In this document: one piece after another, positions 1 through 36,881 of the stretch
How positions within the stretch are numbered: the stretch's first letter is position 1
Layout: every line of letters starts with the position of its first letter
Source: Syntrophaceae bacterium
Lineage (GTDB): Bacteria > Desulfobacterota > Syntrophia > Syntrophales > Smithellaceae
Direction of reading: 5' to 3'
Assembly: GCA_003139775.1 (NCBI GenBank)
Contig: PLGI01000169.1
Location: 1 to 36,881 of the forward strand
Length of the DNA stretch: 36,881 nt
Translations under genes and position numbers: made by a program
The notes under the pieces: model-generated
What the model was told of the DNA's origin: nothing
The model's input: the letters and a program-made list of their open reading frames with translations, nothing else
Databases searched by the model: none

Positions 1-185
1 CCGCGCAGCGGTTTAGTTCTTCTTCCTGTAATCCTCAATTTTCATATTTCTTTTTTTATGCTACATTATAAACTATAACAATCAAAAATAGCTAAAATTT
101 AAATTAAATATGTTATAGATTTTGCGCGTAGGTTACCTTCAACGTAATGTATTCAAAATTATTTAAGACATTTAGAGGTGATATA

Positions 186-914
186 ATGAAGAGATCAATT
201 AATATTATTTTTATACTAGTATTTATTATTCTTATAGTTAGCTGTTTTAATTTCTATAATATTGTTCATACTAATAATGATTTTTTCAGTGGCATTTATG
301 GCTCATTGTTAACTTCATTAATAACTGTTCTATTGATTGGAATAGCATATGTTCAATTAAAAAATATTTCCGAAACAACAAATGCAGATTTTATTCATAA
401 ATTGAAGAATGATTTTTTTAAAACGGAAACTAGAAACCTATTTCATCTTATTGAACATGATTACATCCTTTTTAGAAAAACCAGCAAAAATTTTGACGAA
501 ACTTTAAATGATAACTGTATATGTGAAAAAAATAAACTTGATGAATTAAACAGTGAATATTTTTTTGAAGTCGATTCCAACAAGATTAAAAATTCAGGAT
601 TACCAGAAGAAATTCAGGATTTATTGTTACAAAAAAAATTCTATTCTTCTTTTGAATTAGATGACTTTCTTTTAGGACATTTTGAGGATGTTGGGCTTTT
701 TGAAGAAAGAGGAATCATAGATATAGAAATGGTTTATGAAGAGTTTTCTTGGTATTTAAAAGCGACATATGAAAATTGTCAGATTAAACAATACTTAGAT
801 ACGCTAGGTTCTGATTTCTATGATAAATTTAGGTATATATATGAAAAAACTAATGCATATGGCAGAATAAAAGAAGCAAAGACAATTATGAAATTATCCA
901 AAGCAAAATTTTAA
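186..914 (+). CDS. two-helix membrane protein, possible abortive-infection (putAbiC-like) protein
   Basis: This encodes a 242-residue protein with two hydrophobic segments near the N-terminus (about residues 6-22 and 34-56), followed by a charged, probably cytosolic domain. The start at 186 is chosen over an in-frame ATG at 147 because AGAGGTGATAT lies just upstream. After the second helix comes a segment rich in Phe, Leu and His (LFHLIEHDYILF). This layout is like 'putative phage abortive infection' proteins, but the match is by general appearance only. It lies 61 bp upstream of a caspase-like gene on the same strand, so the two probably form one transcript. The gene is very AT-rich, unlike the core genes after 13 kb, which fits horizontal acquisition. 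The function is inferred from context: a membrane effector or sensor. An unrelated membrane protein remains possible. Confidence 0.6.
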   Translation: MKRSINIIFILVFIILIVSCFNFYNIVHTNNDFFSGIYGSLLTSLITVLLIGIAYVQLKNISETTNADFIHKLKNDFFKTETRNLFHLIEHDYILFRKTSKNFDETLNDNCICEKNKLDELNSEYFFEVDSNKIKNSGLPEEIQDLLLQKKFYSSFELDDFLLGHFEDVGLFEERGIIDIEMVYEEFSWYLKATYENCQIKQYLDTLGSDFYDKFRYIYEKTNAYGRIKEAKTIMKLSKAKF

Positions 915-975
915 AAATAATATCCGTAAATTTCAAAAATAGAAAACAAATGAACAATAAAGGTTAATACATATT

Positions 976-1734
976 ATGATAAGAAGAAAAGTATTGATAA
1001 TATCGAATCCAGGAGAAGAAAATTCAGAAGATTATAGCAAAGGCGTTTTCGTTGATGTTGAAAATTATAAAAAATTTTTACTTTCACCACTTGGCGGGTA
1101 TTGGGATGCCTCGGAAATAATATATCTAAATAGACCAAGAAAAACATTTGTTGATGCATATATTAAAAGTATTGAATCCGCTGATTACACATTTATTGTC
1201 TATACTGGTCATGGATACTATTCAGAAGCTTCAGGAAGTACAATTCTTAATTTAAGACCAGGTGAGAAATATGATTCCTTAGATCTTCGTTCTGGTCAAA
1301 AGGCAATGCGAAGGACTATAATTCTTGATTGCTGTCGAAAAGTTACTAGGCATTATCTAACTGAAGATGAATTCCTTGCCAAAGTAGCAAGAAGGAGGGT
1401 AACTCTGAATGCTGATGAATGTAGGAGATATTTCGACGAGGAAATAATGAAATGTGGAAGCGGAATTGTTATAGGAAATTCTTGCTCAGAAAATGAATAT
1501 AGTCATGATCATCCAATTAGTGGTGGTTATTATTCATCAAGTTTATTAAAGACTACTAACAATTGGTATGAAAATACTAATGTAAATCTGTCAGAAAGTT
1601 ACTCTTGTTTCTCAATAGTAGCTGCTCATAATGGTGCTTTAGAATTTGTTAAAAAACTAAGTGGTGGCACTCAGAATCCAGAAATTGCAAAGCCTCGATC
1701 AGAACCATACTTTCCGTTTGCTATAATGGCTTAA
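976..1734 (+). CDS. caspase-like (peptidase C14 fold) protein
   Basis: This 252-residue protein carries the caspase/metacaspase signature. It begins with a beta-strand (KVLIISNP), has the catalytic His in YTGHGYY (His79), and the catalytic Cys in ILDCCR, where Cys120 aligns with the Cys of the metacaspase D-x-C motif. A later GGYYSSSLL segment resembles the caspase stretch that precedes the small subunit. It is a single-domain protease with no attached sensor or repeat domain, so any sensor must be separate. The neighbouring membrane-protein gene at 186-914 is the obvious partner. Bacterial caspase-like proteases are known in anti-phage systems, including those that cleave gasdermins, but this partner is not a recognisable gasdermin. 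The ribosome binding site is weak. The family call is fairly firm; the defence role is inference from the surrounding island. Confidence 0.72.
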   Translation: MIRRKVLIISNPGEENSEDYSKGVFVDVENYKKFLLSPLGGYWDASEIIYLNRPRKTFVDAYIKSIESADYTFIVYTGHGYYSEASGSTILNLRPGEKYDSLDLRSGQKAMRRTIILDCCRKVTRHYLTEDEFLAKVARRRVTLNADECRRYFDEEIMKCGSGIVIGNSCSENEYSHDHPISGGYYSSSLLKTTNNWYENTNVNLSESYSCFSIVAAHNGALEFVKKLSGGTQNPEIAKPRSEPYFPFAIMA

Positions 1735-1853
1735 AACTTAAAAAAGTAAGTGTCAAATCTTGCATTAACTAATATTAACACACCTTTTAAAGGTTAATAC
1801 TCAATTATAACAGCCATGAAAAACTGAAATTAAAGTGAAGTCAACAAGTACTT

Positions 1854-1932
1854 CTTCCTGTTATAAGCAGAAAAAGCATCAACCCCGATTAAAATACACA
1901 ATCAATAAAAAGAATCCAATGCTTACAGGAAG
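1854..1932. repeat. imperfect inverted repeat in a 400-bp gene-free gap (1735-2135)
   Basis: The gap between the caspase-like gene and the first methyltransferase holds no credible ORF. It does contain CTTCCTGTTATAAGCA (1854-1869) and the near complement TGCTTACAGGAAG (1920-1932), separated by about 50 bases. The arms pair over 13 positions if a three-base bulge is allowed. It could form a structured leader or a recombination scar. No reverse transcriptase is nearby, so a retron RNA is not supported. The rest of the gap probably holds the methyltransferase promoter. Confidence 0.4.
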
Positions 1933-2135
1933 GAGGGAGTTACATTAAAGACCTGATTCGGAACGAGTTCCATTTTCTGGACTTTTACTGTAGTCTGTAA
2001 TAAGGTTACAGAAATAATTTTTTGTAGGTCTTATAGATAGCGATATTGGTTTCAACATATGCCTTCGGAAGATCAATTCAATCTTTAAATTATTTGCAAT
2101 TCTTGTCTTTGCAGGGTTAACATCTATAGGACATT

Positions 2136-3323
2136 ATGAATAAGATAATCAAAGAAGCGAAAAACGAATTAATTGTAAAGGTTGAAGCTGATAACTCCGA
2201 ACATTGGATTATCCCACATGCAGCCGATACTGCCTATTTTACTCACGGTTACTTCAGATACATAGGTAAATTTCCGCCACAAATTGCATCAAAATTAATT
2301 GATGATTATTATCCAGGGAAAGGTAAAATTCTGGATCCAATGGTCGGTGGGGGGACTGTCTTAATAGAATCTATTCTTAGGGGGATTAAGTGTGAAGGAT
2401 GGGACATTAATCCTACCAGTATTCTAATTGCTAAATGTGTATCTCGACATGTTGAGTCCTCTTTATACCAAGAAGCAGGAGAAAAAATATTAAATGGGTT
2501 GAGTGTTATAAATAACGACAACAGTATTTTTAATTATCAAGGTAATAGCTGGATAAAAAAAGGATTGCACTTAAAATATTGCAATGAATATTTTGATGCA
2601 AAAACACAAGAAGAATTAGAATATGCTTTATATGTTGTCGATGAAGTTTCGAAGAAAGACAAAAGCGTGTCAGACCTGATTCTACTTACGATTTTATCAT
2701 GTCTAAGGCGAATTAGCTATGCTAACGTAAAAAAGATGAATATTGAACTAGATTTAGAAAAGAAAACAAAGACTTCATTGTCTAAAGAATTTTCACGTAA
2801 ATTTTCAAATATTTTAAAGATCAATAATGAGCTGCCTAGCAAATTTACAATGAACTTGGCTCAAATTTATGAAAATGATGCTATGTGTTGGCCTTCGATT
2901 GATAAGTTCAGCATGATTATTATACATCCACCATATTTAACTAATACCGCTTTTAGTGAATCCACCCAACTTCAATTAGCTATCTTGGGCATTAATCACA
3001 AAAATATATGGAAGAAAGAACTTCGATGTAGAGGAAGTTTTTTACATGAACCAAATGGGCTTAAAAAATACATAACCAATTGGGCAAGGATAATTAAGTC
3101 TGCAGCGCAGTCATTGACAAAAGGAGGCATACTTGCCACTGTTGTTGGAGATGGTCAAATCGAACATGTGCGCATACCGATCGGAATGATGACTGTAGAA
3201 TTGGGAGCTGATACGGGATTAAAACTCGTTAAAAAATCTTTTCATATCCTTAATAACCAAACAGGCCAAACACAAAATAAAAAAATGAAAGGTCAGCATG
3301 TTGTTATCTTTCAAAAACATTAA
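2136..3323 (+). CDS. DNA methyltransferase 1 of restriction-modification locus
   Basis: This 395-residue amino-methyltransferase of the TRM11-like/DNA methylase class has the SAM-binding motif I at residues 66-74 (LDPMVGGGT) and an acidic-loop motif GWDINP near 88-93. Catalytic motif IV appears as HPPY at 264-267, preceded by hydrophobic residues. The order motif I then IV fits N4-cytosine or N6-adenine methylases; His in place of the usual Asp/Ser/Asn of (D/N/S)PPY is a known variant in this class. An upstream FRYIGKFPP segment is shared with the next gene. It overlaps that gene by 26 bp and has TAGGA before the ATG. It is the first gene of a tandem pair that converges on two nuclease genes, so it probably protects one strand of an asymmetric recognition site. 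Confidence 0.8.
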   Translation: MNKIIKEAKNELIVKVEADNSEHWIIPHAADTAYFTHGYFRYIGKFPPQIASKLIDDYYPGKGKILDPMVGGGTVLIESILRGIKCEGWDINPTSILIAKCVSRHVESSLYQEAGEKILNGLSVINNDNSIFNYQGNSWIKKGLHLKYCNEYFDAKTQEELEYALYVVDEVSKKDKSVSDLILLTILSCLRRISYANVKKMNIELDLEKKTKTSLSKEFSRKFSNILKINNELPSKFTMNLAQIYENDAMCWPSIDKFSMIIIHPPYLTNTAFSESTQLQLAILGINHKNIWKKELRCRGSFLHEPNGLKKYITNWARIIKSAAQSLTKGGILATVVGDGQIEHVRIPIGMMTVELGADTGLKLVKKSFHILNNQTGQTQNKKMKGQHVVIFQKH

Positions 3324-4494
3324 ACCTTTACAATGGAATGACGTTGGCAGTAACGCCGCGCAAAATTATTTAACACACTCGGTTTTTAGGTATTTTGGTA
3401 AATTGCCACCAGTTTTAACTGCCAATATTTTAAAAGAGTTTCTTCCTTTAAATAAAAAGAAATCACCAATCGTGCTTGATCTCATGTGTGGAAGTGGAAC
3501 GACTCTTGTTGAAGCACAGAGAATTGGTGTTAGAAGCATAGGCGTTGACTCAAACAATCTTTCTTTACTTATATCCAAAGTTAAAACAACTCCGCTAAAT
3601 ATTGTTATGGCCGAAACGGCACTTAAAGAATTCGCGAAGAAATTTGTATCGTCAAATAAGAAAGCTGATACCAGCAAGATGGCAATTAAACAGCAGAAAT
3701 TTACTTTAGAAAAATATATTCCGCCTGTCAAGAATATCAATAAGTGGTTTTCTGAAGAATCACAGTATAACTTAGCCGCCTGTCGAGTTTGGTTAGAGAA
3801 ATATAAAAATAGTGAGGATCTATATAATTTATTATTCGTAAGCTGGCTGAGCATTATTAGACAATGCTCTAATGCATCTGTAAGAACTGGCCGTATATTT
3901 TATGATTCTGATAAGTCCCAACAACCAGTTTTCTCACATTTCCATAAAAAGTTAGAAAAAAATATCGAACTCTTTAGTAAAATACCTACTAAGCAATTCG
4001 ATTTACGGCCACAGTTGTTTGTGGGTGATTCAAGATGTGTAAAATTACCACTTAATGAAAAAGCTGATTTTACTTTTTTTCATCCACCATATTTTGCTTT
4101 ATATAAGTATAGCTCTGACGTTCTTCGTTTTGAGTTAGAATGGGGCGGTTTTAATCGCAAAGAGATTCTGAATAGAGAGATAACAGATGGTTTTAAGACA
4201 TCAAATCCTAATCTTGCAGACATCTATGTTGATGACTTAGTCAAAGTTATAGAAAATGGATTTTTACACACAAAAAAAGGGAGAGGGATCGGCATTGTTG
4301 TAGGCAATAGTACTCTTTCAGAGAAACAATTGCCTATTGTAAAAAATATATTAAATAGATGTAAAAGCCGAGGCATGCGATGTGAAACTATTATTGAACG
4401 ACCAATTAAACATTCTCAGGCAACCTATCACAAAAGTGCTAATCATAAAATAAAATCAACTTCTGATTATTTACTTTTATTTACAAAAGAATAA
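3298..4494 (+). CDS. DNA methyltransferase 2 of restriction-modification locus
   Basis: This 398-residue methyltransferase has the same layout as its upstream neighbour: FRYFGKLPP near residue 30, motif I LDLMCGSGTT at 60-69, GVDSN at the motif II position, and HPPYFALYKYSSD from 262. It is clearly related to the first enzyme but strongly diverged, so the pair is not a recent duplication. Tandem diverged methylases are typical of systems that recognise an asymmetric sequence, one enzyme per strand. The start overlaps the upstream gene, suggesting translational coupling. The 3' end overlaps the convergent small nuclease gene by 14 bp, so the whole locus is tightly packed. Confidence 0.8.
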   Translation: MLLSFKNIKPLQWNDVGSNAAQNYLTHSVFRYFGKLPPVLTANILKEFLPLNKKKSPIVLDLMCGSGTTLVEAQRIGVRSIGVDSNNLSLLISKVKTTPLNIVMAETALKEFAKKFVSSNKKADTSKMAIKQQKFTLEKYIPPVKNINKWFSEESQYNLAACRVWLEKYKNSEDLYNLLFVSWLSIIRQCSNASVRTGRIFYDSDKSQQPVFSHFHKKLEKNIELFSKIPTKQFDLRPQLFVGDSRCVKLPLNEKADFTFFHPPYFALYKYSSDVLRFELEWGGFNRKEILNREITDGFKTSNPNLADIYVDDLVKVIENGFLHTKKGRGIGIVVGNSTLSEKQLPIVKNILNRCKSRGMRCETIIERPIKHSQATYHKSANHKIKSTSDYLLLFTKE

Positions 4495-4972
4495 AATCTA
4501 ATGATATAGATTTTGATAAGTTCCCTTTCAACGTAACACTGTTTGCATCTTCTGCCTGAATATATAAAATGTCTTGCTCTAATTTAGAATCGACCTTAGT
4601 ACAGCCAATTGCCAGAACCAATTCACTGCAGCACTTTAAGAAACTATATGGTTGGGTCAATCTTTCTATAATAAAATTTTTTAATTTATCAAGCTGATAG
4701 TAATCCCTTATACTCCTAAGCTTTATTATATCTTCATTTGCTTCCTTTGCAGTTCCTTTCACTTCACAAAGATAAAGGTACTGTTTGGAACAAAAAATAA
4801 TATCGATATGTGCTCTCCGATTGCCTGTTTTATTCTGAGTCGGTGATGGTATTCGTATGAGATCGGTAAAATAACTTTTACCACTTGGAGGATGAGCACT
4901 AATTAGTTCTAGATTTTTGTTGAAACATATAAAGGCAGTTAAGGCATTGAAAGCTTCGTCTTCTAAACTCAT
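4481..4972 (-). CDS. small PD-(D/E)XK nuclease, candidate small restriction subunit
   Basis: This 163-residue protein carries a compact PD-(D/E)XK core: Asp57 in HIDIIF, then Glu70 and Lys72 in YLCEVKG, followed by a long helix-forming region. Its start overlaps the stop of the larger nuclease gene by four bases (ATGA type), so the two are probably translated together. A small nuclease of this length beside a larger one and two methyltransferases recalls heterodimeric type IIS/IIT enzymes such as BtsI and BsrDI, where each subunit cuts one strand. That parallel is architectural; no specific homology is claimed. An alternative is an accessory nicking enzyme such as a Vsr-like repair protein, but the Vsr motifs are not evident. 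Confidence 0.7.
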   Translation of the reverse strand: MSLEDEAFNALTAFICFNKNLELISAHPPSGKSYFTDLIRIPSPTQNKTGNRRAHIDIIFCSKQYLYLCEVKGTAKEANEDIIKLRSIRDYYQLDKLKNFIIERLTQPYSFLKCCSELVLAIGCTKVDSKLEQDILYIQAEDANSVTLKGNLSKSISLDFILL

Positions 4973-6273
4973 AGTATTTTTTGAAGTGGCTCTCCAATAA
5001 TAATCCCATCATTGCATACAATTATGTGGCAATATCTTAAAAATATTCGACCTTGTTTAGTGGAACCAATCCAAGTGCTGTACAATGCAGCAGAACTAGT
5101 TGTCGTTCTGTGTTTAGCAGCAAAATCTATTGAGTATCTTTCTTTAAAAAGCTCTATCAGGTTTTGAGTATTGTTGAGACTTTCTAGAAGGATTTGCGTT
5201 GCTGACGAGGTAATAGAAATTCGGGGGTAGAATAATACCAGAGGCAGTTTATTCACTTTACATTCACGATAGTAAATGTTAATTGCAACTCCGCAATGTG
5301 GGTCTGATCGCCATTTATATCCGGAGAAATAGACATATGCTCCTTCTTGAAAAATATCCGCCGAGCATATTTTCTTTATAAACGAAGATATCTCTGTTTC
5401 ATCTGATACAATTCTATCTTTCAGTAATATATTCTTTAACTGGCTGTTGCGCAGCGCATATAGTGCTAGAAGCTTATCTGGTTTGCCTTTAAAAAAATAA
5501 TCACTCATATATTGAAGAATTTGTTGGGGGTTTCTAATAAGTTCGATAGTCTTGGTTCGGTTCAATGCAAATTTGACATCCGAATGTCTAGTGTTTTTAA
5601 TATTTGCTAGATCAAGTAATTGTGCCTGACTTTTTACTAATAAAGCAGCTGAGTCCGCCGTACCATTTTTACCATTTCTTGCTAAATTAATAATTGCGGC
5701 CATTAGTGAACAAAGGTCTCCATAAACTCCCATGAACTTTGAATCTGTCGAAGTTAATGGCACCTTTTTAACTTTACCATTGCGTGCCGTGATCCATTCA
5801 GTAAATAACATAGGCACTTTATAAAGCGTGTGGAGAGTTGCCATGCCTTCAAAAAAATCGGATGTTAAACTTCTTTTTGAAAGCGTCGAAACGTCGTTGG
5901 AAAGATCAAGTTCATCATCACGAACTCTTGCTATGGGCCCAAAATATATAAACGGTACTTTATTTTCGGCAGCTGATGCAACACGAACAAACCTTTGGAG
6001 TCCATTATCACCCGTGTACGCATGTTCTGTCACTTCCACCACGAGTATGGGTTTCCCTGCTAGTGTAAAGATATAATCTGGCCGATCAAACGCAAAGAGT
6101 GGAAATATTTTGTCATAAGTTCTATTATTTACCGCTGCGGAAATTTGAGGATATTTAGCTATGTTTTCGTCCGGAATATTATTAAGAATCGAGGAAAGAC
6201 CTTTCAATCGTTTGAACAATTTAACATCCGCGTCTTCATCGCAAAAAACCTCTATCTGATTTAATAATCCCAT
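4969..6273 (-). CDS. large nuclease-like protein, candidate main restriction subunit
   Basis: This 434-residue protein has an N-terminal nuclease-like core: Asp66 in RPDYIF, then VVEVTEH with Glu80. A Thr sits at the residue usually occupied by the catalytic Lys of (D/E)XK, so the active site is variant or reduced. TGDNGLQRF follows and resembles a conserved turn in this class. The remaining 300 residues show no recognised domain and are the likely target-recognition region. It starts 18 bp after the controller gene and overlaps the small nuclease by 4 bp, giving an operon C-large-small. Regulation by the controller is expected. The specificity cannot be read from the sequence. Confidence 0.65.
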   Translation of the reverse strand: MGLLNQIEVFCDEDADVKLFKRLKGLSSILNNIPDENIAKYPQISAAVNNRTYDKIFPLFAFDRPDYIFTLAGKPILVVEVTEHAYTGDNGLQRFVRVASAAENKVPFIYFGPIARVRDDELDLSNDVSTLSKRSLTSDFFEGMATLHTLYKVPMLFTEWITARNGKVKKVPLTSTDSKFMGVYGDLCSLMAAIINLARNGKNGTADSAALLVKSQAQLLDLANIKNTRHSDVKFALNRTKTIELIRNPQQILQYMSDYFFKGKPDKLLALYALRNSQLKNILLKDRIVSDETEISSFIKKICSADIFQEGAYVYFSGYKWRSDPHCGVAINIYYRECKVNKLPLVLFYPRISITSSATQILLESLNNTQNLIELFKERYSIDFAAKHRTTTSSAALYSTWIGSTKQGRIFLRYCHIIVCNDGIIIGEPLQKIL

Positions 6274-6291
6274 AACGAAATAACGCTAACG

Positions 6292-6537
6292 TTATCCTTT
6301 CGATTTTGGCGATATATGACGAGTAAAAGATGGTGTGTCGAAAAGCTGCTTTAAAGAAATATCCAAAGCCTTTGCAAGTTTTTCTAGATTGATAATAGAT
6401 ATATTCCTTTTACCATTTTCAACAGAACATAAATATGTTCGATCTAAATCAGCTTTGAAGGCCAATGCTTCTTGGCTCAAACCTGCTTTAAGTCGTAATT
6501 CCTGTATTCTTTTTCCAACTTTATATTGAACTGACAC
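6292..6537 (-). CDS. restriction-modification controller (C) protein, XRE-type HTH
   Basis: This 81-residue protein is essentially one XRE/Cro-type helix-turn-helix domain (GLSQEALAFKADLDRTYLC, then VENGKRNISI). Its length and gene position are those of R-M controller proteins. The start is a GTG preceded by AAGGTGA at good spacing. It is the first gene of the minus-strand operon that continues into the two nuclease genes. About 49 bp upstream of the start lies GACTATAAGTC, which matches the known C-box half-site, so autoregulation with delayed nuclease expression is likely. Confidence 0.82.
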   Translation of the reverse strand: MSVQYKVGKRIQELRLKAGLSQEALAFKADLDRTYLCSVENGKRNISIINLEKLAKALDISLKQLFDTPSFTRHISPKSKG

Positions 6538-6585
6538 AATTCACCTTATTATTTTTGTTAACAGGTAGTTGTATTTACGTCAACG

Positions 6586-6596
6586 GACTATAAGTC
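6586..6596 (-). promoter_or_regulatory. C-box-like operator of the controller protein
   Basis: GACTATAAGTC is a GACT-ATA-AGTC palindrome. Read on the minus strand with flanks it gives TGTGACTTATAGTCCG, very close to the C-box half-site consensus from C-protein-controlled R-M systems. A weaker second half (TTGACGTAAATAC) follows toward the gene at about 6571-6583. The element lies between the controller gene and the divergent glycosylase gene and is placed to control the C-R-R operon. The assignment rests on recalled consensus, not on an alignment. Confidence 0.68.
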
Positions 6597-6767
6597 ACAT
6601 CAATACAATTTGTGTGTAGTGAATTAATAGGGGATGATACTACTTAATCGGAAACATTGATCATAATCTATCTGAATTATACTTATTATTGAATTGACAT
6701 TTATTACTCTTCTCTCTATTCTCATCTTATAAGATAAAAAAGGGGTGTTGATCATAAGCAGGTTCAG

Positions 6768-7397
6768 ATGACATCAAATAAATCTATCCTGAAAACTTTA
6801 GCAAATGTCGATCCAGTTATGTTCAGATTGATTGAACATATAGGGCCCATTAACTTAGAACCAAGACAACTACCACCATTTCAATCCATCACACATGCAA
6901 TTATTCATCAACAGCTAAATGGTAAGGTAGCACGTGTCATCTTTGATCGATTTGTAGCGCTTTTTGGTAATGGCAAATTTCCCGCACCTGAAGAAGTCAT
7001 AAATATAGATTTCGAAATTATGCGGGGTGTAGGATTATCTAAGTCAAAAGCAACATACATAAAAGAAGTTGCTAAAATGGTGTCAACGGGAATAGTTCCT
7101 TCTCTAAAGGAATATTATAAACTTAGTGACACAGAAATAAAAGATCGACTTACAAAAATAAAGGGAGTCGGTCCCTGGACTGTTGAGATGTTACTGATTT
7201 TTAATTTTGGTCGCTTGGATGTTTTACCTATTCATGATCTCGGTGTTAGAAAGGGATTTCAATTAGCTTATAAAAAGCGTAAATTACCAACGCCGGAGCA
7301 ATTAGAACGTTTTGGAAGGAAATGGAAACCTTATAGAACAATAGCTACTTTATATTTATGGGGAGCAGCAGATTTTATAAATCTTAATGAATGGTAA
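6768..7397 (+). CDS. AlkA-type DNA-3-methyladenine glycosylase
   Basis: This 209-residue HhH-GPD family base-excision enzyme removes alkylated bases from DNA. It shows an N-terminal helix with ITHAIIHQQL, the helix-hairpin-helix KIKGVGPWTVEM at 130-141, and the catalytic Asp157 in PIHDLGVRKG. The C-terminus (FGRKWKPYRTIATLYLW) is typical of the AlkA/Mag branch. At about 209 residues it lacks the extra N-terminal domain of E. coli AlkA, as in many bacterial homologues. The ribosome binding site is poor. The stop overlaps the first in-frame ATG of the following nuclease gene, so the two are probably cotranscribed. It sits among defence genes, but a housekeeping repair role is equally possible. 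Confidence 0.88.
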   Translation: MTSNKSILKTLANVDPVMFRLIEHIGPINLEPRQLPPFQSITHAIIHQQLNGKVARVIFDRFVALFGNGKFPAPEEVINIDFEIMRGVGLSKSKATYIKEVAKMVSTGIVPSLKEYYKLSDTEIKDRLTKIKGVGPWTVEMLLIFNFGRLDVLPIHDLGVRKGFQLAYKKRKLPTPEQLERFGRKWKPYRTIATLYLWGAADFINLNEW

Positions 7398-7411
7398 TTT
7401 TGAGAAATAAG

Positions 7412-7963
7412 ATGAAGAAAAATTATTTTTTAATAGTTGCATTTTTATTTCTGCTATCAGGTTTCCCTTTTTCTTCTCAAGCCACTATTCGCACAGTCAC
7501 TGGAACAGTCACGAAAGTTTCCGATGGAGATACAATTCATTTGACAACACCAGAGCAAACTAAACTCCGCGTTAGGCTGTATGGCATAGATGCGCCGGAA
7601 ACGGCTAAAATCAATAATCGAACAGGTCGAGTCAATAAACCGGGACAACCTTATGGAGATGAAGCTTGGAAGGCTCTTGAAAGTAAGATTATGGGAAAGC
7701 AGGTAAAGTTGGACATTCTTGATATTGACAAATACAGGCGCATGGTGGGAATAATTTGGCTAGAAGAACGCAATATAAATCTGGAGATGGTCAGCGAAGG
7801 ATATGCAGAAGCATATGTCGAATATCTCAAAGCACCTTACCGATCAAAATTTATTGATGCAGAGAGGAAAGCGAGATCAGAAAAAAAAGGAATTTGGTCT
7901 TTGCCAGAATATGAGAGACCAAGAGATTTCCGCAAGAGATTAAAGGTTCGCGGCGGAGAATAA
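7412..7963 (+). CDS. secreted SNase-family (thermonuclease-like) nuclease
   Basis: This 183-residue protein has a signal peptide (MKKNYFLIVAFLFLLSG, cleavage after about SSQA) and one staphylococcal-nuclease domain. VSDGDTIHL is the first signature, and RLYGIDAPE supplies the Arg55, Asp60 and Glu63 equivalents of the SNase active site; DKYRRMVG supplies the second Arg (about 110). KKGIW near the C-terminus is also typical. The start at 7412 is chosen because it gives a clean signal peptide; an in-frame ATG at 7391 overlaps the glycosylase stop. The enzyme should degrade DNA or RNA outside the cytoplasm using calcium. Co-location with the glycosylase may only reflect island packing. Confidence 0.85.
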   Translation: MKKNYFLIVAFLFLLSGFPFSSQATIRTVTGTVTKVSDGDTIHLTTPEQTKLRVRLYGIDAPETAKINNRTGRVNKPGQPYGDEAWKALESKIMGKQVKLDILDIDKYRRMVGIIWLEERNINLEMVSEGYAEAYVEYLKAPYRSKFIDAERKARSEKKGIWSLPEYERPRDFRKRLKVRGGE

Positions 7964-7991
7964 TTGGATTAAATAAAGGAAGATAATATAT

Positions 7992-8063
7992 ATGGCAGAG
8001 AAACTTGACCCGAAAGAGATTGTAGATTTTAAAGAATTGTTGATGTCTGAAATTATTGTATGA
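7992..8063 (+). CDS. 23-residue peptide, truncated leader of the AIPR gene
   Basis: A short frame (MAEKLDPKEIVDFKELLMS then EIIV) has a good AAAGGAAG ribosome site and ends in TGA overlapping an in-frame ATG (8060) of the following AIPR frame. The sequence reads like the beginning of a family of small 50-70 residue proteins that normally continue further, so it is probably a truncated copy or a coupling leader. No function is recognised. Confidence 0.4.
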   Translation: MAEKLDPKEIVDFKELLMSEIIV

Positions 8064-8083
8064 TTGAAAAAGGGGAAAAGAAT

Positions 8084-9820
8084 ATGGATAGAATTATTAA
8101 AAGTTTAGTTGAGGACCTATTAAAGACTCAAGAAATGACGGCTGAAAATGAAGATAAGGATTTTGAAAGGTTTGTAAATTATTGCATTATATCAAGGGAA
8201 TATAATAGAAGTTTTGATTTGGAGGATACATTAACAGGCTCTGGTGACGATACTGGAATTGACGGTATTGGAATTATTGTAAATGGACAGTTGATGGAAA
8301 ATACGGAGGATATAGACTTTTTTATTAATAATAATAAGTTTCTGGAAGTTACATTTGTATTTACACAAGCTAAAACTTCTTCGGATTTTTCGAGCAGTGA
8401 GATAAATAATTTTGCATTTGGTGTAAAAGATTTTTTTGCCGAAAAGCATAAATTGAGGAGAAACAAAACAATTCAGGGTTTTATTGATATATCAAATCAT
8501 ATCTTCGATAATGCACAATACTTAAAGGTTAATCCAACATGTAAATTATTCTATGTTACAAATGGAGTCTATAGGTCTGATCAAAACAACGAGGCGGTAA
8601 GAAAAACTACAATAACAGATCTGGATCAAACTAAATTATTTTCAGAGGTAAATTTTGATATTTATGGGTCCAGTGAAATTACGAAGATATATCGCGATTC
8701 GAAAAACACTGTGACTACAACTATAATCTTCCAAGCAAAGGTGACTCTTCCTGAGATACCTTTGATAAAAGAATCTTATCTAGGAATAATTCCGTTATCT
8801 GAGTTAAGCAAACTGATACTTGATGAGAACGGAAATGTTAGAAATATCTTTTACGATAATATTCGAGATTTTGAAGGTTTCAATAATCCCGTTAACAAGG
8901 GAATTATGGAAACGCTCAAGGGGAAGGCACCTGAAATCTTTGCCGTTCTAAATAATGGAATAACGGTCGTTGCAAGTAAATTGCGGCCGTCTGCGAATAA
9001 ATTTACAATTACGGATTACCAAATAGTTAATGGATGCCAGACATGCTACGTCCTTGCCGATTATTTGAAGAAAAATATGGAAAGCGACATATCGTTACCA
9101 ATAAAACTTATAATAACAGAAAATGATGAGATTGCTAATAGAATAACCGTTGCAACTAATAGTCAAACAGCTATAAAACGCGAGCAATTACAAGCGATGA
9201 CAGAGTTTCAAAAGAATTTAGAATTATATTATTCTTCCTTTAAAGGAGATAACCAATTATTTTACGAGCGACGCTCTGGTCAATATCAAAGTGATAGTAA
9301 CGTTATAAAGGCGAGAATAATAAATATTCAAAATCAAATTAAAGCTTTCTCTTCAATATTTTATGAAAATCCTGATAGGGTAACGACTTATTTTGGAAGT
9401 GTAGTTAAGCAAAATGTTGAAATTGAGGACCCAAAGATATTTAACACCAATCATCAGTATCAATTATATTATTTATCCGGCTTAGCATATTACAGATTGG
9501 ATTCACTCTTTCGGTCTAGGAGTATAGGACCAAGATATCGAAAAATAAGATTTTTCTTATTAATGCTTTTCAGAATGATACTATCTCCAAAAACTTTGGA
9601 GATGCAATATATGAATAGCAAGAAAAAAGTAAGTCAGTATTGTGACCCGATCATAAAAGTACTAAATGATAAAAAGAAAACTTTAAAGGTCTTTGAGAAA
9701 GCAGTAGAAATAGTTAACCTTTCGAAGGTGGATATTGATGATAAACAATCAATTAAACAGACTGTCTTTACCAATGATTTAAAGAAAGCTTACTACAAAA
9801 TATATAAAGCAAAAGAATGA
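8084..9820 (+). CDS. AIPR-family abortive infection phage resistance protein
   Basis: This 578-residue protein belongs to the AIPR (abortive infection phage resistance) family. The N-terminal region looks like a PD-(D/E)XK nuclease: Asp60 in TGIDGIGI and the Gln-Ala-Lys of FVFTQAKTS at about 91-99. The AIPR core follows with YDNIRDFEGFNNPVN, FAVLNNGITVVASKL, YQIVNGCQTCYVLAD and ITVATNSQTAI, all hallmark segments. The start at 8084 is chosen because AGGGGAAAAG lies directly upstream; an earlier ATG at 8060 overlaps the small upstream frame. Members are thought to act on nucleic acid and stop growth of infected cells. It stands without an obvious partner apart from the short upstream peptide and the convergent XRE regulator. 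Confidence 0.87.
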   Translation: MDRIIKSLVEDLLKTQEMTAENEDKDFERFVNYCIISREYNRSFDLEDTLTGSGDDTGIDGIGIIVNGQLMENTEDIDFFINNNKFLEVTFVFTQAKTSSDFSSSEINNFAFGVKDFFAEKHKLRRNKTIQGFIDISNHIFDNAQYLKVNPTCKLFYVTNGVYRSDQNNEAVRKTTITDLDQTKLFSEVNFDIYGSSEITKIYRDSKNTVTTTIIFQAKVTLPEIPLIKESYLGIIPLSELSKLILDENGNVRNIFYDNIRDFEGFNNPVNKGIMETLKGKAPEIFAVLNNGITVVASKLRPSANKFTITDYQIVNGCQTCYVLADYLKKNMESDISLPIKLIITENDEIANRITVATNSQTAIKREQLQAMTEFQKNLELYYSSFKGDNQLFYERRSGQYQSDSNVIKARIINIQNQIKAFSSIFYENPDRVTTYFGSVVKQNVEIEDPKIFNTNHQYQLYYLSGLAYYRLDSLFRSRSIGPRYRKIRFFLLMLFRMILSPKTLEMQYMNSKKKVSQYCDPIIKVLNDKKKTLKVFEKAVEIVNLSKVDIDDKQSIKQTVFTNDLKKAYYKIYKAKE

Positions 9821-9887
9821 TCAGGTAGCGGCATTGGTGAAAAAATTTACCCTAGTAGAACAAGCCACCAGACTTTAGATGATAAAG

Positions 9888-9915
9888 TACCCCTCTGGTG
9901 CTCGGTGGGGGGGTA
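9888..9915. terminator. possible bidirectional terminator hairpin
   Basis: TACCCC and GGGGTA pair around a loop (about 9888-9915) between the convergent AIPR and XRE genes. The position fits a shared terminator, but no clear T-run follows, so confidence is modest. Confidence 0.35.
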
Positions 9916-9936
9916 TAAAGCGCTAGGGGATTGAAT

Positions 9937-10302
9937 TTATTTCTTCTTGTTTCTTTTCTGAATGGTCAAATTGGCTTCCATTGATTTAACACCCCTGACC
10001 ATATCAGAAAATATTTTGAGGGCTTCTGGGGAAGATTCATTGATTTCTGCAATGACGGCCTTTTTCAAATTTCTAATATCTTCCGGTTTTGAAGGCACGG
10101 CAAGCAAATCATTGACAGTAACATTCAGTCCCAAGGCCACTTTGATTAAAGTATCAATCGACCAATTCTTTTCCGCTCGTTCAATGGCGCCTATGTGGGT
10201 ATAATGCAAATCTGACTTGTAGCCAAGCTCTTCCTGGGATAACCTTCTTTCCTTTCTCAATTGCCGTATCCGTTCCCCGACCAACTTTTTTAAGTCTTCC
10301 AC
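9937..10302 (-). CDS. XRE-family transcriptional regulator
   Basis: This 121-residue protein has an N-terminal XRE/Cro HTH (residues about 8-62; RLSQEELGYKSDLHYTHIG, then AIERAEKNWSIDTL) and a C-terminal tail (SPEALKIFSDMVRGVKSM) seen in some stand-alone XRE proteins. It is longer than the R-M controller protein and lies next to AIPR rather than the nuclease genes, so it is probably a regulator of an island gene or of itself. The upstream 200 bp (10303-10508) are AT-rich and probably hold its promoter and that of the divergent small gene. No operator is evident. Confidence 0.8.
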   Translation of the reverse strand: MEDLKKLVGERIRQLRKERRLSQEELGYKSDLHYTHIGAIERAEKNWSIDTLIKVALGLNVTVNDLLAVPSKPEDIRNLKKAVIAEINESSPEALKIFSDMVRGVKSMEANLTIQKRNKKK

Positions 10303-10508
10303 GTTATCCCCCTAAATTGCTTATTTTTTTATAAACAATAAGGGTATTATGGTCTACAGTCTTAAATAACTAATTTATCTTGATTATGTTTATTATAGGC
10401 TGTATAAAATCCAGTAAAGGAAATGAAAGTATCCAATATGACGACATTTAAGGCCTTGATTAAAGCATTGTAGCTTAGTTTTCGTCGATAGAAAGGGAAA
10501 AACGAGAA

Positions 10509-10871
10509 ATGAACAAATTAAATTCTTTGCGGCAAGCTGCCGTGAAAGGATATTCTGCTATTTCAAATAGTTTATTTAAGATTACCATAATCGTTTGCTT
10601 CATAATATTTCTGATAATCTATTATCAATCTACATTGAACCAAAGGTATCAATATTATAATTGGGAAAATAACATCGTATTTTTTGACACGAAAAAGGGC
10701 GAGATGTATGCGTTAAGTATGAAGGATGGTATATGGATTAAGTTGTCTCCATTTAGCGAATCGAAAGCAATACCGATTAAAAAAGCAATACCTACTCCTC
10801 CAGACGGATTTAGTGGTGTAGGAAGTAGTGTAGTTCCAGAATTTGATATTGTTAAACCTAAGAATAAATGA
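10509..10871 (+). CDS. small single-pass membrane protein, unknown
   Basis: This 120-residue protein has one transmembrane helix (about residues 23-41) after a short basic N-terminus, followed by a probably periplasmic domain ending in a Pro-rich segment (AIPTPPDGFSGVG). A GAAAGGGAAAAACGAG stretch precedes the ATG. I do not recognise the family. Codon use and AT content match the island, and a lipoprotein gene follows 54 bp downstream on the same strand. Confidence 0.6.
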   Translation: MNKLNSLRQAAVKGYSAISNSLFKITIIVCFIIFLIIYYQSTLNQRYQYYNWENNIVFFDTKKGEMYALSMKDGIWIKLSPFSESKAIPIKKAIPTPPDGFSGVGSSVVPEFDIVKPKNK

Positions 10872-10925
10872 AATGAGTTAAGAAAATCAGCTATATTTTT
10901 TCATCCAGTAAATTATGGAGAATTT

Positions 10926-11279
10926 ATGAATAAATTATTTTTAATCATTTTGGTCAGTATTCTAGGAGTAGTAAGCTGTTGTTTTATGTCCCCTGAGGTT
11001 ATATCAACGGGACCTGATACATACACTGTTACATCTGGCACAAGCATTGGCTTTTCCAGTGCCGGTGTTAGGGCAGAGGTTTATCGTGCTGCAAATGAAT
11101 TTTGTGCAAAGCGTGCTTTGGTAATGGTTCCAGTTTCAATAGATGCTCGCGAGGGTGAATTGGGTCGACACCCACCGAGCGCCACATTAGTATTTAGAGC
11201 TTTGAAACCTGGCGATCCAGATATTAAGCGTGTAAATGTAGAAGGGCCTGACTCAATTCAGCGCAATCAAGATCGCTAG
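10926..11279 (+). CDS. small lipoprotein
   Basis: This 117-residue protein has a signal peptide ending in a lipobox-like GVVSCC (Cys18/19), indicating export and lipidation. The mature part contains GPDTYTVTSG and EFCAKRALVMVPV, a layout common in tiny lipoproteins carried by mobile integron cassettes. TATGGAGAATTT precedes the ATG. Directly downstream is an attC-like half site (11292-11335), so the gene may be a stranded cassette. The function is unknown. Confidence 0.65.
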   Translation: MNKLFLIILVSILGVVSCCFMSPEVISTGPDTYTVTSGTSIGFSSAGVRAEVYRAANEFCAKRALVMVPVSIDAREGELGRHPPSATLVFRALKPGDPDIKRVNVEGPDSIQRNQDR

Positions 11280-11291
11280 TAAATGAAAAAA

Positions 11292-11335
11292 TATAACAAG
11301 TCGCTCAAAGCCGTTCGCTTCCGCTCACTGGACAG
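11292..11335 (+). repeat. decayed integron attC-like site
   Basis: Just after the lipoprotein stop, TATAACAAGTCGCTCAAAG then CCGTTCGCTTCCGCTCACTG resemble the left part and central arm of common attC sites (TAACAA-type simple site followed by a GCTTCGC loop). The expected closing GTTRRRY box is not seen, so the site is broken. The rest of the 11280-11554 gap is AT-rich and holds nothing else I can name. Confidence 0.45.
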
Positions 11336-11554
11336 TAGTAGATGACACCAATTCTAAAGATTGTAAAAAAAATGACTTGAGTAGAACATGCCAAAATAGA
11401 CACGAAAAAATAATTCAAGATTGATTATTGACTACACCTACAAAGTGTTAAAAATATGCAGTTATTAAAATTGAGGATTACTATTTAAAAGGTGGCATCC
11501 GAAATCGATAATGAGCCAAGGAAAGACCTCTTTGTCCTTACTGTTGCTCACTTT

Positions 11555-12403
11555 TCATTTACGTGAAGATTTAATTCCTTCAAAACCTTGGTCTGAACCC
11601 TCGGTAAATTCAGTATCTTTAAGACCATCGGATGATATTTTGAAGACTAATTTATCGTTGGTTGCTTCTACAATATCAATTACATAGTCTTTAAATCTAA
11701 CCTGTTTGGCTTTAGGTTCAAAAGTAAGATTTTGATAAAAAGCAGTTTTGGCATCGTATCCTCTTGTATATTCTCTATACATAATATTCATAGAAACATT
11801 ATTAATGCCGCTATAAATCAATTCATGATTAATATAACCGCATGTATTACCACCATAGTTAATATTTGCATCGCATAAAAAGTCATCATAATTAAAAACT
11901 GCTTTAATAAATTTTACATTTGATGGTTGCAGTTCAAAATCACCCGTTGTTACTATATGTTTTTTATAATGAAGAGCATTTTTCTTAACATTGCCACTAT
12001 CATCAACCAAAACTCCATAAATATTATTTCCATTAATGTCAGCAGGGAATATTATGTCATATAAAATACCGTCCACTTCGGTTTTGTCATATGATTCGTA
12101 TTGTGACTTGTTTTTAAATCCAGATATATTGAGTCTGGAATTAGAAAGTCCAAGCATAGATGGAGCATTCGCTGTCAACGTAAAGTCCTCTGTAGGCCTT
12201 AGGACAGTCTTCACATAACCTTTAAACACATAATAATCCTTCACCTTCAATATGCTTTGTCCAATGTAGATTATTTTTACTTCCTCTATCTGGTAATCTT
12301 TTACGTAAGAATGTCGGATTATTTGAGGTTGATGACCGCACCCAGAAACAAATGATATTGTGAAGAAAATAATAAGAATGAATAGAAATAATTTTCTTTT
12401 CAT
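11555..12403 (-). CDS. lipoprotein of unknown function
   Basis: This 282-residue protein has a basic N-terminus (MKRKLF), a hydrophobic signal segment, and the lipobox VSGC, so it is probably membrane-anchored by lipid. The start at 12403 is chosen because GGGAGGATTCAAG lies immediately upstream; a longer frame begins at 12418. The mature part is beta-rich with no recognisable domain. It is AT-rich like the island and is the last intact gene before the tRNA. I do not recognise a family. Confidence 0.6.
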   Translation of the reverse strand: MKRKLFLFILIIFFTISFVSGCGHQPQIIRHSYVKDYQIEEVKIIYIGQSILKVKDYYVFKGYVKTVLRPTEDFTLTANAPSMLGLSNSRLNISGFKNKSQYESYDKTEVDGILYDIIFPADINGNNIYGVLVDDSGNVKKNALHYKKHIVTTGDFELQPSNVKFIKAVFNYDDFLCDANINYGGNTCGYINHELIYSGINNVSMNIMYREYTRGYDAKTAFYQNLTFEPKAKQVRFKDYVIDIVEATNDKLVFKISSDGLKDTEFTEGSDQGFEGIKSSRK

Positions 12404-12766
12404 CTTGAATCCTCCCATTTATTAAATGTAGTGATTGAACTAATGAAAATGAATCTGTTTATTTAAGATACCAAATTTCTAATGATTTACAAGATATAAT
12501 TTACTCTTGTTTGTTTATTATGGAATGAAAGGTTGTATATTCATCTGAACTGACAATTTGATGATTACAGGAAGTAAGTATTAACTTGTTCATCCAATTT
12601 CTGTTTTACTTATCAACCTTCGTTTTTGAAAAATTTACCCTGGGGGAATTTAGGGCTTGAATACAAGCGGCAGCAGTATCTGTGGCCCTCATACCCCCCC
12701 TAATACGGAAAAGTCGTATCAAATTCAGAAGAATATTATTGAACGAGAAAACCCTGGAAATACTTC

Positions 12767-12797
12767 CAGTTAAAAGGTCATAATGTGACCTTTCTGG
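12767..12797. repeat. hairpin in the gene-free gap next to the tRNA (12404-12944)
   Basis: CCAGTTAAAAGGTCA pairs with TGACCTTTCTGG around a five-base loop, apart from a short bulge. The surrounding 540 bp between the lipoprotein gene and tRNA-Arg contain no credible gene. An ORF at 12606-12977 runs into the tRNA and is rejected. The hairpin may be a terminator or scar at the island border. Confidence 0.4.
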
Positions 12798-12944
12798 GAG
12801 CACCAAGAAGCAGTCTCTATTTGTAACCTCTTGTTTTATCTTATCAATGTTAATTAAAATTAAAAATGTGGGGACACAATGGGGACAAAAATCATTTATG
12901 GTAAAATTGTGATGATATGTAATTATGTAACATGTTGATATTAT

Positions 12945-13021
12945 TGGTGCCCCTGGCGCGAGTCGAACGCGCGGCACACGGATTAGGAATCCGTTGCTCT
13001 ATCCTTCTGAGCTACAGGGGC
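12945..13021 (-). tRNA. tRNA-Arg (anticodon CCT)
   Basis: On the minus strand the sequence folds as a full cloverleaf: acceptor GCCCCTG pairing with CAGGGGC, D-stem GCTC/GAGC, anticodon stem ACGGA/TCCGT with loop TTCCTAA (anticodon CCT), T-stem GCGCG/CGCGC with loop TTCGACT, discriminator A and an encoded CCA. The 3' end points to the AT-rich island on the left; tRNA 3' ends are common attachment sites for integrases, though no integrase gene is visible here. Confidence 0.95.
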
Positions 13022-13084
13022 AACCATTTTTTATAAGAGTTGCCGCGATTTAACATTCTTTCACAAACCTGTCAATTGGAAGAA

Positions 13085-13192
13085 AGATTGCCACCCGGCA
13101 TTCGTCGGGGACCCCGCCAGCCAAGAGGCGGCTACCCTGAATAACCTGAATACCCTAAAGGGCACCATGGGGTCACGCGTCGCAATGACAGC
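13085..13192. repeat. intergenic GC-rich repeat block
   Basis: Between the tRNA and the radical SAM gene lies a GC-rich, gene-free stretch containing ACCCTAAAGGGCACCATGG (13152-13170) and ending in CGCAATGACAG. Similar wording (GAATAACCTAAAGGTCAC) occurs at 20965-20982, and an AATGACAG end recurs at 14703-14710. It looks like a composite of dispersed REP-type repeats. Confidence 0.45.
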
Positions 13193-14653
13193 TTAATCGC
13201 TTTCCGGTTCAAACTGATTTTTCGCTGACCAGAATGATGGTAGATGGCGCAGTAAATATATGAGACTTTTGCGATGCTGCCAGATACGGTTGCGGAATTT
13301 TTTGCGCCAGGCGGTATCGGAATAAAAGCGCTTCACATGCTCATTATAGAGTTGATCGAGTCTCTTTTGGGAGGCAATTCCTTTCGGCACAAAAACAAAA
13401 TTGAGACAGTTCATCAGACGCCAGTCTTCATTGAATGTTCCCTCGTCTTTTATTGTGTTCCAAAGCGGCGCTCCGGGAAAAGGCGTAAATTTTGCCATGT
13501 TCATGTCGTCCAACCCAAGCGTTATGATAAAGTCGGATGTGCGCTTGATTGATTCTTCCGTCTCTCCGGGCAAACCCATCATGAATAACCCTTTGGCGCG
13601 CAATCCGGCCCTCTGAATCCGCTGTACGGTATCGCAAACATCATCCAGCGATACGCCGGATTTGTGCCGCTCAAGCATCTGCGGATCGGCGGATTCAATG
13701 CCTAAAGAAACCATTAGGCATCCGGAGTCTTTGAGCATCTTTAACAAATCATAATCAGTGTAGCCCACGCGCACAGCGCAGTTAAAATTAATTCCCAGAG
13801 GATAACGGCTGAGTTTTTCGCAAAGTTCAACAATCCGCGGACGGTTCATTGTAAACAAATCATCGTAGATGTTGACATGGTGCACGCCGAATTTTGTCCG
13901 CAAATATTTCATGTGTTCGTAAATGTAAGCGGCGGAATTGTAGCGGAATCCTTTTTTGAAAACGGAGCGGTCGCAGTAGGAACATTGATAAACGCAGCCC
14001 CGCGAGGTAATCATCGTTGCCCCGGGAGTATGGACATAGCTGAATAATGGCAAGTGGTAATCGCCGGGAAAACCTTTGAGCTTTTCGTAGGCGGGAAACG
14101 GCAGGCTGTCTAAATCGGATATTTTCGGACGCGGATCATTGGTAATAACTTCTGATCCACGGCGCCAGATCAACCCTTTAATTTCAGCGGGGTCAAAGCC
14201 GGCGGCAAGCTCAGACATCGTTACTTCACCCTCGCCGGTAACAAGAAAATCAAAAGCCGGATAATCCTGCAGAAGCTTTCCCTCTAGCGCGGAGACATGG
14301 ACTCCTCCGCACACTGTCATGGTATCAGGAGATTGCCCTTTGATTTTTTGCGCAAGATCGGCGGCATCGGGAAACGATGATGTTGTTGCCGAAAAGCCGA
14401 TGATCTGCGGCTGATAGGTTAAGATTGCCTGCGCCTGTTTTTGCAGGTCAAACGGAACATCAAGACCGAGGCAATCGTAAACAAAAACATTATGGCCCTG
14501 CGCTATTAAATAAGCGGCGATGGAGAGAAGTCCTTGAGGCACCATCCGATTGGCAATATCGGTAATGTCGCGCTTTCCGGGAAACCAATTGAATCCCCGC
14601 GGATGAACAAGGGCGATGCGTTTTTTGTCATTTCCGACAGCAGTATGCGTCAT
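13193..14653 (-). CDS. B12-binding radical SAM enzyme
   Basis: This 486-residue protein has an N-terminal cobalamin-binding-like Rossmann domain (GLLSIAAYLIAQGHNVFVYD; IIGFSATTSSFPDA; VCGGVHVSALEG) and a radical SAM domain with the cluster-binding CVYQCSYC (Cys220, Cys224, Cys227). Later segments GIESADPQMLERHKSG and KGLFMMGLPGETEESI are typical of the BchE/P-methylase-like class. Such enzymes catalyse C-methylation, cyclisation or other radical steps. It is the last gene downstream of a ketosynthase-like gene and probably tailors the product of the fatty-acid-like cluster. Its substrate is unknown. It could instead act independently, because repeats separate it from its neighbour. Confidence 0.88.
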   Translation of the reverse strand: MTHTAVGNDKKRIALVHPRGFNWFPGKRDITDIANRMVPQGLLSIAAYLIAQGHNVFVYDCLGLDVPFDLQKQAQAILTYQPQIIGFSATTSSFPDAADLAQKIKGQSPDTMTVCGGVHVSALEGKLLQDYPAFDFLVTGEGEVTMSELAAGFDPAEIKGLIWRRGSEVITNDPRPKISDLDSLPFPAYEKLKGFPGDYHLPLFSYVHTPGATMITSRGCVYQCSYCDRSVFKKGFRYNSAAYIYEHMKYLRTKFGVHHVNIYDDLFTMNRPRIVELCEKLSRYPLGINFNCAVRVGYTDYDLLKMLKDSGCLMVSLGIESADPQMLERHKSGVSLDDVCDTVQRIQRAGLRAKGLFMMGLPGETEESIKRTSDFIITLGLDDMNMAKFTPFPGAPLWNTIKDEGTFNEDWRLMNCLNFVFVPKGIASQKRLDQLYNEHVKRFYSDTAWRKKFRNRIWQHRKSLIYLLRHLPSFWSAKNQFEPESD

Positions 14654-14676
14654 AATTAACTTTCATTTCGTTATGT

Positions 14677-14710
14677 GTGTCCCCCGCCGGCGGAGGACAC
14701 GGAATGACAG
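14677..14710. repeat. palindromic REP-type repeat
   Basis: GTGTCCCCCGCC and GGCGGAGGACAC form a near-perfect 12-bp stem (14677-14700), followed by GGAATGACAG. It lies between the radical SAM and chain-length-factor-like genes and could act as a terminator or transcript stabiliser. Confidence 0.55.
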
Positions 14711-14720
14711 GCTGTTAAAT

Positions 14721-15728
14721 TTATTTTGTTGACGCTACGACAAGCGCCTGTTTCCCCGAAGCGTGACAATTATAGTGCACGAAAAGAGCTGCCGGTATTT
14801 CCCGCAGGGCGCGTGCTATCCCGAAAGCGGCTGCTGTAGAATGAATACCACAATAAGGCAAATAATCGTCAACCTCCCAACCTTTGAGTTTCCAGAAGTC
14901 AGAGTCAATTTTATTCAAGCGGAAACCCGGAAGTAAAAAACGTTTTTTTTTCTGCCAAGCACTATCTGCGGGAATAAGCTTTTCGCTTTGGCTTAAAATA
15001 TTTTCGCTTGCGGAAAATTCTTCCGGCGAAATTATTTTGTTGCCAAAATCCACCGCCAGTATATTGCCAATATAATTCTCCTTATCTTTTCCCAGCAAAA
15101 GCCAGGAACTGCCTTCGCCCATCGGCATGGAGTGGGAGTTCTCCGGCGTTAAGTTCACGCGTTCGCGGTATTCCTCAACAGTGGGAGTAAAAATATCACA
15201 ACCGCCGACCAGCGCAAGCTCTATTTCACCGCTTTCCAGATAGCTAAGAGCTAGCCATAAAGCCGATTCGAAAGATAATTCTTCCTGAGATATGGTCAGC
15301 ACGGTTCCCGTAACTTCGCAAATCCGCGCCAGAACAAACGCGGCGGCATTGCTCACCGAATTGGCGAACTGATTGGGACTGGGGAATCCGCCTCCATGCT
15401 TGAACACCTGAGTAATGAACGGCATTATTTCGTCAACGTTTCCCAATCCCGTCGAGAGAAATATCCCCACTTTTTTCCCTTTTAAATAACCAAGCGATAC
15501 TTTTTGCAGACAGGCGATCCCTCCGCAACAGACCATCTTGATGAATCTTCCGGCGCGGCGCATCGGTTGTCCCATAATTTCGTTGACCAGATCGTCGGGA
15601 TTCAAGGGCAATTTGCTTTCTTCCCAAAGCGCATCGCGATTGGGCGTGAGTGACGGGCCTATGTAACTTGCGGCGATCACTGGCATGGATTTCTGGATTA
15701 TTTTTTGATTACTATTTTTTATGCTCAT
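14721..15728 (-). CDS. ketosynthase-like protein lacking the active-site Cys (chain-length-factor-like)
   Basis: This 335-residue protein has the condensing-enzyme (KAS I/II) fold: GIFLSTGLGNVDE, FPSPNQFANSVSNAAA, ELALVGGCD, MGEGSSWLLL, and a late CGIHSTAAAFG carrying the equivalent of the second His region. The nucleophilic-elbow Cys is absent: TISQEELSFE places Glu150 where TACSSS would put Cys. Chain-length factors of type II polyketide systems also lack this Cys, usually with Gln. The protein is therefore likely to form a heterodimer with the intact ketosynthase at 16147-17313 and set chain length or decarboxylate malonyl-ACP. The two genes are not adjacent; a broken small gene lies between them. 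Confidence 0.78.
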   Translation of the reverse strand: MSIKNSNQKIIQKSMPVIAASYIGPSLTPNRDALWEESKLPLNPDDLVNEIMGQPMRRAGRFIKMVCCGGIACLQKVSLGYLKGKKVGIFLSTGLGNVDEIMPFITQVFKHGGGFPSPNQFANSVSNAAAFVLARICEVTGTVLTISQEELSFESALWLALSYLESGEIELALVGGCDIFTPTVEEYRERVNLTPENSHSMPMGEGSSWLLLGKDKENYIGNILAVDFGNKIISPEEFSASENILSQSEKLIPADSAWQKKKRFLLPGFRLNKIDSDFWKLKGWEVDDYLPYCGIHSTAAAFGIARALREIPAALFVHYNCHASGKQALVVASTK

Positions 15729-15750
15729 ATTTTTTTATTCGTAAATTGTT

Positions 15751-15779
15751 GTCATTCCCGCCTCCGAGTGGGAATCCAG
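15751..15779. repeat. dispersed palindromic repeat (GTCATTCC...GGAATCCAG type)
   Basis: GTCATTCCCGCC then GAGTGGGAATCCAG forms a short imperfect hairpin. A closely similar unit lies inside prmC at 32114-32140, and half copies occur at 22441-22450 and 14701-14710. This is a common type of dispersed repeat in proteobacteria. Confidence 0.6.
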
Positions 15780-15787
15780 TATTTTCA

Positions 15788-16083
15788 TTAAATAGAATTG
15801 TTCCCTTTTCGCCTTTTATCTTTTTTTCGGAATAAATTCTTAAACCAGCTAAAGTCGATGGAAGCATAGTAATCATTTCCATCATACTTCTTATTTATAT
15901 TTCCAAAGAAAAACTTCAGTGGCCAGTTGTTGCCTCACCAAGCATACATTCCAAATAACGCAACAAGCGCAAACACCAATATGGAATCACTCCAATTATC
16001 TTTCATTATTGAATGTATTATATACCCCCTCCAATACAGAAGAACGCCATAATCCTAGACAGTATTCGCCACTCTTTATTCAT
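15788..16083 (-). pseudogene. broken small membrane protein gene
   Basis: A good ribosome site (AAGGGGTAAT) precedes ATG at 16083, giving MNKEWRILSRIMAFFCIGGG before a stop at 16018. A second frame, shifted by two bases, continues from about 16006 with DSILVFALVALFGMYAW, then an in-frame TGA (15935-15937), then GNNWPLKFFFGNINKKY and a basic tail to 15788. The pieces read as one membrane protein damaged by a frameshift and a nonsense codon. It fills most of the 417-bp gap between the two ketosynthase genes. Confidence 0.5.
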
Positions 16084-16146
16084 ATTACCCCTTATAATAT
16101 TACCAAGAAATAAGATAATGGCAGCCGCCTTTTTTCTTTCATGCGG

Positions 16147-17313
16147 TCACTCCTTGATAATCAAATAACTCGTGCATGTTCCGCCGAAACCGAAAAAAGT
16201 AAACAGGTAAGCTCCGTCGCGCGCCGCAATGTTTTTCTGCGAAGGCGCGAAGCCAATTTCCGGATCAATTTCCGTAAAACCGAAACTGCGGGGTATAAAC
16301 CCCTCTTCACAGCAGGAAAGCCAGACGGCCGTTTCCACGGCTCCTGCCGCGCCCAGTGTGTGGCCGATAGCGCCTTTCAGCGATACCACAGGAGGAAGGT
16401 TTTTGCCAAAGAGTTTGACCAACCCTCTTCCCTCGGAAAGATCGTTGTCCCTTGTGCCTGTCCCGTGAGCCTTGATGGCTACAACATCGCCGGCAGACAT
16501 CCGCGCTGATGTAAGTGTTTGTTGCACAACCTCGCTGACAGTCACTCCGTCAATTCCCGCCGAAGTCATACTTTTGATATCGTTGTATAGATAGCCGCCG
16601 GTAAATTTATATTTTGCGGAAGCGGCAGATGATTCTTCCGTATCCATAATCACAACGGCGGAGGCTTCACCAATTTGCATACCGGCGCGGGTCGCGCAAA
16701 ACGGCCGGCATTGGTCGTAATCAAAAAGGAGCAGACTGGCAAATCCATGCAGGGTCATATTTAGAAGCGGCTCAAAGCCGACAACTATCGCCCGACGAAT
16801 TTTCCCCCGTTTAAGAAGATCGGCGGCGACAACTAGAGCGTGCGAGCTGGAAACACAAGCCATGCTAAAAGTCAGGGCCATGCCCCTGATTCCGTATTTA
16901 TTGATGATTAAATCGGCCACTTCGCCGGGACCTCTGTTGCGGCAGGAAATAGCCGGTGATTGATTGTCGGGATTTTTGCGCACGGCCTCGGTAAATTCAT
17001 ATTCATTGCGAATAAAGAGGCCGCCTGTCGTGCCCACCAGCACACTGGATTCGGCAATTTCTTCAGCGGATAGTTCCGCCCGCGAAAAAGCTTCAGCAAG
17101 CGCGCGCTCCAACATGGCCATTGATTTATCCAAAGGGTTTCCGGAATAGGGAACTTCAAAAGCCTTATATTCACGGTTGATTAAATGAGAGGAAACACCC
17201 GCCGCTGCCGGCGGCGCGTTTCCCGCGATTAAATTACGTGCCGAATCAGGAGCACTCCAGCCAAGAGAAGTCACGGCGCCCCAGCCGCGCACATAAATAT
17301 CTCCATGGTTCAT
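16147..17313 (-). CDS. beta-ketoacyl-ACP synthase (FabF/KAS II-like)
   Basis: This 388-residue condensing enzyme has the complete triad: Cys153 in SMACVSSSHAL, His283 in KAHGTGTRDND, and His318 in GAIGHTLGAAGAVE. It should condense malonyl-ACP with an acyl chain during fatty-acid-like or polyene synthesis. It is shorter than FabF (about 412). It is coupled to the ACP gene upstream by a 4-bp overlap. Together with the Cys-less homologue at 14721-15728 it probably forms a ketosynthase/chain-length-factor pair, as in aryl-polyene clusters. A primary FabF role is less likely given the neighbouring exporter and BtrH-like genes. Confidence 0.88.
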   Translation of the reverse strand: MNHGDIYVRGWGAVTSLGWSAPDSARNLIAGNAPPAAAGVSSHLINREYKAFEVPYSGNPLDKSMAMLERALAEAFSRAELSAEEIAESSVLVGTTGGLFIRNEYEFTEAVRKNPDNQSPAISCRNRGPGEVADLIINKYGIRGMALTFSMACVSSSHALVVAADLLKRGKIRRAIVVGFEPLLNMTLHGFASLLLFDYDQCRPFCATRAGMQIGEASAVVIMDTEESSAASAKYKFTGGYLYNDIKSMTSAGIDGVTVSEVVQQTLTSARMSAGDVVAIKAHGTGTRDNDLSEGRGLVKLFGKNLPPVVSLKGAIGHTLGAAGAVETAVWLSCCEEGFIPRSFGFTEIDPEIGFAPSQKNIAARDGAYLFTFFGFGGTCTSYLIIKE

Positions 17314-17621
17314 CTCTTAACCTTTGGCGCGTCTATGATAAAATCGGCCAGCGAGTCGAATGATTGCATCGCCTTGGCCGCTGTTGAGGCGTTTTTTAAT
17401 TCCACGCCGAACTCATATCTTATTTCCATGGCGATCTCCATGGCGTCGAGACTATCCAGTATCAGCGGACCAGGACCACCGATAAATGGAACATCGGTGG
17501 GCACGTCTTCCGGCTTCACATCCGTAATTTCACATGCCCGGATTATCAATTCTTTGAGCTTGAAAATTAGTTCTTCCTTCGATGATACATTCAGCTCTTT
17601 TAACTTCTGCTTTACATCCAT
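17310..17621 (-). CDS. acyl carrier protein
   Basis: This 103-residue ACP has the phosphopantetheine attachment Ser57 in LILDSLDAMEIAMEI, preceded by the FIGGPGPL turn. It is longer than housekeeping AcpP (about 78), with N- and C-terminal extensions. It overlaps the permease gene upstream by 10 bp and the ketosynthase gene downstream by 4 bp, so it belongs to the same transcript and is the dedicated carrier for this pathway. Confidence 0.9.
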   Translation of the reverse strand: MDVKQKLKELNVSSKEELIFKLKELIIRACEITDVKPEDVPTDVPFIGGPGPLILDSLDAMEIAMEIRYEFGVELKNASTAAKAMQSFDSLADFIIDAPKVKR

Positions 17622-18772
17622 TTAATTTTCCTCCCCGCTATATAGAAACAAGCCAACGCGAAAAGCGATAGGACGGCCAGTTTAGGCAATATAGTGCTAA
17701 AATCTGCGTCGCGCAAAAAAACATCAAGATAAGCCTGATGCGCCCAGAATATCGGCGATATCATCGCCAGTTTTTTCATCATAAACGACATAACAAAATA
17801 TGGAACCATAATGCCGCCAAGTACTCCCATTAATATGGCGCCCGTCGCTGCCAGTGTTGGACACTGTTCAGGCGTTTTTGCCAGCGCCGCGACAAGCACG
17901 CCAAAACCGGTTGTGGCGGCCGCAACAACCAGTGTGACCGGAATCAAGTGCCAGAGGTGATTTCCCGTTTGAAAAGAAGAGCCGACAATGTGAGGCGCGA
18001 TAAAGACACCTACAAACAGCATCAAAAGAAACTGAACAACATTAATTATATAATAAGGAATAATTTTCCCCAGGGCAATTGTATTGGCGCTTACTGAATA
18101 AGTAAAAAGACGCTGCAAAGTGCCGTCATTTTTTTCTTTAAGAAAACCTATAGACATGGGAATGGCAATAAAAAACATAGCAAATATCGCATAGCCCGGA
18201 ACCGCTTGCTGAAGAGGGCTGGGAATGTCCCTGTTTTTCTTTGTTTTCTCAATGATTAAATTGGCGACCACAGTATCAAGGTTGTCTATTCCCATGACTA
18301 CTTCCACGGTCAAACCGGTCATTAAAGAACGGACGGCTATTTTGTGACCTATATCAAGTACAGGATCAAAATAAATTTCAACAGGTTTTGTTCCTTCATC
18401 AAAACCTTTGGGAATGATAACAAGTACCTGCGCTTTGCCATATTCAAAAATACGGTCTTTATCCATACCAGGCGGCAGATTAATTCTCTTAATCAGCTTA
18501 TGGGATTGTATTTTTTCTTCAAGCAGGTTCGCTTTTGGTAATTTGCTTTCATTTTCAATAACCAACGGAATTTGTCTTTCATATATTTTGTCCGCATAGA
18601 CTCCCTGCAGCGCCAGAGTCATGAAAAAAATCAACGCCAATGGCATGAGAAAAAGAAGCAGTATTGTCTGCTTGTCCCGAAACATAATCAACATTTCTTT
18701 TTTGACAAATTCCGTAAGCTGCCTTTTAATCAAGTTATATTCACCTGCATAAAAATTTTTTTCATTCTGCAA
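17612..18772 (-). CDS. ABC-2 type transporter permease
   Basis: This 386-residue permease has one N-terminal membrane helix (about 33-55), a large extracytoplasmic domain of about 120 residues (including YFDPVLDIGHK), and then five or six helices in the C-terminal half beginning near PGYAIFAMFFIAIP. This is the layout of ABC-2 exporters of the YhgE/YbhR type. The matching ATPase is encoded just upstream. It probably exports the product made by the ketosynthase/ACP genes, or moves a lipid-linked form across the inner membrane. A 297-bp repeat-filled gap separates it from the ATPase gene. Confidence 0.88.
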   Translation of the reverse strand: MQNEKNFYAGEYNLIKRQLTEFVKKEMLIMFRDKQTILLLFLMPLALIFFMTLALQGVYADKIYERQIPLVIENESKLPKANLLEEKIQSHKLIKRINLPPGMDKDRIFEYGKAQVLVIIPKGFDEGTKPVEIYFDPVLDIGHKIAVRSLMTGLTVEVVMGIDNLDTVVANLIIEKTKKNRDIPSPLQQAVPGYAIFAMFFIAIPMSIGFLKEKNDGTLQRLFTYSVSANTIALGKIIPYYIINVVQFLLMLFVGVFIAPHIVGSSFQTGNHLWHLIPVTLVVAAATTGFGVLVAALAKTPEQCPTLAATGAILMGVLGGIMVPYFVMSFMMKKLAMISPIFWAHQAYLDVFLRDADFSTILPKLAVLSLFALACFYIAGRKIKWM

Positions 18773-18789
18773 AGTTCACAAATGGATTA

Positions 18790-18985
18790 ATGAACCTCCC
18801 CGCAGCAAGCTGCGGGGTATCTCATGGTTGGTAGCTACTCTCCAAGCGAAGCAAGCTTCGGGGAATATTACCCGGAGAGATTTAATATTCAAAGCATAAC
18901 GCGGCGGCAGTGAAACTCGAATTACAGTTACGTAGTTCAACTGTAATTCGTTAGTTGAACTGTCCCTTGCCAATGGGGCAAGGAG
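18790..18985. repeat. cluster of perfect hairpins between transporter genes
   Basis: Within the 297-bp gap are four tight palindromes: CCCCGCAGC/GCTGCGGGG (18798-18817), CGAAGC/GCTTCG (18847-18860), CGAATTACAGTT/AACTGTAATTCG (18919-18950) and CCTTGCC/GGCAAGG (18965-18983). A fifth pairing, AGTTCAAC/GTTGAACT (18934-18961), overlaps the third and is mutually exclusive with it. The block looks like a miniature mobile element or composite REP sequence. No gene is present. Confidence 0.6.
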
Positions 18986-19069
18986 GAGACTCCGCAGGCG
19001 TATTGTGAATACGTCGAGGAAGTCTTGACGCAGCCAACAAAGTTATGCAAAGAAAAATCCTTTTATGCT

Positions 19070-19813
19070 TTAATCATCACGCAATCCTCTCCCAGTCTTT
19101 TCGAGGAAGAATTTTTCCAGATTATCTATCGCGGACATCGCTCCATCAAAAACCATTTCACCCCTGTCTGCCAAAGTTACGCTTGAGCAAATATGTGCGG
19201 CTTCTTCCATTATGTGGGTGGATAACAAAATAGTCATACCTGATGCGTTGAGATTTCTCAGGGTTTCGTAAATATGATTACGGCTCTGCGGATCGACGCC
19301 AACAGTCGGTTCATCGAGTAACAGGAGTTTCGGAGAATGCAGCAGCGCCACGGCCAGATTCAAGCGTCTTTGCATTCCTCCCGAATAAGTGACGACCAGC
19401 TTGTTGGCGTGGCCGGTAAGTCCTGTCTGAGCAAGCACATCATCCGATCGTTTGGCTATTTGTTCATCCGAGAGATTAGCCATCGCTCCAAAAAAGCGCA
19501 GATTTTCGCGGGCGGTAAGCATCATATAAAGTGAGATAGATTGCGGCGCGCAACCGATGGACAAAAGAGCCCTGTTGTCAGGCATCTTGTTTCCAAAGAT
19601 AAAAACTTCTCCCGAATAGCCTCTTAACACTCCGGTAATAATGCGCATCAGCGTGGTTTTGCCCGCGCCGTTCGGTCCTAAAAGCGCGTGAATCTTTCCT
19701 TCCTCTAGCGACATGGGAAAATTGCGCAATGCATACTCCATTTCGCCGGATGATGATTTATCAGCCGGCGAATTGTAAGAAAAAGATATTCCGGAAATTT
19801 CCAGAGCCTTCAT
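19070..19813 (-). CDS. ABC transporter ATP-binding protein
   Basis: This 247-residue ATPase has a Walker A LLGPNGAGKTTLMRI, signature YSGGMQRRLNLAVALL, Walker B LLLLDEPTVGVDP and switch His in LLSTHIMEEA. It is of the CcmA/YadG class that drives ABC-2 exporters and pairs with the permease at 17612-18772. Its start overlaps the stop of the BtrH-like gene by 4 bp, so ATPase and acyltransferase are probably translated together. Confidence 0.93.
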   Translation of the reverse strand: MKALEISGISFSYNSPADKSSSGEMEYALRNFPMSLEEGKIHALLGPNGAGKTTLMRIITGVLRGYSGEVFIFGNKMPDNRALLSIGCAPQSISLYMMLTARENLRFFGAMANLSDEQIAKRSDDVLAQTGLTGHANKLVVTYSGGMQRRLNLAVALLHSPKLLLLDEPTVGVDPQSRNHIYETLRNLNASGMTILLSTHIMEEAAHICSSVTLADRGEMVFDGAMSAIDNLEKFFLEKTGRGLRDD

Positions 19814-20850
19814 GATTTCAGTTTACCTACAACATCCCGAAGATTCTTGAAAAGTTCTTCTTCCCGCCCGGCGCAGATCAGCATCAATCCGCCTGCTTTC
19901 TCGAACGTTTCTTCAGATTTTGTTTTTCTATGTTTGATGATGCGTGATGATACCACGGCAAATTCACGCCAGATGTCGCCGATGGCGGTCATCTCATTGG
20001 ATAAGTCGTTTAGTTCCGTGGAGCCGAAAAGTTCTCCTGCTTCCTGCAGAAATGCCGCAAATATATAGCGAAATCCCGCGCCGCCCGTGCCCATTTCTTC
20101 CTGCAAGCGCAGGATGTGAGCGAGTTGCCGGCAGGCTTCGACATAGCCCAGCTTTTCCGGCCATTTAATAACTTTTTGGGCAACATAGCGCATCCCCTTT
20201 ACGCCGAAAAGCGGAATGGGAATTTTGAGCATTTGATTGCAGGAATCCGTCATACCGGTAATGCAGGCCTTTCTGATGTCGGGATTGGGATTGACGGAGA
20301 TCGGATAATACATCAGGCCACGGGGTTCCATGGGGCCTCGCGCGAAACGAGCCCTTTCCATATCGTGTGTCGAACAATCCGTCGTATATTCCAGCAAGGC
20401 CGGATCGCTTATTCTGAAACCGTTTTCATTCTCGTACAGGACTATAAAGTTGTGTCCGCTAAAATTAAAGCGATAGCGTCTGGGAAAGAACGAAAGCCAG
20501 TAAACGTTGGTTGTCACTGCGGCAATCTGTCCGGTTCGGATAACGCGGCGCAACTCATCCATGCCTTTTTGCGGACTGCGAAAACGTTTTCTGAAAACAG
20601 TTACGCCCAGTCTTTTGGCTGCTTTTTTGAAAACCAATCCCGGAATTGATCTGAAAGTGCTTATGGGCAGTCCTGTCTGTTTGATAAATGGCAGATGGCC
20701 GAAAAAAATACCGCTGCCAATGCCGAAAACCATTGGTTCGGAAATATCCAAACCTTTATCGCGAAACAGTGCAGATGTAACTCCTGTCTCACAATGCGCG
20801 GAAGTGCGATGGATATAAGTTTTGCCGTTGGCTAAAGTTTCTGTCGTCAT
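19810..20850 (-). CDS. BtrH-like cysteine acyltransferase
   Basis: This 346-residue protein starts with the BtrH N-terminal domain. HCETGVTSALFRDKGLDIS places the putative nucleophile at Cys20, followed by MVFGIGSGIFFGHLPF and the His-bearing GHNFIVLYENENGFRISDP. The C-terminal half is helical, as in the domain that accompanies BtrH_N (DUF4872 type). BtrH itself transfers an acyl group from an ACP to the amine of an aminoglycoside. Here a dedicated ACP, ketosynthases and an exporter are encoded beside it, so it may release the acyl chain from the ACP onto an amine or alcohol before export. The substrate is unknown; a protease-like role is an alternative. Confidence 0.78.
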   Translation of the reverse strand: MTTETLANGKTYIHRTSAHCETGVTSALFRDKGLDISEPMVFGIGSGIFFGHLPFIKQTGLPISTFRSIPGLVFKKAAKRLGVTVFRKRFRSPQKGMDELRRVIRTGQIAAVTTNVYWLSFFPRRYRFNFSGHNFIVLYENENGFRISDPALLEYTTDCSTHDMERARFARGPMEPRGLMYYPISVNPNPDIRKACITGMTDSCNQMLKIPIPLFGVKGMRYVAQKVIKWPEKLGYVEACRQLAHILRLQEEMGTGGAGFRYIFAAFLQEAGELFGSTELNDLSNEMTAIGDIWREFAVVSSRIIKHRKTKSEETFEKAGGLMLICAGREEELFKNLRDVVGKLKS

Positions 20851-20872
20851 GAATAGTGATTACCTTTCTAAT

Positions 20873-21018
20873 GAGACCCAAGTTTCAGAAACAAAGTGCG
20901 CTGAAACTTGCTAGTCGAATTATCCCGCCGTAGGCAGGGGTTTTGAGTCCCAAGTTTCAGAAGCGAATAACCTAAAGGTCACTATAGGCGCGCTGAAACT
21001 TGCTGGACGAATTATCCC
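20873..21018. repeat. two direct copies of a hairpin repeat
   Basis: Unit 1 (20873-20926) and unit 2 (20945-21018) share CCAAGTTTCAGAA, then GCGCTGAAACTTGCT and GACGAATTATCCC or GTCGAATTATCCC. In each, CAAGTTTCAG pairs with CTGAAACTTG. Unit 2 carries an extra 20-base insert (CCTAAAGGTCACTATAGG) related to text near 13,152. The block fills the gap between the BtrH-like gene and the next gene. Confidence 0.7.
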
Positions 21019-21028
21019 ACGAGCGAAG

Positions 21029-21448
21029 CTACGTGGGGTTGTTATTTGGGGGTACGGTTTTCAGCTCTTTCCTCGTGATGTCGAGGGCTTTCGCGTAACT
21101 ATCCAGCACATGAGGTTTTAGTTTAGCAAATATTTCCGGACGCAAGTGCCTTTTGACCCGGAATGCGGCAATGCCCGCTGTTTTCCCCAGAATCTCCGGT
21201 GTCATCTGCCGCAGCTCCATATAATAAGCAAGCGGGCTTTTCTGGCCGGCAAGCACCGCTTTTCTGGTTTCTTCTTCTTTGACCTTATATTCATCATAAG
21301 CCATTCTGTTGATCATTTCATCTACCACCCAGCCCTTGCTGGGCACCATGACATATTTCCCCTTGTCATCAAGGGCGTAATTTCCTTTTTTTAGCCACCC
21401 TTCTGTATAATCGGGCACGTCATCCTGCGGAACTTCGTTTACCTTCAT
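21029..21448 (-). CDS. conserved-looking soluble protein of unknown function
   Basis: This 139-residue, highly charged protein has no signal peptide or membrane segment. The ATG at 21448 is preceded by CAGGAGTTGCCC, so it is preferred over a TTG six bases earlier. The middle (VDEMINRMAYDEYKVKEEE) and end (FRVKRHLRPEIFAKLKP) are predicted helical. It sits inside the biosynthetic cluster between the LpxL-like and BtrH-like genes, which suggests an accessory or partner role, but I recognise no family. Confidence 0.65.
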   Translation of the reverse strand: MKVNEVPQDDVPDYTEGWLKKGNYALDDKGKYVMVPSKGWVVDEMINRMAYDEYKVKEEETRKAVLAGQKSPLAYYMELRQMTPEILGKTAGIAAFRVKRHLRPEIFAKLKPHVLDSYAKALDITRKELKTVPPNNNPT

Positions 21449-21554
21449 GGGCAACTCCTGGCAAATGTAGTGATTATTTTTGTAACGTATTTCTTATACT
21501 AAATTTAATAATGCGAAAAGTCTTTTTTGTTTTATCGGTGTGAATCGATAGCAT

Positions 21555-22427
21555 TTATTTTTTTCCTAAAAACGGCTCAAAGTGGTACCACTCGAAAGGA
21601 TGATCGGCTACGAAACGGGCGAGATCAGCGGCATAGGCCTGTGCCGATTCCAGCACCGCCTTTTTTCGATCCGCGCGCGTGGCGGCAACAACCTTCCGTC
21701 CTGCAGAAACTTTTATATGATATTTTCCGACATCATCCTGATACACAAAAAAAGTCATCAACGGCGCGCCCGTCATCAGGGCAAACAAATGCGGTGTATC
21801 CGGCAGACGCACTTCATGCCCCAGAAAGTCCACAGTGACATAGCTCTGCTCTCCCCAAAGACGGTCACCCGTCATGGAAACGATCCCGCCTTCGCGCAGG
21901 AAATTGATTCCTTCCAAGAGGGCAAAGGGAGAGCTTTCTTTCTCTGAAGTCGTAACTATTTTAATCCCGCTTCGGGACAGAGTTTCTTTTTGCATCCGCT
22001 CAATTTGTTCTTTATGTTTCTCGCCCAGATAAAGCATGACAGGAAGCCCTTTGCGGTTCATCAATTGCGCGGCCAATTCCCAATTGCCAACATGCGACAT
22101 AACAATAATCGCGCCTGTCTTTTTTTTTACAGCTTCTTCCAGATGCTCCCAGCCAACACTTGCAAAATCCACTCCCTCGTTTTTTTGTAAAAGAAAGTGA
22201 TTTAAAAAGACACCGGTAAAATTATGATATTGCCTCCATACGCAAAGCAAATGATAGGACAAGCCTTGTTTCGGGAAAAGGGCACGATAAAATTTAACGC
22301 CGTGGGCAATCCGCACAGGAAAAAGAAAAAAATAACCGGTGGCGATAAACCAGGAAAACGTGCGGAAAAACCACATCCCTAAATGTTGCGAAAAATAAGT
22401 TGCTATTTTGTAGGAAAATTTTTTCAT
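21555..22427 (-). CDS. LpxL/HtrB-family lysophospholipid acyltransferase
   Basis: This 290-residue acyltransferase of the lipid A late-acyltransferase superfamily has an N-terminal membrane segment (about 16-40) and the catalytic HVGNWE (His112, Glu117; the H-x4-D/E motif). TGDRLWGEQSYVTVDFLG is the second family block. Aryl-polyene clusters commonly include such an enzyme to attach the chain to a lipid or sugar. Here it may acylate the cluster product or a membrane lipid. Housekeeping lipid A acylation is possible but less likely given the operon. Confidence 0.85.
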   Translation of the reverse strand: MKKFSYKIATYFSQHLGMWFFRTFSWFIATGYFFLFPVRIAHGVKFYRALFPKQGLSYHLLCVWRQYHNFTGVFLNHFLLQKNEGVDFASVGWEHLEEAVKKKTGAIIVMSHVGNWELAAQLMNRKGLPVMLYLGEKHKEQIERMQKETLSRSGIKIVTTSEKESSPFALLEGINFLREGGIVSMTGDRLWGEQSYVTVDFLGHEVRLPDTPHLFALMTGAPLMTFFVYQDDVGKYHIKVSAGRKVVAATRADRKKAVLESAQAYAADLARFVADHPFEWYHFEPFLGKK

Positions 22428-22536
22428 AAATTAATATCTTGTCATTCCCGACCTGGAGACTGTGTCGCAATTATCCTTTGACAAGAGAATATTAGAAAAG
22501 AATAAAAAAGCAAGAGAAAGCTAAGATAGCTTATGT

Positions 22537-23190
22537 TTATTCGCTTCCTACCGGTTGGACTTCAATGAGAGTCATCAACAGCGAATAATTAAATGTCTCA
22601 TTTGCTTGCAGTTCAATGCTCTGATAAATATTCCCCGTCGTCTTGTTAAATTTGACCTGGCGCTTCAGAATACCGGCTGATGAGTAGCGCTTAATTGCGG
22701 TGCCTTCCGATTTATCGGTAATTACGTCAATCCAGTCACCGTTTTCTTCGAGGTAGCGGCAGACGGCTGCGCCGTCGGGAAGATTGCCTTTCTTCTGAAT
22801 TTTTCCTTCCGGCGCGAAAAAGATCAGTTTAATGTCCTCAATCATATTTTTTGCAAAATCAGCGGAATCAAATGGAGGCAGCGACCGAGTGATTTTGAGC
22901 GTGCCTGGACCGGACTCGGCTTCAAACAGCACCATTCCTTCCGCGGTCATGATGGCGCAGAAGACAAAGCGAGTGGAAGGATCGGCCAGGGTTATGCCGA
23001 TGATCGCGCTTTGCGTTTTGCCGGACACACGGGTTTCTATGGCGTGCACCAGCCGGCACTTTTCTTTTAAAAAAGGGGACGGACAAGTTAAAGCCTTTTC
23101 ATCCGCCGGAGAAACGGGTGAATTAATCAACGGCAATGTCTGGCAGGAGAAAAGAAAAATGGTTAATATTAAAAGAGGTAAACCCTTCAT
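22537..23190 (-). CDS. outer-membrane-type lipoprotein, DUF3261-like
   Basis: This 217-residue protein has a lipoprotein signal (MKGLPLLILTIFLFSCQ, Cys16). The mature part is beta-rich and looks like the DUF3261 lipoproteins found beside LolA-like genes in aryl-polyene clusters. It overlaps the LolA-like gene by 4 bp, so the two are coupled and probably act together in moving the product or its carrier to the outer membrane. The family name is offered from memory of the pattern and is moderately sure. Confidence 0.65.
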   Translation of the reverse strand: MKGLPLLILTIFLFSCQTLPLINSPVSPADEKALTCPSPFLKEKCRLVHAIETRVSGKTQSAIIGITLADPSTRFVFCAIMTAEGMVLFEAESGPGTLKITRSLPPFDSADFAKNMIEDIKLIFFAPEGKIQKKGNLPDGAAVCRYLEENGDWIDVITDKSEGTAIKRYSSAGILKRQVKFNKTTGNIYQSIELQANETFNYSLLMTLIEVQPVGSE

Positions 23191-23828
23191 TGTGCATCCT
23201 GAAATACTGAGGGGTTAATTGCTTTATTGATTTCCACGTTGTCGAAATTTATCTGCGTGAAGTTATTTGCGCTTTCAGTAATTTTTACAGACTGAACAGT
23301 TGCTGATTTTTTAGAAAGGATAATCTCGATTTTCTCAATCATGCCGGTCATGCTTTTTTCCGTGGGCGTCAGCGTGATTCTGATATTCGCTCCTTCATTA
23401 ATGGTTGCCGCAAATGACGGATTCTGATCGAACCTGCCGCTCATCCAGCCGGCTACTTCCCCCAGCACTATCTTCATTGCCTGCACGCCGCCCGTCTTGT
23501 CTTCCACCATTTTCCCACCGGAAGTAATGTAGCGTTTGGTATTATTTTTATAAGCAATGACGATGCTCCTTAAAGGCTTGAAATATTCCCAGCGGAGAGA
23601 ATCGGGAGCAGCATAATAAAAACGCCCTTCCGAAATAAGAGGCCTGGATAAAATTTTCATGGATTTCTTTTGGACAAAATGGGCCTGGATGGTTTTGATA
23701 TTGGCCGATTCCTTGCGCAATTGCTCAAAATCATTCGCCCCGGCATAATTTAGCGGGGCCAAAGCTAAAAAGGCGCCAACAATAATATAAACAAAAATAT
23801 ATAAATTGCAGCGAGTGTGCATCAGCAT
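23187..23828 (-). CDS. LolA-like outer-membrane carrier protein
   Basis: This 213-residue protein has an N-terminal signal segment (about 8-30) and the LolA-like core: IQAHFVQKKSMKILSRPL, SEGRFYYAAPDSLRWEY and NNTKRYITSGGKMVED. LolA chaperones lipoproteins across the periplasm; cluster-encoded paralogues are thought to carry lipid-like products. It overlaps fabG upstream by 7 bp and the lipoprotein gene downstream by 4 bp, so it is firmly in the operon. Confidence 0.82.
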   Translation of the reverse strand: MLMHTRCNLYIFVYIIVGAFLALAPLNYAGANDFEQLRKESANIKTIQAHFVQKKSMKILSRPLISEGRFYYAAPDSLRWEYFKPLRSIVIAYKNNTKRYITSGGKMVEDKTGGVQAMKIVLGEVAGWMSGRFDQNPSFAATINEGANIRITLTPTEKSMTGMIEKIEIILSKKSATVQSVKITESANNFTQINFDNVEINKAINPSVFQDAQ

Positions 23829-24550
23829 ATTCCGCCATTAATACCCAGGACCTGTCCCGTCATGTAAGAGGCATCATTAGAACACAAAAAGCGAATGACG
23901 TTGGCTACCTCTTCCGGTTTGCCCAGACGTGCCATGGGAATCATTTTTTTGATTTCGGCAACCGGCGCGTCCTTGATCATGTCGGTTTCAATTAAACCCG
24001 GGGCAACGAGATTAACACGAATGCCAAAACGCGCCACTTCCGTGGCCAACGCGCGGGAAGCGGCAATTATTCCCGCCTTGGCCGCGGCATAATTTGCCTG
24101 TCCGCGATTAGGCATCAATGCCGAAAGGGAAGAAACCGAAACGATGGAACCGCATTTACGTCTGACCATTTCGCGCAAAACAGGTTTTGTGATGTTATAA
24201 AAACCTTTCAGACTTGTATTGATGACGCTGTCCCATTCTTCTTCGCCCAGTAGCATAAAAAGACCGTCAGCATTAATTCCGGCGTTGTTAATGAGCACTT
24301 GAATGTTTTTATGACGTTCGGTAATCGCTTTAACAGCATCTTTAGTCTGTACATTATCGGCAACATCAAATTGAAAAATTTCTCCATCTCCACCGGCGGA
24401 TTGCACGAGCTTTAATGTTTCCGCCGCCGCTGTTTCATTGGACTTAAAGTTTATAATTACGAAATACCCGGTTTTTGCCAATTCTACAGCTGTAGCCCGA
24501 CCGATGCCGCGGCTTGCGCCTGTAATTATCGCTGTTTTTTTCTCATCCAT
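23822..24550 (-). CDS. fabG: 3-oxoacyl-ACP reductase (FabG-like)
   Basis: This 242-residue short-chain dehydrogenase has the NADP-binding TGASRGIGRATAVELA, NNAGINADG, catalytic Ser141, and YAAAK (Tyr154, Lys158). It reduces the beta-keto group of the ACP-bound chain after condensation. It lies 26 bp after the dehydratase gene and overlaps the LolA-like gene. Its cluster position suggests a pathway-specific copy rather than the primary FabG. Confidence 0.9.
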   Translation of the reverse strand: MDEKKTAIITGASRGIGRATAVELAKTGYFVIINFKSNETAAAETLKLVQSAGGDGEIFQFDVADNVQTKDAVKAITERHKNIQVLINNAGINADGLFMLLGEEEWDSVINTSLKGFYNITKPVLREMVRRKCGSIVSVSSLSALMPNRGQANYAAAKAGIIAASRALATEVARFGIRVNLVAPGLIETDMIKDAPVAEIKKMIPMARLGKPEEVANVIRFLCSNDASYMTGQVLGINGGIC

Positions 24551-24576
24551 TTTCTAATCGCGCTCCTTAAAAATAA

Positions 24577-25005
24577 TTACTTATTATCTTCATTCAGGCG
24601 CAGGGCTTGAAGAGTGACTGTGGCCAGCACTTTTTCGCCAGCTTTAACAGTTCCTCCCAATACGCCATAATTATCAAATGAATACTTGTTTTCAATCATG
24701 ATAATCAAGTTTGTATTTACCGGAATTTTATTCTCCTTAAATTCGGCGTTCTTGATGCCGACAAGCCAGCCCTTAACGCCATCTTTCCCCTGCTGTCTTC
24801 TTTTGTAACCATCAACAATGGCCGCGGTTTGGGCAATGGCCTCGATTAAGACCAGCGAATTTACAGAGTCCCCGTCATAAAGAGGCCAGTTAGGATTTAC
24901 AGTAGCGGTACTAATAGCAGTGTTTTCTTTTATTTCCAGAATTCCACTGATAATTTTTATTTTCTCCCTATGGGGAATCAAACTTTCAATATCAATGTTA
25001 AGCAT
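24577..25005 (-). CDS. hotdog-fold 3-hydroxyacyl-ACP dehydratase (FabZ/ApeI-like)
   Basis: This 142-residue hotdog-fold protein contains LIPHREKIKII with the catalytic His (about 12) and SVNSLVLIEAIAQTAA with the acidic residue about 43 positions later, the FabA/FabZ pattern. It would dehydrate the 3-hydroxyacyl chain to the enoyl form. There is no enoyl reductase in the cluster, so repeated cycles could build a conjugated polyene. The ATG at 25005 is chosen over a TTG at 25011. It is the first gene of the minus-strand cluster, with a candidate promoter just upstream. Confidence 0.8.
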   Translation of the reverse strand: MLNIDIESLIPHREKIKIISGILEIKENTAISTATVNPNWPLYDGDSVNSLVLIEAIAQTAAIVDGYKRRQQGKDGVKGWLVGIKNAEFKENKIPVNTNLIIMIENKYSFDNYGVLGGTVKAGEKVLATVTLQALRLNEDNK

Positions 25006-25025
25006 AGGCAACTTTTAGAAAATTT

Positions 25026-25060
25026 TTATATAATTAATGAAAAAACCGCGCAGAAGTCAA
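25026..25060 (-). promoter_or_regulatory. candidate promoter of the biosynthetic operon
   Basis: On the minus strand TTGACT (25055-25060) is followed by a 17-base spacer and then the AT-rich TTAATTATATAA. This lies within 60 bp of the dehydratase start. The -35 matches well; the -10 is loose. Confidence 0.35.
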
Positions 25061-25141
25061 CAAGAATTGTTCTTTTTTTACGGTAAATAAGTAAAAAAAG
25101 ATTTTACTTTTTTCAGATACAACTACGGCGATATGTTTAAA

Positions 25142-25363
25142 TCAGCCGCCAGCCTCATCGCCGACAATGTCTCTCCCGACTCGGATCTTAAAATTGTAAA
25201 TCAACTGGCCCGGCTCTATCAAGACAATGCCTGCGACTCCATTATTGCCGGTGCCGGCCCGGCCAGTGATGAAGATATTTTTGTCCGTCTCATCCATCAG
25301 AGAAAGGGCGCTTTGAAATTCAGGATTGAACTCTATTTCGACCACTTTGGATTTTCTTGTCAT
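25142..25363 (-). pseudogene. N-terminal fragment of a Pif1-like helicase/AAA ATPase
   Basis: The 73-residue frame starts FNPEFQSALSLMDETDKNIF then ITGRAGTG, the opening and Walker A loop of Pif1/RecD-like helicases. The Lys-Ser of the P-loop is replaced (GTGNNG), and the sequence ends within 35 residues, where an intact gene would continue for several hundred codons. It is best read as a relic truncated at or near the cassette array border. Confidence 0.5.
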
Positions 25364-25545
25364 TGTGTTTCCCGCTATTTAATGTGTCCGACAGTAAACA
25401 CTTTTTACGTAAGACTTCAATAATAATTCTTTGATTTTAAATAAATATTCGTGTAGAAATATACCATTCAAAGAACAGCTTTTGTTTCAAACCGGTATAT
25501 AAAGGAATACGTATATTAATTGTTGTGCATTGGAGGAAAGAAGAT

Positions 25546-25839
25546 ATGGAAAATCGACGCTACAATGTAATAATGAGGCGTTTCCGCGTGTTCGCATGCC
25601 TGTTGATTTTTGCCAGCATCTTGTCAGCTTGTGCGACGCAGCCTCCGCCGCAATCATTCGATCCACCGGGCTTCTGGTCTGGATTGTTTCACGGCTTCAC
25701 GATCCTTTTTAGTTTGATCGGAAGCATTTTCACTGATCACCGAATTTACGCATTCCCAAATTCCGGTGGTTGGTATGACTTTGGGTTTTTCCTTGGCGCG
25801 TGCATGTTTCTAGGTGGCGGCGGAGCAGGAGCAAGATAG
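25546..25839 (+). CDS. small lipoprotein, first gene of the cassette array
   Basis: This 97-residue protein has a lipobox LSAC (about Cys29), a short Pro-rich mature N-terminus (ATQPPPQSFDPPGFWSG) and two weakly hydrophobic, Gly-rich stretches ending GGGGAGAR. The start at 25546 is chosen because GGAGGAAAGAAG lies just upstream. An attC-like site follows the stop by 8 bp, the arrangement of an integron cassette. The function is unknown. Confidence 0.7.
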   Translation: MENRRYNVIMRRFRVFACLLIFASILSACATQPPPQSFDPPGFWSGLFHGFTILFSLIGSIFTDHRIYAFPNSGGWYDFGFFLGACMFLGGGGAGAR

Positions 25840-25847
25840 AATTAAAA

Positions 25848-25903
25848 GCACAACAAAGTCAATCCAGCCGATCGCTACGCTCTGGCTGATTTTTACGTTG
25901 GGC
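25848..25903 (+). repeat. attC-like integron recombination site A
   Basis: The 56-bp element begins GCACAAC and ends GTTGGGC, the complementary simple-site boxes. Inside, AATCCAGCCGA pairs with TCTGGCTGATT, leaving the unpaired bases typical of attC hairpins. Element B downstream has the same length and nearly the same inner wording. Confidence 0.75.
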
Positions 25904-25927
25904 ATCAAAACATAGGAGGAAACGCAT

Positions 25928-26425
25928 ATGGCTTTGCGATCACTTCTGTTTGCCTTTTTTGCTATCACTTTATTAATAATTTCAGTTGAAGCAGCTCCTT
26001 TTCAACCAAACGATAGCTCGCCTGAAGGCATTGTATTGAAAGTGTATAAAGATTTTGCTTGGGAAGCTGTAATGGCAGCAGAACACTATGATGGGTTGAT
26101 GCAGCAACCGCAGATTGTTCTTGTAAAATACTTTGATGAAAAACTGACTTCTTTGATATTGAAAGATCGAGCATGTGCCAAAAAAGAAGGGATGTGCAAT
26201 CTTGATTTCTTGCCGATTTGGGATTCGCAAGACCCAAGTGCTGGCGACTTAACCGTAGAAAAAACAAACAAACCGAATATCATAGCTGTAACATTTCGTT
26301 ACCCTAGCATAGACAAAAAAATAGAATTGAAATATCAAGTAACTAAAACAACAAAAGGGTGGCGCATAAGCAATATTTCGGGGAAGGATTGGTCCCTACT
26401 TTTAATCCTTTCATCACCACAATGA
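25928..26425 (+). CDS. exported DUF3828-like protein, cassette gene
   Basis: This 165-residue protein has a signal peptide (MALRSLLFAFFAITLLI, cleavage near VEA), and a mature domain with SPEGIVLKVYKDFAWEAVM, CNLDFLPIWDSQD and a C-terminal WRISNISGKDWSLL. This looks like DUF3828-type periplasmic proteins. AGGAGGAAACGC precedes the ATG. It lies between attC-like sites A and B, making it the clearest single cassette in the array. The role is unknown. Confidence 0.72.
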   Translation: MALRSLLFAFFAITLLIISVEAAPFQPNDSSPEGIVLKVYKDFAWEAVMAAEHYDGLMQQPQIVLVKYFDEKLTSLILKDRACAKKEGMCNLDFLPIWDSQDPSAGDLTVEKTNKPNIIAVTFRYPSIDKKIELKYQVTKTTKGWRISNISGKDWSLLLILSSPQ

Positions 26426-26426
26426 G

Positions 26427-26482
26427 GCCCAACAAGGGTAATCCAGCCGACCGCTACACTCCGACTGATTTTTTCGTTATGT
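26427..26482 (+). repeat. attC-like integron recombination site B
   Basis: The 56-bp element begins GCCCAAC one base after the upstream stop codon and ends GTTATGT. Its inner AATCCAGCCGACCGCTACAC and CGACTGATTTTTTCG closely follow site A, supporting a common family. Confidence 0.75.
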
Positions 26483-26540
26483 AGATTGATGCAGAAATCA
26501 AGAAAATATAAAAAATAACTCCTGTAAAGGAAAACATGTC

Positions 26541-27176
26541 ATGTTCGCTATAAATCACGCAGCCACTGGTCTGATTATCAAAAAGATTTATCCCGATGTA
26601 CCGATAACAACGATTTTAGTATCGGTCCAACTAATAGAGATCCTCTGGGTTATATTAAATTATCTCGGAGTAGAAAGGACAACCACCGAAAAAAAAGTAC
26701 AATCAGTGAGTGATGTACATCTTGAGTATATGCCGTTTTCTCACTCACTAGCATCCACGGCTGTTTTGGCGGCTGGCGCATGGATACTCTTTACCTTTGG
26801 CTTCAAAGAGGTTAATGTAGGAATAGCCGTTGCGCTGGGTATATGTTCTCACCTTGTGCTTGACCTGATTAGTCATGCTCGTGATATTGTCATAGCGCCA
26901 TTTCTGGACAGCAGGAAGTTCGGCTTGGGGCTCTATGAGAAGCCGGTTGTTGCATTCGTGTTCGAGACAATCTATGGGATTTTCTGCTGGTGGGTGTATG
27001 GAGGAAGTACGGCGTTGTTTTGTATAATTGTAGTATTTAATCTGGCTAATGCCTCTTTCTTCATTAAAGCTATACCCGGACCAGAAAGATTTTTGGCACA
27101 TAGGCCATTCTGGATTACAACCATAGTTGCATTGCAAATTATCGTGACTGCGGTACTTGTGGGGTTGTTCAGCTGA
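26541..27176 (+). CDS. membrane-bound metal-dependent hydrolase (YdjM-like)
   Basis: This 211-residue integral membrane protein has about five hydrophobic segments and conserved His-bearing motifs typical of YdjM-type hydrolases: NHAATG near the N-terminus, MPFSHSLASTA in the middle and CSHLVLDLISHARD further on. AAAGGAAAAC precedes the ATG. It lies between attC-like sites B and C and is probably an integron cassette gene. The substrate is unknown. Confidence 0.72.
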   Translation: MFAINHAATGLIIKKIYPDVPITTILVSVQLIEILWVILNYLGVERTTTEKKVQSVSDVHLEYMPFSHSLASTAVLAAGAWILFTFGFKEVNVGIAVALGICSHLVLDLISHARDIVIAPFLDSRKFGLGLYEKPVVAFVFETIYGIFCWWVYGGSTALFCIIVVFNLANASFFIKAIPGPERFLAHRPFWITTIVALQIIVTAVLVGLFS

Positions 27177-27282
27177 GGCAATGGCACTGACAGCAATGCC
27201 CATGAGTGATGCTCGATATAAAAGCTTAAAGATGGATGGAATAATTCAATTCAGATGGGTCAAGAGGACGGCATAGCTACCG

Positions 27283-27345
27283 CATGCACAATGGATTGGC
27301 TCCAGCTTCGCTTTCGCCAGCCGTTGATGCGGCACATTATGCACA
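27283..27345 (+). repeat. attC-like site C (divergent)
   Basis: TGCACAATG and CATTATGCA form matching ends about 59 bp apart, enclosing GGCTCCAGC and GCCAGCC arms around TTCGCTTTC. The overall fold resembles an attC hairpin, but the GTT core is changed to ATT, so it is either divergent or damaged. It lies about 107 bp after the upstream stop. Confidence 0.5.
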
Positions 27346-27373
27346 ATATGATTTCAAGGAGGGGTGAATCGAC

Positions 27374-27829
27374 ATGATTTTAGACATACTGGAGAATGCA
27401 CAACGTTATCTGGCCTTGCATAAGGGGTTTGCAAAGGCATTTGATTTTCTGTTGCGCCCTGATCTTAAGGAACTGCCAGTGGGGAAATATGAGATAGACG
27501 GTGAGAGCGTCTATGCGATGGTGTCTAAGGACTCCGGCCGCAGGAAAGAAGATGCGCTACTTGAAACGCATGAAAAATACATTGATATACAATTGGTCCT
27601 GACAGGAACCGACGATATGGGATGGAAACCCAAGTTATTGTGTAAACATCCATTCGGGGAATACGATAAAAAAACTGATGAGCAGATTTTTACGGACGAA
27701 CCGGATGCCTGGCTATCAACTAAAAGTGGAGCGTTTGCGATTTTCTTCCCGGAAGATGCGCACATGCCGCTGATCTCGTCAGGCCAGCTCCACAAAGTTA
27801 TTGTAAAGGTCGCCGTTGCCGAAAGATAA
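27374..27829 (+). CDS. YhcH/YjgK/YiaL family protein
   Basis: This 151-residue cupin-like protein belongs to the YhcH/YiaL (EbgC-like) family: RRKEDALLETHEKYIDIQLV carries the conserved His-Glu-Asp set, then GTDDMGWKPK, FAIFFPEDAHMPLI and HKVIVKVAV. Members are tied to sugar or sialic acid metabolism. GGAGGGGTGAATC precedes the ATG. It is the last plus-strand gene of the array, followed by a truncated attC-like start. Confidence 0.85.
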   Translation: MILDILENAQRYLALHKGFAKAFDFLLRPDLKELPVGKYEIDGESVYAMVSKDSGRRKEDALLETHEKYIDIQLVLTGTDDMGWKPKLLCKHPFGEYDKKTDEQIFTDEPDAWLSTKSGAFAIFFPEDAHMPLISSGQLHKVIVKVAVAER

Positions 27830-27831
27830 CA

Positions 27832-27850
27832 AGGCCAACAAAGTTAGCCG
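27832..27850 (+). repeat. truncated attC-like end
   Basis: GGCCAACAAAGTTAGCCGA matches the left end of sites A and B, but no closing box follows before the ubiE stop at 27868. It probably marks the right edge of the cassette array, cut by deletion. Confidence 0.45.
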
Positions 27851-27867
27851 AATAAAGCGAAACTGTA

Positions 27868-28617
27868 TTAAGATTTTTTTCCGATATACAGACAGGTAAT
27901 ACCGAAAGTTAGGGGATATATTTTTACTTCGGACATTCCGGTATCCTGCATGATTTTGGCGAATGCATCCGGCGATGGAAAGTTCATGATTGAATCGGCA
28001 AGATAGTAATATGCCGCGGCGTTTTTGGAAAACACTCTGGCCATCAGGGGAAGCAGATAGTTCAAATAAATATAATAAAACAGTTTGAAAAAACGGTTCT
28101 CAATAAAAGCCATTTCCAGAATCATTATCTGTCCTCCCGGCACAGTGACACGCAGCATTTCCCGGAGCGCTTCCGTTCTATCGGGAATATTTCTAATCCC
28201 GAAAGCCATTCCTGTAACGTCAAAAGCATTGTCGTGAAATGGAAGTCTCAAGGCATTGCCTTGCATGAAATTTAACTGACTAGAGAGGCCTTTTTTCTCT
28301 ACCTTGTCCTTTCCCGCCAGTGCCATGGGAAAAACAAAATCAACGCCGAAGGCTTTTATCTGGCGGTGCTTCAGGCAGGCGTTAATCGATAAATCTCCGG
28401 TGCCGCAGGCAACATCAAGAAATATATTGGTTCGGAAAAAACGCATCTTTTTAATTGCAAACCGGCGCCAGGCAATATCGCGGCGCAAGCTCAGCAGGTG
28501 GTTTAAAAAATCATACTTGCCGGTAATGGTCGAAAAGATTTCTTTTACCATGCCGATGCGCTGTGCATCGCTGATGGTTTTTACCGAAGGATATTTGTTG
28601 ACTGTTGATTTTTGCAT
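27868..28617 (-). CDS. ubiE: demethylmenaquinone/ubiquinone methyltransferase
   Basis: This roughly 249-residue SAM methyltransferase of the UbiE/MenG family performs the C-methylation step of menaquinone (or ubiquinone) synthesis. It shows IFSTITGKYDFLNHLLSL and RRDIAWRRFA near the start, DVACGTGDLS (motif I), GMAFGIRNIPDRTEALREM and VPGGQIMILEM. The ATG at 28617 has AAAGGAAATC upstream; a TTG at 28665 overlapping the previous stop is an alternative. An anaerobe would use it for menaquinone. Confidence 0.9.
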   Translation of the reverse strand: MQKSTVNKYPSVKTISDAQRIGMVKEIFSTITGKYDFLNHLLSLRRDIAWRRFAIKKMRFFRTNIFLDVACGTGDLSINACLKHRQIKAFGVDFVFPMALAGKDKVEKKGLSSQLNFMQGNALRLPFHDNAFDVTGMAFGIRNIPDRTEALREMLRVTVPGGQIMILEMAFIENRFFKLFYYIYLNYLLPLMARVFSKNAAAYYYLADSIMNFPSPDAFAKIMQDTGMSEVKIYPLTFGITCLYIGKKS

Positions 28618-28661
28618 TGATGAGATTTCCTTTACTGATGCGGACGCTGGATAATTAACGG

Positions 28662-29003
28662 TCAAACAATATCTCTAATCAGCCCCTTTTCCTGAAATAT
28701 TTTCATGACAGCGGTTGAGTTCTCGACGGTAAATCCAATACGCCACCATTTGTTGCGGATGAACGCAAAGAAAATTTTGTCGCGTTTGTATCTTTGAAAA
28801 TCCTTGGGAAACCAGGTATGGAAATCGCCTGTCCCGTGAAAGCGGAATTTACCATTCCAGATGGAAGCCGGTTTAACAATGATTTTTTTAATATCGGAGA
28901 AAAGCACTAATCTATCGCGCTCGAAAAGACTGTAGCGCTTGAACAAAATACTATCGCCGGTAATGGCGACCAATGAATCAGTGTAAATTATTTCAGTGAC
29001 CAA
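28662..29003 (-). CDS. small soluble protein of unknown function
   Basis: This 113-residue protein is mainly beta-strand in appearance (SDIKKIIVKPASIWNGKFRF, WWRIGFTVEN) with one C-terminal helix, suggestive of a bacterial PH-like domain. It lies between hisD and ubiE on the same strand. I do not recognise a named family. Confidence 0.6.
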   Translation of the reverse strand: MVTEIIYTDSLVAITGDSILFKRYSLFERDRLVLFSDIKKIIVKPASIWNGKFRFHGTGDFHTWFPKDFQRYKRDKIFFAFIRNKWWRIGFTVENSTAVMKIFQEKGLIRDIV

Positions 29004-29036
29004 TTGATTTCACTCTACCATAAATACAAAAACACA

Positions 29037-30323
29037 TTATTTGCTGCGGATAAGAACCGAATTAGCATGAGCATCGAGACCTTCCATCTGGGCAAAACGA
29101 ACTGTTTGGCTGCCAAGCTTTTTTAAAGCTTCCCGCGAAAAAGAAATAACGTTCATTCGTTTGTAGAAATCATAAACGCCCAATGGAGAAGAAAAACGCG
29201 CCGTGCCTTCTGTCGGCAGAATATGATTCGATCCGGCCAGATAATCGCCCAATGCTTCCGGCGTAAAAGAGCCCAGAAAAACAGACCCGGCATTTCTTAC
29301 TTTATCAAGAATTCCCGCGGGATTCTCTACCATCAGCTCCAAATGTTCAGGCGCGAAGAGATTGGCAAGCTCCAGCGCTTCATCCACGCTGGCGGTAATA
29401 ATAACCGCGCCGTATTTGGCGAGAGATTGTTCCATTATTGTTTTTCGCGATAAAGTTCTCAATTGCTGATCAATTTCCTGTGACACCTGGCGGGCTATAC
29501 TTTCAGACGGCGTTAAAAGAATAGATGCCGCCATTTCATCGTGTTCGGCTTGCGCCAGCATATCAGCCGCCACAAAACAAACATTTGCCGTGTTATCGGC
29601 AATAACAACGATCTCGCTGGGGCCCGCAATCATATCTATATCCACCTGGCCGAAAACTAGTTTCTTCGCCGCGGCAACGTAAGCATTTCCCGGTCCCACT
29701 ATCTTATCGACCTGCGGAATCGTTTTTGTGCCGTAAGCCAGCGCCGCTATTGCCTGCGCACCGCCAACCTTGAATATGCGCCACACTCCGCTTACCTCGG
29801 CCGCCGCGGCAATCAGCGGATTTAATTTGCCGTCTCTGGCCGGGCTGACTAAAATAATTTCTTCTACCCCGGCAATTCGCGCCGGAATCGCCGCCATAAG
29901 CAATGTCGAAGGATAAAAAGCTTTTCCTCCGGGAGCATAAATGCCTACTCGCCGCAGGGGCAAAACACGCTGGCCAAGTTCTATACCTTCCTCAGCCGTA
30001 GCAGACCATCCCTCGACAATCTGGTTGAGATGATATTTTTCGATACGCCGGGCTGCTGATTTAATAATTTCCAAATCTTCCGGCCGGACTAAAGATAGCG
30101 CGTCCTTTCTTTCCGCTGGTGTTACCTCTACTGTCGCCGCGGTTAATTCATAACGGTCGAATTTTGCCGTATATTGAAACAGGGCTTCATCGCCTCTGGC
30201 GGCAACATCGCGCACAATTTCCGTAACGTCTGATAAAAGCTTCGGGGAATAGGCTCCGCCTCTTTGACGCAATTCGCGAAAAAAATCTTTAAACTCGGCA
30301 GCGTCGGCTTTAATTATTTTCAT
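29037..30323 (-). CDS. hisD: histidinol dehydrogenase
   Basis: This 428-residue NAD-dependent zinc enzyme performs the last two oxidation steps of histidine synthesis. It is full length for the family and shows VPGGKAFYPS-type text (APGGKAFYPSTLLMAAIPA), VGGAQAIAALAYGT, GPGNAYVAAAKKLVFG and DMIAGPSEIVVIAD, plus LAQAEHDEMA and the zinc-ligand stretch GSNHILPTEGTAR. It starts 1 bp after the murA stop, so the genes are cotranscribed. This separation of hisD from the other his genes is common in deltaproteobacteria. Confidence 0.97.
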   Translation of the reverse strand: MKIIKADAAEFKDFFRELRQRGGAYSPKLLSDVTEIVRDVAARGDEALFQYTAKFDRYELTAATVEVTPAERKDALSLVRPEDLEIIKSAARRIEKYHLNQIVEGWSATAEEGIELGQRVLPLRRVGIYAPGGKAFYPSTLLMAAIPARIAGVEEIILVSPARDGKLNPLIAAAAEVSGVWRIFKVGGAQAIAALAYGTKTIPQVDKIVGPGNAYVAAAKKLVFGQVDIDMIAGPSEIVVIADNTANVCFVAADMLAQAEHDEMAASILLTPSESIARQVSQEIDQQLRTLSRKTIMEQSLAKYGAVIITASVDEALELANLFAPEHLELMVENPAGILDKVRNAGSVFLGSFTPEALGDYLAGSNHILPTEGTARFSSPLGVYDFYKRMNVISFSREALKKLGSQTVRFAQMEGLDAHANSVLIRSK

Positions 30324-30324
30324 A

Positions 30325-31575
30325 TTACTGTGTCATCCTTTTTATATCCGCGCCCAGTGCGGAAAATTTCTTCTCTATTGCCTGATAACCGCGATCAATA
30401 TGATAAACGCGGGAAATTTCCGTCGTTCCTTCAGCTGCCAGCGCCGCTAAAATCAGGGAAGCCGAAGCCCGCAAATCCGTAGCCATCGTTTGCGCGCCAT
30501 GCAGCATCGGCACTCCCCGAACAATCGCATTGCCGCCCTGGATGACAATGTCAGCTCCCATCCGCAGCAATTCACTGACATGCATAAAACGGTTTTCAAA
30601 AACAGTTTCGGAAATCACGCTCAAGCCGCTACCGATGGACATATAAGCCATCATCTGCGCCTGCAAATCGGTAGGGAATCCCGGATAAGGAAGAGTTTTA
30701 ACATCAACGCTGTTAATCTTTTCTCCGGAAGATACTTTCAGGCCGCCTTTAATCGGCGAAATCTTCATGCCCGTATCCCGCAGTTTGTTGATCAGTGCTT
30801 CCAGATGGTGGGGATTGCAGCCGATTACATTTATCTCGCCGCGCGTCATACCAGCGGCAATCATAAAAGTTCCCGCTTCGATTCGGTCGGGAATAATTTC
30901 AGCTTCCGTGGGCTTCAGCGAAGTAACTCCTTCGATTATTATTGTATCTGTGCCTGCTCCGCTGATCTTCGCTCCCATACCTTTTAAAACATTCGCCAGA
31001 TTGACAACTTCCGGTTCACGCGCCGCGTTGTTGAGAACAGTAGTGCCTTCCGCCAGCGTTGCCGCCATCATGACGTTTTCCGTTCCGGTTACAGTCTGGA
31101 TATCAAAATAAATATCCGCGCCTTTTAATTTTTTGGCCTTCGCTTCAATATAGCCGTTGTTTAATTCAACGTGCGCCCCCATCTCTTGCAAGGCTTTGAT
31201 GTGCAGATTAACCGGCCTTGCGCCGATAGCGCAGCCGCCGGGAAGAGAAACGCGCGCGACGCCCATACGGGCAACCAGCGGTCCCAACACCAACACCGAT
31301 GCGCGCATGGTCTTGACCAAATCATAGGGCGCGTCACAACTGGTAATCTTTTCAGCGCTTACCTTGCAAGTTTCATTTCCATCAATTTGCACACCCATAC
31401 TTTTTAAGAGCTTTTTAATCGTTTTGATATCCATAAGATCGGGAATATTATGGAAAGTATTTTCGCCTTCGGTAAGAAGTGTCGAAGCCAATATAGGCAG
31501 CGCGGCATTTTTTGCCCCGCTGATCTGAACATCTCCGAATAAAGGTTTTCCGCCTTGAATAACTATTTTATCCAC
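30325..31575 (-). CDS. murA: UDP-N-acetylglucosamine 1-carboxyvinyltransferase
   Basis: This 416-residue enzyme catalyses the first committed step of peptidoglycan synthesis, adding enolpyruvate to UDP-GlcNAc. It shows [19 protein letters not shown] at the start, catalytic Cys115 in [11 protein letters not shown], and [11 protein letters not shown] and [10 protein letters not shown] later. The start is GTG with AAGGAG upstream; it overlaps the prmC stop by 8 bp. Cys115 suggests the enzyme should be fosfomycin sensitive. Confidence 0.97.
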
Positions 31576-32539
31576 TTACTTTTCTCCTTGCTTTAATCAC
31601 GCGCGGCAGTCCGGCATAATCTCTGCTCATTTCGATGCTATCATAAAAACCTGCGGCTTCCATGATCCCGCGGACGCCTGCTTCCTGTTTAGCTCCAATT
31701 TCCAACAAAAGCCAACCATTTTTTTGCAGGAAATCTGCCGCCTGATATATCAATTTTTCATAAAATTCCAGTCCACTTTTTCCGGCCCAAAGGGCTTCTC
31801 GCGGCTCGTAATCTTTCACTCCGGCGGGAAGTTTTTTATATTCATGGGCGGAAATGTAGGGTGGATTGCAAACGATTATATCAAAAAAACCGTCAACCGG
31901 TTCAAATAAATTGCCCAGGCGGAAATCAATTTTTTCTTTGAGGCCCAAAGCGGCCGCATTTTTTTTCGCCAGATTAACAGCCGCTTCCGAAATATCAGTG
32001 GCCACAACTTTTGCACCGGTAATTTCCAAGGCTAAAGCAATGGCAATTGCGCCACTGCCAGTACCGATATCCAAAATATTGATTACCGATGGTGCGCTCT
32101 TCCGCGGCTTTTCGTCATTCCGGCGAAGGCCGGAATCCAGATCGGATGCCATTTCTTGTATGACGCTACCTGTGTTGCTTTGCGGCTGTTCATTAAGGGG
32201 TGATTCATATTTTTTCGCAACTTCCAGTGTTTCTTCAACAATGACTTCGGTATCCGGTCTGGGAATGAGCACAGAGCTATTTACTTCCAGCACGAATGTC
32301 CAGAATTCTTTGCGCGAGGTAATGTAGGCCACTGGCTCCCATTGTAATCTTCTGGCGATTAGATTTCTAAACGTGGCAAGTTGTGTTTCGCTGATGGTCA
32401 TGTCCGGATTTTTGTAAAATTCCAGATGGTCGCAACCAAGGCAAAAAGAGAGCAAAACTTCTGCGTCGAGCCGGGCGGAAGGAATATCCGCCGCTTCGAA
32501 ATCATGAGTTGCCTCATTGAGAATGTCGTGAACGATCAT
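31568..32539 (-). CDS. prmC: peptide chain release factor glutamine methyltransferase, with inserted repeat
   Basis: This roughly 323-residue enzyme methylates the Gln of the GGQ loop of release factors. It shows the N-terminal helical domain ([10 protein letters not shown]), [14 protein letters not shown], motif [16 protein letters not shown] and the catalytic NPPY in [12 protein letters not shown]. The ATG at 32539 is preferred over a TTG at 32551. Between the linker and motif I are about 35 extra residues (near [12 protein letters not shown] and [10 protein letters not shown]), encoded by a palindromic repeat that keeps the frame. Family members are usually about 280-290 residues, which agrees with an insertion. 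Confidence 0.93.
32114..32140. repeat. dispersed palindromic repeat inside prmC
   Basis: GTCATTCCGGCGAAGG then CCGGAATCCAG forms a hairpin and matches the intergenic unit at 15751-15779. It lies in frame inside prmC and encodes DSGLRRNDE, so it is translated rather than disruptive. Confidence 0.8.
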
Positions 32540-32574
32540 AGTTGTTTCCAAGCTGCCATCTTTATCGGCAGCGC

Positions 32575-32594
32575 AGCCCGGCGCATGCCGGGCT
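32575..32594. repeat. perfect palindrome upstream of prmC
   Basis: AGCCCGGC-GCAT-GCCGGGCT is a perfect 8-bp stem with a four-base loop just upstream of prmC. It may terminate transcription entering from the right or be a REP unit. No T-run follows. Confidence 0.55.
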
Positions 32595-32744
32595 CCATAG
32601 ACCTTTGATATACGGATGCCTGAAAATAAATTGTTGCAAAAAAAATGTCAAGTGTTTATAAATTCAAATAATTAATTTATTTAGCAGTTCCTTGAATAAT
32701 TGTTCGGTAAAAATAGAATCAAATATCAAATGCTGGACGGAATT

Positions 32745-33491
32745 ATGAGTCAATCAAAACCCAACTTCGCGATGGTTGCAATTTTTATTACATTTCTGTT
32801 TATTCAAGGTTGTGCGGCTGCCAAAATTCCACAAGCAACAAAAAATAATAGTGCTGCACTCGGGATAACAATAGATTTTTCAGTCCTTCCAGATCATTAT
32901 GAAACGTTTGATGTTGTGCAGGTATATTTTATAAAATTAGCCAATAAAGAAGATGCGTTAACAAAAGACATTATTTATAAGTCTAATTGTATATCATCCT
33001 TTAATTTACCGGTAACAGCTACTTACTTCCTAGACATTGAGCCTGGTTTCTATGCAGCAGTTGGCGCAATAGGTAGATAGTCATATAACCACGCAGATCG
33101 TAAATATGAAAAATATTGGGCGAAATTTGATTCTTTGATTTATTTTCCAGAACAAATGGTAAAAAAAACCATCACCGAGGTAAAATCTAACACGATGACC
33201 TATATGGGTAATTTCGTATTATCAGATGTCTCCTTGTTGGAAAAAATGCATAATTCTGACGAACTTCAAATCTATTATTATAACAATGAAATTTTTGATA
33301 AAGAACATCAATACCACAAGATAAATGAAACTTCCGGTAGCGTGTCTGCGAAATTCTTCTCACCGACCATGGTAGGTTTTGATAAATCAATAGATAAAGA
33401 AATAGAATTTCTGACTAGAATTAAAATGACATTCATATCTACAGACTGGGCCAATAGTATAAATCACAGACTGGAAATGCTTAACAAATGA
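32745..33491 (+). pseudogene. lipoprotein gene interrupted by one in-frame TAG
   Basis: The frame starts with a lipoprotein signal (lipobox FIQGC) and runs to a TAG at 33078-33080, directly after VGAIGR. The same frame continues without further stops from SYNHADRKYEKYWAKFDSL through VKSNTMTYMGNFVLSD to 33491. The two parts make one coherent lipoprotein of about 248 residues with one nonsense codon. GGACGGA precedes the ATG at 32745. The gene is either recently inactivated or read through; a sequencing error is also possible. I do not recognise the family. Confidence 0.65.
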
Positions 33492-33617
33492 TCCATCCAA
33501 AGTTACTAAAAGCAAGTTGAAAGAAAATAATATCTAACGCGTCAGTTTAATGGTGCACTACGACGTCATGGTCGCAATGATTATTTTCTAAACACTTAAT
33601 TAAAATAGGGGATTAAA

Positions 33618-34211
33618 ATGCGATTTTCAAAACGGCGCTTAATTGTAGTTTTTTTATTATTTATTCTCTTGGATGGTTGTGCGGCTTATCTAGTTCCTGA
33701 AACAAAAGATCCCAAAGATAAACTATCTTGGGCGCGATCTCTTATTAATACAGGCAGGCCTCTACCTGCTGAAAAATTAATTAATGAATCTATTGAGATT
33801 TATTCCAGAGAAAATAATATGGCTATGCTCGGTGAAGCATATTGGTTGTATGGAATGTTGGAGTATGGGTTTCCAAAAGGCAATGATAAAACCAAAAAAA
33901 CTGCTATTGAATACTACGAAAAGGCCCTAAAATATTTCAATGAATATTTCACAAAGGTATCATACAATAATGATGATCGTTATTATGCAAATCATTATTT
34001 CGATGCAAGTAGCTCTGCCATGTATTTGGGGGATTCATATGATCCGGAAATTGATCGTGATAAGGCTTGCAAATCATATGATTTAAGCATTAAATATAAC
34101 AAGATAGGGATGGAAATAAAGCCTAACGCAAAAATTAATGTCCCCAAAGGTTTTCCTAATTTTAAAGAATTTATTATCTCTAAACAAGTAAAAGCAAAAT
34201 GTTTGAATTAA
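33618..34211 (+). CDS. lipoprotein with TPR-like helices
   Basis: This 197-residue protein has a signal ending in the lipobox LLDGC. The mature part has helical repeats (LSWARSLINTGRPLPAEKLI, MAMLGEAYWLYGMLEYG, AIEYYEKALKYFNEYF) resembling tetratricopeptide repeats. TAGGGGATTAAA precedes the ATG. It follows the broken lipoprotein on the same strand and shares its AT-rich composition, so both may have been acquired together. The role is unknown. Confidence 0.7.
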   Translation: MRFSKRRLIVVFLLFILLDGCAAYLVPETKDPKDKLSWARSLINTGRPLPAEKLINESIEIYSRENNMAMLGEAYWLYGMLEYGFPKGNDKTKKTAIEYYEKALKYFNEYFTKVSYNNDDRYYANHYFDASSSAMYLGDSYDPEIDRDKACKSYDLSIKYNKIGMEIKPNAKINVPKGFPNFKEFIISKQVKAKCLN

Positions 34212-34379
34212 AACATGACATCCAGTTTCAATAAAAGTGTAATTGTGAATAATGAGATCAAACTTGAAATATCATTTCTACTAACATCCCCTCCTGCGGA
34301 CGCGCTAAAACACGCCGATGACCGCTGATGTCACCCTTTGCCACGCTTTGTAAGGAATAAGTGAATACGAGTTAAAATA

Positions 34380-34420
34380 AAGATAGGGACATTGACCGTT
34401 ATCATCCCTGCCCCTATCTT
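34380..34420. terminator. possible terminator hairpin
   Basis: AAGATAGGG and CCCTATCTT form a 9-bp stem around a 23-base loop between the convergent lipoprotein and protease genes. The location fits a terminator; the loop is long and no strong T-run follows. The rest of the 34212-34468 gap holds nothing else evident. Confidence 0.4.
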
Positions 34421-34468
34421 ACTTCAGATTAACTAAATCAACTGCGATCTTGGATTTATCTACGTTTC

Positions 34469-35278
34469 TTATTTTTTAGAAATCATATTTTCGCCGCGGC
34501 GCACTGTCCAGAAATCGTCGGAAAGATTTCTATCCACGACGTATTTATAGGGCAAGGTAAAATACCCTTTCATCCCCCAGTTATCTCCCCAGGAATTACG
34601 CACAATAAATCTCTCCTTGGCATCGTCGTAACCCACGGCAAGAACAGCGTGTCCGCCAAGTGATTTTTCACCTTGCCCCGGCATGTTCACGACGCCGGTT
34701 TTTGCCACTACCTGCGATTCAAAACTTTCATACACCGTAAAACCAAAGACAAACGGAAAGCCATCAGCCAGGCACGCGCGCATTTCATCGAGCGTAATAA
34801 TTCGGCGATAAGAAGTAATTTTATGATTCGCCGCATCTTTGTAACAAGCTGGAGTTGGTTTAACCTGGAATTTTGAGATAATATAAGGCCATTTCGTCTC
34901 CGAACAAACACCTTGTTTGGCCAGTGTCTTGATGCCATCGCGGATCATGGCGCCGGAGTCGGATTGAATGGTGTGTTCAACGGCTCTTTCGTCATAGTAA
35001 ATAAACAGTCTGCTGAAATCCTCAAAAGAAATTTTATCCTTCCTTTCCAGAAATTCCAGCGCGCCGGCCAGAGCATTGGCGGTGCAACTGCCCAGTTGTC
35101 CCTGATCTTCCACTTTCGAACAGAGTGGCCGCAAATCAACAAGCGGAGGTAACTTTGCCGGTATACGAAGCACGGCGCTAAGCATATAATCACGTTGATC
35201 GGGCACATCGGGTACCCACCCATAGCCTGAACGTTTAAGCTTACTTTTTTTTGAAGCAACAACTTTTTTTACCGGCAT
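34469..35278 (-). CDS. papain-family (C1A) cysteine protease
   Basis: This 269-residue protein has the complete papain triad: Cys65 in DQGQLGSCTANALAGA, His in KSLGGHAVLAVGYDD and Asn in FIVRNSWGDNWGMKGYF. The N-terminus is Lys-rich (VASKKSKLKRSG) with no signal peptide, followed by a short VPDVPDQRDY segment usual before the mature domain in bacterial members. The start at 35278 is chosen for its ACAAGGAGATTTAT ribosome site; a frame open to 35398 lacks one. No large inhibitory propeptide is seen. Confidence 0.88.
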   Translation of the reverse strand: MPVKKVVASKKSKLKRSGYGWVPDVPDQRDYMLSAVLRIPAKLPPLVDLRPLCSKVEDQGQLGSCTANALAGALEFLERKDKISFEDFSRLFIYYDERAVEHTIQSDSGAMIRDGIKTLAKQGVCSETKWPYIISKFQVKPTPACYKDAANHKITSYRRIITLDEMRACLADGFPFVFGFTVYESFESQVVAKTGVVNMPGQGEKSLGGHAVLAVGYDDAKERFIVRNSWGDNWGMKGYFTLPYKYVVDRNLSDDFWTVRRGENMISKK

Positions 35279-35504
35279 ATAAATCTCCTTGTTTAAAAAA
35301 TATTTGTGAACCATTGTTAAGTAAGTTTTTGCAGGATACAAAAAAGATGAGGATAAAACAAACGTTTTTTCCGCAGGGATTATAAAGAAAGTTGTCAAAC
35401 GTACTTTATCGACTTCATCTACTTAGTTTCAGTATTGGATAGTTGTCGGAATTAAGGATTACCATTTGTAAATATGTTTTTTCTACGGGATTGGTTTCTC
35501 CATC

Positions 35505-36881
35505 TTATGTAAGCTGATACCCTTTTTCTCGAAATAATCTCAGACAGGCATCTACGACAGTATTATCGTAATGGGTTCCTTTATTCTTTTCGATTTCGGC
35601 CAGTGCCGCATCTATTCCCAAGCCGGGACGATAGGGCCGATGGGAAGCCATGGCTTCCACCACGTCGGCCACAGCCATAATGCGGGCCTCTATAATAATT
35701 TCATTCCCTTTCAGATTTCTTGGATAGCCGGATCCGTTCATCCTTTCATGGTGCTGGTAAACAATTTGTGCCAGCGGCCAAGGAGATTCCACATCCTTCA
35801 GCATCTCGTATCCACTTTGGGAGTGGTCTTTAATCAGATCAAATTCGATGTCTGTCAGCTTGGTAGGCTTTGACAATATCTCCGCGGGGATAGATAATTT
35901 CCCGATGTCATGAATGGAACCAGCCATACGGATTCCATCAATTTTATCTTTGGGCAACCCCATCTCCATGGCAATAGCCCTGGCAAGATCCGCTGTTCTG
36001 ACCTGATGACCGGCTGTATAGGGATCTCTCATCTCTACAGCGGATACCATGACCTGGATGGTCACGCCGAAAGACTTCCTGAGACTTTCAAGGGTCTGTT
36101 GAAGTTCCGCCTCCGCCTTCCTGCGTTCGGTGATATCTCGTCCTATTCCCCGAAATCCTACGGGGTTACCCTGCTTGTCCCTGATCAAGGAGACGACTAT
36201 TTCAAAAAATCCCTGTTCCCTGTTCTTTTTCACTAGATTCCATAAAAATGGTTTACCCGTTTTGTCTGTCAGGAAAATTTCGCCAAAATATTGCATGATC
36301 TTTTCAATATCATCGGGTGCACTGATTTTCTTAAAAGGCATCCCAATCAGTTCCTCCTCAGAGTATCCGCTCATTTTACAGGAAGAAGCATTAACGAACG
36401 TGATATTTCCCTTGATATCTGTTTCAAAGTAAACGTCTTCCATCTCTTCAAGGATGGTCCGGTATTTCCCCTCGCTCTCACGAAAGGCCTCCTCCGCCTT
36501 TTTGCGGTCAGAAATGTCGATAAAACTTTCAAGATAACAATTCCTTCCATTAATGGTAATAGGATAAACAGTTTTCAGGATGTCTATTTGATGACCATCA
36601 GCATGAATGAGCTTCCGTTCAGACTGATGGACAATTTGACCAAGATCTTTGACGGGGCATTTGCCTGTCAAAGCCGGACAAACCAATGAGTTACATATCT
36701 GTCCGGTAATCCTCTCTTTAGGTAGCCCGATCATTTCTATAGCAGCCGGATTAACTTCAGTAATGATTTGAGTGTCCATGTCAATGATGAAAATGCCGGT
36801 TCCAACTTTATCGAAGATGGCCTGTAGTTTTGTCTCACTCTCCCGTAGTGTGTCCTCTGCTTGCTTGCGCTCGGTGACATC
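35505..36881 (-). CDS. PAS-PAS-HD-GYP signalling protein (partial, 5' end outside)
   Basis: At least 458 residues are visible, and the frame is still open at the window's right edge, beginning within a DVTERKQAED-type PAC end of a further PAS unit. Two PAS domains follow (IFDKVGTGIFIIDMDTQ; ILEEMEDVYFETDIKGN), the second closing with FRGIGRDITERRKAE, then a full HD-GYP domain: HQVRTADLA, SIHDIGKLSIP, HHERMNGSGYP and AVADVVEAMASHRPYRPG. The metal ligands and the GYP motif are intact, so it should degrade cyclic di-GMP in response to a PAS-sensed signal. An ATG at 36777-36779 is internal. Confidence 0.92.
   Translation of the reverse strand, partial: DVTERKQAEDTLRESETKLQAIFDKVGTGIFIIDMDTQIITEVNPAAIEMIGLPKERITGQICNSLVCPALTGKCPVKDLGQIVHQSERKLIHADGHQIDILKTVYPITINGRNCYLESFIDISDRKKAEEAFRESEGKYRTILEEMEDVYFETDIKGNITFVNASSCKMSGYSEEELIGMPFKKISAPDDIEKIMQYFGEIFLTDKTGKPFLWNLVKKNREQGFFEIVVSLIRDKQGNPVGFRGIGRDITERRKAEAELQQTLESLRKSFGVTIQVMVSAVEMRDPYTAGHQVRTADLARAIAMEMGLPKDKIDGIRMAGSIHDIGKLSIPAEILSKPTKLTDIEFDLIKDHSQSGYEMLKDVESPWPLAQIVYQHHERMNGSGYPRNLKGNEIIIEARIMAVADVVEAMASHRPYRPGLGIDAALAEIEKNKGTHYDNTVVDACLRLFREKGYQLT

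Follow-up and report, generated by a model that had tools for sequence, protein, structure and literature searches.

A flexirubin-type DarG-DarH acyl-transfer and export module in a Smithella genome without matches to DarA or DarB

Gene content of the locus

What lipid is made, and on which acceptor, by a locus that combines aryl-polyene-type genes with a BtrH-like acyltransferase and an ABC exporter? The locus examined here belongs to a Smithella species, an oxygen-avoiding bacterium whose assembly comprises 206 contigs, with completeness given as 100%. An open-frame scan followed by profile searches placed all 13 cluster genes on the minus strand of the window (the whole stretch of DNA analysed, 36,881 nucleotides), running from 25011 to 13193. 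Our reading is that they probably belong to a flexirubin-type aryl-polyene lipid pathway whose acyl-transfer and export module uses an acceptor other than a resorcinol. By its gene content, the window holds the predicted back half of this pathway, with the front half elsewhere in the same genome. The features are as follows.

24577..25011, minus strand: DH, FabZ/ApeP-like 3-hydroxyacyl-ACP dehydratase, first gene (TIGR01750, 38 bits, cut-off 155; His14)
23822..24550, minus strand: KR, FabG-type ketoreductase, FlxB-like (NF004200 FabG, 296 bits, cut-off 273; YxxxK at 154)
23187..23828, minus strand: LolA2-type periplasmic carrier (NF053544 'flexirubin LolA2', 135 bits, cut-off 125; PF03548, 62 bits)
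22537..23190, minus strand: DUF3261-like lipoprotein (PF11659, 16.9 bits, below the Pfam cut-off of 22.3; lipobox)
22539..22660, minus strand: 3' end of the lipoprotein gene; contig C124 has a 122-bp copy of it after the MMPL gene, at 92.6% identity
22428..22536, minus strand: lipoprotein/LpxL junction, found in none of the 28 other family regions
21555..22427, minus strand: LpxL-like acyltransferase (PF03279, 74.8 bits; HxxxxE at 112)
21029..21454, minus strand: DarG, 141 aa, lambda-repressor-like helix-turn-helix domain at about residues 66-136 (NF053536, 130 bits, cut-off 70)
19810..20850, minus strand: DarH, BtrH-type Cys-His-Asp acyltransferase (Cys20, His133, Asp149; NF053550, 382 bits, cut-off 300)
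19070..19813, minus strand: ABC transporter ATPase (PF00005, 106 bits)
17612..18772, minus strand: ABC-2 permease (PF12698, 86.5 bits)
17310..17621, minus strand: acyl carrier protein (ACP), Ser57 (PF00550, 22.7 bits, cut-off 20.8)
16147..17313, minus strand: KS, dar-type ketosynthase (Cys153, His283, His318; profiles, residues and tree)
14721..15728, minus strand: CLF, chain-length-factor-like partner without the active-site Cys (weak KS-family matches; tree)
13193..14653, minus strand: B12-binding radical SAM enzyme (rSAM), C220xxxCxxC (PF04055, 90 bits; PF02310, 73 bits)
12945..13021, minus strand: tRNA-Arg(CCT), the cluster end and the edge of a low-GC island

All 13 frames are open, and catalytic residues were checked in KS, ACP, DH, KR, LpxL and rSAM. 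DH had no Pfam match in the profile search, and the seven Cys residues of CLF lie at other positions. The single SDR gene, KR, has FlxB and FabG as its best NCBIfam models, scoring 310 bits against NF053542 (FlxB; below the cut-off of 340), and also matches PF13561, a broad Pfam model that bears the name enoyl-ACP reductase. The window showed no separate enoyl reductase, in agreement with the first-pass annotation, and every gene that annotation had named was found; the DarG gene and the absence of DarA and DarB had escaped it. Four wide operon gaps were tested and none recurs elsewhere within the window, while short stretches of such gaps recur on other contigs.

Remaining pathway genes on other contigs

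Aryl polyene (APE; xanthomonadin) clusters are defined by genes for a ligase, KS/KR/DH, LolA, an acyltransferase, a glycosyltransferase and an exporter. Genome-wide, the set of KS, DH, KR, ACP, LolA, acyltransferase, MMPL exporter and ligase is present in the Smithella assembly, across several contigs. Contig C124 carries an aromatic amino-acid lyase (PF00221, 524 bits), a thioesterase, a DAK2-DegV protein, a glycosyltransferase and an MMPL exporter fused to a methyltransferase. An aryl-type AMP ligase, 86% identical to an AMP-binding protein of genome G003, lies on contig C116, and further ketosynthases are encoded on contigs C150 and C139. In relatives, the AMP-binding ligase adjoins or stands near DH; the lyases of two relatives scored below the FlxA, HutH and BagA cut-offs. 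We rejected the fatty-acid-kinase-like DAK2-DegV protein as a stand-in for the aryl ligase, since the AMP-binding ligase found here and beside or near DH in relatives makes one superfluous.

Compared with aryl polyene clusters, the Smithella genes are spread over several contigs, the MMPL exporter forms a fusion with a methyltransferase, and DAK2-DegV and B12 radical SAM genes are added. The splitting of the pathway is not new, because the polyene genes of Azoarcus sit in unlinked loci according to the available text of PMC3949708.

These genes bear directly on the proposal of the first-pass annotation that the cluster is self-contained, has no aryl starter and begins a new polyene lipid in some other way. 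The observation behind it, that lyase, ligase and MMPL genes are missing, holds for the window frames tested but not for the genome. The presence of all three elsewhere speaks against a starter-less cluster, and an MMPL gene lies ahead of LpxL in 19 of the 28 family regions when unrecognised genes are ignored, making a self-contained cluster highly improbable. We give still less credence, next to none, to a ladderane-type lipid cluster. B12 radical SAM enzymes, KS pairs and a CrtI-like oxidoreductase give a likeness to ladderane clusters, but the aromatic lyase, LolA and MMPL favour aryl polyenes, and the score against TIGR04072, the radical SAM model for ladderanes, is 100.9 where 360 is required. 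Ladderane clusters have been reported in Desulfobacterota (PMC9902471, from the text available).

Rearrangement between lipoprotein and LpxL

For comparison, 28 regions were fetched from the 32 other DarH-bearing genomes of the family. None of the 28 contains the lipoprotein/LpxL junction, with two of them (L050 and L066) having little or no sequence before LpxL. The scar on C124 consists of the 122-bp copy followed by a flank that matches the lipoprotein-gene flank of genome G014 (84% over 220 columns). Read from the alignments, this is the apparent trace of a rearrangement that brought DH-KR-LolA-lipoprotein next to LpxL, with part of the lipoprotein gene remaining behind MMPL, a pattern such as would be expected from exchange between two loci. 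A fragmented assembly and a junction seen in no other family region could also mean that the joint is an assembly chimera and that the true arrangement is as in the relatives. We consider this unlikely, as the two 122-bp copies are not identical (7.4% difference) and the G014-type lipoprotein flank, the expected reciprocal product, is present on C124, although a strain mixture could still mimic this.

Similarity to flexirubin and dar loci

The first-pass annotation had regarded the combination of a BtrH-like transferase and an ABC-2 exporter as unlike known clusters. We found these genes, arranged as here in the order DarG-DarH-ABC-ABC-ACP-KS-CLF, as the dialkylresorcinol (DAR) module in the flexirubin loci of Chitinophaga pinensis and Flavobacterium johnsoniae (L133 and L173; PMC3992019, in its available text), with other genes interposed between some of them in F. 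johnsoniae. The F. johnsoniae locus also resembles the Smithella genome in carrying an aromatic lyase, KR, an LpxL-like acyltransferase and LolA. KS3 of the flexirubin loci falls in the same clade as that of the Smithella cluster. The Smithella genome differs in having no DarA or DarB, in its terminal B12 radical SAM gene and in its DarH, which is ~45% identical. A BtrH-like peptidase, ABC ATPase, ABC permease, ACP and ketosynthase also occur in the dar (arcuflavin) cluster of Azoarcus sp. BH72, and NCBIfam already names DarG and DarH, so the pairing of BtrH-like and ABC genes is not in itself a novelty. As far as the available text of PMC3949708 goes, Azoarcus has darA, darB and a chorismatase, whereas the Smithella genome yielded an aromatic amino-acid lyase but no dar synthase. 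Flexirubin-type pigments are described from Bacteroidota in the accessible part of PMC3992019. A literature search that covered neither preprints nor most subscription papers found nothing joining Smithella with aryl polyenes.

DarH contains BtrH_N (124.7 bits) and DUF4872 (169 bits) domains, and the Cys20/His133/Asp149 triad is invariant in 48 of 48 aligned DarH proteins. No chain of solved structure was matched by sequence at E 0.01. The predicted model shares its fold over nearly its whole length, together with the Cys-His-Asp triad, with the papain-like acyltransferases CtaG, CcbD and BtrH (Z 24.7, rmsd 3.1 and 291 aligned residues for CtaG; Z 21.4, rmsd 4.4 and 308 for CcbD), and also with the AziU2-U3 chain. 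CtaG variants C11A, H128A and D144N are named in PDB titles. DarH is only 9-15% identical to CtaG and CcbD and, unlike them, is nearly always paired with DarG. On the strength of the model and the triad, DarH looks intact. The profiles and triad support a type II system of the aryl-polyene kind that includes a BtrH-like acyltransferase, and an ester- or amide-linked product, as first suggested, is plausible because the transferase carries Cys-His-Asp.

In three sets with some genomes in common, 47 of 48, 80 of 82 and 21 of 25 DarH genes have DarG immediately before them. The DarG of the window scores 114.5 bits against the flexirubin-only model NF053545, short of the cut-off of 170. The best structural match of its model (pLDDT 85) is 6rnz_A (Z 8.6, rmsd 2.5, 65 aligned). 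We do not claim DarG as a regulator, given that helix-turn-helix matches are common (best Z 8.6) and that the same domain occurs in the HEPD and HppE enzymes.

Conservation in the family

The order LpxL-(DarG-DarH)n-ABC-ABC-ACP-KS-CLF-rSAM is complete in 18 of the 28 family regions; eight of the ten incomplete regions run into a contig end, and two (L047 and L069) genuinely differ. This gene order is more than chance. The lyase-MMPL half is continuous with the DarG-DarH half in many relatives. The transporter and the BtrH-like gene, which might have proved unlinked, stay together: an ABC ATPase accompanies DarH in all 28 family regions, while it was not beside DarH in the fetched stretches of five other loci (L042, L043, L145, L153 and L170). 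KS and CLF each group with counterparts from DarB-bearing loci (support 100/100) in a tree that includes long, compositionally odd rows, L245 among the neighbours of the window; the family stem in the KS tree is long, at 1.18 changes per site. Tandem DarG-DarH pairs occur in some relatives.

DarH is present in 33 of 36 family genomes. It was unmatched in G002, G007 and G014, so the module is not essential; G014 has no genes from DarG to CLF, and LpxL there adjoins rSAM. These losses, together with DarB fragments in G010 (between similar neighbours) and G002, would fit a decaying remnant, that is, a module out of use after rearrangement and loss of DarA and DarB. Such decay is very doubtful here: the 13 open frames keep their catalytic residues in all six proteins checked, same-genus identity is 85-96% for ACPs and 81-90% for rSAMs, and DarH exceeds the cut-off two or three times in 13 of the 33 DarH-bearing family genomes.

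Absence of DarA and DarB matches

The unusual feature of the locus, as judged from the assembled genome, is a DarG-DarH module whose genome has no match to DarA, the aromatase, or DarB, the resorcinol synthase. Flexirubins are aryl polyenes in ester linkage to a dialkylresorcinol, which these two enzymes make. Queries with C. pinensis DarB and NF005293 returned no DarB from the 206 contigs; DarA was matched neither here nor in any of the 36 family genomes. As the assembly is fragmented, a gene that was not found could sit in unsequenced DNA despite a completeness given as 100%. Among 60 relatives of the order, DarH occurs in 39 genomes; DarB is complete in 18 of these, fragmentary in one and without a match in 20, and roughly half of the 33 DarH-bearing family genomes have no DarB match. 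Outside the order, all DarH genomes have DarB (26 of 26, in a sample of 395 genomes of the phylum).

There is a small but appreciable chance that the pathway is an ordinary DAR/flexirubin one whose resorcinol synthase was missed, either in unassembled DNA or because a radical-SAM/DarB pair was lost from the bin. A full DarB occurs in 16 of 36 family genomes, adjoining a B12 radical SAM gene in all 16; the G010 fragment lies between similar neighbours; and in G028, counted as having no DarB, the contig ends at the partner radical SAM gene, and DarB may have gone unassembled. Against this, neither DarB nor its partner radical SAM gene was found in the Smithella genome, given as 100% complete, and DarB was also not found in ten other DarH-bearing genomes: G008 (~10 contigs, 98%), G004, G009, G020, G023 and G030, and G038, G042, G054 and G057 from other families of the order.

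We therefore favour a non-resorcinol acceptor, that is, one other than a dialkylresorcinol made by DarA and DarB, because no resorcinol synthase was found. In the pathway we propose, the lyase would make an aryl-acrylic acid, the ligase would load it, and the KS/KR/DH set would extend the loaded starter to an aryl polyene without enoyl reduction. The dar-type ACP and KS/CLF pair would carry an acyl chain that DarH, with DarG as its dedicated partner, may transfer from the carrier through Cys20 to a hydroxyl or amine acceptor. The ABC pair would then carry the product across the inner membrane, LpxL would acylate it once more, and delivery to the outer membrane would fall to MMPL, LolA and the lipoprotein, with the radical SAM enzyme as a putative tailoring enzyme.

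DarB and radical SAM genes

DarG-DarH-ABC-ACP-KS-CLF can thus be kept, duplicated or lost independently of DarA and DarB, and this separability makes the role of DarH, namely which acyl group and which acceptor, directly testable. More tentatively, it is possible that in the order of Smithella a DAR module freed from resorcinol synthesis builds aryl-polyene lipids of a new class upon a different acceptor, where tandem DarG-DarH pairs attach several acyl groups, and that in DarB-bearing relatives a B12 radical SAM enzyme replaces DarA in an oxygen-independent route to dialkylresorcinols. Resorcinol formation may persist in part of the family, as relatives in which DarB adjoins a radical SAM gene show. 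Literature on dialkylresorcinols and radical SAM concerned cyanobacterial enzymes, judging by titles.

DarB adjoins either DarA or a B12 radical SAM gene, never both, in 104 of 105 loci, an either-or pairing which suggests that the aromatase has been replaced by radical chemistry. The rSAM of the window had no match in G020 at E 1e-60, and its class also occurs with no related gene nearby (L227, L230, L231 and L243). By sequence, its matches among solved structures were AprD4, TokK and another radical SAM protein, all with low scores.

Gene content of the window

Reading frames and profile searches placed 13 co-directional genes in the window:

25011-13193, minus strand: dehydratase (DH), ketoreductase (KR), LolA, DUF3261-like lipoprotein, LpxL, DarG, DarH, ABC ATPase, ABC-2 permease, ACP, ketosynthase (KS), its Cys-less partner (CLF) and B12-binding radical SAM enzyme, in this order

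Five of the 12 gene borders overlap by 4-10 bases, and the others are gaps of 26 to 418 bases. Catalytic residues are present in KS (Cys153/His283/His318), ACP (Ser57), KR (Tyr154), LpxL (HxxxxE) and the radical SAM enzyme (CxxxCxxC); CLF lacks the active-site Cys and retains other cysteines. Every gene named in the first-pass annotation was found, but DarG, the small companion of DarH, had been overlooked. The window is an entire contig (C18) of a 3.4-Mb genome in 206 contigs. Other contigs of this genome carry sequences 79-100% identical to short stretches of two operon gaps (18900-19055 and 20860-21030), probably dispersed intergenic repeats.

From its gene content, we interpret the system as a flexirubin-type aryl-polyene lipid system, split by rearrangement, in which the module for acyl transfer and export is retained and no match to a resorcinol synthase was found.

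The acyl-transfer and export module is shared with flexirubin clusters

Matches to NCBIfam families were obtained for DarG (130 bits, cut-off 70), DarH (382 bits, cut-off 300) and LolA (flexirubin LolA2, 135 bits, cut-off 125). Chitinophaga pinensis (L133) has the gene order DarA-DarB-DarG-DarH-ABC-ABC-ACP-KS-CLF, and Flavobacterium johnsoniae (L173) keeps it with extra genes interspersed. For the arcuflavin cluster of Azoarcus, PMC3949708 names darA and darB together with a conserved hypothetical protein, a peptidase resembling BtrH, an ABC ATPase and permease, an ACP and a KS. The combination of BtrH-like transferase and ABC-2 transporter, initially taken to be unlike known clusters, therefore has counterparts in both flexirubin loci and in the Azoarcus dar cluster.

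In a KS/CLF tree of 75 rows, the window KS fell within a 24-row group of KS from loci with DarG-DarH or DarH (98/99), and there within an 11-row group (100/100) that includes four DarB-bearing loci, three of them also with DarA; the fourth, L245, reaches a contig end. CLF formed a corresponding 11-row group (100/100), and KS3 of locus B clustered with a flexirubin KS (100/100). A long stem (1.18 changes per site) leads to the family KS, and because branches are long the position of some rows, L245 included, is unsure.

All 48 aligned DarH sequences, and all 24 of another alignment, keep Cys20, His133 and Asp149. The DarH model (pLDDT 93.9) matched CtaG (9qvl; Z 24.7, rmsd 3.1, 291 aligned), CcbD (9dkr_B; Z 21.4, rmsd 4.4, 308 aligned) and a chain of the AziU2-U3 complex (8gs1_D; Z 24.9, rmsd 4.1, 308 aligned) over nearly its whole length. 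CtaG and CcbD are amide-forming enzymes. PDB titles name CtaG variants C11A, H128A and D144N, and CcbD complexed with a PCP domain. PMC10318531 describes BtrH itself as an acyl carrier protein:aminoglycoside acyltransferase.

In three sets with some genomes in common, DarG lies immediately upstream of DarH in 47 of 48, 80 of 82 (3 truncated cases excluded) and 21 of 25 cases. DarH occurs in two or three copies over the cut-off in 13 of 33 family genomes, and every copy in the regions fetched has its own DarG. Because it is copied with DarH, DarG is more likely a partner of DarH than a regulator, despite the repressor-like helix-turn-helix fold of its C-terminal part.

DarH without the resorcinol synthase

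DarA (aromatase) and DarB (resorcinol synthase) make dialkylresorcinol (DAR). DarA matched in none of the 36 Smithellaceae genomes, and in 3 of 60 relatives, one match being weak. DarB had no match in the 206 contigs of the window's own genome; full matches occurred in 16 of the 36 family genomes and fragments in G002 and G010. DarH was present in 33 family genomes: 16 with full DarB, one with a fragment (G010) and 16 with no DarB match. One of the last, G028, has the family's DarB-partner radical SAM gene at a contig end, so its DarB may be unassembled. The fragment in G010 (L274) has no radical SAM gene and lies behind genes of 317, 260 and 200 aa resembling those ahead of the DarB pair in relatives; from this context we read it as a remnant of the DarB locus.

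Among six DarH genomes from other families of the order, included in the 60 relatives, two (G041 and G059) have both DarA and DarB, and four (G038, G042, G054 and G057) matched neither. Across a phylum sample of 395 related and hence non-independent genomes, DarH exceeded the cut-off in 34, with weaker BtrH-type matches in 20 more, and DarB was found in 32 (E 1e-40), three of which had no DarH over the cut-off. DarB was present in 26 of 26 DarH genomes outside the order and in 3 of 8 inside it, all eight of the window's family. Within the genomes sampled, DarH unaccompanied by DarB is thus particular to this order.

In the close relative G014 (L117, about 4378-4609), the DarG-to-CLF stretch is missing and LpxL adjoins the radical SAM gene, with ~30 bases of the LpxL-DarG spacer left. 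The module can therefore be lost as a unit, and G014 is a natural knock-out of it.

Two kinds of DarB partner

We examined 105 DarB genes (at least 300 bits) for same-strand neighbours within 500 bases, in loci selected for a DarH or DarB match and so not a random sample; the same genome may appear twice. The neighbour was DarA in 71, a B12 radical SAM gene of a second class in 33, both in none and neither in one (L245, where the contig ends 120 bases away). The loci include L206-L210, L212, L264-L273, L134, L136, L234, L237, L238 and others. DarA loci are mainly from Bacteroidota, and both kinds occur in the phylum sample. All 16 family genomes with full DarB have the radical SAM kind only; with G028, this partner gene occurs in 17 of 36 (in two pieces in G022). 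Many of the 16 carry three genes of ~313, 257 and 200 aa ahead of the pair. PMC3949708 annotates the DarA of Azoarcus as DAR aromatase. On the simplest reading of the gene pairing, the radical SAM enzyme would replace DarA.

The window's own radical SAM enzyme is ~78-90% identical across family regions showing one; G020 had no match at E 1e-60. In G097 an enzyme 78% identical to it occurs among aryl-polyene genes, with no Dar gene in that stretch, and in G038 and G057 one of 62% identity lies directly behind DarH. Other genomes have it at 55-66%, in several with no related gene nearby (L227, L230, L231 and L243), and in yet others a class of 44-49% identity lies near DarH and DarB. The window enzyme seems tied more to the aryl-polyene part than to DarH.

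The lyase and MMPL genes lie elsewhere in the genome

Upstream of LpxL, relatives carry radical SAM 2, an aromatic amino-acid lyase (PF00221, 513 bits in L058), a thioesterase, a DAK2-DegV protein, a glycosyltransferase and an MMPL exporter fused to a methyltransferase. In the window's genome this set is on contig C124:

C124 9028-10425: aromatic amino-acid lyase
C124 1856-4918: MMPL exporter

A protein encoded on contig C116 shares 86% identity with the AMP-binding ligase adjoining DH in G003. The starter enzyme and MMPL exporter thought to be absent are thus matched by candidates in the same genome. C150 has a KS pair resembling that ahead of radical SAM 2 in relatives, and C139 has a CrtI-like oxidoreductase, ACP, KS and PlsC. 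The DAK2-DegV fusion (fatty-acid-kinase-like; C124 6802-8520, L099) recurs in relatives, near the aromatic lyase in family and order regions reaching far enough.

In relatives, DH-KR-LolA-lipoprotein is a separate locus, followed in several by oxidoreductase, ACP, KS and PlsC. Besides the window's genome, 32 family genomes have DarH, and we compared 28 family regions from these. Ignoring unrecognised genes, MMPL lies upstream of LpxL in 19 of the 28, and the lipoprotein gene in none, L050 and L066 having little or no sequence there. Behind the MMPL gene, C124 carries a 122-bp copy of the lipoprotein gene 3' end, 92.6% identical to window 22539-22660, and the sequence after it matches the downstream flank of the lipoprotein gene in G014 (84%, 220 alignment columns). 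An exchange between the two loci would leave such a remnant and flank, and the copies' divergence of 7.4% speaks for an old event rather than an assembly error. Splitting in itself is not new, as Azoarcus polyene genes also lie in unlinked loci (PMC3949708).

Flanks of the cluster

Near the right end, a papain-family (C1) cysteine protease gene (34469-35398) is apparently unrelated to the cluster. On the other side, positions 1-12600 form a low-GC island (about 25-37%) that ends at a tRNA-Arg and, from its genes, looks like a defence island:

976-1734: caspase-like C14 protein
2136-4494: two DNA methyltransferases
8060-9820: AbiU/AIPR protein (PADLOC AbiU, 405 bits)
9937-10302: control-protein-like HTH protein

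What the first reader, a model, noticed from the sequence alone, without database searches (positions are those of the whole stretch)
25546..27850. Integron-like cassette array without integrase among core genes
Four plus-strand genes of unrelated families (lipoprotein, DUF3828-like, YdjM-like, YhcH-like) are separated by two near-identical 56-bp attC-like sites, one divergent site and one truncated end. This matches a cluster of attC sites lacking an integrase (CALIN). The array is flanked on both sides by minus-strand genes.
Basis: partly seen in the sequence, partly recalled or inferred. Interest (0 to 1): 0.65.

Follow-up and report, generated by a model that had tools for sequence, protein, structure and literature searches.

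The report
Integrase-less integron with intact attI
A Smithella bacterium keeps an intact-looking gene-capture site with swappable gene cassettes next to the housekeeping gene ubiE although no integron integrase is found in its genome, and the same docking site recurs at about nine places, which suggests a gene-capture system spread over many sites and served by an enzyme from elsewhere.

Summary
Sites A (25848-25903) and B (26427-26482) are genuine attC sites; the genome has about ten more on other contigs, and all 17 genomes of the genus (Smithella) carry the same attC family. No integron integrase was found in this genome, so 'CALIN' is formally correct.

The same core lies about 485 bp upstream of intact integrases in relatives. 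Cassette 1 runs exactly from attI to site A, cassette 2 from A to B. YhcH is an old terminal cassette. Site C is doubtful; site D is mostly a remnant of a dispersed repeat.

The locus is the genus' ancestral integron locus (helicase | intI | attI | array | ubiE) without intI. Four species share the intI-less stretch up to the attI crossover, yet each has a different first cassette. This genome has about nine attI sites; two that are orthologous with a sister species, also lacking intI, carry different cassettes. This suggests cassette turnover at several attI platforms by an integrase acting in trans; that step is inferred. New variant of a known kind.

The parts
25245..25366 (-). N-terminal stub of the helicase gene that flanks the integron in relatives (ORF 25133-25423 + is antisense to it); homology to relatives stops at 25245
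   Evidence: 80-88% nucleotide identity to G014, G003, G008, G009, G015; translation of the minus strand
25367..25528 (+). attI region; attI core GTATATTAATTG^TTGTGC, crossover between 25522 and 25523
   Evidence: conserved in G014, G003, G008 up to the crossover and then divergent; same core 476-521 bp upstream of type-1 integrase hits in relatives
25523..25897 (+). cassette 1: small predicted lipoprotein (ATG 25546, stop 25839)
   Evidence: start GTTGTGC is the exact reverse complement of R'' GCACAAC of site A
25848..25903 (+). attC site A
   Evidence: 79.8 bits; fold z -2.2; copies elsewhere in the genome
25898..26476 (+). cassette 2: secreted protein of unknown family (25928-26425)
   Evidence: start GTTGGGC is the exact reverse complement of R'' GCCCAAC of site B; no homologue in 50 family genomes
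26427..26482 (+). attC site B, slightly decayed
   Evidence: 67.9 bits; two lost stem pairs
26477..27336 (+). cassette 3: YdjM-like membrane protein (26541-27176)
   Evidence: Pfam YdjM E 2e-6, just under cut-off; no homologue in 50 family genomes; right border at site C inferred
27286..27342 (+). site C: doubtful, decayed or different attC
   Evidence: not found by the model; R boxes pair in the fold, z -0.9
27337..27836 (+). YhcH/YjgK/YiaL cassette (27374-27829), old terminal cassette
   Evidence: same position beside ubiE in G008, G009, G015 and inside an attC array in G003:C20
   Evidence: full repeat beside ubiE in G010; further copies in the genus
27868..31575 (-). conserved flank ubiE, small ORF, hisD, murA
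   Evidence: same order in relatives

Best explanation
The stretch 25367-27836 is an integrase-less integron of a Smithella species: an attI site followed by three cassettes and an old terminal YhcH cassette, at the genus' ancestral chromosomal-integron locus between a helicase gene and ubiE, where relative G015 has intI. Shown by sequence: attI, two attC sites, exact borders of cassettes 1 and 2, conserved flanks, no intI here or elsewhere in the assembly. Inferred: an integron integrase supplied in trans (mobile element, other strain, or an intI since lost or missing from the assembly) inserted cassettes by attC x attI recombination at G^TT. The attI module is present at about nine loci of this genome, so the system looks like several docking platforms rather than one.
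For: attC family genome- and genus-wide. Cassette start/R'' complementarity: 10 of 22 full matches, at most 6 in 5000 shuffles. attI core beside intact integrases. Conserved order with intI in G015 and an intI remnant of 78 residues in G009. Conservation of four intI-less species ends at the attI crossover with four different first cassettes. attI core 10 times in G000 (one chance), 12 in G014, reversed control 0 in 51 genomes. attC follows attI on the same strand in 18 of 49 sites, on the opposite strand in 0. Orthologous attI of G000 and G014 with different cassettes at C11/C95 and C54/C76, and one cassette at different loci in the two species.
Against: No integrase was identified that could act in trans. 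All genomes are drafts, so intI may be missing. Loss of intI is not a single clean event on the species tree: G009, with an intI remnant, groups with G008. Most attI-core sites (31 of 49) have no recognised attC within 1.5 kb. Homology left of 25245 is lost, by rearrangement or assembly join. Recombination itself was not tested.
Confidence: 0.72

Rival explanations
1. Dead remnant: intI was lost separately in each species, the differing first cassettes were inserted earlier by the resident integrase, and nothing moves now.
For: Site B is decayed and site C doubtful. intI remnants exist in G009 and G003. CALINs are generally read as degraded integrons (PMC9024848).
Against: The four intI-less species share the same stretch between helicase and attI without a gap at any deletion point, which separate losses would not give. 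Orthologous dispersed attI also differ in cassettes.
Confidence: 0.3
2. Assembly gap: intI is present in the organism but absent from the draft assembly, and the integron is served by its own enzyme from another locus.
For: 206 contigs; contig C9 ends 283 bp after its attI, and several attC lie near contig ends.
Against: G003 (30 contigs, 100% complete) and G008 (10 contigs, 98%) also lack intact intI; the window locus itself is continuous and has no intI.
Confidence: 0.25
3. The cassettes were inserted at a chance secondary genomic site (attG-like), not at an attI.
For: Integrases can use non-attI sites (mentioned in PMC12444791 and PMC12901181).
Against: The upstream sequence is conserved among species and its core is the one found next to integrases.
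Confidence: 0.05
4. The repeats are an unrelated dispersed palindromic repeat, not attC.
For: They are short, palindromic and dispersed; such repeats do exist here (site D).
Against: Start/R'' complementarity per cassette, strand-biased attI-attC order, arrays beside intI in G015.
Confidence: 0.02

Closest known systems
Xanthomonas chromosomal integron at ilvD and its CALINs (PMC12444791)
   Same: Ancestral integron beside a conserved gene, frequent loss of intI, arrays kept, CALINs at several conserved chromosomal loci
   Different: There most species keep intI, and the passages I read do not report copied attI sites at the CALINs; here about nine attI sites lie in an intI-less genome
CALIN as defined by IntegronFinder (PMC9024848)
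   Same: At least two attC without a neighbouring integrase
   Different: This one keeps attI, which the definition does not consider
Delta-attI-type gene cassettes of class 1 and 2 integrons (PMC12901181)
   Same: attI sequence away from its usual place; at G000:C54 an ORF lies between two attI sites
   Different: [quoted passage not shown] here chromosome-wide, with modules of about 90-128 bp and cassettes that carry attC
attG insertion of cassettes (discussed in PMC12444791)
   Same: Cassettes at many chromosomal loci
   Different: attG sites are chance matches; the sites here share upstream sequence with integrase-linked attI

Membership tests
Integron cassette array | attC sites with R''-L''-L'-R' boxes | tested here: met
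   sites A and B by covariance model; C not found, D rejected
Integron cassette array | cassette borders at G^TT, start complementary to R'' of its own attC | tested here: met
   cassettes 1 and 2 exact; genus-wide 10 of 22 against at most 6 in shuffles
Integron cassette array | attI at the start of the array | tested here: met
Integron cassette array | cassettes excise and insert by IntI | not testable with these tools
   only indirect: different cassettes at orthologous attI
Complete integron | integron integrase gene next to attI | tested here: not met
   none at the locus and none in the assembly
CALIN | two or more attC without neighbouring integrase | tested here: met
attG insertion | insertion at a site that is neither attI nor attC | tested here: not met
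   the site matches integrase-linked attI

The most novel reading that the evidence does not exclude
A distributed integron: many attI docking sites over one chromosome, without a resident integrase, that keep exchanging cassettes by an integrase acting in trans.
Probability: 0.45. Interest if true: 0.7.

Novelty: new variant of a known kind. Interest (0 to 1): 0.5.

Why it matters
Integrase-less attC clusters are usually read as decayed integrons. Here the docking site is intact and occurs at about nine loci, and cassettes at the same site differ between sister species that both lack a detectable intI. If true, loss of the integrase gene does not end cassette traffic, and surveys that look only for intI or attC clusters miss the attI sites that mark the platforms. 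It also gives a short attI signature that can be tested across the whole family.

Tried and rejected
Rfam scan of the region gave only chance hits. The whole genome was not available as a file, so genome-wide claims rest on the genome search. Reading site D as a half attC was rejected after the full repeat was found beside ubiE in G010. Reading YhcH as an ordinary non-cassette neighbour was rejected because it lies in an attC array in G003:C20. A single shared loss of intI was considered but does not fit G009 on the tree. The attI-like hit at G000:C4 is a chance match at the end of a coding sequence and is not counted. C75/C177 and C116/C126 are orthologous loci but do not show clean cassette exchange. 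A fuzzy-regex scan timed out and was replaced by nhmmer. Cassette proteins have no hit in the defence library. The promoter scan of the attI region gave no more than chance, so no promoter is claimed. Paper searches for Smithella integrons and for orphan or multiple attI found none; the library lacks most subscription papers.

Full report
What is there. The window is contig C18 of a 3.4-Mb draft genome in 206 contigs. Its nearest named relatives are Smithella and Syntrophaceae metagenome-assembled genomes; equal contig lengths tie handles to names, for example G015 = Smithella sp. Gw_SlDig_bin_149, G014 = fen_1165, G009 = Smithella sp. SDB_sulfate1, G003 = HGW-Deltaproteobacteria-13. Four plus-strand genes lie at 25546-27829 between minus-strand genes, and two 52-nt repeats separate the first three.

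Are the sites attC? Blastn of site A against the own genome returned about ten more copies on other contigs at 81-90% identity. Full copies have R''-L''-L'-R' boxes and a base bulging from L''; several hits are partial. A covariance model from nine of them scores A 79.8 and B 67.9 bits, with the next window hit at 14.7. All 17 genomes of the genus carry such sites, often in arrays. The first bases of a cassette (TTRRRY) should be complementary to the R'' box of its own attC: over 22 cassettes in these loci 10 match fully, against at most 6 in 5000 shuffles. Both window cassettes with clear ends match exactly. Site A folds well on the bottom strand; site B has lost two pairs. Site C was not found by the model. 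Site D is a shortened dispersed repeat.

The attI site. In G000, G014, G003 and G008 the sequence from the helicase start to GTATATTAATTG^T is conserved and then diverges at once, with a different first cassette in each. The same core lies 476-521 bp upstream of the type-1 integrase hits of G015, G002, G001, G040, G043, G047 and G057, and with one mismatch in G007 and G012. This identifies it as their attI. In the window the crossover is 25522|25523.

The locus. In G015 the order is helicase(-), intI(-), attI, array(+), YhcH(+), ubiE(-), hisD, murA. G009 has the same order with only the last 78 residues of intI. G000, G014, G003 and G008 lack intI here. So the window holds the genus' ancestral chromosomal integron without its integrase. 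YhcH is the terminal cassette in G008, G009 and G015 and a mid-array cassette in G003:C20. Cassettes 2 and 3 have no relatives in the 50 other family genomes. Left of 25245 the window does not match the relatives, and a second helicase-attI copy (90%) sits at the end of contig C9. Whether 25245 is a real rearrangement or an assembly join is open.

No integrase. The curated integron-integrase model and a genus-specific alignment find none in G000, G003, G008, G010, G011 or G014, apart from Xer-like proteins that lack the integron-specific insert and one stop-containing fragment in G003. Of 51 family genomes, 31 do have one.

Many attI sites. ATATTAATTGTTRNRY occurs 10 times in G000 (one a chance match in a gene), 12 times in G014 and 6 in G010; the reversed control has 0 in 51 genomes. 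Within subtypes about 90-128 bp upstream are shared, including the subtype next to intact intI. Of 49 distinct sites with at least 900 bp downstream in the fetched loci, 18 have an attC within 1.5 kb downstream on the same strand and none on the opposite strand. Some of these loci had been fetched for their attC, so the strand bias is the safer figure. Between G000 and G014, orthologous attI at C11/C95 and C54/C76 carry different cassettes, with conservation up to G^TT. A 642-bp cassette (93%) sits at attI on C11 in G000 and within the ubiE array on C193 in G014, with the same 5' border. C75/C177 (degenerate site) and C116/C126 (different attI subtype) do not show this cleanly.

How it works. 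Insertion by attI x attC recombination is established for integrons in general, and CALINs can be mobilised in trans (stated in PMC12444791). Here the sites are shown and the integrase is not, so trans supply is an inference (about 0.45-0.5). The main rivals are a dead remnant and an assembly gap. In the tree of murA, hisD and ubiE, G000, G014, G010 and G003 group together, with G008, G009 and G004 as sisters; the loss history is therefore not one clean event.

Comparison. It is a CALIN by definition and not a complete integron. The nearest precedent is Xanthomonas (PMC12444791). The multiple intact attI platforms, and cassette differences at orthologous attI in intI-less sister species, go beyond what I found described, within an open-access library only.

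Noticed in passing
window 2136-9820: Likely defence island: two type II-like DNA methyltransferases (2136-4494), minus-strand ORFs beside them, and a strong AbiU match (8060-9820, E 1e-121).
   Followed up: partly
L295 (G000:C9): Second helicase-attI copy, 90% identical to 25245-25522, ending with the contig 283 bp after its attI core.
   Followed up: partly
L300 (G000:C116) and L206 (G014:C126): The same chromosomal spot carries different attI subtypes in two sister species, unexplained.
   Followed up: no
L101 (G013:C289), L102 (G009:C36): A second integrase type has attC sites downstream on its own strand, the reverse of the usual arrangement.
   Followed up: no
L006-L008 (G000:C140): Three tyrosine recombinase genes in tandem on one short contig.
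   Followed up: no
L091 11150-12300, L298: Dispersed repeat of about 100-125 bp, in inverted pairs, several copies in the genus.
   Followed up: partly
G045, G022 (other genus of the family): Genomes without a hit to the integron-integrase model also carry several attI cores (10 and 4).
   Followed up: no
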